A stretch of DNA of 64,000 bases from Rosellinia necatrix (taxonomy: Eukaryota; Ascomycota; Sordariomycetes; Xylariales; Xylariaceae), in assembly GCA_021209875.1 (NCBI GenBank), contig JAGYVD010000001.1:310001-374000 (forward strand), in the 5' to 3' direction. This document shows, piece by piece, positions 1-64,000 of the stretch. Below the pieces are notes generated by a model. That model was not told where the DNA came from and ran no database searches. It saw nothing but the letters and a program-made list of their open reading frames with translations. The position numbers and the translations under genes were made by a program. Each line of letters starts with the position of its first letter. The stretch's first letter is position 1.

Positions 1-1732
1 ATTATTAAACTTAAAGTTTAATTTTTTAATATTATAAATATTAGCTAGCGTTTTATTAATAACACTAGCTATTATTAGTTTAGCAGCTTTTTTTAAAACA
101 AAGTTAGCAATAAAAAAAATAATAATTAAGCTTAGCTTTTTAGCAGCAGCAGCAGTTTAAACAGTAGTAGTTGCAGCAGTAATAAAAACAAAAAAAATAA
201 ATAAATAAAAAAGCAAACAAACAAACAAACAACGTAAAAATAAAGCAGCAGCAGCACTAGCAGCAGTAGTAGTAGTTGCAGCAGTAGTAACAGCAATAAC
301 GCGGAAATATTTATTTTAAAATAAAATCAGTTTTTTAATTACAGTATAAAAAATTAAAACAATTTTTAAAAATTATTTATAAAAAAAAAAAAAACGGCAG
401 CTTAAAAAACTAAACATAATAAATTTTTAATATTATTTATACCGGTTAAAACAACTAATCGCGTGTAAAACTGTCTGCTGCAGCATATATTTAATAAAAA
501 AAATTATTTATAAAAAAAACGATTTTTAAAATTATTTAAAAACTATTAAAAAATAGCTGTTAGTTTAAAACTAACGCGCGTTAAAATGCTAGCGATTTAA
601 AAATTATATATAAATTAATTAATTAATTTAAAAATTAAAAAAAAAAAATTAAGCTATTATTTATTTAAAAATGTTTATACTGCTTTTATAAAATTGTTTG
701 CTAGCTAATTGCTTTAATAATTATATTTTTTTATTACTATTAATTATTTTAAATAATAATTTTTATTTAAAAAAAGCTTTTAATTATAAAATCTTTAAAA
801 ATAATTATTTAAATTAATTATAAAATTATTATTTATTTTTATATATAAAGCTATATAAAACAATTACTAAGATTTATTTTATAAATTAAGCCCTGATTAA
901 CTAAATTTAAAAAATATATTACAATAAAATAAATAGCTTAGCAAAAAGCTGGTAATCGCAGCCCAAGTGCTGCAGTAAGCTTTATAGCTAAATTAATAGC
1001 TGTTAAAGTAAGCGGTTAGGCTTGTATAAGCTTAACCTACTTAAACGGACTAATTATAAAGCAGAAAAAATATAATCTTTTTTAGGCTGTATATATAAGC
1101 TGGCTAATCTGATTATTTCTATATAATACAACTTAACTAAATAAATTATTATTATAAGCTCGAATTAACTCGCCTGCACTAATCGCTCGGCTTTAATTCC
1201 ACTGTTCCTATATAATTCATCTGTTCCTCCGCGACAATTAAACTTTTTAAAATATTATAAAATTTATTTAATAATATCAATAGTTTATTTAAAACGTATA
1301 TATAGCTAAAATAATTTTTTTAAACGAACTAAACTAGCACTTAGGCTAATAAAAGCTAATTAATATAAGCATTTAAATAGCAATAACAAAAAAATATATA
1401 AAGTCGAACAAATTTTTAAATACTGCGTTAATAAAAAAAAAACAGATTTAATTATTTAATTAAATAATAAAGTTAAAAATATAAATATAATTAATAATAT
1501 ATTAAAAACTAACTATATTATTTAAAAGAAGTAATAAATAATTATTAAAAAAAAAATAGCTTTTGCTTTAAAATAAAAAAAAAAATTAAGCGTAAAAAAC
1601 AGCTTTATAAAACAACCTAACATATTATTAAAGATAATAGCTTTTTTTCTATCCGCCGGCATTTTAATAGAGTTTTTAAAAAAGCTTATATTAATCGAGC
1701 TAACGGCTTGTATATTATTAGATTAGATTAAA

Positions 1733-1850
1733 TAAGTTGTATAAGCTACGGCTAGTAATAGGTGGCCTACGGCCACCCCTGCAGAGGTTAATTCTAAACT
1801 TACTAGAATTCCCCACTTAGCAGAGGAATTAATAGAAGCATCTTTCTACC
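1733..1850. repeat. Less mutated island with perfect hairpin
   Basis: Inside the AT-rich block this stretch keeps near-normal G+C. At about 1761-1777 it contains GGTGGCCTACGGCCACC, a 7-bp perfect inverted repeat around a 3-nt loop. CTGCAGAGG and a run of ordinary sequence follow. It may be a short mobile-element end or an element below the RIP length threshold. No coding potential is seen. Confidence 0.4.
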
Positions 1851-4800
1851 CTTATACCAATCTTCTTAATTAGCTTAATATTAAATAACTTTTATATATT
1901 TTGCTAAAAATTAAATATAAACTTTTAGTTTTTATTAAAAATAATTTTTTTAAAAATGCTTTAGTTGTTTAATAAAAATTATTTAATTAAAGCAGTGCTT
2001 TATTTTTCTGCTATATATTTCTTATATTTAAAAATTAATAATATACGTTTTAAAATAAAGCATAAAACTATTATTATAACGTTATATATATTAAAATACG
2101 GTTTTTTTTTGTTTAGCTGCTAAAAAATATTTTTAATTTTAATTTTTAAAAGTATTAAAATAAAATCTATATTTATAATATATATAAATAATAGGTTTTT
2201 AAGTTTAATTAATTTTAGCTTTTTTATAAGTAGCTGTTTATTAGTTTAGTTTAAATTATATATGTTATAATATTTAATATAATTTTTATTATTTATGTTT
2301 TATTAGCTATTATAAATAGTTCTAGTGTTTATATTATTTATTAAGCATTATAATATTGTTTTTTATTATATACTTATTTTAGAATTTTTTTAATTATGCT
2401 GATCAGGATATACAAGCATTTTATATTTATATGCGTGTTATATATTAGTCCGTTTATAATAATATTAAAAAAATACTTAGGCTTAAAATAAACCGCGACG
2501 TTTTTATTGCTTTTTTTTTTTAAAAATATTTTCAGGTTTTTTAATATTTATATATATTTATAGTTTTTTATATATGCTGCTAAAAATTCGTTTTTTAAAA
2601 TTTTATTTATAATTGCTTCTAATATAAATATATAAAACGCGGCTTTTAATTTTTTTTATATTATATTTAATATAAGTTTATTATTTATTTTTATTAGTTT
2701 TCTGTCTGCTTTTTAAACGTTTAATATTATTTATAAACAGCTAAAAACGTTTAATATATAGTTTAACTTATTTAATAAATAATATATATATAGTTTATAT
2801 TATAATAAATAAATAAATAAATTAATTAGTTTATGATTAATACGTTTAATAGCAGCAGTTTTTAAAGTTATTTGTTTAATAATACTTTTAATAGCTAAAT
2901 AGTTTATTAATATAATTATTAGTTTTTATTAAATTATATTATTATATGCAGCTTTTAACTATTTAAATTAAACATATTATTTTTAGTTTTAAAAGTTTAT
3001 AGTTTATTTTATATTAGCTAATAATTTATTTAAATATATTATTAATTAAACGTTAATATTAAAGATTGTTTTTTAGTTTTTATATATTTTTAGTTTTAAA
3101 TAAAAAACTATTATTTTAAAACTTTTTATATTAATTTATCGATTTATAAAAACAATTCTTTATATAAGTTATAATAAAACAAAATAATTTTTTAATATAT
3201 AGTATTTTATATAGCTTTAAATAAAACTATTTTTAAAACAGTTAGTTTATTATATTTAATTTTTATATATATTTTACGCTTATTTAATTTTTCTGTTTTA
3301 ATACGCTTTATTTATTTATTTTTAGCTAATAAAGCGGCTTTTTTTTTTTGCAACAGCTTAATTAGCTTTATATAATATAAAATCAGGCTATATAAAAATT
3401 TTGTCGCGCTTATATATTGTTTAAAAGCTTTTAATTAATTTAAAAAAGCTAAGTTGCAAATTATTACAACGCAGCTTTTTAATATTGCTATTTTAAACGT
3501 GTTTATTTTAAATCTAAATAAATCTATTAAAAAATAGCCGATAAAAAATTTCGTTAGTAATATAACTATATATTTATTTTTAAATAGCTTAAATATAGTT
3601 TTTAAATATTTTTATATTATTTAACAGTATTTAAAAATATTATTATATTATTTATAAATATTTTATAGTATTTTTAATATATTTTAAAAAATTATTTATA
3701 TAACGTTATATATAAGCTAAAAAATTATAGAATTTTATTATTATAACGTAGTATTTTTTTTATTTTTTTTAAGCTTATTATTATAAACCGGTTTTTAAAG
3801 TTTAAATATATTAAAAACTAATAAAAAAACGTTACTGTATTAATAATAGTTATAAAATGCTTTTTTTTAAAAAATTTAATTATTTCTGCTTGTAATAATA
3901 ATAAATAGTTATTTAATACAGCTATTTTATTAAAATTTTTTAAGTTTATAACTATTTAGCTTTTTTATATTATTATATTTAAAAGTTTTATTTTGTTTAA
4001 TATTAATTGTTATGTTATAAATACAGAATATATAAACAAAGTTAATTTATTAATTTATTTTATACGTTTTTTTTATAAAGTTGTTATAAAATTTATTAAA
4101 AAATCTATATTTTATAATTAAATAAGTATATATAACTTGCAAGCTTAATGCTTTAGTTTTGCTAACTTTTTATTAAAAAAGCTTTTAATTACTGTTTAAT
4201 TAATATATTAACTGTTTTTTTGTTTTGCCAAATATTAAAAGCTCCGGCTATTTTTTTGAATTTTTTAGCTAAAAACGTTTTTTTAGCATATATATATATG
4301 CTTATAAAAATAATTATTTCTAGCATGTTTATAAGTTGTTTGATTTTTAATATAAATATAATTTTAAAAATTTTAAAGCATGTTGTTTTTAGTATTAATA
4401 TATTTTTGTTTTTTTATTTAAAAAGGTTTATTATGGTTTTTATAGCATTTATAAGCAGCGTTTTAACAAAAAATATAACTAGGTAAGCTTTTATAAAATT
4501 AGCGATTTTATTTAATATTAACGTTTTATATAAAAATATATTGTTTATTGCTACCGTTATAATTATTAAAATTATTTTAAACTATATATTTATATATATT
4601 AATATTCTAACTTAATTAAATATTTATAAAAAGCTTTTTTTTTTATAAATATACGGGGTATTATTAAAAAATAGCTTTGCGTTATTATTTATATTAGCAA
4701 TTATAGCTGTAGTAATAACTGCTTATATATTTAAAGCTTTTTTTATAGTTGTAGCAAAATAGCTTTAATTTTTGTTTTTTTATATTATATTTATTTTAGC

Positions 4801-5190
4801 ACTTTTAGTAATTATAACACGTTTTTTAAACGCGTTAATTATTAATATAATATATAATATTTTATATTAATAATTATATTTATAGCCGCTAAAGTAGTTT
4901 TTAACGTAAAAAGCTAAAATTATAGTTAATAAATAAAGCTTTATATTTAACAGCTATATAAGCTTTTTTTCTGTTTTAAAGTTTATTTTTTTTATTTATT
5001 ATTTTTTTATATATTTATATTTTTAAGCTTAAATATTAAATTCTAATTAAAACTTATTTAAAATTAAAAATTAAATTATATTAGCTTTATAGCTTATAGT
5101 TATTTAATATAAAAAAAAAGTTATTTTTAAAAATAGATTAAGTTTTAATTTTTTATTACTTAGTTTTTTTATAAAATTTTTATTTTATTA

Positions 5191-5241
5191 GTTTTTTTAT
5201 TGTTAGTTTTTTTATTGTTAGTTTTTTTATTGTTAGTTTTT
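5191..5241. repeat. 15-bp tandem repeat, about 3.3 copies
   Basis: The unit GTTTTTTTATTGTTA is repeated three times exactly and begins a fourth copy. The exactness suggests it arose after most of the point mutation of the block. Confidence 0.7.
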
Positions 5242-8079
5242 ATAAATAAATAAAAATTTAGCTTATTTTTTAAGCTTAATCAGCTTTAGTCTAATATTTT
5301 AAAAAATCTGCGTTATTTTTTATTATATATTTTAAAATATTTAAAAAAGCTCTGCTAATATATATTATATTTATGCCTAAGTTAGCGCATATTTCTACTT
5401 TATTATTTATTTTAAAGTTTTATATTTTAAATTACAACTAAATATAACATATATATTTTCTGTTCTTTTTTATATTATATATAAAAGCTTTTTTAATACG
5501 TTTTATTTTTTTAGCACTTTATAAATAATTAATAGTTTTAATTTATTTAGTTCTCTGCTTAAAACATACTGTTGCGTTTTTTATTATATTTTTTTAGCTT
5601 GCTTATAATGTTGCAAATATTTAAAAATAAATTATAAAATAGTATTAATATAATGTAATATCTATATATACGTTTTTTAAATTAAATAAAAACAATATAT
5701 TTAATTTTTAAAACAGATGTTAAGTTTATATTTATATAAGTATTAAATTTTTTATTATTAATAATAAATTTTTATAATATTAATAATATATTAAGTCTAT
5801 TACTAGCTAATATAACGTTTTAAATATATTATTTTTTTTATTTTTTAATAAATAATAATCTGATTAATTTTTGTCGGCTTTTTTAAAAATAAACTTAATT
5901 ATCCTAATTATTAGTACGATTTTTATTATTATAATTATTTTTGCTATATTAATCGTTGTTTCTTAACCGTTGATTACTTTTATTAGGGTTATAGTTTTTA
6001 TAATTTCTGCGTTTTTTTAAAAAGCTAAATAATTAGTTATTTTATTAGTTTTAATTATATTAATTATTATAGTTATATTTACTGCTGTTATAACGTTGTT
6101 AGTTTTTATTATTATTTCTTTAGTACTGTTTTTTTAATCGGTTACGCAAATAATCTTTTGATTAGTTCTTAAAATAATAATTATTTTTAAAAAAAAACCT
6201 AGGTTAATATATATATTTTAAGTATTAAAAGTTATTAATTGTATAAAATATGCTGTATTTTTTGTCTGCCGATTATTTTTTAGCTAAGTTTTATAAATTT
6301 TTTTAATTTTTTAATTTTAAATATATATTTTTTATTTATTAATTTTAAAAAATAGTTTTAAAATTATTTAATTTTTAATTTTATATTATTATAAATTTAT
6401 ATTATTATTTTGCGCTAGTTGCTATAATTAATATTTAAAATATTTATAATATATATATATTTTAATTATTTTTATATATATTAAAATAAAATATATAAGT
6501 TTTAATATATATTATAAAACGTTAAATAATTAGCTTTAAATTTATAAATAGTTATATTAACGTTTATTATAAAACGTTGCTATATTATTTTAATTATTTA
6601 GCTTATGTTTTTATAATATAGTTTTATATATATAATAAAGCTTAGCTTATTATTTTATTATAAAACTGCTGGTTTTATAAAAATATTTAAAATAAAAACA
6701 AAATTTATTATTTTATTTTATATTATGTTTTTTATTTTTAAAAACAAAAATAAATAATTTATAAAAAATATATGTTAATAAAAATAATGTTTTTTTTTTG
6801 TTATTATATTAAAATCGTTAAAATTATTATATAATAAATTAAATATATTGATTTTTTTTTTTTAGCTTAATATTTTTGCCGTAAATATTTATAAATTAAA
6901 TATTTAACAGGTTAAAACCTCCCTGTTTATATTTTTTTTATTTATTTGTTTTATTTATGCTGTAATTAAAATTTAATAAATAATTAAATAAATTTAAGTC
7001 GGCAGATGCTCCTACTTCTATATTTTTTTAAAAGTTTTTAAAGTTTTCAGGCTGTATAAATAACAGTTAATTTAATAATACGCTGTTTTGCTGCTTTTAG
7101 TTTATTATTTAATTATTTATTAATATAAGCTTTTTTTTATATAAATTATTTTTTTTTTATTACGTTTTTTTTTTTTTATAATAAATCGCAGCATAATTCT
7201 GCTTTTTTAAGTTTAAACTTTGTTTTATTATTTTAAACATATTTAATATAATAGCTTATATTTTTTAAAACTTTTATTTATTTATTATTTTATATAAAAA
7301 AATAAATAATAATATATTAGTTTAGGCTTATTTTTTAAAAAATATTAATATTTTTTTTTTTTAAAAAAAGCTTTTTTAAAGTTTTTTTTTTAATTTATTA
7401 TTTTAAACAATTACTGTTTTTAATTTTAAGTTTAGCTAGCAGCTTTATTTTAAGTTCTAAATATTTAACTGTTTTTTTATTAATTTATTATTTAGTTATT
7501 TTTATTTTAAAATATTATTTTAAACATATAAATATTTTTTTTATAACTGTTAGCAAGTTTAATAAATTAATAAAATAAATTATAATATAAAAAATAAATA
7601 AAATAAATAATTTATATTAAATAACTAGTTTAAATATTTATAACGTTTATTTTATTGCTAGCTAAAATATAAAAGTATATATTAAACTTATTGTTTATTT
7701 TTATTATATATTTACGCAGTTTTTTCTAACGTTTTTAGCTAGCTGTACTGCTTAAACAACTTTTTAATTCTTAAAGCTGATCGTTAATAAAAATAATATT
7801 TAGCTTTAATAAATATATTAAATATAAAAAAAAACTTTTGCCTAGCTTATTTAAGCAAAATATGTTTTTAATAGCAAGCACGCGTTTTTACGTTTGCAAA
7901 AACAGTTAAAAATAGTTTTGTTTTTAAAAAAATAAAGTTTAATAGTTTAGTTTAATTTTTATAAAAAAACGTTATAAAAGCTTTAATTTAAAAAATACAC
8001 TATAAAAATATAAAATATATATTATAAAAAATTAAAAACTAGCAAATCTAAACTAAGCTAAAATTTTACTTAAATATAA

Positions 8080-8720
8080 GCTAAGGCCTACATATATAAA
8101 GCTAGGCCTAATTAAGTTATGCCTATAGCCACGGGCCACAGCACCCCAAGCGAGGGGCTTATATAAGCGCTCCCTCTACGCGCGCGTATCACAGCTACGT
8201 TATAGCAAAGCTTTACCAGGCAGAAAAAAGCGATCGAACAAGTGGTCCCCAAACTAGAAAAACCTACAGCAAATATTTTTAAAACCAACAGGTTTATTCC
8301 CACCAAATGCAAGATCAACAGCTTAAAAAAAAAGCACGTAAAAATAATCTTTAAATTTTTATAAAATCAAATGTTTACGGATAAAATAAACAAAAAAACA
8401 ACAGCTATAGTTGTCTACAGGTACTCCGGTGTCGAAGTGTTAACAGATGTCGAGGAATCTACGGCTAGCACAGTTGCGCAGCCCCATCTCCAAGGGTGGT
8501 AGAGCACACTCATTAGCTATAGTTATTATTACTTACACCCTCAGCGCGCCCTCAGCGCAAGTGATGATTGGTGGCGGGGCGTTGCAACAGTTATCAAAAG
8601 AAGTGCTAGGGTCTCTCGTGGGCGAGACATACAGTCGGTCAAAAAAAATGACGATCGGTTGCAGATTTACCACCCAAAAACACCTAAACACACCTATAAC
8701 ACTCTTTGATTTCTCCATAT
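8080..8720. repeat. GC-normal island in AT-rich block, probable element remnant
   Basis: Composition returns to normal for about 600 bp and falls back to AT-rich DNA on both sides. Short open frames exist (8112-8318 minus, 8447-8851 plus, 8533-8718 minus) but none matches a family I know, and the plus one runs into AT-rich sequence. CCCC/GGGG around AAGCGA makes a small hairpin near 8141-8154, and CTCAGCGC occurs twice near 8540-8557. It is likely a younger or unmutated insertion fragment. Confidence 0.4.
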
Positions 8721-9290
8721 ATTTATATATAAGTAAAATTCCGAAAAATATTATAAGGTTCTTCTTAATAAATATTTTTATATTTAACTTTAAAAAAAAT
8801 TTTCTTATTTTTTTTAATTTTTTTTTGCTTATAGTAAAAAAAAATACTTAGAAATACATTAAAATTAAAAACTTTATAAATAAATAAAACTCAGATAAAT
8901 TAGTTTAAAAATAAAACAAAATAATTTTAATATTATCTATACATAAATAAAGCTATATTTAAAATATTATATTTTTAAATTAAGTTATATATATTAATAT
9001 TTTATAATTAATATTATTAAAATATTAATAAAATAAAAAATTTATTTAAAAATTTGTTTAAATATATTATATATTTTATTTATTTTAAAATTAATTATTT
9101 TAATAATAAATATAATTTAACTTTATAAAACTAATTTTCATTAATTTTATTATATATAAATATTTAAATTTATGTATTATTAAAAATATAGCAATAAATA
9201 TTTAATATTTATTAATATAATTTAAATTTAATTTAATTTTATATATTAGACTTTATAAAAATAATTTCTTTTATTTTTTTATAATTAAAA

Positions 9291-9946
9291 TGGGTAAATA
9301 ACATGGTTTTCCGTTTCTAGAAGTACTTTTTAGTACCTCATCGGTCGTTATTTTTCTTGACCCACTGTACCTGAGGTAGGTCCACTGTCCACTGCTGCCT
9401 AGGTACCTACCACTGGATCTGCTGCATAGTGGCCGCTGTGCCCGCCCGCATCATCATCACAAGCCAAGGTACAACATTTACTAGCACTAACAAGCTTGTT
9501 TGTTTAGATAACTTTCCCATAAAGCGTTCTACGGTTATTTTCTAGTTATATATATATCTTCATTTCTTTGATGTAAATATCCCACCCTTTAATTATCATC
9601 TATCTGAGGATGCACGTCGGGGGTTCTTGATTTTCAGGTAACAATAAACGAAACGACAAGTCGGATCGTTGAGCAGACACGTTGAGGGCTCCCACCACAC
9701 GGTGTAGTGCGGTCACAATCTGCAATTAATCGCATAAGGAGTACAATGGACTAGAGCAGTGTCTACCTAGGTAGGCGTAGAACAATACAATCTTTAACAC
9801 GAAGAAGTAACAGACGTGTGCTTTAGTGTACTGCTTAAACTAGGTTATGCAGTCTGCAGAGGATACTACCCAGGTCACCCTTTCGGGTGAACGCCTCGTA
9901 GGATCGTAACATTTCTACTATTTTAAGTTAAATAAATAACAGCTTC
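9291..9946. other. Intergenic, isochore edge
   Basis: Normal G+C resumes here. The stretch contains words such as CCTAGGTACCTACC near 9400 and CTACCTAGGTAGG near 9765. No gene or RNA is recognised. Confidence 0.5.
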
Positions 9947-10571
9947 TCAAGATTGAATAGAGTGCTCTGCAGCCTGTTTAAGAGTTGTTGTAGGTGTTTG
10001 AGGAATGCATGGTGGCGATCCTTTTTCAGGCCAGAGTCCCAAAGCCCAGCTTATTGGAAGAACGGCTGTTAGCGCAGCACAGAAGAGAAGTAACGGATGG
10101 AAACTCATGTCGATATCGGGTTGGAATTTGATATGAGGTCCTGATACCGTGGGTATTAGGGTGCTGGTTTTCAAAAATATTATCTGTTTGGAATGGACGG
10201 GTGGTAGGTTATATACTCGTAAAGATACCTACAGCGTAAGCATGGCAGACTTCACGGTCGTACTCACAACGTAGAAGTACTCTCAAAGCCAAGAGATCAT
10301 GAGGAGCAATGCCCCCAGCCATATTGAAGTTTGGCATGGGAATAATGGTATCATATAACACCCCCAGCGTCCGTATTGCGGTGAGAGCTAAACGTTCTAG
10401 GGAGATGCTATGTTGAACAAGCGTCTCGCCCCCCGTTTGCGGGTCAATCCTTCGCATACGATAAAGCACAGAATATGACGCGTACGACGGAACGTCATGA
10501 AAACGCGCCGGATAGCTCGTTTTGTATGCTCCCGGATTTTCAGAATACCGGATTAGTCGCCGGCTTGGCAA
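9947..10571 (-). pseudogene. Uncertain spliced ORF, possibly degraded
   Basis: Two open frames on the minus strand join in phase across a possible 49-bp intron (10232-10184, GTAGGT to AACAG), giving about 191 residues. The second part has one hydrophobic stretch of about 20 residues, which could be a membrane segment, and a Pro/Thr-rich end. The first part contains a run around NMAGGIAPHDLLALRVLL. The frame has no ATG at its 5' end: it opens at a TTG after an upstream TGA. A further exon may therefore be missing, or the gene is decayed. I recognise no family. Confidence 0.22.
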
Positions 10572-11103
10572 TATTAGGCCTTCCTTGCTTATACATCACC
10601 AACTCGCAGTGAGGGCTAAACCAAGAGATCGCGGGAGGTGGCGCGCCTACAACTATCAGAGATAGCGAGCGTCACGATTTGCATAAGGGCCGGCTATGGT
10701 CCGCCCCATCAGTCACCCTTCTAACAATTTACAGCTAGGCAGCGTCGTCATCCCCGGTGGCCTGAGAATCGCCAAGTTACGGGTCCTGTCTCTCTAGGAT
10801 CGAAATGGTAAGCTTTGTTAGCTTTAACGTTGCGACTGGTGTCGGATATGCCCTGTCTAGGCCCTTGAGATCAGCCGATTTCTCATGGACCTCGTCAAGT
10901 CCTTTGTAGTAGCTGTGAGAACCCCCACTAGACAAACTGACAAGCATAAGTGCTTCGCCTTCTGCTTCATCGAACCAGAGAGCCAATTCTATTATTCTTG
11001 CTTAACTCCCAACATAAAAAACGTTGCCTCCATATTATTTTCCTCTTGGCTTATCATCTCTCTTAATATCGAGCAATCTCTAGTTCTCCGATACAATGGT
11101 CAT
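10572..11103. other. Intergenic, nothing recognised
   Basis: Normal composition, with short overlapping open frames on both strands (for example 10777-10986 minus and 10885-11163 plus) and no family signature. Confidence 0.4.
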
Positions 11104-11585
11104 GGCAACGTCAAAATGGAAGTAATCGAAGCAACCGTACGCCGTCGGGGTCCCAGCGACTGAGCGAGGTCGAAGTACAACAAGACGATGCCCTGAGCGG
11201 TCATCCTAATCCCGCCCAGTTCTTCGTCGGTCACCTTGAAGGTTACGCGGATAGATCTAAACAAATCCTGGGGAACTCGAAGCCCTGATTTCGAGAAATT
11301 CTGGATGCCGCCATCTCAGCGCTCATTAGAGAGGCCGAGGCGTGAAATGATGTGCTTAAACGCGGGATTGATGCTACAACATCACCCACCCCGCTTCCGG
11401 TTGGAGCCGTTTCTTCGAACAAGGACGCCATCGTCATCGACATCAACCCAGCATGGCCCATCAGACCACAATGTAGCACGCGCAATGGATCGGGAGCTTT
11501 CAAACAACTGTCTATGGCGATCGTAGATATATGGATTCTGTCTTGCTTACTCTTCTCTCTCTGTACTCGGCGCCGCTTGCGCTGA
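11104..11585 (+). pseudogene. Unidentified coding relic with in-frame TGA stops
   Basis: One plus-strand frame reads as plausible protein from about 11115, with stretches such as QQDDALSGHPNPAQFFVGHL and AISALIREAEA, then GIDATTSPTPLPVGAVSS. It is interrupted by two TGA codons, at about 11287 and 11347. Both fit single C-to-T changes of CGA arginine codons, the kind of change RIP makes. Reading through them, the frame stays open to 11585. No family is recognised and the true start is not visible. An antisense ORF (11243-11623, minus, 126 aa) covers the same DNA and is probably a shadow. Confidence 0.4.
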
Positions 11586-11979
11586 TTGGGTTGAATATGC
11601 ATGATAGCTTGCCTGTGATGCATGCGCGCTAGCCAACAAAGTCGGTTGATGCAATACCGAAGGGCATGAAGGCGTTGGCTGGCAGAATTCCGTTCGCATT
11701 CAGGGCCTTTTCGATCATCGTAAGACTTACCAAAGGACTTTGCGATCGCCCACGAGGCGCTTCCTACGTCGATAAAGTCGGCCGCGGAAGTGATTATAAG
11801 TCAGATTGTGACCTCGCAGCTCACGTTTTTCAAGATTCGCCCGATAATCCAGCCGTGTGGAACGCATGTAAGATATCCTCATCTCATCTGCTGTTTCTAT
11901 CATGTTCCATGACATCGCTAACAGTCTGCCCGCGGTTGGAAGCATAAGTCTCAGTAATTGTACTTTCCAAGCTGGTGAC
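11586..11979. other. Accessory sequence without recognised gene
   Basis: Short open frames on both strands contain no motif I can identify. It may hold further decayed parts of the relics on either side. Confidence 0.35.
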
Positions 11980-12634
11980 GGGTACTATGGTAAATATTGG
12001 ATTGGCGATACCCCTATTTCCACCGTTACAGAGACTGGTGGCGGTCCCGTCGGGGTAATAACCTCCTTGGCCAGCCCCGATACTGTCTTGGTCTGCTAGC
12101 TGTCTGAAGGGCAACGCCACGAAGAGCTGTACCAGGTACGTAGAAGTCTTCGATAGTTCAGGGTTCACATGCCAAGGCATCCTCGACGAGTTCAATATAA
12201 CGGTTGCTCAATTTTAAGCTTGGAACCACGACGCGTGACCGTAGCGGGCGACTGCTGCGCGGCGGTAGAAAACGCCGAGTTCATCACACCGGCGCAATTC
12301 CTCGCCCAGAACCCATCCGTGTCTTCTGACTGCTCGGCAAGGATCCAAGCCGACCACGCGTAACTATGTGGGGACGACGGACACTATCTCGTCGACGGTC
12401 CACGCCGGCGGCGACCACCACCACCACCACCTCCGTAGCGAGTCCTAGCGTCACGGCGCCGGACCCCCCAACCGGGAGAACAACGTCGTCTCGAACCGCA
12501 ACAAGCACGCCCAGGTCAAGGACGGGGATTACTTCTCTATCTTCGCGCAGGACGACGGCGTCGCCGCCGAGCAGCCGTGCGCCTGGAACGCGGTGCTTAG
12601 CAGTGATGGGAGTAGGTGCGATACTTCGTTCTAG
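11980..12634 (+). pseudogene. Broken multi-LysM protein gene
   Basis: Three LysM-like segments can be read in different frames. The first (12086-12238) has CTRYVEVFDSSGFTCQGIL and FNITVAQF, then a stop where the usual Tyr-Ala-Trp-Asn would begin. The second (about 12262-12365) has ITPAQFLAQNPSVSSDCS, the consensus LysM end, followed by a frame shift into NYVGTT and a Thr/His-rich linker. The third (about 12478-12634) has NKHAQVKDGDYFSIFAQDDG and AWNAVLSSDGS, with cysteines replaced by Arg and Phe. A linker-like stretch (VTETGGGPVG) precedes the first domain. Fungal LysM proteins are usually secreted and bind chitin. Here stops, at least two frameshifts and lost cysteines argue that the gene is dead. 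Confidence 0.65.
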
Positions 12635-12782
12635 CTCAACTACTAGTATTGCATTGGCGTGATTTTCGTAGTCGTGTAGATGTATCGTGACGGCACATTT
12701 ATTGTTCCGTGTGTTCGTGCGAGTAGAGCTGCCGGGCCCATGAGGCGTCACGGCGAGGGAGTGGACTACACATAGCTCGAGG

Positions 12783-14163
12783 TTAACTGTGCGAATTAAT
12801 TCCCCCATGACCCCTACTGACGAAGGTCTGATTTCTCCCAATGCTGATGCTTCCGGAACCAACATTCACGTTCCCCTGGCCCCGTAAAACAACTCGTCGT
12901 CCCTTAGTATGTCGTCGGCGCCTCTTTCGATGGCTCCTCTTTCGATGGCTACCATTGTCGCTTTCGGTCGACGAATCATCAGTGGGTGCATGCTTTGAGC
13001 GTTTTCTCGACGTTTCGTCCAAATCCTTCTCAATGCCTGGACACGTCCAGATTAGCATAACCTTTAATCGCCGATGCTAACGTAAAATCGTACAATTCGC
13101 CTCACCTAGCTCCCTTATGTTCGGCTGCGTGGCACTTTCAGCAATTATGGCATTCGGGCCAATCTTAGCTAATAACGCCTTCGCATAGGCTGCCGCCATG
13201 GCTGCCGCGTAGGGTTGCCATTCTTTGTTCTTATGTCGATCTGCGTAGTCACATACACCCCGAATAACGCCCACCGGGATGCGGTTCATCGCCCCGGCCG
13301 CCTCCATTTCTAATCCGATCAGATCATAGTTGTCCCTCAGCTGATCCCGCCGTGTCGCGTTTCTCATAAGCTTGTCCCCTGACCCAATTGACCCGTACCA
13401 TACCTGAGTCCGCTCGGATTCCGTTCGCCATGGACGCTCTACTAGGCAGTCCTCGTTCTTCCTGTCAGTTCCGTGTAGCTTATCTTTTTCTATTCCAGGG
13501 TCCTCGAATGTCCCGGTTCGATGACGTCTGGTTTTCATGCTCTCATAGTAACGCAAAAAGTGCCTGCCCTCATCGGGCCAGTCAAGCTTAATACTACGTA
13601 TAGCAGATCTAACGACTGGTTCCGTCTGAGATAGGGCCTGGCCTCCACGCAAGGGCAAAATCTCATTATCTCCGATGTCTTTACCTAAATCGTATGCCAC
13701 AAGTGCAGGGCTGCCATTATCAGAAAGTCCTACAAGGATATCGCCGAGCCTGATATCTCGAGGCGGATTTCGCTCCAGATTAGGGAGACCAGCAGCCTAA
13801 CACATAAATGAGATACAGTTGTCCAAAACAGAGTGTGGAGGATAGTGATTGACTCAGTTAAGTAGATTAGAGGCCACTAACGACGCCGACTAACAGTCCG
13901 AACCAGAGATTCGGAAAGAACTTTTTGATTTGGCTAGCAAGCGCTGCTGCTGACCCAGTACCGTACTCCTGGCCTGCGGGAAGCGTGGCGATGATGACGT
14001 TGTGGCCGCACATTTCGCCAGCGGTATAAACGTAGTCGTCTCCTCGTTCCATTTGGAAACGGCCATCATGTTGAAGATCCAACATGTGTTTCGCCGCTTG
14101 CGCCTCTATCTCCAGTGGCGCGATCCAAGCCACGCGGTACTCTTCAGGCCGTAATGTCGTCAT
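12783..14163 (-). CDS. PNP_UDP nucleoside phosphorylase-like protein with C-terminal Gly-rich IxIGR motif (candidate NLR effector)
   Basis: My model has three exons: 14163-13882, 13796-13106 and 13036-12783, with introns of 85 bp (GTTAGT to TTAG) and 69 bp (GTGAGG to CCAG). All joins stay in frame and give 408 residues. Residues 1-315 form a complete PNP_UDP_1 domain of the type found in fungal NLRs. It starts RPEEYRVAWIAPLEIEA, continues FGLLVGVAAGLP and DIRLGDILVG, then VWYGSIGSGDKLM. The nucleoside-pocket region GLEMEAAG lies at about 255-262 and GVCDYADRHKNKEWQPYAAA at about 275-294. Key acidic residues are present, so the fold looks intact. The tail (325-408) is basic and Ser-rich (RKRSK, HRKRRRRH), then carries GQGNVNVGSGSISIGRNQTF at 377-396. 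In most fungal proteins this domain is fused upstream of NACHT; here it stands alone, divergent from a NACHT-ankyrin gene carrying a similar motif. A role as a cell-death or nucleotide-cleaving effector is inferred. Confidence 0.85.
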
Positions 14164-14629
14164 CTTTGAAAGGGTATAAGAAAAATCATACTAGGCAGTA
14201 GAAGAAAAATTGACAAGATACGACGCGTTGAAGAGGCATGTCAGGCTCCTCTTGGCCTGAGAGGCCTCACGAATCTGCCTGCCAATCAACCTAACAGATT
14301 CCGTGTTTGCTATTTCGGGACTAGTAGTTCGCAAAGCATGCATGGCAGCGTTTCATTGTTCCGTCTGGTTCTGCGTAAGAAGTGGAGGCACCGAGGTTCA
14401 GCCGTTGATGCATGCTACTTAGGGAATTCCCCTGTCCCAGTCATTCTGGGACGACCACACCTTCAGTACCCGCTTAGAGTCTCTCTCATCAAGATGAACG
14501 CCCTTCAAACAGCAAGTCAGCTCACAGCTCAATATAGGAAGGATGTATAGACACCATACCCTACCGTTTTAGCACTAATATAATAGAAAAGAATCCGGGA
14601 TGTGCGTTCGGTATGTTGCTTAAAGTAAG
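14164..14629. promoter_or_regulatory. Shared divergent promoter of the PNP and NLR genes
   Basis: 466 bp separate the two start codons. The region contains a perfect 7-bp inverted repeat GTCCCAG/CTGGGAC with a 5-nt spacer (14434-14452), a second palindrome GGCCT-GAG-AGGCC (14254-14266), a CCAAT word near 14282, and an AT-rich TATA-like stretch (AATATAATAG) about 50 bp before the NLR start. Shared control of both genes is likely from the layout. The specific factors are unknown, and a short plus ORF at 14338-14550 looks spurious. Confidence 0.5.
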
Positions 14630-17529
14630 ATGTATCCAGCCTTAAAACGCCACAACATCGAAGATCCCTATGAAGATTCGGATGAGAGCGATTCTTCAGA
14701 TGTACCAGCAGATCACCAAAATCCGGACCAAGGTGGGATCGAGCTCTCCGGATATGGTATCGTCAACAATGATTCACGACTCGAGATTGGGAGAGATTTC
14801 AAGAGTAAGATGCCTCAAGTTTAACGATCCGCCGGGTTGCACTGATATACTTTATAGTTGTACACGTCGAAAATAACTTTCATTCCCCAACTGTGGGGTT
14901 GGGCCATGCCACGCGGCGTGAAAAGGAGAAACAAAGGGCCAAAGAGTTGAAAAGAGCCTTAAAACGCCAACGGAGAGCCGATCTGTCTACTCTCGATTTC
15001 CCTCACCATGGTCTCCGCGAAGCGAACACGGGTGACCCTCACACCGCAACTTGCCAATGGTTTCTAACACAGCGCTTTTATCTTGATTGGCTTGATGAAA
15101 CCAAATTTAGCGACCACCATGGTATCTTGTGGATCAAAGGAAAACCGGGCGCTGGGAAGTCGACTTTGATGAAATACGTGTTATCCCAGATACGTCGTGA
15201 TACGAGATGCGATCTCGTTATCTCATTCTTCTTTTCAGCACAGGGGGAGACGCTGGAGCGGTCTACTACCGGCCTATATCGGTCACTCCTCCTACAGCTC
15301 TTCAATGCGCGTCCCCGTCTAGAAGAGCTGCTAGACTCTTCGCTCACCGGCCGCCAATGGACCATACAATCATTAGAATCACTATTTAAAGCAGCCATCC
15401 ATGATCTGGAAGATCCTACCCTAACATGTTTTATCGATGCTCTGGATGAGTGCGAAGAGTCCCAAATCCGGAGAATGTTATCATTTCTAACCAACTTAAG
15501 TTCGCTGTCCAATCGTGAAGGGAATACCAGGCTGCTTTTCTGCTTTTCAAGTAGATATTATCCCAACATCACCATCAAAAACGGACTAATAGTTCGTCTC
15601 GAAGATCAAAATGACCACCGGAGCGACATTTCTCGTTATATCGATAGTATACTAAATATCGGTAACACAGAGCTCGCAGAGCAAATCCGCGCCGATGTCC
15701 TGAACAGCGCCGCCGGTGTTTTCATGTGGGTCGTCCTGGTGGTGGATATTCTCAACCGAGAGTACGACAGAGGGCGCCCAAATCGCCTACGTCAAAGGCT
15801 TCAAGACATGCCGAAAGACCTGCATGATCTATTCCACGATATAATAGCCCGCGACGAAAACAACCCGGAAGGACTTATCTGTTGTATTCAATGGATTCTA
15901 TTTGCAATTCGACCTCTCTCGCCTCAAGAACACTACTACGCAACACTATGTGGGGTAGAACCGCAAAGTATCCTGGCCTCCGACTCAGAGGTGTCAATCG
16001 AAGACATGACGAGGTACATTCTTGATATATCCAAAGGGTTGGCTGAGATAGTGGGGACGGAATTCCCCATTGTACGGTTCATCCACGAGTCGGCCCGGGA
16101 TTTTCTCTTGAACCAAAATGGGATTCAAAAGATACGGCAGGATCTCGGGCCTAATGTTAAAGGCTACAGCCACGAAAATATTCGATCGTGCTGCGCGGAA
16201 TATATCTTATCTATGCCCGTCAGAGAAGTATTTTGTCAAGAGACGGTCCGAGATGGGGTGGTAATAGGAGAAGCAAGCGGCGCTCATACCGAAGAAGTTG
16301 CGCCAAGCTTTTCATTCTCAGAGTACCCTAATGTCTTCGTCTCCCATGAGGACGAGACGGTGGCGGTGGAAAGGATTCGCGCTCGTCAGAAAGAGATCGC
16401 GTCAAGGCTTCCATTCTTAGAATACGCTACCAATTATATCCTCCAGCACGCTGAAGAAGCGGAATGTCACTCCATTAGCCAGTCCCGCTTTCTGTCAACA
16501 TTTCCGAGGGCAATGTGGATCGAACGAGTTAATATCTATAAACATACGTTTACTCAATACAGCCCGAACACCACTTGGCTATACATTTTAGCTGAGATGA
16601 ACCTGCCAGCTCTAATTCGGGCCTACGAGTCTGGCCAGTCTTGCTTTGCCGTTGAACCAGAGCGTTTCGGGGCGCCGATTCTGGCAGCTCTAGCCACCGG
16701 AAGCGGGGAGGCTGCCCAAGCGCTGTTGGAAGCTCAAGCAAGAAGGCTTCCCCGGGCTTATCCCGGCCGGTCGCGTATCAGCGAGCTAGTGACGAGAGAG
16801 GTAGATTGCAAACGGTTTAGCAGCGACTTCACATCCTTACGAGACAGAAACATTACCACATGCCTCGCTCAATTTGGAAGCGAAGTGGCTTTCGAACTGT
16901 TTCTTGCGACCGAAGATGTTGACTTGGATCTGAGAGATGGCGATGGGGGGACGGCGATGTCGTGGGCAGCGAGATGCGGACATAAGCCACTCATCAATCT
17001 GTTGCTCGCGAACGGCGCCGGTGTTGATGTCCAAGACGCCGGCGGCCGAACACCTCTATCCTGGGCGACGGGGTACGGAGAAGTAGCCGTTGCACGAGTA
17101 TTGCTCCAACGGGGTGCCAAAGTCGATTTGCAAGACAGATGCGGCTGGGGGCCGCTGTCTTGGGCCGTGGCTGGTCGCCATAAGGCCGCCGTCCGCGAGC
17201 TACTCGCCAACGGTGCAAACGCCCATCTTCCAGACAACGAACGCCGCACGCCCCTCTTTCTAGCAGCTACCGGCGGACACCTATCCATCTGCCGGATCCT
17301 GATAGAGCATGGGGCTAACGTGGACGCCCAGGACAATCTTGGCCGAACACCTCTATCATGGGCGATTGGTTACAATCAAAAAGCCATCGCCTGCTTATTT
17401 CTCGACGAGGGTGCCAGAACCGACGTGACAGCCTTTACTGGAGGAGACCTATTATCCTGGGCATCGAGTTATAAACACGCGACTTTGGCTCGGTTGTTAT
17501 TGAGCAGAGAACGTGAGCAGAGAATGTGA
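14630..17529 (+). CDS. NACHT-ankyrin NLR with N-terminal Gly-rich LxIGRD motif
   Basis: Two exons, 14630-14804 and 14858-17529, with a 53-bp intron (GTAAGA to TATAG, branch-like CTGAT). The join is in frame and gives 948 residues. Exon 1 (58 residues) is acidic and Ser-rich and ends with GGIELSGYGIVNNDSRLEIG followed by RDFK (residues 35-58), similar to the PNP tail motif. A basic helix (about 75-102) follows, then LDFPHHGLREANTGDPH and TCQWFL, the usual linker before fungal NACHT domains. The NACHT has Walker A GKPGAGKST (about 153-161) and Walker B CFIDALDEC (about 249-257). The C-terminal 260 residues are about six ankyrin repeats (for example GGRTPLSWATGYGEVAVARV). Such proteins are cytosolic STAND receptors, and the ankyrins probably sense a ligand. 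There is no catalytic effector domain, so output would need a partner, plausibly the divergent PNP gene. Confidence 0.88.
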
Positions 17530-17552
17530 GCAGAGAACGTGAGCAGAGAACA
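17501..17552 (+). repeat. 13-bp tandem repeat spanning the NLR stop codon
   Basis: Four units of TGAGCAGAGAACG (one or two changes between copies) run from 17501. The NLR stop TGA (17527-17529) is the first codon of unit 3. Because 13 is not a multiple of three, each unit presents its TGA in a different frame. Confidence 0.85.
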
Positions 17553-18070
17553 CGAACAGAGGAAACGAGGAGCCAAAGCCAAGATTGAAACCTGAAGCAC
17601 ATACTCTATGAGGGCGCTAAGATACCTTCGAGTTATCCGGCACGCGAAGAGGACCTCTTCGATGGATACTCTTACCTACCTTTAGGTAGGTAGGTAGGTA
17701 GGTAGGTAGTAGGTAGGCAGTAGGTAGGTATGATTAAGTAGGTAGGTTAAGTTTAGGTACACTACCATGGACATGTTTGGATGGGACCTTGGAGGATGGC
17801 GGGGTTCGGACGACTAATGCACACATAGTGGGCTGCCGTCCCTAGCGGATTTAGTGGAGGTGGAGCTTATCGCCGGCGGTCAAAGGTGGCAGAACCACAT
17901 TTTACTAGGAGCGGGTCAACTTTTTTTGTGTGGTGACTTCGATTTCGAGACGACGAATGCAGCTTCCAGAGCTGTAGCTGTAACTATACCAACAGCCTTA
18001 TACATACAACGTTATACGCCCATACATCCTACGGCCATACATCCTTCCCGTTGAGAGCCAACCAGGCAAG
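17553..18070. other. Intergenic with TAGG microsatellite
   Basis: It contains 3' flank of the NLR, a TAGG tandem array with mirrored TACC (about 17672-17759), and the upstream region of nug1. Nothing else is recognised. Confidence 0.7.
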
Positions 18071-19791
18071 ATGGGCGGTATCAACAAGCCCAGCAGTCAG
18101 TTCAATTCGCTGCATCCACCCATGTGCCCCCATTCACTCACTGACTGCCCTGTATCTATGCAGAGCCAAAGTCGAAGCGCACGCCCGTCCGGTTACGGCA
18201 CAAGATCGAGAAGGCCTCGGCCGCGAAGCAACGCAAGGCAAAGAAGGACGCGAAGAAGAACCCGCAATGGAAGTCCAAGCTGAAGAAGGATCCCGGCATC
18301 CCCAACCTGTTCCCCTATAAAGAGAAGATCCTCCAGGAAATCGAGGAGGCCAGGCGCAGGAAGCAGGAGGAGCAGCAGCGCCGGAGGGAGATGGCCAAGG
18401 CAGCCAGGACAGGGACCACGGCGGAGGGTGGTGACGGTGCCGGCGAGGACGACGCCGTCGACGAAGATGGAATGGATGGCGCATTCGAGGATAGCGAGAT
18501 GATGGACGAAGCCGGCGACGACGATGTCGACTCCTCAAATCCCATGGCTGCCCTGTTGGCAAGCGCGAGAGCTGCCGCACAGAAGTACGAGCGCGATCTG
18601 GGGAGCGGAGACGAGATGGACGACCACAATGACGACGATGATGATAATGGTGACGATTCTGACGGCGCTGCCGAATTCGCCCTTCACGATGTGTCAAGGA
18701 AGGCCCACGATAAGGTCTTCAAGCAAGTCGTGGACCAAGCAGACGTCGTGCTCTACGTCCTAGATGCGCGCGATCCCGAGGGCACAAGGTCGAAGGAGAT
18801 CGAGCGCATGGTCATGGCGGCCGCCAGCGGCGGGAAGCGGTTGATGCTGGTATTAAACAAGATCGATCTCATCCCTCCCCACATTCTAAAGGATTGGCTC
18901 CTTCACCTCAGACGGTATTTCCCTACCCTCCCTCTACGGGCATCTAAATCTGCCCCGAACTCACAAACCTTCAACCACCGCGACCTCACCGTACAGAGTA
19001 CCTCTGCCACCTTGTTCAAGTCCCTAAAATCCTTCGCCGCGTCGAAGCAATTGAAGCGCTCCGTCTCCGTCGGTGTGATAGGGTACCCTAACGTCGGGAA
19101 GTCATCCGTCATCAATGCCCTTCTTTCCGGCCTAGGCGGCCGAGGAAAGGCGGCCTGCCCTACCGGCGCAGAGGCCGGTGTTACGACAAGTATCCGTGCT
19201 GTCAAGCTTGACAGTAAACTTACGTTACTGGATTCGCCCGGAATCGTTTTCCCCTCCGCTGTGGACGGCGCCGGTCCCAAGAGGAGTGCAGTCGAGGAGC
19301 ATGCTCACCTGATCCTCCTCAACGCCATCCCCCCCAAGCAGATTGAGGACCCATTGCCCGCTGTTTCATTACTACTAAAGAAACTATCGTCCTCCGCAGA
19401 GTTGCTGCAGAAGCTGATGGAAGTTTACGATTTACCGCCACTCGTTTCTACTGGTGGTGATTCTACTACCGACTTTTTGGTGCAAGTCGCACGGAAACGT
19501 GGAAGATTAGGCCGTGGTGGTATTCCCAACCTGCCAGCCGCTGCCATGACAGTCGTTACAGACTGGAGGGACGGGCGGATCCAGGGATGGACAGAGGCAC
19601 CAAAGCTACATGTTGCCGCTGGCGGCATTAGCGGAGGCGTGCTCAACGACGGCGCTCAAACGGCTACATCCACTATGGCCGACCAGAAAGAGATCGTCAC
19701 GGAGTGGGCTAAAGAGTTTAAGCTTGAGGGCTTATGGGGTAACGGTGACGATGACGATGATAAGGAGGCAGCAGATGCAATGGAACAATAA
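18071..19791 (+). CDS. nug1: Nucleolar GTPase NUG1 (circularly permuted, GNL3 family)
   Basis: NUG1 is a nucleolar GTPase needed for 60S ribosomal subunit maturation and export. The best model has a 7-nt first coding exon (18071-18077, ATGGGCG), an 86-bp intron (18078-18163, GTATCA to TGCAG, branch CTGAC), and exon 2 at 18164-19791, giving 544 residues. The start then reads MGEPKSKRTPVRLRHKIEKA, followed by KKDPGIPNLFPYKEKILQEI, the usual NUG1 N-terminus. GTPase motifs come in permuted order: DARDP (203), NKID (234-237), GYPNVGKSS (309-317) and DSPG (359-362). Acidic runs lie at about 98-170 and at the C-terminus. The neighbour on the left is the NLR; this gene marks the start of core genome. 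Confidence 0.95.
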
Positions 19792-22700
19792 TGGAATAAA
19801 GATATCTATCCTGATTTGGCATGATACCGCCTCCGTAGTTGCTCATCATATACATGTCCTCGGTGGCGTTCGGTGGGAAAATGGACCCAGGCAAATTATC
19901 TACCCCGTTGGTCCCGGTAGACTTGATGAAAAATGAACCGATATTTATTGAAGCCATATCAAACATTCATGTGACAACCCCCAATGTGAATTAAGCCTAA
20001 GTTTTCAATGCACCATTTGATCCTCACACGCGTGTGCCCTCCTTACAAACACTACTCTATGGTGTCAAGTACAGGAGAACGAAACATAACTAAGGACATA
20101 AGCAGCAACGATTGCAAGTAGCTATCCATCCCACCCTTCATAGCTCTCTCGCTGGCTTGGTCCTGAAAACTGTCAAGAATCGGTCTGTTCTAGGGTAGAT
20201 ACATCCATCGTCCCGGGTCTCGAGTAGCGTGCATTTTATGCGATTGTAACGGGGTATACTTGTAATCGTGATGGCTCAACGTAACCTTGTAGAACCCAAG
20301 ACATGAAATATCTCCAGGGTTGGGTGACGAGTTTCCCCCCGTGTACTTTTGCAAGTGATACCCCGAGTAGTAAACATGCCAATGTCATGGTATGCGTTTG
20401 AAGCGATGAGAACACAGGTGTCAGCTCTTTGGTATCCTTTTCGTATAGGAGTTGTTTACTGCGCCGTAGAGGCCCGTCAGACTGCTCAACAATAGTCGCT
20501 TTTCACGGTCCACGGGGTGCTCGCTTCGCTCTTTAGGGGAGTAGTGCCCCAGCCCTGAAGACTGCCCATCATACGAGTCTCACATCGACGGGGCCGCAGC
20601 AGCAGCAGCAGCATGTCCATTCTCGCGGGGAGAAAAAACCCGGCCGCGATAAGCACTTGTTGCCAGATACGGCGGTCGCGGAAGACAGCCGTGGTAACAT
20701 GACTGCACGTCTCGGCGCCCAAGACCTCTCTCGTCATTCCCCCCAACCTGACCGCTCGCTGCCTGCGTACGGTATATAGGTACCATGCTTGTACACTACC
20801 CGCCGAGGCCTACCATCGGGCCGCCTCAGACCCGACCTTCGGACGGGCTGGATGGCTGACATGGAGACAAGAAGCAGCGCAGGACGCCTTCGCCATGTAT
20901 GTGGTGTACCCACCCGTCCCGCGTAAACGACGAACAGGCACGTCAGAGAGAAAGAGAAAAAAAAAAAAAAAAAAAAGACCCCTAGCTGGCTAGCTTACGC
21001 CACATTGGGGAAAAGGATGACACACGCGACAACTTCGCGACAAGCGAGGTTCGCGACCAGTAGGTACACTATACAACATACCTGCATACGTACAGACATA
21101 CATACAGACATACATACATACATGCATACAAACATGCGCGAAAGGTAATATATGTCCTTACACCCACCCCATCCGTATCCCCTCCCCCTTCCCCGTATTC
21201 CGTATTATCCCCCCGCGTTACCAAGGTAAGCAAAGGCAGACAGGTTATGTAGGCGTAGGGCTGAGTCAGAACTAGCGGTAGCGCCCCCAAGGGAAAAAAA
21301 AAAAAAGTTGTTGATCAGTTAGCGCAAGACGTGACAAAACGGCGTGATCACTAACTAGCGAGCGAGCTGATTTCGTCTACTGTGGCGAGCATATGCATAC
21401 ATATATACATATGTATGTGTGCATGTATGTACGTATGTATGTACGTATGTATGTACGTCCGTATGTACATATATAATACATTTTATCTCGGGGGTTTTTA
21501 CCCCCATGGATCGGCTCCCGTTCCAAGAGACGCGCGCTCTTTCGTACATAAATCTGTAAGCCTCTAGACCAGTCCCGCCAAGCTCTGTCCAGGCAATTAT
21601 ACGCAAAACGTTGGCGGCAAATGGGATGGATACAAGCAATAAATACCAGATGACGAGATACACTAGACGCCCGCCTGTTTCTGCGCCAGGTTTCTGCCCA
21701 GCCGGGCGGGATCTAGGCGGCAGTAAGTATAGCGTCGAGTATATATGTATAATGTATGTAGACCTGAAGGCTTGAAGGGCTTGATGAAGGTTTGGAAGGC
21801 TTCAGAAGCGCCACGCAAAGCCCTACCCCCCCTTCCCTGTGTGGGCGGGCGGAACATGCCATCGTGAGATTTTAGGGCCTTGTCTCCCCTTGGATCAACA
21901 GAAAATTACCATACGTTTGTCATCGTTTCTACTCCAAATTTCCGACCCGAACCCAGATTGGGTAAGAGGGCAGCATGCGGTGGATATTATCCGCTAGTTC
22001 TTAGTAGGCAGTTTATTTACTATTCCCGGGCATATGATGCCATTCTCATCACCTTCTTACTGGCATTCCTTAGCTCTCCAGGGGTCAGCAGTATCCTCCG
22101 CATCATGTATCAACTATGGCTGTGGTGGGGGCGCTTGGACATAATTACCGAGCATATGTAGGTCATTCGCCTCTCTATTTATACTATTCGTATGAGATAT
22201 TAGATAGAAGTAGGGGGGTGAAGATAGCGGAGGATGTAAGGTCGTACGTCCCGGCACGTAGGTAACCGGCTTACGTTGCGCACACATTCATGTTAGCTAT
22301 ATGTACCTGGTCCCTACGGCGTTTTTTAATATAATACTAGCGGCTCCGTGAGCTCCGACGCGATGGTAGCGAGCAGATATCATACAGACTGGAGCTGCAA
22401 ATCATCTAAGCAATAATGGCATTGTCATATCAACAAAGCTCTCTCATCTAACCGTCCGTGGACGACCTACTGTACCGATATTCAAATAAAGCCATGTAAG
22501 AATTGATATAAATGAAATAATAAGAGCATCCAGCTCAAGGTCAGTTGGTGATAGGCAAGCCACATATAATATCCGTAATTTAGCTAAGTAAGCATCTGTC
22601 TAGGGAACTGTATGGGGAACGGCCATCTGACCATGTAGCACCGGTCATACGGCATCATAAGTCTTACAAGATAGGTTATACAGCGAGCGACGGAACACAG

Positions 22701-25700
22701 AACTTGGTACGGTACGCTGCAGGACCCATGTGGCACGAGAACAAACGAAATACTCTTGGGATCCGACGTACCCGAAACCCGAACCAGAACCCCGGGACGG
22801 AGGGTCGGCGCTTGGGGAGTTTGGAACGGGATCTCCGGCATGTGGCCCCTGAACGCGTTGGGTTGTATTGCTAGGAATATAGGAAGGCGCGCTTTGAGTA
22901 GGGTGAAACGGCTACAACTCTCAAATCGGGATTTTCCTTGAGGACTCGGGATTTGAGATGCGTAGGATTGTGCGGACGAGACTCATGCGGAATCCTTGTT
23001 GCTGAGGTTAATGAGTCTGTGTGTTATGTCTCTCGCAATCAACATAAAATGAGTAGTTAGTTAAAATGATAATTATTTATGCGCCTTAAAAGAAATCTTG
23101 GTGTATTTTATATGTGAAGTCTCCGCATGGGGAAATAATGACACCTGGATGAGCCTACGTTTATATCTCGACGAAACCCCTGCATTCAACGCACTTGGGT
23201 ATCGTTCGAGCTAAACTTTTACTCGGAAAGCAAAAGGCTCAAGTTGTCCCGGAAAGCCTCAAACTGACAGTCACAGAGCGGCCAGTAACGTAGGCATAGT
23301 AGCCAGCTCTCGTAAGATTATGCGATATACGACATGATGGCCTGAGACCAACGGCGGATTCCTCCTGCCCCTCAAAGGATTGAATAAGAGAAAAATGCGG
23401 ATGGCCATGATATTATCAGCCTAGGCCATTCATATACCAATGCGGGCCCTCCCCAGTCAACACACAGATCCTCGTTCAATGCCATGCGAGCAAGCGCAGG
23501 CACCCCATGTCAAAAAGAAAACGATGTTAAGAGTTCTCTATCCACGTGTTGTTGTAGGGCTGTCACATGATTAAACCATGTTGGGGTACTTTCGTTAGAA
23601 ATTCAAAGTCAACAAAAGACATGTGAATGTTATGTGCTCACAGCAAAAGCTATGGGGTAAACTTTGCTAACACCACCACATGGCCGAAGAGGTAGTAGGA
23701 GAATAAAGGAAGAGGGGGGGACGGTTGGGAGCATAACTTACCATCCCGCTGGGAAACTGAGCGGAAAGTCCCCCCCCCCCAAATCCCCTCTCCCTTTCTC
23801 ACGGGTCCGAGGGGGAAGGATGAGCGTGCAGTTACACTGGCTGCATTACAGGGTAAAGAAATTACAAAGCCAGCACCGCACTTGGTTGGTAAGTGTGCGT
23901 CTAGGACCTCTATCTCTCCGTTTCCAATACAACATCTTTCGCCCCCCCCCCTCCTGATTCCTAAATGAGGAGGTGTGGTAAGCGTGTTGTGCAGGCGAGT
24001 GTGAACATGGACAGGGGCAGTTGGACGTCAAACCCAAAACCGCCCTACAACAGACAGACAAAAAAGAGAAAAGAAGGGTAGAATACAACTACGAGACAGG
24101 AATGCTATGGACATGGAACCGGGGTATAAAATGCTGGGGTTTGAGGCTCAAGACGGGGTAAGAGTAATAGATTACATAAAGAAATATAGGCATTTACAAG
24201 AATTTCCACTACCATTTCTATAGTCCCTAGAATTTCCAAAGCTGTTAATATCAAAGTTTCCCCAGGCTAGATAAATGCAAGACCCCGTAAGAACCGAATT
24301 TGAAGAACCTTTTTTGTTTTGTTTTTTCCTATGCAGAGATTGACACGTCCTATCTTTAGAATTAGAACCGCCAAGAAAATTCTTGGCTGAAGAGGTAGGC
24401 TGCAAAATATCACTATCACAATACGAGGAGTTTTATATTAAATATCTGCGAAGAGTCTACTGGCCAACAGTTCGCCAGATATTGGATTTAAGCATGGGAC
24501 TAGTAGTGAATAGGCGTAGACGCATACCTGATAGATGTCGCGAAAATAATATCAGGACCTGTAGACAACCCACCGTAAATACAGTCAACTATCACGCCCA
24601 ACATGTCATGGCGATATGCATCTAGGACTTACTTGTATTATTGACACCCAAAGTAAATCAAGAGGTATAAAGTTCCATGAACGCATGCGTTGATTCAGGA
24701 TTTCGTCAGACATGATGCGGGTTCGCCACCTATAAATAATGATCAATACATCTCTGTATACAGCGTGCATATATTTAGAGGCAGTAGAGAAAAGGGGAAA
24801 CATCTCAGAACCGGCCTCTTGCATCACATGAGCCTAGTGCCCATGCTATACGCATTGCAATATTAGTTAAGGCGGTCCAAACTCAAGGCTTCAACGATAG
24901 TTTAGATGCTCATGTAGCTAACTTACATATTTCCTGCATTGATTTGAATTAACTAAATGCCCGAAGGCAAAATTACTTGTCTATTATTTTTCATTACAAC
25001 GTACTTGTATAAGCATTTACAGGCAAAAATCACAGCCCATTTTTACTTTCTTTTTCGATCTCAAACCGCGAGGGAATCTCAGCAAGGGGTGACCCAGCAT
25101 AGCCGAGAGGCAAGAAAGAGGCTGTATCGGCAGAAAGGCCACGGATTGGCAGTAAACCGATATAGCTATTATAAAGATTATATAAATTTTCACGAGGCAG
25201 CCATTGGTAAGGCAGTTCAATCACGAGTATTCGCGAGCGCTGATGTTTGAATTGTTTAAACTATTAGGTTGCGCGTATGAATTGCCCGTAGCACAACTCC
25301 TTGTAAACCCACCCAATAATACTAACCAGAAGCAATTGCGGCTTGACAGCCTCGGGTAGAGGCTGCAAGGTGAATGAAAAACAAGATTGCCGCCCCGAGT
25401 CAGGCCTCCCGTATCCGAAATGCAAATTATCCTCATACAGAATGAAATATTGCCGAGGGAGAGAAAATCCCTTGCTGAACCCCGTTAAATACCATTTGGG
25501 TTTCCGACCCGCTCACTCAATGAGTCAAGTGCAGATAACCTCCCATATGTATCATGACTGATGATGCACTCCAGTTCGGAAGAAAGGACCAACACGGTAT
25601 AGCTAGAAAGCCAGAAATAGGAAATGCGACGGTAATGATGAGCGGAATTGAGGTAAACAGAAACAGTGATGAACATGTAGCAAACTCCTTCCATGCTGCC

Positions 25701-26529
25701 GTATCTGCGTGTATCGAAAACTCCCCTCGCCGCACAGCTTAAGGAAATGAAATTCTGGGTATAATAAAGAAGTCAAGCTCGAATGCAAGAGCCAGAACGA
25801 ACAAGTCTGCCTCACAAAAAAGATATGCCCGCACACGACGATAAGAAGCGAAGGGGGGGAGGGCGCTCCTGGGTTAAGGTATTCCCTCCCCAATATATCT
25901 TGATAGTGCTCAAAGGGTAGGAAAACAACTGTAGCATGGCCTAGGGCCCTTCGCAAAAGATGGCCTGCCTTCCGTAAAACACAATTCCGGCCCATGTTTG
26001 CGGGTATCATTCAATGTATAAGTAAAGCCCGTCCTATTGTCTGCCTGCGACCTGAGCGCAGGCGGGACGAATTCGATCCGCAGCCAGCCCAGCCACGATC
26101 CGAATTCCATCGCCAATTCAGATACTGAATGAAGTCGCTGGGCGGCAACCTGTGAAATGCTAGGAACCCGCCCAGAGTCAAGTGGGAATGACGCTCATCG
26201 CAGCATGGGTAAAACCAGCAAGCACACACGTGGTATCATGAGCAGAAGACGAATGTTATCCAATTCCCGTAACGGTCATTATTCTCCTTCGTAGGTTGTT
26301 GAGGTTCAAGCTCTGGCACACAAAGCCGACAAGTTCTGCCACTAACGGGACGAACATAGTGCCACCAAGGCTTTTAGATAATGGAAAGTCCCTCTTGGAC
26401 GCCTCTATTGCCAACCGAGGATAAACCCTACCGCCATAACAAAAACCAAATGGAATCCGTGATAGCCTAGTAGCATGTCGGGCCGATAGATGCGTCCTCG
26501 CCGAGCGAAAGCGATAGCAAGTCGCGGTC
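19792..26529. other. Gene-poor intergenic region, 6.7 kb
   Basis: Only short open frames (under 140 codons) in conflicting orientations; none has a recognisable domain or good splice signals linking it to another. It contains poly-A (20957-20976), GCA repeats (20595-20612), CATA repeats (21085-21140), poly-C (23770-23780) and, at 24957-25250, a 97-codon plus ORF of unknown worth. Parts may be UTRs of nug1 and rsc7 or noncoding transcripts. Confidence 0.6.
21391..21480. repeat. TATG/TACG microsatellite with palindromic core
   Basis: Alternating ATGTATGTACGT units follow an inverted CATACATATATACATATGTATG segment. This could form a hairpin. Short antisense ORFs here are repeat artefacts. Confidence 0.75.
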
Positions 26530-29457
26530 CTACTGTGGTTGATTCGGCCACCAGTTTCCACCCGCCGGATTCTGGGGATTTGACCAAGTGGACGAGCCAG
26601 CAGGGGTGGAGCTGGGATTTTGAGGCATGAATTGTCTAGGGGTTTGATCGGGAGGATACATCCCCTGCCCTTGAGTTGGGTAGCCGTGAGGAAGACCCTG
26701 CATGCCAGAATATTGCATGGTGCTAGGCTGCATCTGAGGCGTGCTGCCAGGGTGGCGCAATTGAGGGGCTGGCGATTGCTGGTGATGAGGCGAGCCCTGA
26801 GCTTGAGTTGTATAACCGGGGTATTGCTGAGGAGTTTGTGGTGTCTGAGGCCCCCACATCGAGGGACCATAGTTGTACGCCGGCGCACCTTGTGGCATGC
26901 TACCCGGGCCAGACTGTAGGCTTGGGGGCCGGGCCTGCTTCTGATTCGGTGGTTGGGGAATAGCTCGCATCGAGGGTTGGCCCATAGGCTGCTGCTGCTG
27001 GGAGTGGATAGGCTGCGTATACGGCGCTGCAGTCATCATTAACTGAGGGCTCTGGTTAGGAAGGATTCCGGATGGGGTCGTGTGTGGCGACTGGCCGGGC
27101 CTCGTAGTAGGCAAGCTAGGCTCGGTAATAACAGGCTGCGACGTCGCCGGTTGCTCGTGTGGCCTCCTCCATATATCGTGCAAATAATCAGACCGGCTCT
27201 CTCGGCCATGGTTTAGAGTACGGTTGAACTCGGCGGCGTGATGGGCCTGTTGGTGTATCTCGGCCAGTGGAGTCGGTTGTGTCCTGTCCTGGTAAGCCTG
27301 GCCAGTGATCTCCTGGCGGGGACCTCCCTTGATAAAGTGGCTGTAATCTCGAGTCCTCGTGTCATTCACATCTGGTCCAACTGTTATCATGGGCATTCTT
27401 GTCGTAGGTCCCGGCGGTCCCATCATACCTGGTTGCACAAGAGGCTGCGGAGCGCCACCAAACTGGTGGGTATTCGCGTATACGATTTCTCCCTGAGGTC
27501 CTCCCGGAAGTGGTGGCATGTTGTTGTTCGCCTCGGCTGCTGCTTCTCTGGCCTTGGCTGCGCCTGGTCTCTTCTCGCCAGCCATGTCAGCCTCGGTGAA
27601 TCCTTGTTTTCGCGCCTTGCCCTCCCAGTAGTCATCGCGTACCCTCCTGCCGCTGACTATGACCCTACTCCCAAACTGCCGAAACATAGATCGAGCGGTC
27701 ACAATAGCGATCTGCCTGGACCGGTACGAGAAGGGTAGTATTTCCTGGTGGACGAGATCATCCTTCTCCACCTGGTTGGCAATGATCTTGAAGAGAGACC
27801 TATTTTTGTTAAACAGCAGATATGAGTCGCGATACCCAAGGACCCGAGCGCATTCGGTAGCGAGCATGAACAGCTTGTCCCCTCTCTCCGGGACGAGAAA
27901 GGTTCGACATCGATATTCACGCCCACCTAGCAGTTGGCCATTCGGCATAACCTTCTTCTCCCCAGCATCGTCCGTTTCGCGAGGGATATATTCGTCGCCA
28001 GCGGGATTGAGCTGATCGGTAGTGTGGTCACGTACGGTCGGAAGGGCCTTTAACGTCGACTTGGTAGGTGTGGTCTTCGGCGGCGGAGAAGCTTGGGCCG
28101 GAGTGTAGCTCCCAGGCTGCCCCGGCAGCGGCGCATTCTGGGATTGGGGGGTCTGCGGTGGTAAGGGCTGTGACATTGGGGGCGGTATGGGTGTTGTATT
28201 GTGAGTTGTTGGATTCAGATAACTATCGGATAACCGCGTTGCTTTCATGGGACGGCCGCGTTTTCTCGGTTGTCTCAAATCACCTGTGTGGCGATTGGGA
28301 TTAGTAAGCGTAAATAAAGAGGTCGCGCGCCGCGTCTTTGTCAATGAATGCCGACGATGGCGCTACTATCCTCCACAAAAAGGGCTGCGACCTGCGTCGA
28401 GGCGACAGCGGTCGTTATTGAGCAGAAAGGGAGGATGCTGGTTAAATGCAACATGGGAAGCCTCGCAGTCGCAGTAGCGGAAGCAGCGGAAGCAGCAGTA
28501 GCAGTTGTTGTGGTAATAAGAACAACAGCAATGGAGGGGGGGCCGAGCGGCGACGGGGCACAGGCTGGATAGGCTAAGGTACACAAACTAAACGGAGGGT
28601 GAGACTTACCATCATCCCCGGGGGTTTCAGATGTCGGCGCGTCTTGATAGGCGTCGGGGGAGCGACTCCGCTTCAAGCCTCGGGAGTTTACTGGATTCAG
28701 CAGTTCTGCGCAATCAGAGAGCAGTAGATTAGCAACCAGCATGTACTCGGCGACATGCGGTGACACGAAGGCAAGACACGGCAATCAAGAGACACAAAAA
28801 TAAAAAATAAAAAGTGGATGACGGTTTCGCGGCCATCGTGACGATTGTTGAAGAATAAAATAAAATGACGAGGCGCCGGCACTGCGACCGCAACCGCGAC
28901 CATTGGTCATTTAAGTTTTAACCCAACTCCACCTCTAGCACCGGCACCAAGGAACAGGGGGAGGTTGGATAGGCATTTTGCGACAGCACCGACGACGGTT
29001 TGCGGCGGCAGCAGCCATGGATGCAGAGATTAATCAACCACCGATTGACCGTGATGTTTGTGGATGCGCCCGTTCTGATATCATCGATGCGCACACGAAG
29101 GGCGCATCATGATGACGTCCCGGCGTGTTGCGCGCAGTGTTGATAGAGGAGGACGACAACCGAGACGATGCTAGGAATAAACCAACCGAGTTGTTCTTGT
29201 TCGTTTTTCTTCGTCGCCAGAAAAAAAAAAAAAGAGAGAAAAAAAAGGGAAGAGGGGAAAATGAGAAGGGCCAGAGAAGTCAAAAACAACAACCAGAACG
29301 ACAAGGTGGTGGTGATGGTGATGGTGATTGTGACTGGTGATGGGGGATCGATGATTAGATGAACTCAAGGCGACTTACCTGGATTGAGGGCGGCAGGGTT
29401 GATAGTTGCGGGATTGATGGTCGCATCCTCAGCGCCGTTAGGCTGGGCGGAATACAT
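26530..29457 (-). CDS. rsc7: RSC7/SWP82 (NPL6) subunit of a SWI/SNF-type chromatin remodeller
   Basis: This subunit family belongs to RSC/SWI-SNF remodelling complexes in the nucleus. My model has three exons: 29457-29379 (starts MYSAQPNGAEDATINPATIN), 28705-28610 (ELLNPVNSRGLKRSRSPDAY) and 28283-26530. Introns are 673 bp (GTAAGT to GCGCAG) and 326 bp (GTAAGT to CACACAG, branch ACTAAT). Both joins are in phase and give 642 residues. An AT-hook-like PRKRGRPMK is at 64-72. The RSC7/SWP82 domain spans about 153-280: GDEYIPRETDDAGEKKV, GGREYRCRTFLVPERGDKLF, GYRDSYLLFNKNRSLFKII and IAIVTARSMFRQFGSRVI. The rest is a Pro/Gln/Gly-rich low-complexity tail typical of the family. The introns are unusually long for this window and hold repeats. 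Confidence 0.93.
29219..29345. repeat. Polypurine and GGTGAT tracts in rsc7 intron 1
   Basis: A run of almost pure purines (29220-29275) is followed by GGTGAT-type repeats (29304-29345) on the plus strand. The transcript therefore has a long pyrimidine tract within intron 1. This explains several spurious short ORFs. Confidence 0.75.
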
Positions 29458-29819
29458 TCGAGCGGGCGGCGACGATGCGATGTTGCACGTCAAACCTCAA
29501 CGGCGTCGTCGGCGTCGCGGCAGCGGGAAGAGACGTGGAGAATGGCGGTGCCTGCAGAGCGACGTGTCTTGATATAGTTGGATGGACAAACAAACCACAG
29601 ACGAGGTGAGGTTGTGAATGACGCGCGCAGGTTGGAAGCAAGGTAGCCAAGGTAGCAGATCTTGGGAGGGATGTCAGGCAAGGTGGATTGTGGACGGGTG
29701 TGGATGAGTGGATATGTCTGTAATGCGTGCGTCTCCACCAGGGTGGGTAGTGCCTAGAGCGAGCTAGCAAGGTTGTTAGCTAGTCGTTACTGCGCTAGAT
29801 ACTGTACATACAGAAGTAG

Positions 29820-29890
29820 TGCGAGGAAGAAGAGGAGCAGCAGGAGGAGGAGGAGGAGAAGGAGGAGGATGGAGGACAAGGGTGGAGAAT
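29820..29890. repeat. GGA/GAA polypurine tract upstream of rsc7
   Basis: About 70 bp of imperfect AGG/GAG repeats lies roughly 360 bp upstream of the rsc7 start. On the coding strand it is a CT-rich tract of the kind common in fungal core promoters. Confidence 0.7.
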
Positions 29891-32800
29891 CGGACAGGGG
29901 GGAGGGGTGTATGTGGATGTGCAGTCTGTGGCGTGTGATGCAAGGAAGGGATTGTAGGTGGCATCGTGTACTTTCCTGCACTAGTTCCCCGCAAGAGATA
30001 CCTCAATGCGTGGTAGAGCTACATAGTAAGTACCGGGGGGACGGGGGCGTGGGAACGGGAATTAAGATGGGGATGAGAGGGGTGGGGGGGTTTGATAGCT
30101 GGGATATTGGGCCTGTGAATCGGGACTTGCGATTGGAAGAATTGAGAGGGGAAGAATAGCAGGTACGAAGAGGTGCAAAATACCTAATGCTGTGTACGGC
30201 GCATTCGCCGACCTGCTACTTCCACGCACGGGAGCAGCAGCAGTGCAATCGTACACAGTAGGTTAGGTACCTACCTAACCACCTCAAGGCACCTCAATAC
30301 TTGTTAAATAGAGTTAGCCACAGATACCTATCGGCATAGGAAATAGTGCTGTTGGGTGGGTGGTGCAGTGCCATATCAGCGCCCCCCGCCAACCAACGCC
30401 AACGCCAACGGAGCAAAGAGTGTGTGCATAGGTACATACCTACTGCTCGATATGATAAGCACTTGGATAGTACCCAAGTAGGTCTAGGCGCTGACACCAA
30501 ACACAGGATTTCGATCGTATAGTCCAGGCGTCCTTCGGTGCTGCCTCTGCCGGTCAAGGCCGGGGCGAGCCAGGGATTCTTCCTTGAAGATGCTCGAGGT
30601 ACGTCGTGGATATGTACGCTATACCTCCGACACCTACCTAGACGAGGTATCGTTGTCTGTCGAGGCGGGACAAGAGACGCCCTAAGGCCCGCAGGATTGC
30701 TCTCGTATCTTATTGGCAGATTGGCGCAGCGTCGAATCAAGACCCCGTTCGTATTGCTGCTCGTCTAACCTACCAACGAGCGAGTCTGCTCCTCTCTTCG
30801 TCCGTCCGTGTTGTCTAGTCTGTACTATGGTCGCGCGCATGCAAGCCATGCGTCCCGTCGGTTCTATCATGTGAAGGCACCGCGGGGAATCAACAGCGGC
30901 GTTGACGAATAGACTAGTGAACAAACGACCGAACAAGCCGCCTGTGGCGGACGATGGCTCTTCCGGTGGGTATGCTAAGTGAGCGCGCGTTCCAATCCGG
31001 CACTGTACAGGCACCCCGGATGTGGATAAACTTATGTAGGTATGGCGATGAAGTGGGTAGGTATCGCGACAGGGGTGCGGGTGCGTGTGTACTTATACGC
31101 CAGGCCGCACAGAATCAGCCTGCCTGTATCATCTGCGTACAGACAGGTTACGGGAGCTGAACGGGGCAGAGAAAGGGTCTGGAGGAGGCAGGAGATGTGG
31201 GAATGAGGGCCGTTGATGATGCTCAGGGGCGACGATGTTAGATGATAATAATGACGACAGGCGATGATGCCGCCGCGGTCTGGTCTGATCTGAGGGGAAT
31301 CCGACGAGCACCTGCTGGGCAGGTTACGTCGTCTAACTAAAGTGGACGGGCGGATAGGATATCGGATCGCCGGAGAATCTCGAAATGGCTTTCGTGGCCA
31401 TCGAGGCGTAACGGCGGGCGCTGCTGCGTAAGTCTCTAATTGGAGAATATGATTATGGACAACCCCAACCCGATGTCTTCCGTCCCAGGCGCTTTCGCGT
31501 CGTCCTCCGCTGTTCTGCCTGCTCGTTAGTCCGCGTCCGTTAGCCCAGGTCCCTCGCTTAGCCACGACTTCTTCGGTTTCATACCTGCTTGGCTACGTAG
31601 GTATACTGGCCGTCTTTACGGGCCCGGTTGAATACAGTTGCAAGAACCCAATGAACGCCGGTCGCGCTATAAGGGAGAGAAGAAAGAGCGGGAGAAAATA
31701 GCGAGGCCAGGGTCTGAATCTTAATAATAGAAACACGATTACTCTCAGACGGGTCTTTCGCCCGAGATCACAAAGGTACCGGCAACGGAGCTGGCTGGCG
31801 CGGGGGTTTAAGAAGATGACCGCCCAGCGAGGGGTGTGTTATTAGTTACTATTCCAGAAATCGAATTAATGGGTCGTAAGCTGAGGTAGTTATTGCTCGT
31901 CTTACACGAAATCGAAATCCTGCAATAATCTCGCGCTTGCGCAAACCAGGAAATAGTGTTTAGTCCAAGTAGTTAATCCCCCAACGTCCTTGGGCCGCAC
32001 GTTTTTTTTTCTTCTCGTTTATCGGGTCGTTGATGGTCTCTCGACCTATTGCCCGGCCATATGGTATTATAGGACAGGGCCGCTGCGGGTTGGAATCTGG
32101 GGTGGTGGGTGGGTGTGGAAGTGTCTGTGCGAGACGGGCGGCTGCAGCAGTTGTACAGCAACAACAGCCTTCTCTTCTGCGCAACCTCAATACTATATTC
32201 CCCGTTTGAACACTGCTCGAGTGGGACAGACCCCGGACACCAATGGGGGGGGATCAATGTCGTTGAGTAGGGATGGGGCTTCGGTTCCTAGAAGCTATCT
32301 AGGGGCGGGAGACTGGCAGAGCGAGGGGGAGAGGGAGGGAGGGGCGGTGATGGATGGCGACCTCCTGTTAATGGGTGGGTGGGCCGATGGACGGGTAGTT
32401 AGTTCGTCGATGATGGTGGTATTGGTCACCTAGAGGGTTCAAATCGTGCTTAATGCCTACCTAGGTATAGTAGATCAAGCACGTAGGTAGAGGCGTATTG
32501 TTGAGTGGTTTGTAATGGGTTGCGCAAAAACAAAATTCAATGCGCGAACTCCTAGCTTTACTATTTATACCTATTTATGCCTCTATATGTGTATATATTC
32601 ATTTGATATACGGTCGAGTTGAAATCAGCTTGCAACCTCGCCGGCGGTGCGAATTTTCATCCTACCAATGCTGACGCCAACCTGGATTATTAAGTCGGCG
32701 ACCTGATGTCATCAGCCTATGTATCCCTCCCGTCACCGAAAGATGCGTGCCTCAGACAAGACTATATCTAGAGTCTGAAGCACCGGGTCCAATACTTGTA

Positions 32801-33995
32801 CTATGCTTGTTCCTTAAATACAGGTACACGCACTATATAATCAGATGTTAGCCAAATTGCCCAAGACATCATGGTTGTGTGTACCTACATAGTACCGAAG
32901 GAGGGGGGTTACACATGGGTGTGTGCATACGTACCACTAACCCCAGGACGGAACCCAGGTCAAGCACCTAAGCACCTAGGCAAAGATCCAAAAAGTGGTT
33001 AGTTATACATATGTTAATCTACTACTTGTAGGTTTCAAAGGAGGTGTCCTGGATGGAATACAGGGCATGCATAGACCGGGGGATGTATAGTAGTACCTAT
33101 GTCTACTTTACTTCTTTGGATGATGGTTGCACGTAGATGTTTGGGAACCCAATCGAGAGCAACGAGATCTTCGAATCAATTGATACCAGCGTAGTGTAAA
33201 GTAACAAGTAGTGACAGGCCTCCCTAGACAATGCGGGGAGGTTGAACTCAGCTAGAGACAGTTAAATATAAAAGCATGCTCCAACTCGTGAAGGATTAAG
33301 CAAAAGTACCATAGGCTTCGCGTTCTGCCAAATAGTCACGTCGCTATACTACTATACGAACCAGAGTAGCTAGAGCGAGCCAGAATTGTGGCGCCAACCG
33401 GTAAAGAAGAGGCCAGTTCTTGGATCCGAAAGGGAGGGACAGGGGGGGTTGAGTCGATGTCCTCCAAGCCCACCTGAACAGACTATATGCAAAGAGTGGC
33501 AAGCATGTTCGCCCGCCATAAGCGTCAAGAGAGCGAGGGACGATGGCGATAGCGTCGTTTACTAAAAGGCGTGGCAAGGCTCCATCCGGCAACAATCACA
33601 TAATAGATTGGCGACACGACTACAAGATGACTGTATAGAGTAAATGATGATTCGAGAAACTAGGCATGTATAATGGCCTGTCTACCTGGATTGGGCAGTG
33701 ATGTCCTACGCCTATGATGGCCTGCTGTTCAGCCGCGCCGGCCGCGTAAAGCCTAGGGATCAAAAGCCACAAATCGTGCGCACCAAGACATGCGCAGGCA
33801 GTAGGCGTACCTACCCCTACCTACCTGCCTACCTACCTAGTGAGGAGGAGGATGACGCGCTTCGCTCCCAGATAGATAAAACACTCACGCCGAGGACACG
33901 TTGTTTTGGCTTGAAAAAGAAAACGAAACGCGTTTCGTACACGCATCTGGTATACGCCGAAGCGAAACCCATCTCCATCAAAGATGCGCGGCGCT

Positions 33996-34024
33996 GCAAT
34001 GCGATGCGATGCGATGCGATGCAC
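33996..34024. repeat. GCGAT pentanucleotide repeat
   Basis: Four consecutive GCGAT units with a degenerate unit on each side. Confidence 0.85.
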
Positions 34025-36015
34025 GGCGATATTACGAAGGTTACGTCCTTCTGTGTGGAACAGGCGGCAGTAGTAGTGCGAGTTCTCGACTAGTAGTAAT
34101 ACAGAGTGCTGCTACCTATTGATAGCGAATTATGGGGCATTTTACACATGTTTTCCTTTCGACGGAATAGTGATATTAGAGCGAGATGCTTCATTAGTAG
34201 TTATACCTACATACCTGTATAATATAATACTAAACTAACTAGATTAAGCAAGAAATAGTCAAGGTGCGACCAAGGTTGTCTTAGCTGACCACGGCAAGAA
34301 TAGAAGTAGGTGTACCTTTTAACTACCTATCGTCGGCGCTCAGGTTACGTAATTCAGCGTAGCTCTAGTGTAAGGCCCTGTGGCGCAGGTACATTAGTTA
34401 GGTACCGACCTACATACCTATACCTGATTCCGCTCTTCCATCCTCGCATTTTCAAGTTACAATACATTATATATGGACCTGAATATTCTATTCCTTACAC
34501 GCACAGCTTTGATCCAGGAATATTCGATTTAATTTAACCATCTCGATTGGGTATGTGTAACCACTGCGGGCTTCTCGGTTGCTCGGTGCTCCTAGCCAAT
34601 AATGGAGGTGGCTTGCTTTGGACATCATCGCCTTGGTTTCTCTGGGATGTGCCGGCACTGCGTAAAACCACCGGGGTTCTACCTATCGGTGTTTTTCCGG
34701 GTCCCGGGCAACTATTTGCTATGAGCGAGCGTATCGCATGCGTCTTTTTGAATGAAGCGAATTGGGCGTCCTCAGCTTTGGCGATGTTACCCGCTAGAAC
34801 GCTATTCTCGTCACGCGATAGTCAGACGCTACGATGCTTGACTAGCCTCGCCGGCGGGGGCCAATGGGTGCACCTATCGGCCGACGGAGATACGTACTAT
34901 ACCAAAGTTGACCCGCGGGACGGGGACGGACGGCGTGGTTCAGGTCCAGCGCGAATCGGCCCGTGTTGAATTCCAGGGCTCTATCGCATTACCTAGATGG
35001 GAGTGGGCGTTGTCAAGTTGCCCTGTGGTTTCCGGCAATGTAGGCGGGTTTATTCTTGTGTCTTTTATTTGATTATCGCCATTTTTTGTTAATTTTTTTT
35101 TTTTTTTGGGCAATGCAAAAAAGTGCAGTTCGGTGCGAGTTGGCGAGGCGAATACGGACCGACGGGTCTGATCACAATGGACAAGATAATCTTAGCGTCG
35201 TAGTTATGAACCGGCGGGCGTCTCCATGCAGATCACTAGCGAAAATGTGGCGATTGGCTCGTATTTTGGATTTCCCAAAAGCAAACATAATATTCGCACA
35301 CCACGATGTTGCATATTATCCCGTTACAAAAACGCTCAAGCCAAAACCCTCGGTCTCTATTTCTCTATCTCTCTATCTCGATGCCTCGGTAGGTACTGGG
35401 AACCTCGTCAAGGCAAAGTACGCATTACGTAATGTATTATAACTAGCTAGGTCGGCAGTTCTGGTTGAGATGTTTTCTCTGGCTTTTCTCTAACCTAGGT
35501 AGCTTAACATTCTCGAGCAGACTAACTAACTTAGGCATGCATGCCTAGATGCATACTGGGTATGATAAGTTGCCGCGAACCTGGGTCAGATAGCAGAATG
35601 TCGTCCTGTCCGCCGTTCACGAACTGATAAGCGAGACTATGTACATATAACTACCTACAGATATAGGGATTATGCGTGTATGGTCGCTTAATGCCGAAAG
35701 GACTTAATTCTCCGTAGTAGCATTTCAGCTGGGCTCAGATTGTCACAGTAGCGACAGCTGCGTCGGTCGTCATGCAACAACTGGTTATGTTGTTCGTAAC
35801 GAGATGAAACAATCTCGGCCCTCAGGTAGGAGCATGCTCTGTTCGGTGTTCGAGACGTGAGGCGGCGAGTTGTGTGTCGAGGCCCTGTTCGGCGTCCTGC
35901 CTGCTTATTCCCAGTTATTTGGAAGAGGCGGCGAGATGGGCCAACAGGGTTCATTCCTCCAAGTAGACTGGCTCGCAGGCTGCTCCCCAGGCTGGAACAA
36001 GCGCAGCGAGCGCGT

Positions 36016-36067
36016 GTGGGAATACTAGGTGGGAATACTAGGTGGGAATATTAGGTGGGAATAGTAG
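36016..36067. repeat. 13-bp tandem repeat, four copies
   Basis: The unit GTGGGAATACTAG occurs four times in a row; copies 1 and 2 are identical, and 3 and 4 differ by one base each. It lies in noncoding DNA. Confidence 0.9.
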
Positions 36068-36245
36068 GGATATTGGATATTATGTAAGTGCCACAACGAC
36101 GACGGCCGGAAATCCCAAACCTACCGCTCCAGGCAGGCAAATGTCCCTACTACGTATTCCTCATACCTCGCTTACAGTGATTGCACAGGTTAGCTATCCA
36201 ACACGGTATTCACCTCGTCCCATCTCACCATCCTAGCGCCACACC

Positions 36246-36272
36246 CCTCCTCCTCCTCCTCCTCCTCCTCCC
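36246..36272. repeat. CCT trinucleotide repeat
   Basis: Nine consecutive CCT units. They encode a Glu run in a minus-strand ORF that is otherwise unsupported. Confidence 0.85.
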
Positions 36273-39200
36273 GCCCTCGACGACGGCGCGTCTGTTGACT
36301 CATACAGTGCCCAGCAGTTATTGCCGGTAGTTGGTGCTCTCCTCGCCCCGTTCGAGGCCTCTTCACCCCAGCCCTTCCCCTAGCCATCCCAGTGACCATC
36401 CATTTGCAGTGCCGATTGATGGACATACAGCCTTGCTGTGTGGTTCCCGTAGCATCGTGCTGCCCCGCTTGAGAACCCTGATCATCCCACCTGACCAGGT
36501 CGATGACCTCACCTTCGACGGCACTGCTGCTAGGCACGAAGACTTCGCTCCCGCCCGCGAACATATCGTGAGCCTAAGGGTCTACTCACCTTCCCAGGTT
36601 GGAAACCCTGTGAGACTTCAGACGGATCCGGAGCCGTGATTGGTTTTCAGGTGCCTCCCTTTCGTCGCCCATCGCCTCGGCGCTTCCCGCCCCCCTAGCA
36701 TGGCAACCAATCCGGATCCCTCCTGGCAGTTAGTTTCTCTAATTCGACGGCTTTGCGCGGCCGACTGCCGGGACTTGCGACGCAGCTGCTCTCCTTTCGA
36801 GCGGCTCTCCGCCCAGTTTGTTACATCGGTCGACGCGTATTCTCTTCATCGAGCTCCCTTCATCTGTGCTCCGTCAAGCCACAGCGCTCGTGATACCCGC
36901 GTGTGAGAATCGGCGCGGATCTAGCAGCTGGAGGCATGCGCTCGTCGCCGGCGCTTGGGCTGATCAACTGCGGGCTCTACGGGGTTGGGACTTGACGAAC
37001 GATTCCGGCATGATGCTGCGATTCGTCCGTGGATAAGCACGTTTGATGCACCTGGCCGATCTACGCATCTAGGCTATATATCAACCATCCTTCATGTTCC
37101 GAACGTTGTATCTGTATTCCTTCAGAGGGATAAGTTTCAGGTGCTGGTTCCAAAAAAAAAGGGCTCCCATCGCTGATGCATGAAATGGTATAAGCCGCGC
37201 CATGCGCTTGCTACGTTACGCCGAACAAGTTTGGTCTGATCGGACCGGTCCTCATGTAGTTCCCTACCTAACCTACGTGCTCCCCTATCTCTGAGAGCCC
37301 AAACCCCCTGGTGTCTCTAAATGCTGCTAGGCTTCTCAAGGTACTTTCTTGTGTCAGGGCGTGGAGAGTTTGTATCTTCAACATTTCCAGGGATCGTCTT
37401 CCAGACACAACAAGCAGAATATCAGCAGGCGGGTATTCTCGAGATGACAATCGAATCTCGTGCGCTAAACCAGATATTACTAGTTAGATATTACAAGGAA
37501 ATTCGTCATGAGGAGCTACGGATGCAGATGCTGACGCTGGGATGATCTTGTGACCTTGTTATGAAATTCAAAACTTGAACGTCTCGTGCATCACCCCACG
37601 GGCTATACGCACAACTAGTTGTCAGTATTAGGAGACTTTATCCGAGTTGGCGAATAGACAGATGGGCATGACCAGGGAGCCGAAGGAAACCCAACGCTCG
37701 TTCTATATCCCAAGTCTGACTTGGCTACCGGTGCTATCTAGGGATTTATCAAGACGTGGTAGGGGGCCCGAATAGGGGCGACACCTCCTCGAAGGCTTGC
37801 CCTACACCACTACTAAGCTATAGAATAAACAGCGTGATATGCTTTCTGTACGCATCCCCCGGCAGAACGATATCGCGACACGGTATTTGCGCTACGTTCC
37901 TACCCAGGGTCTATTCAACCGTTGGAAACGACATGTCGGCTATTCAACACATGGTCTCTGCTTAGACGACGCCATCTTTTATTTATACAGGAGACTACTG
38001 CAAGGCGCTGCAGCCAAGCCCTTCGACCTTTGCACATTCGTCGACCTGCAGCTGCTCTATCGACCTCAGGCGCGAGTGGGCGAGCCGTCCCTCCCAGTGT
38101 AGGTAACTTTCGTCCGACGCGTTTCAGCTACCAGAACACCGCCGGGTCAGCTCAACATGGGAGGTTTTATGCCCCCCTCTTACTACTGGCCACTGGTGTT
38201 ACGGGGTCTAGCCACAAGTAGGCACACTAGCGTCCGTATTCCGTTAGTGTTGGGTGTAAACACTCGTCGGTGCAGAAATTCAATTAGTTACGGCGAAGTG
38301 TTGGGCCAGTATGCCTACAGCCCGCGGCACGTCCTAGCCGCTTCGCCAAATCCAAACCCGCATCTCTGACCGAAAACAACGTAGGTGCACTGTATGAACC
38401 TCATGTGCCCGGGTGCCGGGAGGAACTTTGTTAAGAGGGGCAGCGACGTTACTACATAGATAGATAGCGTATAGGGATGTCGTTGAACGATGTAAGACGA
38501 CCGGGTGACGCTGTGGGGGGATCTAGCTTAGTGTTGGCCTGTCTCGATGCCTTACCGATGCCGACCCTATCCTATATCGACCCTGCGCGTGTGCGCAGGT
38601 GTCTGATGCCGCCATCGCTCGCTCTGAACTGGTGAGGATGGTCAACCCTTAACCCCTTAATCCCTTCCGCCCTTAACTCTATCCTCCTAGCCGGACCTGC
38701 TGCGCCCGGTTTTACTGTGCACTATCTAGAGCGCGCGCCGGAGCTGAGGAAGGGAGGGGCCATGATTGGGATGCCTCTCTGCCACTTAGACTAATGGAGA
38801 AAGGCTCTCGAAAACGTCGGCAATACTCGATCTACCAATGATGTCCACCACTGGCGCTTATTATAGCACACAAAGTTGAAACTGCCCGACCCCGTCGCTG
38901 AATGGCTGCCACAATCCCGATACCCTCGGTACTTCACGAGGCCTGTCCTTCTCCGGTGGTCCCCTACGTCGCAGTCGTTTCAGTTGTCGTCGTCCAGTGG
39001 CGAGCTACGTCCACCTGCGGTCTTCTTTGCACTACTCATCACAGTTCTCCAAAAGAGGCAGTGCGCCACTCTTGGCACGTTCTTCTTCGATCCGGGAGCG
39101 TAACGAACGGCCCGTACGACGACCAACACCCGGGGTCCACGGTCGAGACCCCGACGAGATGATAGTCGCCGTGCGATCAGGGTCTCCATTTGCCCTTGGC

Positions 39201-39373
39201 TCCGTCTACCTGTAGATAGTCGGTAAGGAGGTACTACTTACTTACCCCTCACTTCGCGGACGGCTTCCGTCTGCGACTTGCCTGTTCCTCTAGTCTCTTC
39301 TTACACAGTACATGTCATTCATGGAGCTCTGGACCGAACCCATAGCCGCCTTCCTCGGCCAAGGGGGAGAAGA

Positions 39374-39433
39374 CAAGAGAGAGAGAGAGAAAGAGAGAGA
39401 GGGAGAGAGAGAGTGAGAAAAAGAAAAAGAGGC
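39374..39433. repeat. GA-rich microsatellite
   Basis: Imperfect GAGA and AAAGAG repeats on the plus strand. Ser/Leu-rich antisense ORFs here are artefacts. Confidence 0.85.
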
Positions 39434-40414
39434 AGACACAGAGGCAGACGGGGAGCGCTCGAGAGATGCCGGTATCATGAACGCGTCCGGTGCTGCTCAG
39501 GTGACTCAGTAGGGTCTCTGATATATTGCGGAGACCTGTGGTTCTGTCGAAGGCCCAGAACTCGCGAGGAAACACAACCATCCCGCGCGCTGTCGGCACG
39601 GCAGGGGTGCACCAAGCACCGCACTTTCACTACATAGGCTGCGGTAACATGCTACCTACTGACGTGCTGAGGTAGGTACTTCAGCGAGAATGTACCCCAG
39701 TACGCCAGTAACTACTTCTCCAGTAACTTCTCCAGTAATTATCAGAGGCTATAGGTAGGTGCCCAGGTGGTGGAGGTAGTGTAGTGTAGTAGGCAGGCAG
39801 CATGGAGCATGCGGCATGGGGTTACGGGCACAAGGCGGGGCCTAAGCAACCATTGACCACTGAGCAGGAGGGGGGACTAGGGGCCTGCGGCTTGGGATGG
39901 CGGTCATTGGCCAGGGTCGCACAGCGAGGTCTTGCTATCCAACCAGCTGACACCCTCTGCTGCTGAGAACCCGGCTCCAACCCTGGACGGGCCTACAAAT
40001 TAGCGAGCGGCTTGGCGCCTGGACCCCACCCCTCTCTCATGTCAAATGCACGTCGCTGCGTCTGCTGCATTCGTCGAAGAGGCCGTCCAATCGTGGCCCC
40101 ACCGTCGAGCATCTCCCACCAGCACTCTCCCACCATCGTCCTGCCATCGAGCCCAGCATCTCCAGATGGCCTTGCATCCTTCTTGCATCCTCGTCGACCC
40201 TGCGAAGCTGCGACCTCCACAAAGTCGGTATGACTTTGCGTCGCCCTCGCTCTTGGCAATGCTACGGTCCGAGGAGGCATGGGGTTTCTTATCTTCCCGT
40301 GGCATATTGTGGCTTGTTCGTTGAAGCCCCCCTATCTGCTCACGCTCAGCCTTCTCCGACTCGACCGAGCCGTTCGCCATCTGGGCTAGACGCGCGCTGC
40401 TTTGCTGACTAGGT

Positions 40415-40560
40415 ACTTTGCTGCTTTGCTACTTTGTTGCTTTGCTACTTTGTTGCTTTGCTACTTTGCTACTTTGCCATGTTGTTCGTCCGCCTCCCTG
40501 CCTCTCTGCCTACCTGCCTACCTGCCTACCTGCCTACCTCCCTAGGTACCTAGCTACCTG
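40415..40560. repeat. TTTGCTAC/TTTGCTGC array followed by CCTACCTG array
   Basis: At 40415-40477 octamer-like units TTTGCTAC, TTTGCTGC and TTTGTTGC alternate. At 40493-40560 CCTGCCTA and CCTACCTG units follow, ending in CCTAGGTACCTAGC. The two arrays are nearly adjacent and probably slipped independently. Confidence 0.8.
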
Positions 40561-43298
40561 CTTAAGTAGTGTAGTCTCGTCCACAGGACCTCAGCCTCTC
40601 CGGCGCTGCGCCCCTGGGCGCTCCCGCCTGGCCTTGCCCTGGTTGGTCGACATAGGCAGACGACACAGTCGGGAGGACGGCCTGACGGGGCACGACGACG
40701 ACGACGAGCAATCGGCGCCCGACCCTGGGGCGTCTGCGCTAATTGCCCGGCCGCCCTCCTTCGGTAGTGTTGGGTTGGCGTTTGCCTGCACACGGTATTG
40801 ATAGGCCGCAAGGTGTGCACTCCACGATCTGGCACTCATCCCACCAACCCGCCTGCCTACCCACCGGCCTGCTCCTGGAGTGCACACACCCACACCCACA
40901 CCTGCACCCACACCAACCCACCCACCGAGGACACGCTCAGGTCGACGATACCTGTTCGCCCGTTGCTCGTGCATGTCACGACAGCGCGGGTGAACCCCTG
41001 CTACCCGCTCTTGCAGGCTCCCACCAAACCCACGACTGACAATTAGTTGTGACTCAGTTTGACCCCGTCTCAGTCCTACTCAGGCCCGTGGCCTAATTAT
41101 CTTTTTCGAGGTCCTCAAGCCAGACTCATGCCATCCAACGATCCCCCTCGCGCCCCTCGCGCCCCTCGCTCCATCCCGGTGCATACGGGTCCTGTCCTAG
41201 CGTGTACGCTATACCCTTACAGCCCTAGGTAACGAAATACCGTGCATGGCGGTTGAACGCAGGCGGCCGCGTTGCAAAGTGACGTAATGGAGCGACTCTG
41301 CAGCGGATGCCTGTGCATTGGCGAAACCCGCCAGACCCTTTCAAGGGACTACCCAAACTACCAGCTTCCTACACCGACACGCCTGCATGCTTGTTGAATG
41401 GCCAGATCTCGGGAGCTTAACTGAACCCATTGCCCATGGTTGGCTTCTTCTGGCCCCGCTGGACCCGGAGAACTAGGCTACACTAGTCAGAGCAGTTGCT
41501 AGCCTGCTATGAGGGGGGGGGGGGATGCACCAACGTGGTTGTGCGAATAGAACGTGTATGGTGTATCGTGCCACCGCATTCTCGGATGGCTTTCCAGACG
41601 CCTGGTCGTAGGGGCATGCTTTGGTAGCGGGTGTCAAGTCCCGATGGCTGTCGTACACCGCATTTTGCACGTTTTCTCTTCGACATACAACCCGGACTTG
41701 CTTGACCGAGGAAAATATGCATCTCCCTCGTCTAGAGAACAAGCGGCCCCGTGACTCGCCCCGTCAAGGCCGTGATGTTTCTTGACTGGGAAACGGGTAT
41801 CGCTAGGGGGCGATAAATCCACATGCTCTGGGGAATGCGCCGCAGTCTACAGATTTTAGCAGAGGATCGGCGTGAAGCCTGTCTGCAGGGTCCATATTGT
41901 ATTGTACGGTACATGCTCTCTATCGAGAACTATCGTAAGATCGTCCACGGCGGCCTGGGTCCCTGCTCCATAAGGCCGCTGCTATAGAGGCCCTAGGCTA
42001 AAGATCGGGCCTGTTCACAAAACTTTTGATACCTCTGGTTAGCTATTATTATGTACAATGACATGGAAGGCCTGATACGAAATGCTATCTGGAGCTCGTG
42101 TCCCCCGTCGCCCCATAGCGGATATCTAAGGTTGACAGGGCTAAATCAGACCATCTCGCCAATCTAGCTCATCACGCGACCCTGGGGCATCGCACAGAGA
42201 CAGGGACTAGAGCGTCGTCAGCCAGACTAACTTGAGCGCTTTCTTGCGTGTGCGGTTGAGGTCGAGTTTAGATGCCGTCGATCGCGAATAAAGCCGGTCA
42301 TCTCTGCGATATCCCCCTTCTCCCACACATGGACCGTGACCGATCTCGGTGGCACAGTTTCTCCTCCTGTGCGTGGCTGGTGTGGGACATGTACCCAGGT
42401 GTGTCCTAGCAACATCACACAGAGATCGATCATGCTACAGCAGCGCGAGGGTGAGCCTGACATGTTTTGCGGAAGCTCTAGTCTGTCAAACGCAGCTGTA
42501 CGCGGTAGTAGCTACGGCAGCTCGTGCTTCCCCAACCACCCCAACCCCTTGCCCCACGGTAAACATAAGCAAAGCTAAACGCGCGTAGAGCCTAAGCGAA
42601 GCGAAGCTTGCCCGGCGAGCGTGGGCGGCTGCAGTATGTCACCGCCACAGGCGATCGTGACGTGCAGCACGCTCTTGTGAGAGACCAATCTGGTAGAAAT
42701 GCCCGGGTGAATGGTGCCGATCATATGATGAGCGATTCCAGATGACTGATGTCTCGTCCTCGCGCCCAAGCCAACGGGAGGGGGGAAAGACAGAAGTGTC
42801 ATCTGCTATGCCATGGCGTCGCAAGCGGCGCCGGTGGCGAGGGGCGTACGCTTGCACTGTCGGCTGTGGCACTCTGCTATCCAGAGCGAGGGACTCGTGG
42901 ATCCAAACCCAAAAAGTACACCAGCCCGTCCAAGTAGGCCGGACACGAGCTCTGGGGTCTCGGTTCGTGGGGCGTGGAGTGTCGACACTGCGGAAGGCTC
43001 CTTTTCGAGGCAAGCCCCAGATAAGATGCAGATGGAGGGGTGTGGTCTCGTGGCGTCACAGTGGTGCAGTGTTGCACGCGCCGCGTATCGTACCGTATAT
43101 CGGCTGCTGCCCGCGCTGGAGATCGTCGTAGTCGACCCCCGGCCGCTATGGTATAAACTTGCCTACCCGCGTTTTCCAAATAATTTCCCCTAGCACCTGT
43201 GATGCCCGCATCTGTATTTGTGTCTGCGAAACGAGCAGGATTTCACCTGGCACAGCAGATGGGTGAGCGACGGTACCCATTCATGGCGGTGTCGGACT

Positions 43299-43331
43299 AT
43301 GACATGACATGACATGATATGACATGATCAT
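43299..43331. repeat. GACAT pentanucleotide repeat
   Basis: Six GACAT-like units with two variants. Confidence 0.8.
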
Positions 43332-43637
43332 GTTTACAATTCCCGTTGCTGATGGCATCGATGTACGCGCTCCATCGTGCTCCATCGTGTTGCTGCAAAA
43401 ACGCCCTGTTTGCGCGACTGTAAACAAGCTCAAGACGAGCAGAGGGACGTAGGCATAGTGCGGTGGTGGACCTGGCATGTGGAGGGTGGCCTGAGGGATG
43501 GATGAAGGGGCGGTTCCTTGATTTGACGATGCGTTTGTCGGCGCACATGAAAATCCCTAAACTCATTCATCCGCTACGACATCAGCACTGAGTGGTCAAT
43601 GGCACATGCATCGCATACATGTTGGGTAAGTGAGTAT

Positions 43638-43755
43638 GTAGGTAGTATATAGGTAGTATAGTTGTTGTATGTAGTGTGTATATATGTAGTGTGTATGTAG
43701 TATGTAGTAGTTATGTAGTATGTAGTAGTTATGTAGTATGTAGTATGTAGTAGAG
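43638..43755. repeat. GTAGTAT-type satellite
   Basis: About 115 bp of interleaved GTAGTAT, GTAGTAGTTAT and GTAGTGTGTAT units. Tyr/Thr-rich antisense ORFs over it are artefacts. Confidence 0.8.
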
Positions 43756-44507
43756 GTATGGTTGGATGATGGTTGGACGGCACTATTATGGAAGCCCAAT
43801 AACAAAGGCGCAGCAGATGTATGTACAATATATGCATGGCGTTTTGTATGTGCGTCTGTGGATGCAACTTGAAATAGCCTCTTATTCGTGCGTTCCACCA
43901 ATCCTGAATCGCGGAGATTTTCCTTGAAGCCAACGAAAGACAGAACCATGATCCGGCGAATTGGCTGCCAATCGGACTTGCGTCAGGAGGTAGTAAATAC
44001 AGGCTGTCTGCTGTAAGGTAGCTGTAGGCTAGGGGGGGTTGTAAGGGGGCAAGGGGGGAGGGAGCTGGGGGGGGGAGAATACATACCTTTGCAGGTATTA
44101 TTGGGAGCGGCTTAAGCATAAACACGCACAGACCAATGCGGGCCGTTGGCGGCTGGTCCTAGACGACAGGGAAGGCGAATGGCGGGGTTGATAACGATAG
44201 CGGCAAAATTCGACCAGGCGGTTGTCAGACGCCAGTGCGACAGACGCGCTGTTAAGCAGCGCTACTGATTTGTCTAATCTGCCGCCCTCTTTTCTCGCCG
44301 GCGGTGCACCTATCGAGCTCAGGCATGCCGCCTAAGCCAAAACTCAACTCTTATCGCGGCCCACCCAACCAAAGGCATACCCATCACATAGTTATCACAT
44401 TAGCTGTGACTAGCCCGCTAGCTCATCATTCATCACCCAACTCTCGAATTTCGCAAATACCGGGATACAAAGACCCGGCCCGTTGGAGAGCATCGGGGGC
44501 GGCCAGC

Positions 44508-47500
44508 ATGACGAGCCTCAAGAGATCCGTCAACACGGATCCGTTTGCATCCAACCTCTCCAGCAAGGTTTACGTGAGGTCGACCAAGAGCGGCAAAGTC
44601 CAGAAAATCGTTCGCGAGGTCTACTTGCGACAAGACATCCCATGTTCTTCACGGCTCTGTTCAACATGTCTGGCCACGGCGCCCAGAAGCGCTGCCGGTG
44701 TTGGTGGGTTCGCCTCGTCTCGTTCAACCCGCGTTGCCAAGGAGCCCGCCATGGCTAACCCTCATCACAGTGAGCCCCTTCGTGCTGTCGGAAAAGCCGG
44801 CAGGCACCAAGGCGTACCCGCAAGGACACTACCTCGTCCCGGATACCAACGCGCTACTTAATGCTATGGATCTGTTCGAGCAGGCGACTGCCTTCTTTGA
44901 TGTTATCATTCTGCAGACCGTTCTGGAGGAACTGCGCAACAGGTCCCTGCCTTTATATAACCGGCTTATCGGGCTCACCAAGAGTCAAGAAAAGCGGTTC
45001 TATGTTTTCTTTAACGAGTTTCGGTTGGAGACCTATATCAATCGCGAGGCGGATGAGACTATCAATGACCGCAACGACCGCGCTGTCCGACGCGCTGTCA
45101 AGTGGTATAATGAACACCTGGGCCAGACCAAGTCCAAGAGTACACCAGTCACAGTCATGTTATCCGACGACAGGGGTAACCTAGAGAAGGCGAAACAAGA
45201 GAAAGTTCCTGCCGTCAAATTACGCGACTACGTATCGGGCCTGAAGGATTCCGAGCGATTACTGGACATGATTGCCGAGTCGGAGGAGCGTGTTGCATCG
45301 AAGGAGAAGAACACGGGATTCCTTTACCCGGAACATTTTAGTCTGTCCAAGATGATGACGGGGGTAAAGAGCGGTATGCTGCATCAGGGGATATTTAACG
45401 TATCACCGTACAACTATCTTGAGGGCTCGATTAAAGTGCCTGCTTTCCCGAAACCTCTTATCATTCTCGGGAGAGAGAATATCAATCGCTCTGTAGATGG
45501 AGATGTGGTAGTGGTCGAGGTGCTACCGCAGGACCAGTGGAAAGAACCTTCTACTAAGATTATCGAAGAAGAAGCTATCACAAAGAACGAGAATGCAGAA
45601 AATGACGAGGGCGCGGCAGATGTTGTTACGGAGAGAGAAAGGAAAGCCCTCCAGGAGCAGGTGAAGAAGACCCAAGTCTTGGCCACCGAAGGGAGGCCAC
45701 AGCCCACAGCTAAAGTCGTTGGTGTTATCAAACGGAATTGGCGCCAGTACGTTGGCCATGTAGACCCATCTTCAGTCAGCCAGGCCGCAAGACAGGGCAG
45801 GAAGCAGGAGAGTGTGTTTCTAATCGCGATGGACAAGAGGATCCCCAAAATTCGGATACGGACACGGCAAGCCGGGGAACTTCTCGGAAAGCGAATCCTG
45901 GTTACCATTGATTCCTGGGATCGTGAATCTAGGCATCCTGTTGGTCACTTTGTCCGGTCGCTCGGCGAATTGGAGACCAAGGCCGCAGAGACCGAGGCCC
46001 TGCTGCTCGAGTATGACGTGCAGTACCGGCCATTCCCCAAAACCGTTTTAGACTGTCTACCTAAAGAAGGCCACGACTGGAAAGTCCCTGTCAGCACCGA
46101 CGATCCGGGCTGGAAAGGCAGGGAAGATCTCAGGGGCTTGCTGATTTGCAGCATTGATCCAATCGGCTGCCAGGATATTGATGATGCTCTGCATGCCAGA
46201 CCATTACCAAATGGGAACTACGAAGTCGGCGTGCATATTGCCGACGTGTCCCATTTCGTCAAGCCGGCGAATGCCATGGACACCGAAGCTAGTATACGTG
46301 GTACAACCGTCTATCTGGTCGATAAGCGCATTGATATGCTGCCGATGCTTCTGGGCACCGACCTCTGCTCGCTGAAGCCCTACGTGGAGCGCTACGCCTT
46401 CTCCGTTCTCTGGGAGTTGAGCCCGGACGCGGACATCGTCAGCGTACGGTTTACCAAATCCGTCATCAAATCCCGGGAGGCGTTCAGCTACGAACAGGCG
46501 CAGCTACGCATCGACGATGCATCACAGCAGGATGAGCTCACGGGCGGTATGCGGACACTGCTCATGCTCTCCAAGAGGCTGAAGCAGAAGCGCATGGATG
46601 CCGGCGCCCTGAGTCTCTCGTCGCCCGAGGTCAAGGTGCAGATGGAGTCCGAGACATCGGATCCGATCGACGTCAAGACCAAGGAGCTTCTCGACACCAA
46701 CTCGCTGGTAGAAGAGTTCATGTTGCTCGCCAACATCAGCGTGGCGCGCAAGATTTACGAGGCGTTCCCGCAGACGGCGATTCTGCGGCGCCACGGGGCG
46801 CCACCCAAGACCAACTTCGACGAGCTCGCGAACCAGCTGAAGGTCAAGCGGGGTCTCGAGCTACGCTTCGACTCGTCCAAGGCGCTCGCCGACTCGCTCG
46901 ACGCGTGCGCGGACCCGTCGGAGCCCTTCTTCAACACGCTCGTGCGCATCCTCGCGACGCGCTGCATGATGAGCGCCGAGTACTTTTGCGCCGGGACGCA
47001 GTCGTACCCGGAGTTCCGGCACTACGGGCTCGCGTCCGAGATCTACACGCACTTCACGAGCCCGATCCGGCGGTACGCGGACCTCGTGGCGCACCGGCAG
47101 CTCGCGGCCGCCATCGACTACGAGGCGACGCACCCGTCTTCGCGCGCGCGCGGCCGCCTCGAAGCCATCTGCAAGAACATCAACGTCCGCCACCGCAACG
47201 CCCAGCTCGCGGGCCGCGCCTCGGTCGCGTACTACGTCGGCCAGAGCCTGCGGGGCCGCGTCGCCGACGACGAGGACGCCTTCGTCATGCGCGTCTTCAG
47301 CAACGGCTTCGTCGTCCTCGTCCCCCGCTTCGGCATTGAGGGCCTCGTCCGCCTCCGCGACCTCGCCGACCCCGAGCCCGACAGCACCTTCGACCCCGAC
47401 TCCTACACCCTGCGCTTCTCCGGCTCCCGGGACGGCGCCGTCCAGCTGTTCCAGAAGGTCCGCGTCCGCGTCCGCGACGTCAAGGACGAGGCCACCGGCA

Positions 47501-47544
47501 AGCGCGGCGCCAAGATGGAGCTCATCGGCGACGCCCCGCGGTGA
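44508..47544 (+). CDS. dis3: Exosome exoribonuclease DIS3/RRP44
   Basis: DIS3 is the catalytic subunit of the RNA exosome, with a PIN endonuclease and an RNase II-type 3'-5' exonuclease. Two exons, 44508-44697 and 44771-47544, with a 73-bp intron (GTGTTG to CACAG, branch GCTAAC) give 987 residues. The start reads MTSLKRSVNTDPFASNLSSK, then VYVRSTKSGKVQKIVREVYL and a CR3-type cysteine cluster (C46, C51, C54). The PIN domain begins VPDTNALLNAMDLFE with D88 and contains TINDRNDRAVRRAVKWYNEH and SDDRGN. Cold-shock-like domains follow. The RNB active site is IDPIGCQDIDDAL (525-537), and a C-terminal S1-like domain ends the protein. The donor GTGTTG is unusual. The last 700 bp have nearly all codons ending in G or C, unlike the 5' half, which creates long false ORFs in other frames. 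Confidence 0.96.
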
Positions 47545-48212
47545 TGAGGGACGACACGGACGGGAGCTGGCGGTCGTTGTACTGTAATTAGTTCGCAGTT
47601 GACACGGTAGATAGCGGAGCGGAGTTATCGATGCGCTGTGGACGACTAGAAATAAAAAATAAAAAGACCGATGAATCAGAGGGCCTATAATACTGTCTTC
47701 CTAACACACGAGCGAGAAATCTACAGTATGAAACACGTGAACGTTACAAAGGGTAGATGCGCACTTAGGAGGGATATATTATCATTACAATCATCACATC
47801 TCGCGCGAATAGCATAGTTCGTCATCTTTTGCTCAAGGCCGGCCTTCCAGAGACCCATATTAAATCTATTTCTTGTTATCTAAGTAGATATTTCGACCTG
47901 CATCGCTCCCTCATCAAGTTTCCTCCTAGTCGTGATAATATAATGGCTTGTTTCCTCTATGATGATAATAATAATGATGATGGTTCGTGCTTTCGTATTT
48001 CAGTACCAATATATGATGCGTATGCGATTATATCCATGCCATAAATAAATAAAGTAAAAAGGTTCGGACCTAAACTCCGTGCTATGCCATTCTTCTGCTC
48101 TATGCAATGTATTCCATTGTATGCTCGATTCATTTCATACTGCTTCATTATTCGTATCGATTTCGGTTTATGTTCTTCCTCTCTCTCTCGTCATGGGGGC
48201 CCCAGCCCGCTC
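47545..48212. other. Convergent 3' region of dis3 and sld3
   Basis: 668 bp between two stop codons, more AT-rich than its surroundings, presumably holding both 3' UTRs and polyadenylation sites (AATAAA-like words near 47650 and 48043). No other gene is seen. Confidence 0.7.
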
Positions 48213-51200
48213 TCAAATGCCTAGCTCGTCGTAATCATCATCCCATCCCAGTCGTTCAAAGATGGTCATTTTCTTCTTCGGGGTGTTTGTGTTGTCGCGC
48301 TTGGTGTTGTTTACTTCGGGTTCCTTTATAGATATGATACTACTGTTTGTTCGAGTCCCTTTCTTAACGGGGGTGACGGTGACGTAGTGATCCATCGTCG
48401 TCATGGCGTTGTTTTGCCGTGCTTTAACAGGAGTTTCGCCTAGGATACTAAGACTACCTGGCGATGGAGGGATTTCAACGCCGCTGTCTCGATGTGCCAA
48501 TGTGGTAGCCCGCCTTTTGGCTACAAAACTCGGCTGGGCGATAGTCCGAGGCATAATAGGTGATGATGCGAACACGACACCTTCATCGGGTTGGGGAACT
48601 GATAGGAAGTTACGATTCGGGGCCGATGGTTTCGCGGGTGTGGCAAATATCTGGTCTGGTGCTGCGATACCGAGCGCGGCCTGTGGTCCTTGTTCGTCTC
48701 CAAAAGCTGTGTCCCGATTCCGCTTTCTGGGTGCTGATGATGGAACCATTGACGATGATGGTACATCCTGTACTCTTTCTGTTCCATTAAACTGCTGTAA
48801 CGATACCGGCTGTGACTTATGTTCCTTTGCCAGAACATCGTGGAATCGTGATCCAACCGGTGTTGCTTTAACAACGCTTTGTGATTTATGTTGTGTTGGC
48901 TTCTTAGATTCTAAGCAAAATATGTCAGCTGAGCCTGTCATCCCAAGGTGTTTTTCGACGTACTTCTAAGCTGTGATAGGCTTGTAATAGCCCGCCTCTC
49001 ATTCGCCTCTGCCATGGCTTTCCCAACAACCTCTCTGTTGGGCCGCCGAAGTGTAGAAATAGCATCTTGCAGCGCTGCATTTACAAAAGCGTCCCTTTTC
49101 TCTTTAGTCTCTGCCCTGCGCTTAGCAGCCATGGGACCAGTGGAAGGCAGATGTGCCCCTCGGGGTGCGCTTGCATCTGCCGTTGGTATACTCCCCAGGG
49201 ATCGCGGCTCGCTCGCTTCACGCTTCGATAGCGGTACGGTTGGTGTGCTTGCAGATCGCATCAACGCGATTACCCCACCGGGTCCACGGGACATGCTTCG
49301 ACGATTTCTCTCCGTTTCTTTAGACAAAAATTTTTCAAGGCTCTGGTGGGACTTAGAAAGTGCTGGTCGCTTTGCCGCCGCACCAGGTTTGGGCTTCGCC
49401 TTTGGTGTCATTTCGGATTTCTTCTGACTAGGGCTTGGAGAAGGCATCATAACGGGTCCACCGAGTTTTCTATTAATTGAGTTGCAGTACTCTGGAAGCT
49501 TCGCTGAGAAACTTTCAAGTAATGTTAGCTATTAAGACTATATGCGATTGTATCATGACTTACAATGGGACAATGATGTCGACACAGAAATCTTTCAGGG
49601 GGTCCGAGGTGGGCTTCGAAGATTTTCGGGACTGCGGTCTAGAGCCAATTTGCACCTCGTTTATCACGTTGAACTCGTCAAAGGCAGTAGACTGCCAAAT
49701 ACATAATCGATCTGCGTGTACATCGAGAAGTGTCGGGAAATTGTGCTTATTTCGTTTCTTAGTGGGAATCTTATCGGGAGAGTTCAGGGATTCCCCAGCA
49801 GGAGGCAGGCCAGGAAGCTGCGGGTGATTCTCGATCTCGCGGGCTACTGAAGACTCTAGGGAAAGAATCTCTAAAATGACGATCATTTGCAGCTGCGTTT
49901 CTCGGGAGCGCAATAAGGATATTTGGAGTTTGATATCCTGTTGTTCGGTCGATTTTGTAGTTGACTCCTCTTCGTTTTTATAGAGAGGCTTGTTAACAGT
50001 CCACCATCTTCGGATATGGTCGTCCTCATTAGGATATAGCCCATCTTTACCAAGCTTCATTTTCTTGACTTTTCTTTTCTTTGATTTACTCTGTCCCTGT
50101 TCATTTTCTCCGTCGGAGTCGTCGATGGTATTCTTCATTTCTAACTGGATTTTTGGGACTGTCTCACGGTATTTCTTGTCAATTTGAACCGTAGTTAGAA
50201 CTAAGCTTTTCAAAAACCCTACTAGATCACACATCTCTAATGTAGAATCGCAATCAAGATGAAAAGCAGCGCGTGCCCGGGACAAAGGGCCTTTGGCGAA
50301 ATATGCTAGCGACCCCTTAATTATGGCTGGTGATTAGTTGTGGTCGGGAGGGAGGTTTGAGGGAAACCTAGAAACACAAAAAAAAAAAAAAAAAAAAAAA
50401 AAAGGAGGAGGGGGGGGACCTGATTACTAAAACATACCATTGAATGATACAAAGCTTCGAAATAGTGATTCCGAATATTGATAAATATCTCTCCGGCGCT
50501 AGATACGCCAAGAACATCATCTTGACTCTGTACCGGGGCTCCTTGAAGTTCTACAGCTGGCATTGGAGTATGAGTGTTGTCTCCCGGCACCCCTTGGGAC
50601 ATAACAGTATTTCCCCCATCGAATGTGTCACTTCCCTGAATCAGGGTGGGTGGCCTTGAAATATCTCCGGCTTGTGAGAGCGCGGATATGGACCTGGGTC
50701 TTGCTGGCTTCTTGACGAGAGACTGGATGGCCTCGATGGCCAGACGTCGCTTGGTATTCGTGTGGGATATTTGGGGGGTTGTTAGAGGGACATGTGTAAT
50801 TGGCTCGGTAGGAGGGGCTGGCTGTTCGCGTATCAGGGGTAGGCAAGAGACGGTGGCCATATCGCAAAGTTGTTCGAGATCGACCCAGGCGCCCAAGCGA
50901 CATAGAGTATATAAGTTCTTTGCCTGCCGTTCGACGGCGTAGACACTCTTGTTGCTTTCAAGTCTGGCTATCAAAACGACTGGGGAGTTCCCCATGCGGC
51001 TTTCCAGATCCAGAATTCTGATGTTGGCCTCGAAGGATGCCGAGGGCTGGAAGCTCCCATAGGGCGAAGAGAGGTCCAAAAACGACAGGCGAAGGTATTT
51101 GCGCGGCAGGAGCATCAAAGGCTGGAGGCTACGGGGTTTGACGGTGAGCTTGGGCGGATGCGGCTAGAGTGCAAGGTCAGCGAGATTGGTTCAGGGCCAA

Positions 51201-51389
51201 GACGGCGGGTTGCAGGCCAACCTTGATGACAATTGAGGGCCTCAGGAGTTCCGCCATCGCCAAGGCATCGCGGGCTTTCACCGAGTCCGTCGCCGTTCCG
51301 TTGCCATGGCGAAGGAGAGGGTCGGAGCAAGAGAGGGCAGACTGTGGACGACGACGCGACGCGTCCGGATCTTGCACTCTCGTAGACAT
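48213..51389 (-). CDS. sld3: DNA replication initiation regulator SLD3
   Basis: SLD3 (Treslin-related) helps load CDC45 at origins and is activated by CDK. My model has five exons: 51389-51222, 51163-50438, 50315-49564, 49511-48964 and 48910-48213, giving 963 residues. Introns are 58, 122, 52 and 53 bp. All junctions keep phase and restore family stretches: MLLPRKYLRLSFLD; SLAYFAKGPLSRARAAFHLD; KLGKDGLYPNEDDHIRRWW; LSLESSV after the LRSRETQLQMIVILEIL helix; FFSAKLPEYCNSINRKLGGP; and the end ERLGWDDDYDEL. The C-terminal half is basic, Ser/Pro-rich and has several S/T-P sites that could be CDK targets. Intron 2 uses an AAG acceptor and holds a 26-base homopolymer. It is convergent with dis3 and divergent from ssk2. 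Confidence 0.92.
50378..50403. repeat. Homopolymer in sld3 intron 2
   Basis: 26 consecutive A on the plus strand (poly-U in the sld3 transcript). It lies between donor and branch region and acts as part of a long pyrimidine tract. Confidence 0.9.
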
Positions 51390-53039
51390 AGGAACTGATA
51401 GGAGGATGCCCCCATCTATATAAAACTATACCGCAGCAAAGGGGGAGGGCGTTGCTGAACGATGCAAATGGGATTGATATTTCTGAGGCGTCGAGAATAA
51501 TTCAATGTTGTCGACGGTAGCCGGATCAGTAATAGTACCAAGTAACTTACCAAGTAGGTTGGTTGTGATACTGGGTAGTTAGCTTTTTTTCCTTTTAATA
51601 GTGACCTCAATATGGCCAAGAGAGGTAGGTAGGTACCTACTGTAATGGGCGCTAGTAGGATTGTGTATTGGTGGTGGTTGAATGCTGTCAGTTAGGACCT
51701 AGGTATGACCTCACGCACCTAACCATCAAAAGTAGTACCTACTGGGCTGACTTGACGCGTCTCTCCCTCCTGAAGCGCGTTGAGGGGCTACCTGGATGGT
51801 TGCACAATAGGTAAGTCTAACCGACCCTAAGGGTTACAAGTACCTAGTTATTAGGTGCATGTGTGACCCTACCCTAGTCTACTGTAGGTAACACCTTTAT
51901 TGCCCTTCCTGCACGGACCATTTTGTCCCTTCCTACCTCACCTAGACTCACTGTATGCAAATGGCACTCGGCGCCAGTGCCGACAGGAATGTGGATGCTC
52001 AGGGTCGGTGTATGGTATAAATTTCCCCGCTACTTGTAAGCATGGGCTTCCTGCGGAGATCTTGGTCCGGCGCGTGACAGTCGATGCCCAATCCACCTAC
52101 CAGAAATAATGAACATCCGATTAGAAGCTTCGATCGATTCCAAAAGGCCGATTGCTTCATATTCCACGTTCCACGAGATCCATGTCCTGCGTCGTTCTAT
52201 ATATGCCTGCTTGCCTACATCTGGCCTTCTTGCAGAGGTACTTATTTACTGACCTTCCTACCTCTTCTTAGCCCGTAAATTAGGTACATACATACAGACA
52301 GCAGGATTATATACTTCCAAGCTGCCTCTATACATACTTGCTCACCGAAGGCATCTGCCCACCTAAGTATATAGGTAGGTACTTCTTTCACATCAGGACA
52401 AGTATATATATTAGCGGGTAGAGAGATACAAGATACGAGCACCAAGTAAGCAGGTAGCACCCGACGCAGCTTCTCCCTTCAGATTAACCCAGGCGGATAG
52501 GCAAGAGGTACCGCGGCTCCAAATCTCCAACGCTCCCGACCAAATCTCCCGACCAAAATCTCCAATTTGGCCCAATCACCAACCCGGCTTCCCCCCCAAA
52601 GCCAGAAAGTCATTATCGCCGCCGCCCTTATCCCCCCCGACGATCGCCGGGATACCCAGATACCCAGATACCCAGACAGCCCAAGGATCCGAGACATAGC
52701 TCTCTCGCTTCGGCTCTCCGCAGCTGTGCTCGACGCAAAAACAGCCTTCCCAGACAACGGATATAATAATACGGCTAACGTATACCGTCCGTTCTGGGCA
52801 CTAGCGCACGCCACGGATACGACACACCTCTGCACCTCTATGCTGCACGAGCTGGGCCCGTCCCCTTGGAGGTCTGGGTCTGCCACGCTCGTCCGAACGC
52901 TGCCCGCCTCTGCCCTCGTCGCATTGCTACACCCGGACCCCCGGATGGTCGTTGGGTCCCAGTGACTGCTGGACTCTGCTCCAGCGCCAGCGCCAGCTAG
53001 TCTCGTCCCGTCCCCCTCCGTCCTCCGCCCTCCGTCGAC
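51390..53039. promoter_or_regulatory. Divergent promoter and leader region of sld3 and ssk2
   Basis: 1.65 kb. It contains TAGGTAGGTACCTACT near 51622, AGTATATAGGTAGGTACTT near 52367, repeated AAATCTCC words (52523-52570) and ATACCCAG three times (52652-52675). An upstream ORF described separately ends shortly before the ssk2 ATG. Confidence 0.6.
52567..52965 (+). other. Possible upstream ORF in the ssk2 leader
   Basis: 132 codons, starting MAQSPTRLPPQSQKVIIAAA and ending 74 bp before the ssk2 ATG. It resembles no known protein. If the ssk2 transcript starts upstream of 52567 it would be a long uORF that could dampen translation; if not, it is chance. The transcript start cannot be seen. Confidence 0.3.
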
Positions 53040-56000
53040 ATGTCAACCGAGACATCGCCCCGCGCCGTACGATTTTTCCAGAGCGACACCAACACAGCCC
53101 AGGACGGCAAGGCAAAGAACCCGCGGCTTATCGCCGTCCACACCGATTCTGATGGGTCCGGCTCCGCCTCCGGTTCGTCTGAATTCTCCGTGCCCGATCC
53201 GTCCGAACTCGAACGCGACGACGAGATAGCGGCCCTGGGCCCCTATGGGGAGGGCGCCCTGTCTGCCTCCATGGCCTCCTTGGTGCCCAACTCGGTCGCC
53301 AACAATCCCGCCCGCCAGCGGGCTTCGGCTGCCGATGCCTCTACCACCAGCCCTACCACCAACGGCGTCAACACGCGGGCTCTGCAGCGCCCACATGTCG
53401 CCCGTACGCCCTCCAATACCTATGCCCCGCAACGAGTGCCTCAACCAACCTTCATCACCACCTCCACTCGATCTATCTCCCGTCGCCGCGACCCCGTCGA
53501 CAAGTTTCGTGACCAAGAACCGGCCTACCTGCGCATGATGCGCCAAGACCCCCTACCAAGCAGCTACTTCGACCCACAGACGCCGAGCGTCGACTATTCA
53601 GATGAAGAGTCGGAAGGAGAGACCCCTTCGTCCGAAGGGGTCTTCGATGACCGTTTCAACGACGAGACCATCATGTTCCAGAGCCTCATCGACGATATCC
53701 AGCCCACTGAAGAAGATATGAGGGACCCTGCCAATCGCGAACGGCTAGAGTGGCACGGTATGCTGGCCGCCGTCTTGACTGGAGACGTAGTAAAGCAGGA
53801 GAAACGGCGACTGTTAGGAACCTCAGAGTTCCAAGGCGCCAAAGCCGCCCACAAGGCCGACTTATGGATAGGCCTTAGGGCAAAGACATGCGGCCGCTCC
53901 TTTGCAGTGCAGCGGAAGATGGTCGATGAGGCACGGAGCAACCTTGATCGGATAATCGACGAGATCACCCGTTTTGAAGTCCAGGGCGAGGCCGAGGCAG
54001 GTAAACCGGCTATCGAACAGATCGCAGATGTTGTAAAGAAGATCGAGAAATGCGAGAGCTTATATTCGTGCTGGAAGACGCTTGGGCAAGCCCATCCGGG
54101 GGCGACTCTTCCAGCATTCCAGGAAGCTTGCGAGGCCGTCCTCTCGTGGCACAACACGAACGAAATGATAAACACCGAGCTTTCTATCCTCAAGAAGTGG
54201 GTGGGCAATGACGATCTCGATTTCCACCGGAAGGAAGCCCGATCCCCGAGTACTAATAGGCTCAGCGATGAGACAACTTTCTTGGACCGCCTGTTGAAGG
54301 AAGACGGCCTTACGTCGCTTCACGAGGACACCGACGAGGCGACAAAACAGGAGCATGCCTTAAAAACAAAGACGCTGGTACGGAGGAGCATGCTCACGCC
54401 TATCTCAAGTACCATCGCAAAAGTCAAGGCCACCCTAATCATGAATTCGGCAGCTTTCCAGAAGCGGCATCTACCTCCATACATCGAAGAGCTCCTTACC
54501 CTGATTAGTTTCCCGTCTCGCCTGATCGAAGAGATCATCAGTGTGAGAGCAGCCTACGCACGAAAGATGAGAGAGACAACCCAGCAGACCCCTATTCTTC
54601 AAGATCAGATGCTCTCCCAATTTGAATTAGTGTTGAAATTGGCAATACGCATCAAACAAGAGACCCTCACGATCTCACAGCCTCAGCCGGGATGGCAACT
54701 ACCGCCATGCATCGACGAATCGTTTGATCAGGTGGTGCTAGATGCATTGAAATATTATTTTAAATTGCTGAACTGGAAGTTGAGTAGGAATAAAAATACC
54801 TTCAAAGAAGCCGAAATTTTGTCGCAGGAGTGGGACTTCGCCAATGAGATCGGGCGGTATCTCCAAGGCGGCGATATTGAAGTTGCCGAACAATTCAGCA
54901 ATCTCACTTACAAAGTCCTCAGTCGACTAAGTCAGACCTTTGAACGCGAGCTTCAGAGAAAACCTAAAGAGAGCACGGATGATATGACAAAAAGGTATAT
55001 GCAAATGCTAGACTCGGTCCGTGTCAGGCAGAGAATGTTACAACGATTCTCGAGGCTCTTAAGCGATCATTATGAGAATGCGTCAGATATGAGTATCGCC
55101 CTGGACGCCGAAGACTTGCAGTACTTGTACGAGCGCCTCTCCGTCACGGGCCACTTCTTGGTCGATGAATTCGATGGTGTACAGGTCGTTGCCTCTCCTA
55201 CCCTAGCCGGCCGTAATGAAGAAGTCCAATCTATCCTGCGGACTTGCTTGCACGAACAGGTGTCGGAAGACCCAACCGACCCTTATATACTGATACTACG
55301 CCCCGAAGCCCCCCTTGGCTGGTTTGGCAGTCGGGGTAGTCAATCCCTCAACCTCGAGTCAACTGACTTGAAACTTGGCCAGCTCCGGTTGATCACAGAC
55401 GGCTCTCAAGCCCGCCTAGCGCACGTGAGAAGTGTGTTCCTAGATAGAATTGAAATGCATTTGGATCTCATGGTGGAAGCACGCTCGAACCTGCACAAGG
55501 TCAACGCAAGATTGTTTGAGATCCGAAAAGTTGGTTTCAAGCTGTCCAATACGTTCATGGACAGCGTGGCAATCATCAGAAAGCAGACGCAAGGCATGAA
55601 CTGCCATGACCTTATTCAGACCTGCTTCGTATTTGCCACCGAGTTCGGAAGACGATCACTTCTTTACATGGACAGCAACCGTCGCCAGATGAACAACATC
55701 AAACTCACAAAGCTTGGCTTGGACTGGGTGAGTTTCATATGCGATGATTGCAAAGTTACAGATCGTAAATCGTTTAGATGGGCGGTCCCTGCCTTGGAAT
55801 TCACAATGAGCATGACTACGGGTCGCCATATTCTAGGCCTAGGCGATGATGAATACGCCAGACTACGCGCCAAAGTGTCTGGCTGTATGTCTCTTCTCAT
55901 CTCTCACTTCGACATTCTGGGTGCCAAATCCAATCAAGCCGCTCAGTATGAACGAGAGCGTATCGAAGCGCTTATTGGGCAATTTCGAAAATTCGACAAG

Positions 56001-57184
56001 AATAGGAATATTGATGACGAAGACGCCGCAAAGCTGATTCAGGAACAGCGCTTGAAACGGCTCGAGCTTGTCGATGAAGTACAAAGAGAGATCGTTGCCG
56101 AGCGACAAGGTCTAGGACGAGTTCTAGAAGTCTCCAATGAGGTCGATCGATCCTTGGCTTACCTCTCTTCGTCGGCCACCAACGTCACGATACGGTGGCA
56201 ACAGGGTCATTTCGTCGGTGGAGGTACTTTTGGAAGCGTGTATGCCGCTATGAATCTTGACACCGGACGTCTTATGGCAGTCAAGGAAATACGGCTCCAA
56301 GACCCCAAGCTAATCCCACAGGTCGCGGGGCAAATCAAAGATGAGATGCAAGTCCTAGAGGTCCTCGATCACCCAAATGTGGTCTCTTATTATGGCATTG
56401 AGGTGCATCGCGACCGCGTGTACATCTTCATGGAATTCTGCTCCGGAGGTTCCTTGGCCGGCTTATTAGAACACGGCCGTATCGAAGATGAACAGGTTGT
56501 CATGGTGTATGCTCTGCAGCTTTTAGAAGGACTGGCTTATTTACATGAAAGTCACATCGCCCACCGTGACATTAAGCCGGAGAGTGAGAATCCCCACATG
56601 TACCCGCTTGGCTAATACGAAGCTGACAAGTTGCAGATATCCTTCTTGATCACAATGGTATTATCAAGTATGTCGACTTTGGCGCGGCCAAGGTTATTGC
56701 GCGTCAAGGACGGACGCTTGTCCAGAAAGCGGTTGCAAGTAGACCCCTAAAATCTATGACAGGTACTCCCATGTACATGTCGCCCGAGGTTATCATAGGA
56801 GACAACCCTGGGCAAGATGGAGCGGTCGATATATGGTCATTGGGATGTGTTATCCTGGAAATGGTCACAGGGCGGCGGCCATGGTCTAGTCTGGACAACG
56901 AGTGGGCCATTATGTACAACATCGCGCAAGGGAACCCACCACAGTTACCAGGCCCTGACCAATTAAGTCCGCAAGGTATTGACTTTTTAAAGCGCTGCTT
57001 TATCCGGGATCCGAAGAAGCGGGCCAGCGCGGTCGAGCTCCTTCAACACGAATGGATAATGTGTATCCGTAATCAAGTCGTTGAGCCGCCAACGCCGAGT
57101 GACAGCAGTGGATCTGCTCAAAACACACCACATCCCACTTCGGCAGGGAGCAGGGCGAGTGCTGGTGCTGATGGGTTTTATTAG
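53040..57184 (+). CDS. ssk2: MAP kinase kinase kinase SSK2/OS-4 type (HOG pathway)
   Basis: This MAPKKK relays osmotic and oxidative stress from the two-component phosphorelay to the PBS2 and HOG1 kinases. Two exons, 53040-56583 and 56637-57184, with a 53-bp intron (GTGAGA to TTGCAG) inside the catalytic loop, rebuild KPENILLDHNG and give 1363 residues, usual for the family. The N-terminal 160 residues are low complexity. A long helical regulatory region follows (about 200-1020). The kinase domain is about 1050-1325: glycine loop GGGTFGSVY, AVKEIRL, catalytic HRDIKPEN (1175-1182), DFGAAK (1195-1200), activation-segment TGTPMYMSPEV and DIWSLGCVILEMVTG. The C-terminus is Ser/Thr-rich and ends GADGFY at a TAG. 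Protein-like sequence continues in the same frame past that stop. Confidence 0.95.
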
Positions 57185-57682
57185 TGGCACTCACTGCCCA
57201 AAGCGCTGCCTACTGCTTCCGTCGCGTCATCAGATGAGGGTTCGATCACGGCCTTCCCACCGTTCCCCAATGGCAGTCCAGAAAAGATCGATATTGTACA
57301 TGGATTAGTAACACAACGTACCAGAGCATCCACTAGCAGCACTACTACACCATTGTTCGAAAAACTGCAGGCAGCCCAGGCGTCTCTCAGGAGCGCAGAA
57401 GCTAGGGAATCCGTTGCCAGAAGAAGAGCTCAGTCCGAGTCCATAGTTCACCCAAGCCAGTCCGGCAGCCAGGGAAGCAGCCAGGGCAGCAGCCAGGACG
57501 GTAGCTAGAATGGTAGCGAGGAGGGTAGCGAGGAGGGTGGCCAGAATGGCCAAAGATCCCCAAGCATCGCGGAAATCGAATTTGGCCCGCCTCCTCCAAT
57601 AGCCAATCATAAAGAAGGACAGCATGGCGGGCTTTGTTATAATGGGAAGGAACTCACGAGCTCAGGTCAGAATAACTCGTAA
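57185..57682 (+). other. In-frame open extension downstream of the ssk2 stop
   Basis: Directly after the ssk2 TAG the same frame stays open for 107 codons (SLPKALPTASVASSDEGS; PLFEKLQAAQASLRSAEARE; a Gly/Ser/Gln repeat), then has a second TAG (57506-57508), then 57 more codons to TAA. Both TAGs fit a C-to-T change of CAG. The composition resembles a low-complexity kinase tail. It could be 3' UTR, a tail lost by nonsense mutation, or a readthrough extension. A minus-strand ORF over the same DNA (57305-57625) is a hydrophobic Leu-Ala repeat and probably a shadow. Confidence 0.4.
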
Positions 57683-58989
57683 GAATATTTCGTCTCGCTC
57701 TCCATACATGGAAACGAATGTCACAAGGATGTATATCACGGGACGAGGGCGGCTTTACAAAAAGCTAAATGATAAGGTTGCATCAGCGACGGAGTCTTTG
57801 CATTCTCCTAGGGAACATTCACTTTTAGGTCATCGCAGGTTTTCCGGCTATGAAGCTGGCCGTTGGCACGCACAACAAACATAGTATAGCTATCCCTGCG
57901 GGGGTGAGGACGTATATTGAAGAGCACACGATGGCCCTTGTCGGAATATGCTCATTGCGATACATATCAATTAATCATGTAATTAACGTCACAAACCCTG
58001 ATAATGGCCTCTTGCGACCTCTTGTATCTTTTACACTCACCCTATTCCATCCTCCCTATATAATAAACCGTTTACCTAAGTAAATATGGTAATGAGAAGA
58101 TATATGATGCCCTTTTTTTTTTCACCTGATAGAAAAGGGGAAATATTTATGACGAGTTATATTAGTTATATTATACACCCTATACTCTACCTTATAATAC
58201 TTCTATATGTCGTGAGGAAAGCGGAGACTACACTTTTATTTCTGGAAACCCATCTCCGAAACGCACGACCACTCGCATCTACCTTTCGGTTGGCGCCTCG
58301 GAGGTACCTCCGGAAAGGGGGGGCCACTGGAACGATCAAGTTGGAACGACTACGCCGCGGGAAATGTGACTCAGTAACCATACCTGGGACTTCTACGTAT
58401 GTATGTCACATCCGGCACTTATGTCACCTCTGCATACGTCGATACGCGGGGCCATTCCTATCACCCCGTCGCGTGCCGTGCCCGGCGACTCGGACGCGCG
58501 ATGACGTGCTTGTTGGGAAACTTTGGTCGACGCTCTCCCTCTCGGAGGGATAACCATGCAACTCAGAGTGAGGCGAGAGACAGACAGACAGTACCGTGCT
58601 ATAATATAACTAACTTTCTCTGGTTCGGATATTCGGCTTTTATTACTTCGTGTTAGGTTAAGGCAGCTCGCTTTTCAGGCCGATCTATTTGTCGTCTCCA
58701 GGTTTCTGGCCTCCCCCCGTCACCTGACGACCGTCGCCTTAGGCGCGGATGTCTATAGGCCGTCCCCTGAAAGATCGATAGATGGATGTATAGATGGTCT
58801 TATGATTTTCGTGTCACTCGGTTCGCTGTCACAATCCGTGTTGAGGTTCGACGCCACTCTGGTTCGGCGTGGGCCATCTCAGGCCGAGCGAACGAGCGAA
58901 CGAAGCACACGGCTCGTGGTCGTCTGATGTTCTATCACAGCAGGAATGGCGCCTAAAGCATTGTTTTTTTTTTTTTTGGCTGATCAATA

Positions 58990-59022
58990 GATTCATTCAT
59001 TCATTCATTCATTTCATTTCAT
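58990..59022. repeat. ATTC tetranucleotide repeat
   Basis: ATTC units, degenerating into ATTTC, directly follow a poly-T run (58964-58977). Confidence 0.8.
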
Positions 59023-59482
59023 CTTACTCGCTTAGCCAGGGCTGCGCGCGCAGCGAACTATACCCCGTGGCAAAGGCAACGCGATAGGCCGCGGATACGG
59101 ACGCGGGGGGGTTTTTTTTTTTTTCCTCGTAAGCGGTCCTCTAGTGTACATCGCTGGAGGCGTTGCATGAGGATGGGATGGATGGGTGGCGGTTGACGAG
59201 CAAAATCCCTCAACATGATACGACGGTGATGGCGAGCATCAAAGTGACCACCGGGGCAGATCCGAGCTGACGACGCCCTTCTCATGGCGGCGTCTGCTGG
59301 ATCCCGATCATGCTGTTTTTACAGGTTTGTCTGTCTGTCTGTCTGTCTGGTCACTGATAATCCTCGGGCTGCGAGGGCTCAAGGTCCTAGTCACACCATA
59401 GCGAAGCTTGCCGTCACCATTAAGACTTATACAATATCAATGCTGCGTATTAGTCTCCACCGTTCAAATGCGGCTACGGTCG

Positions 59483-59536
59483 GGAAAATAAATAAATAAA
59501 TAAATAAATAGATAGATAGATAGATAGATAGATAGC
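59483..59536. repeat. Compound AAAT/GATA microsatellite
   Basis: Seven AAAT units pass directly into seven GATA units without interruption. Confidence 0.9.
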
Positions 59537-60080
59537 GAGTGACGACCTTTGCAGCCCTCTCTCTCAGCTGAGCCCCCCCGGATGCTCCCTCGGCGTAAGC
59601 TCCATGCCGAGCAGATTCGTTCAGCTCCCGCCTTCGTCATCACCTCTGCACATGAAACCGCTCTGGGTCTTACGTTAGCTCTTTGTTTATCTTGTGGCTC
59701 TAACATAAATTGCGCGCTCGCACGTGTGTGTGTGTGTGTGTGTATGGGACCACACGACGGGCGTCTGGGAATTGAGGCTGCATATCGAGACTAAGCATAC
59801 TTTTTTTTACACACGTCATCCATCCATCCATCCAATACATGTTTGAAGTATGGTATGTCTATGCGGGGTGTACGTCTATCTTTCTCCCTTCGTTACGGAA
59901 ACCGGGACTTTTGTGACTCGCCGCCTCCCCCTTCCCTCCCTCCTTCACATCCCCCACAATTCAAGTAATGAGGAGCCGTGAGATGTGGCGTTTGGGGTGG
60001 GTTAGGAACGTGGACGGCCGGAAGTAGGCAAGGCAAGAAGCCTCGAGTTCGGGGATCCGATGTGGCTTGCCACCAAAACC

Positions 60081-60114
60081 CCCATCCATCCATCCATCCA
60101 TCCATCCATCCATT
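60081..60114. repeat. CCAT tetranucleotide repeat
   Basis: Eight CCAT units. A shorter ATCC array is at 59816-59833. Confidence 0.9.
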
Positions 60115-60504
60115 TCCAACCCAACAGAACCTGGGTTATCCATGCTCCTCTCTGTCCATGGAAGCAGCTCAGCCCAGCCCTCGTCCCCGAACTCGACGAT
60201 CCCCCGAAAGGGTTGGCTTGCCGGGGAAAATCAAGCCTCATTCAGCGCCTCGTCCTTTCTGGGTCCGCCGCCGCCGATTAAAAACGACAATACATAACAC
60301 ACTCGCATGAGCGAGGCGTTTCACGTGGGCTCACCCCTTACCCTGTTTGTATTTGCCTTGTTCTTCTTTTTCTTCTTGTTTCCTCTTCCTCGTCGTCTCC
60401 GCCTCTGCTCACCTCATCCACACCATTCCACGCGCTTGTGTGCGTGGTCGGCCGGGCCTCCGGCGGAACAAGAAATAGGTAAGGCTGCATCCATGAACCC
60501 TGAC

Positions 60505-60544
60505 GATGATGACGATGGTGATGATGATGATGATGATGATGATG
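60505..60544. repeat. GAT trinucleotide repeat
   Basis: GAT and GAC units forming a poly-Asp run in the plus-strand frame. Confidence 0.85.
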
Positions 60545-61279
60545 CTCCACCATGCAGTTTTCGGGGGAGTTTTACATCGTATGTACATATATCATGCCCG
60601 GGAGTTGACTCAGCCTGCGACACGTATGTAGGGGGAAACCAGAGGCGCCGGCGCGCTGTAACACTCTCTCAATGTCTTAGAGAGCGCAAAGCGGTGAACG
60701 CCTTCCCCCCCCCTCCCCCCGATCCATCGGCTGATGAGCAAGATAAGTACATTCAGTACGCACTCGGGGGGAAGCCGCCCCATGGCATGGTTAAGTTGGC
60801 TTGGTGGTGGGTAAAAGGCGCCGATGGAGGAGCGTTGTATGTAGAGGGGCAAGAGACGGCGAGAGAGAGAAAGAGAGAGAGAGAGAGGCTGAGAGGAGGG
60901 CTGCGAAGCATTGGCTATTTCGTGCGCAAGTGTCATGCGGGCGCGAGCGACTATCATCATCTCCTCGACGCAGTGGCGCCATTTTCGTTTCAATCTTTTT
61001 GCTGGCTGATGCGTGTGTGTGTTTTACAATACACAAAAACCCCCCGTATTACTCGGCGTGTGCATCACCACTCTTCTAGGGCTAGACAAGAACGGGAGAA
61101 CGTTCTTAAAAGGGTCGGCAAAGACAACGAACAAAACCAGCAAATGCCGCAAGCTCACTAAACTGCCCAGGCATGTACGTGCTATTATTATGTATATGGC
61201 TCTGATGTCTCAGTCACACCTGGGCCATCACAACGGTCACGGTTGCGGTGCGAAAGAGGAGGAAATGCGTAGGTAGTTT

Positions 61280-61310
61280 GTAGTGTAGTGTAGTGTAGTG
61301 TAGTGTAGTT
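61280..61310. repeat. TAGTG pentanucleotide repeat
   Basis: Six TAGTG units. The same word recurs near 62345, and its complement near 62532-62550. Confidence 0.85.
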
Positions 61311-61669
61311 TGTCGTGTAGCCTGAAGTACATGCATGATATTGCCAATACTTCCCTAACCCGGGACAGATGTATAGATACTACTCTCCATAGAGTAGCTA
61401 CGCTGACTAGCTTGGACAACAACAACTACACTATCTATCTACTGACATGTGTTTTGCATGCACCTCCATAACTAGCTGTAGGTGCTATGTGGGCTAACTG
61501 GGCCACTATCTCGCCACTACCATGTAAAACACGGCCGGGCTTTCGAAGCTCGGCTCGAAGCTAGTCTCACATAATACGCTATCGTGCCACGCGTGATCTC
61601 TGCGATCTGCCAGGAACAGAACGTGGCCGCAGATAAATAAGCGGGGTAGTTCGTTTTCGTTCGCGACGG

Positions 61670-61830
61670 TGGAGGGAAGGGAAGGGAAGGGAAGGACAGG
61701 GGAGGACAGGGGAGGGAAGGAAGCCCGATGAGCTCAGCGGAATGAGGGGTTGCGTTGCGTTGCGTTGCGGGCTGCTTTTGGATAATGAGGCTATGTGTGT
61801 ATGTATGTATGTATGTATGTATGTATGTAC
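61670..61830. repeat. Cluster of GGGAA, GTTGC and GTAT arrays
   Basis: Three unrelated short arrays within 160 bp: GGGAA (about 61672-61725), GTTGC (61748-61770) and GTAT (61797-61830). Confidence 0.8.
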
Positions 61831-62027
61831 TTATTTTTATGTACGGGATCTATACACATCCGTGGGGGGGATGGGGGGATGGGGAGGCGCTGAGTTTTAT
61901 GCGTTCGACGGCTTGTTGCATGAAGTCTTGTTGCGTGAAGTCTGGTACGGACGGGAAGACACACACTCTCTCGCCTGGACCTCACCTCATCTCTCAAGCA
62001 CGTACCCGTGTCATGTGTGGGCGTAGT

Positions 62028-62104
62028 CACACATACACACATACACACACACACACACATATACATACACATATACATACACATATACATACATACATAC
62101 ATGC
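62028..62104. repeat. CACA/CATA compound repeat
   Basis: ACACAC passes into ATACATACAC and CATACATA units. It is complementary in type to the GTAT array at 62503-62532. Confidence 0.85.
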
Positions 62105-63263
62105 CAAATGCATCTGGCGTTCACGATGCATCCTCCGATCTACCTGCCTGCTGCTTTTGTGGATTTGTGTGCTCACTTTCCCCAAAGGATGGCCTGGCCT
62201 GGGCGAAACTAGCTCGAACTATTTGGTCGCCCGCATCGTGTGGCGTTCGATAAGCTCTTGGCTTTTTTTTTTTTGCTGGCTGGCACACACGACTATTCCA
62301 TCTACACTAAAAGCCTACCTGGGCTGAAGTAGCGTAGCGTAAGCGTAGTGTAGTGTACGGGCAGACAGACAGACAGACTAGACACCTGACGCCTGAGAGC
62401 TGGCCCGGCTCCATGAGACGGAAATAAATACCGTTTTGCCTTTTCTGGCAAGAGATCATCTTTGATGGCAATGACACGCGGGGGAAGAGGTCAAGAAGAA
62501 GTATGCATGTATGTATGTATGTATGTATGTACACTGCACTACACTACACACTTGATTGACCTTGGAAAGTAGAGGGAGAGAATTGACCCGATGTCGGGAT
62601 ACAACCTCACATCATATGTACGCATACGAGCATGTGTGTAAGTGTATGTGTGTATATGTGTGTATGTATGTGTGCGCTCTGGTAATTTTTTATTTTTATT
62701 TTTATTTTTTTTTAACATTTTCATCTCCCTTTCCTTATTAGTTCATCTAGACTGACTAAGGGACTAAGTCGGCGGCAATGATGGAGAATACAACATGCCC
62801 CGCATAGCGCTCACGGCGCGGGCCAAGAATAGCTTAAGCGCATGCCATGTTGATGTGTGCTTCTTCTGCTAGTTGCTGCCAAGTGTAGTTGCTGCCAAGT
62901 GCAGTGCACGGGCGGAAGCGCGGCGATAGGGATGAGCTGGGGGTGAGGTTGCACTGCTGAAGCGAGGGCGAACCGGCGGCTCTTGGAGACCGCTGGATGG
63001 TCGGTATTTTCGGATAGACGCTCGTTCGTTTAGTCAGTCTGTCAGTCAGTCAGTCGAACGAGGGAGTCAAATATGCAGGCACTTATTTGGACTTGCATAA
63101 CACCCAACCTCCTCCCTAATGCATAACATGGAATAACTAAATAAGTTTGTTTGCTCCGTCGTCGATCATCACAATACCTAGTTATCCCCGGACCGCCGGG
63201 TTGGCAATTTTACGAGCGTTTGTCCTGCCGTGATGTTCGTAAAAGGTGGTGGGTAAAATGAAG

Positions 63264-63324
63264 GTACATACATACATACATACATACATACATACATACA
63301 TACATACATACACACATACATACA
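63264..63324. repeat. CATA tetranucleotide repeat
   Basis: About 15 CATA units with one CACA variant near the end. Confidence 0.9.
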
Positions 63325-64000
63325 ACTACATGACGGGAACCCCTATCTTGACAAGGGGGTCATTGCCGCCGCCGGTAAGGCTAGGAATAGACGTTCGTCC
63401 TGATTCAGCCACCAAAAAGATGGCGTGCCGCTGCTCGCAACGGTAGAGACATGACTCGAAAATGTGACAGGTCGTCTCTTAAACGTCCGGCGAGCGGGAA
63501 GCATAGATTCGGTCGTTGGCTTTTTGGCTTTTGACTTTTTGGCGTTTTTACAATCTCGGTGCCTTGCATTTGAGGCGCATCATCTGACCCGAGGTCTGAG
63601 ATGACCCCTAGTTGTCTCCGGATGGGTGAGATAGATAATGACGCGAGCTTACGGGTAAGACAGGAACATAACCATAGCTTGCCGCATTCGGATCAAATGC
63701 TTCCTCACAGTTCGGTACAGAGGTAATTTAAGTGTGTTGGCGCAATTTGAGTTTTGTTGGCTTTGCGCCCTGAATAACTACAAGGTAGGTAAACCTAGGT
63801 TACCTTAGTTATCCATAAGTAACTATGTAACTACTGTGTAGGTCTTCCGACACACCATGTTAACCCGGATCCCGACGGGAAGAGATAAAAAAAAAAAAAA
63901 CATCGATGATGATGAGGATAAGGATGCGGATGAGGATTAGGATGATAAATGAAGCCACCGCAACAACACACCTGATCTAGAGCTAAGACGGAAAGAGGAA

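Follow-up and report, generated by a model that had tools for sequence, protein, structure and literature searches.

A stretch of 64,000 nucleotides from Rosellinia necatrix, referred to as the window, harbors two neighboring, divergent genes coding for a PNP_UDP protein of 408 aa and a NACHT-ankyrin receptor of 948 aa, each with a short motif close to one protein end. The question raised by this locus is whether these motifs connect receptor and enzyme, and if so, whether the pair belongs to one of the fungal amyloid-signaling families already described. Judged from the sequence, both partners probably communicate through short matching amyloid-type tags, and we consider it likely that they form an amyloid-signaling pair of the PUASM kind, the mechanism proposed below included. 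The locus is composed of the following features:

12783..13036, minus strand: PNP gene exon 3, coding for a Lys/Arg-rich linker and the C-terminal motif (gene model, conservation)
12834..12887, minus strand: PUASM-type motif of the effector side, aa 375-392 (regex, profiles)
13037..13105, minus strand: PNP gene intron 2, 69 bp, GT..AG (gene model)
13106..13796, minus strand: PNP gene exon 2 with the EMEAAG and CDYAD signatures (gene model, alignments)
13179..13415, minus strand: PNP_UDP_1 (Pfam) match, aa 222-300, E 0.0026, with 17.6 bits under the curated cut-off of 25.1 bits
13797..13881, minus strand: PNP gene intron 1, 85 bp, GT..AG (gene model)
13882..14163, minus strand: exon 1 of the PNP_UDP effector gene, aa 1-94 (gene model; database protein P0122 identical across the junction)
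14164..14629, no strand: intergenic region of 466 bp, common to both divergent starts (gene models)
14630..14804, plus strand: NLR gene exon 1, coding for an acidic leader and the motif (gene model)
14744..14797, plus strand: PUASM-type motif of the receptor side, aa 39-56 (regex, profiles, hhalign)
14805..14857, plus strand: NLR gene intron, 53 bp (gene model)
14858..17529, plus strand: NLR gene exon 2, coding for the NACHT-type NTPase and the ankyrin repeats (gene model, domain search)
15049..15555, plus strand: NACHT/NPHP3_N NTPase domain, aa 123-291 (E 1.5e-32)
16951..17490, plus strand: ankyrin repeats, about aa 757-936 (Ank_2, E 9.9e-35)

Spliced translation confirmed the arrangement that the earlier note had described: the effector motif LRGQGNVNVGSGSISIGR spans aa 375-392 of the spliced PNP protein, the receptor motif LSGYGIVNNDSRLEIGRD spans aa 39-56 of the spliced NLR protein, and 466 bp separate the divergent starts at 14163 (PNP) and 14630 (NLR). 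The splice junctions are backed by database gene models, namely R. necatrix P0122 and P0002 as well as Xylaria and Nemania orthologues. Left of the PNP gene, where a LysM-like relic had been suspected by eye, the Pfam search returned zero matches.

Pairs of this composition have been published. In PUASM pairs, a PNP_UDP effector carrying a C-terminal motif is combined with a NACHT or NACHT-WD40 NLR carrying the motif N-terminally (Wojciechowski et al. 2022, PMC9815663), exemplified by EQB50682/EQB50683 of Colletotrichum gloeosporioides; fibrils of PUASM peptides from Colletotrichum and prion formation in Podospora were reported as well (PMC9815663). As PUASM, HRAM/NLR12, and one further PNP_UDP motif were all described with a PNP_UDP effector in 2022 (PMC9815663), the earlier note was wrong in regarding such an effector as a new variant. 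The remainder of its proposal, i.e., the motif positions, the adjacent genes, and an effector resembling phosphorylases, agrees with what the family shows.

The window pair has the effector domain, the motif positions, and the gene adjacency in common with PUASM: the PNP_UDP protein bears its motif C-terminally, and the receptor, a NACHT NLR, carries its motif close to the N-terminus, where PUASM motifs are found in relative majority at positions 20-49. Shared are furthermore the effector-side glycine spacing G-x-G....G-x-G and the receptor-side pattern G.GI...[IL].[VI]G.DF.I. Compared with the published FxGxGxQxxGxGxF, however, the first Phe is replaced by Leu in the Xylariaceae motif and the Gln by Val/Ile in Xylariaceae effectors and by Val/Ile/Leu in receptors. 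The window PNP retains four of four Gly, with L, V, and I at the F, Q, and F places, and the NLR side retains the first two Gly; a canonical PUASM regex including Gln gave 0 matches in the window. Family membership does not hinge on this literal pattern, since the validated NLR peptide of 2022 also lacks the Gln. The window receptor further differs in its ankyrin repeats, and the two window motifs are less alike than those of canonical pairs. By its motifs, the pair is a diverged version of PUASM, with a motif center devoid of Gln and a receptor motif that is one residue shorter and reads SRLEIGRDF.

The same genome encodes further members of the family. Paralogue region C2 holds a textbook PUASM pair in the divergent layout seen in the window, and region C10 a PUASM receptor with canonical motif beside a decayed PNP, of which only fragments are left. 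Both motifs were found by a PUASM regex over the paralogue regions, while a strict regex applied to 18 of these regions failed on them because it demanded a particular ending.

Each window motif fits the PUASM profile of its own side. The effector-side profile detected the window PNP with an iE of 1.2e-8 when built from 20 tails with the Xylariaceae left out (2.4e-8 with a second profile), and the 29.5 bits of its tail were matched by 0 of 5000 shuffles. The NLR-side profile was built from five other sequences picked by us, i.e., the Colletotrichum peptide, the C10 and C2 receptors of the same genome, P0054, and P0009, four of them being NLRs from one broad family. It assigned 9.7 bits to the N-terminus of the window NLR, again with no equally good result among 5000 shuffles, and placed its residues 39-60 third (iE 0.09) among 124 proteins, a set excluding P0054 and P0009 from the 120 NLR matches. 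Its neighbors in this ranking were close orthologues as well as P0098 and three PNP tails, and the first off-motif match came at rank 12. By hhalign, six Xylariaceae NLR motifs matched the five-sequence set with a probability of 93.7 and E 1.9e-7. The window NLR was missed by the effector-side profile, and a profile combining both sides placed it, with iE 13, lower than chance IGRDF matches. Neither motif matched a solved amyloid in a PDB search at E up to 10, and at the same threshold neither the PNP tail nor the N-terminus of the NLR matched a Pfam family.

Across Xylariaceae orthologues, the effector motif shows 82% identity and its adjacent linker 0.35, the receptor motif 84% and its leader and linker 0.39 and 0.36, respectively; on the basis of these alignments, both motifs are conserved islands inside variable stretches. 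The co-occurrence of the motif in relatives, on which the earlier note had made its proposal depend, was mostly borne out. Among the matches listed, seven species possess, on equally long contigs, both a PNP tailed by the motif and an NLR whose N-terminus is PUASM-like, linkage being deduced from same-species longest contigs of equal length rather than from seen gene order. The receptor motif was confirmed by the NLR-side profile in five of the seven, and by alignment only in two Hypoxylon species. Considering the six close NLR orthologues, four have a PNP on an equally long contig (among the matches listed), while for the other two (Xylaria telfairii and Ustulina deusta) no motif-bearing PNP is among the best 120 PNP matches listed. 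Annulohypoxylon maeteangense, with a PUASM-tailed PNP (P0132) and an NLR match (P0076) on equally long contigs, was not counted, because P0076 starts with another domain and lacks the motif. The protein listings comprise the best 120 of 1205, of 1201, and of 1030 matches (8000 candidates scored for the latter two), and PNP tail types were assigned by regex. Two proteins scored as neither tail type, P0198 and P0240, resemble relatives of the second motif by eye.

Regarding the effector domain, many homologues of the window PNP carry names such as nucleoside phosphorylase or purine and uridine phosphorylase, and the PADLOC model for PN-superfamily effectors matched the R. necatrix database protein P0122 with E 3.7e-8. 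In an alignment headed by P0122 and comprising 62 of the best 120 PNP matches listed, E20 and E259 are invariant and D277 is nearly invariant (P0122 numbering), and the EMEAA and Asp signatures line up with MTA/SAH nucleosidases. We take the catalytic roles of these residues, with E20 as the third one, to be those known from the MTAN literature. By this alignment, the effector is equipped with nucleosidase-type active-site residues. The PNP_UDP fold and these conserved residues are common to bacterial PN-superfamily effectors and PNP-type ATP nucleosidases, Detocs being a bacterial example; in contrast to these, activation in the window pair is proposed to proceed through an amyloid-type motif. 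According to two reviews, PNP_UDP domains in immunity act as ATP nucleosidases or hydrolases, and by analogy the substrate would be a purine nucleotide, most likely ATP.

Several other explanations have to be weighed against a PUASM pair. The two motifs could resemble each other by coincidence, as Gly/Ser/Asn-rich disordered ends may do, and indeed their direct similarity appears weak: a plain local alignment of both protein ends yields a score of 31, which is inside the shuffled range and not significant (at least 31 in 1219 of 5000 double shuffles and, with only the last 40 aa shuffled, in 319 of 5000). The significance of the motifs therefore stems from the own-side family profiles and the conservation. 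As none of 5000 shuffles reached the own-side profile scores, the motifs are strongly conserved locally, and a textbook pair of the same layout exists elsewhere in the genome, we consider chance similarity, rejected by profiles and conservation though not by plain alignment, extremely unlikely. A second possibility is a pair of PUASM descent whose motifs drifted apart until mutual signaling was lost, leaving the receptor with another or no partner, or the PNP serving several receptors. The weak direct similarity is in line with this, and so is the finding that the window PNP motif aligns better with the C2 NLR motif (31.5) and the Colletotrichum NLR motif (33.5) than with its own partner (23.5), as well as the C10 receptor, whose canonical motif has only PNP fragments alongside. 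Searches from one side to the other were faint: the NLR-side profile scored 0.5 bits on the PNP tail (254 of 5000 shuffles as good), and an NLR-motif profile against 121 PNPs placed two correct tails on top, yet with iE 2.2 and 4.2. A PNP-motif profile against 121 NLRs favored other IGRDF stretches, and the 16 listed do not include the motif of the window NLR; hhalign compared the NLR motif with Xylariaceae PNP at a probability of 33 and with all PNP-side tails at 1.3. One-sided motif profiles from Xylariaceae only did not convincingly find the other side either. Against lost signaling stand the high conservation of both motifs in Xylariaceae and the missing central Gln on both partners within the lineage, although two Hypoxylon receptors are devoid of it as well. 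Moreover, true partners outscored permuted ones in a matrix of nine pairs (mean 32.1 versus 25.2, p 0.00085; p 0.025 by five lineages; relatedness not removed). Excluded from this matrix were Hypoxylon trugodes, whose NLR motif is degenerate, and Xylariaceae AK1471, whose PNP model lacks the tail. A third carrier does not appear in the unspliced frames of the window, as the strictest of three regexes found only the two motif sites across all six; two extra places obtained with a looser regex were taken for chance. Taken together, we rate a decoupled pair as quite improbable.

The pair might also be of the HET-s-related HRAM kind (HRAM3/NLR12), known with single motifs on PNP_UDP proteins, and HRAM/NLR12 with PNP_UDP, including single copies, is indeed published (PMC9815663). 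As far as the excerpts of PMC4518210 and PMC5485727 go, HRAM and HET-S/NWD2 have the receptor-to-effector amyloid templating logic in common with the window pair, and its receptor motif displays the HRAM array Arg15-hydrophobic16-hydrophobic18-Gly19. In contrast to these systems, the window effector is an enzyme devoid of a pore-forming HeLo domain, and carries one motif copy instead of the two repeats of the canonical HET-s type; the remaining core positions do not fit either. Measured by the HRAM rule (hydrophobic at 5, 8, 10, 16, and 18, basic at 15, Gly at 19, the latter deduced by combining sources), the receptor motif shows five of seven features (hydrophobic 10, 16, and 18, Arg 15, Gly 19) but has Ser and Gly at positions 5 and 8, and the PNP side shows only three of seven. 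The profiles group each side with PUASM, and searching Pfam and PDB with both motifs listed zero HET-s matches. HRAM membership, rejected by motif positions and copy number rather than by an HRAM profile, is very unlikely. The PP and sigma clusters, as excerpted from PMC5485727, likewise consist of neighboring receptor and effector genes with one short amyloid motif, whereas their motifs are others and their effectors HeLo-like, SesA, or lipase-type.

For the favored PUASM pair, we infer a course from receptor oligomerization and templating to substrate cleavage and cell death. A trigger sensed by the ankyrin repeats would cause the NACHT-ankyrin receptor to oligomerize, whereupon the motif near its N-terminus (aa 39-56, reaching to about residue 60) would adopt a beta-arch amyloid-like fold and serve as template for the C-terminal motif of the neighboring PNP_UDP protein to fold likewise. 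Clustering of the latter on its Lys/Arg-rich linker would activate the enzyme. Cleavage of a purine nucleotide, most likely ATP, would follow, and the resulting nucleotide depletion may lead to cell death or arrest.

The locus adds a further pair to the enzyme-effector branch of amyloid signaling in fungi, a branch described only recently, and suggests a motif able to drift in receptor and effector alike yet stay conserved within a lineage. Between two strains, the window pair differs in 4.0-4.5% of its residues, while a kinase 36 kb away differs in about 0.3%; on account of this variation, the pair is a candidate mycelial incompatibility locus of R. necatrix. In this species, according to the excerpt of PMC4103508, zinc ions were used for moving virus into mycelially incompatible strains. 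Tentatively, and we deem this rather unlikely, Xylariaceae PUASM may represent a private dialect, the window pair (V/I-type, IGR) and C2/C10 (Q-type) acting as insulated channels in one Rosellinia nucleus and the window pair being an incompatibility (allorecognition) locus that would deplete ATP in mixed cells and thereby hinder mycovirus spread. With the canonical pair of C2, the orphan-like receptor of C10, and the diverged pair of the window, a single genome provides a natural test of channel specificity.

The two genes of the pair are arranged head to head on contig C1 of the genome studied (very probably Rosellinia necatrix; 49.1 Mb, 12 contigs; the window covers C1 310001-374000), with a gap of 466 bp between their starts:

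PNP_UDP effector gene: minus strand, three exons, 408 aa (gene model)
NACHT-ankyrin NLR gene (receptor): plus strand, two exons, 948 aa (gene model)

The gene models reproduced all figures of the earlier note, i.e., the span 12783-17529, the gap, and motifs at residues 375-392 of the effector and 39-56 of the receptor, showing the observation of an adjacent PNP and NLR with such motifs to be real. The splice models have independent support, since the closest listed R. necatrix proteins, P0122 (403 aa) for the PNP and P0002 (963 aa) for the NLR, cross the same junctions. The receptor combines an NPHP3_N/NACHT-type NTPase (E 1.5e-32) with ankyrin repeats (E 9.9e-35), and its exon 1 encodes a short acidic leader followed by the motif. 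By Pfam, the neighbors look like housekeeping genes (Grn1-type GTPase, 18145-19791; Rsc7-type subunit, 26533-28362; Rrp44/Dis3, 44578-47541).

The earlier note regarded a PNP_UDP effector as a new variant; PNP_UDP effectors with amyloid motifs are, however, already published (PMC9815663). That study defined the amyloid signaling motif PUASM in 2022 by the pattern FxGxGxQxxGxGxF, located C-terminally in PNP_UDP proteins and N-terminally in adjacent NLRs; for a Colletotrichum pair, synthetic peptides formed fibrils and the effector-side motif behaved as a prion in Podospora (PMC9815663). Among the tails of 120 listed PNP homologues, a regular expression search assigned 25 as PUASM-like, 10 to a second motif of the GPISGRNVIAG type and 85 to neither. 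The second motif may correspond to the rare PF01048_015 motif of PMC9815663.

A profile of 20 PUASM-like tails, with Xylariaceae left out, matched the window PNP tail with an iE of 1.2e-8 (2.4e-8 once Colletotrichum tails and that of a second pair on contig C2 were included). On the receptor side, 124 proteins were ranked against a profile built on five further PUASM sequences from the NLR side, giving the order P0003, P0006, window NLR (iE 0.09), P0002, P0005, P0098, P0004, a PNP tail, P0007 and two further PNP tails. All of these 11 ranks matched at the motif, the first off-motif match appearing at rank 12, and the window PNP tail reached only rank 14 (iE 27). Against this profile the first 110 residues of the window NLR scored 9.7 bits, a value attained by none of 5000 shuffles, and the PNP tail 0.5 bits, attained by 254 of 5000. 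In hhalign, the six Xylariaceae receptor motifs aligned to the five-sequence NLR set with a probability of 93.7, to the Xylariaceae PNP motifs with 33 and to all PNP-side tails with 1.3. These scores indicate that each window motif is PUASM-like on its own side and that the cross-side link is weak in this lineage. Compared alone, the PNP and NLR ends of the window were no more similar than shuffled ends, and a profile of either window-lineage motif found no convincing match to the other.

In comparison with PUASM, the central Gln is replaced by Val or Ile in Xylariaceae effectors and by Val, Ile or Leu in receptors. Its absence does not exclude function, since two Hypoxylon receptors (Leu at this place) and the validated Colletotrichum receptor peptide (PMC9815663) likewise lack it. 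Furthermore, the second half of the window receptor motif fits positions 15, 16, 18 and 19 of HRAM, another amyloid signaling motif family, by the published position rule (PMC4518210, PMC5485727), making a mixed origin of this motif possible.

In a wider comparison, seven species had both a PNP bearing the motif in its tail and an NLR whose N-terminus is PUASM-like, the two coming from contigs of equal length (R. necatrix, Nemania sp. FL0916, N. abortiva, Xylaria sp. FL1042, Hypoxylon spp. FL1857 and FL0890, and Daldinia eschscholtzii). In both of these Hypoxylon species the receptor motif is visible by alignment and absent from the profile listing; it is degenerate in Hypoxylon trugodes, and the PNP model of Xylariaceae AK1471 stops short of the tail. 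A PNP accompanied four of six close receptor orthologues; none from X. telfairii was found among the best 120 of 1201 PNP matches, and the truncated PNP of U. deusta lies on a contig differing in length from that of its NLR. Within four Xylariaceae PNPs, identity amounted to 82% in the motif and 83% in the enzyme domain, whereas the linker shared 35% and the residues following the motif 39%. In six Xylariaceae receptors the motif reached 84% identity and the NACHT region 70%, against 39% for the leader and 36% for the linker. Such conserved islands are what a functional motif would predict.

The pair also differs between strains. A STE11/SSK-type MAP kinase kinase kinase frame (53037-56609) is 100% identical, as rounded by the tool, to R. 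necatrix P0242; our own count gave four substitutions in the first 1182 residues (about 0.3%), and the last nine residues, where the open frame seems to exit the exon, differ as well. The next match follows at 91%, and the next from a named source, Nemania diffusa, at 89%. Because of this near-identity, and because P0242, P0122 and P0002 all originate from one R. necatrix contig of 1,779,776 bases, the window and this source very probably represent two strains of the species. Between them, 16 of 403 aligned PNP residues (4.0%) and 43 of 948 NLR residues (4.5%) differ, so that the pair appears variable against a background of one compared neighbor gene, the kinase. The receptor motif (residues 35-60) is unchanged, and the effector motif carries two changes, at 376 and 392.

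Two loci of the same genome served for comparison:

C2:58500-66500 (region L039, local coordinates): PNP, 2828-4036, minus strand; receptor motif, about 4762-4830, plus strand
C10:1485500-1491500 (region L040, local coordinates): NLR, minus strand; PNP fragments, about 3442-4004, plus strand

At C2, the PNP tail is FHGRGVQNLGNFSVGGNYSVG and the NACHT gene diverging from it, in which WD40-like repeats are visible by eye, begins MELHGQGIQNSGIFNVAGDIKIG; judged by sequence, this is a textbook PUASM pair. Its receptor frame has stop codons, some of which may fall in introns. The C10 NLR, the closest paralogue of the window NLR (51%), carries the canonical PUASM N-terminus FNGYGIQNAGNGNFEVHGDVNI; its adjoining divergent PNP is left only as fragments, and this NLR may be an orphan receptor. 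The C2 PNP scored 60 against its own receptor, 47 against C10 and 16 against the window receptor, and the window PNP 23.5 against its own, 31.5 against C2 and 21.5 against C10. By these scores the window receptor side looks private, and the effector side does so to a lesser degree. Across nine pairs, true partners outscored permuted partners (p 0.00085, or 0.025 over five lineages); these values carry no correction for relatedness. The nearest PNP paralogue (C1:1093490-1095740; L037, about 985-3240) ends NGPITGRNVIAGTSMSGGVMNMNFS, and the gene next to it, apparently an NB-ARC NLR by eye, begins with a similar LFGAISAGNTLAGNHFGGQTNITFNG; this is the second motif type, which the regular expression assigned to 10 of the 120 tails. 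At C1:475500-481500 (L051) and C9:492500-498500 (L053, with stops), PNP_UDP matches lie directly upstream of NACHT matches on the same strand, as in fused PNP-NACHT receptors; in the window the two are split into separate genes.

Pfam PNP_UDP_1 matched the window PNP with 17.6 bits, below the cut-off of 25.1. Among 8000 scored candidates, 1201 proteins matched as homologues, and nucleoside phosphorylase or purine and uridine phosphorylase is the name given to many of those listed. Across 62 aligned homologues, E20 and E259 never vary and D277 hardly does, and the EMEAA and Asp signatures line up with MTA/SAH nucleosidases, in which family we take these residues to be catalytic. P0122 matched the PADLOC models PN-superfamily effector (3.7e-8) and PDC-M60C (6.6e-10). 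Two reviews tie PNP_UDP immune domains to ATP (PMC10197012, PMC12881547); by analogy, we infer that ATP may be the substrate.

Overall, the two-component system proposed in the earlier note is well supported by motif family and conservation, and weakly by direct similarity of the partners. Our literature searches on PUASM and on R. necatrix NLR/amyloid listed no account of this locus, and none of the ten top-ranked papers of the latter named the species. The novelty is modest and would lie in a PUASM dialect of the Xylariaceae whose receptor bears ankyrin repeats and which varies between strains.
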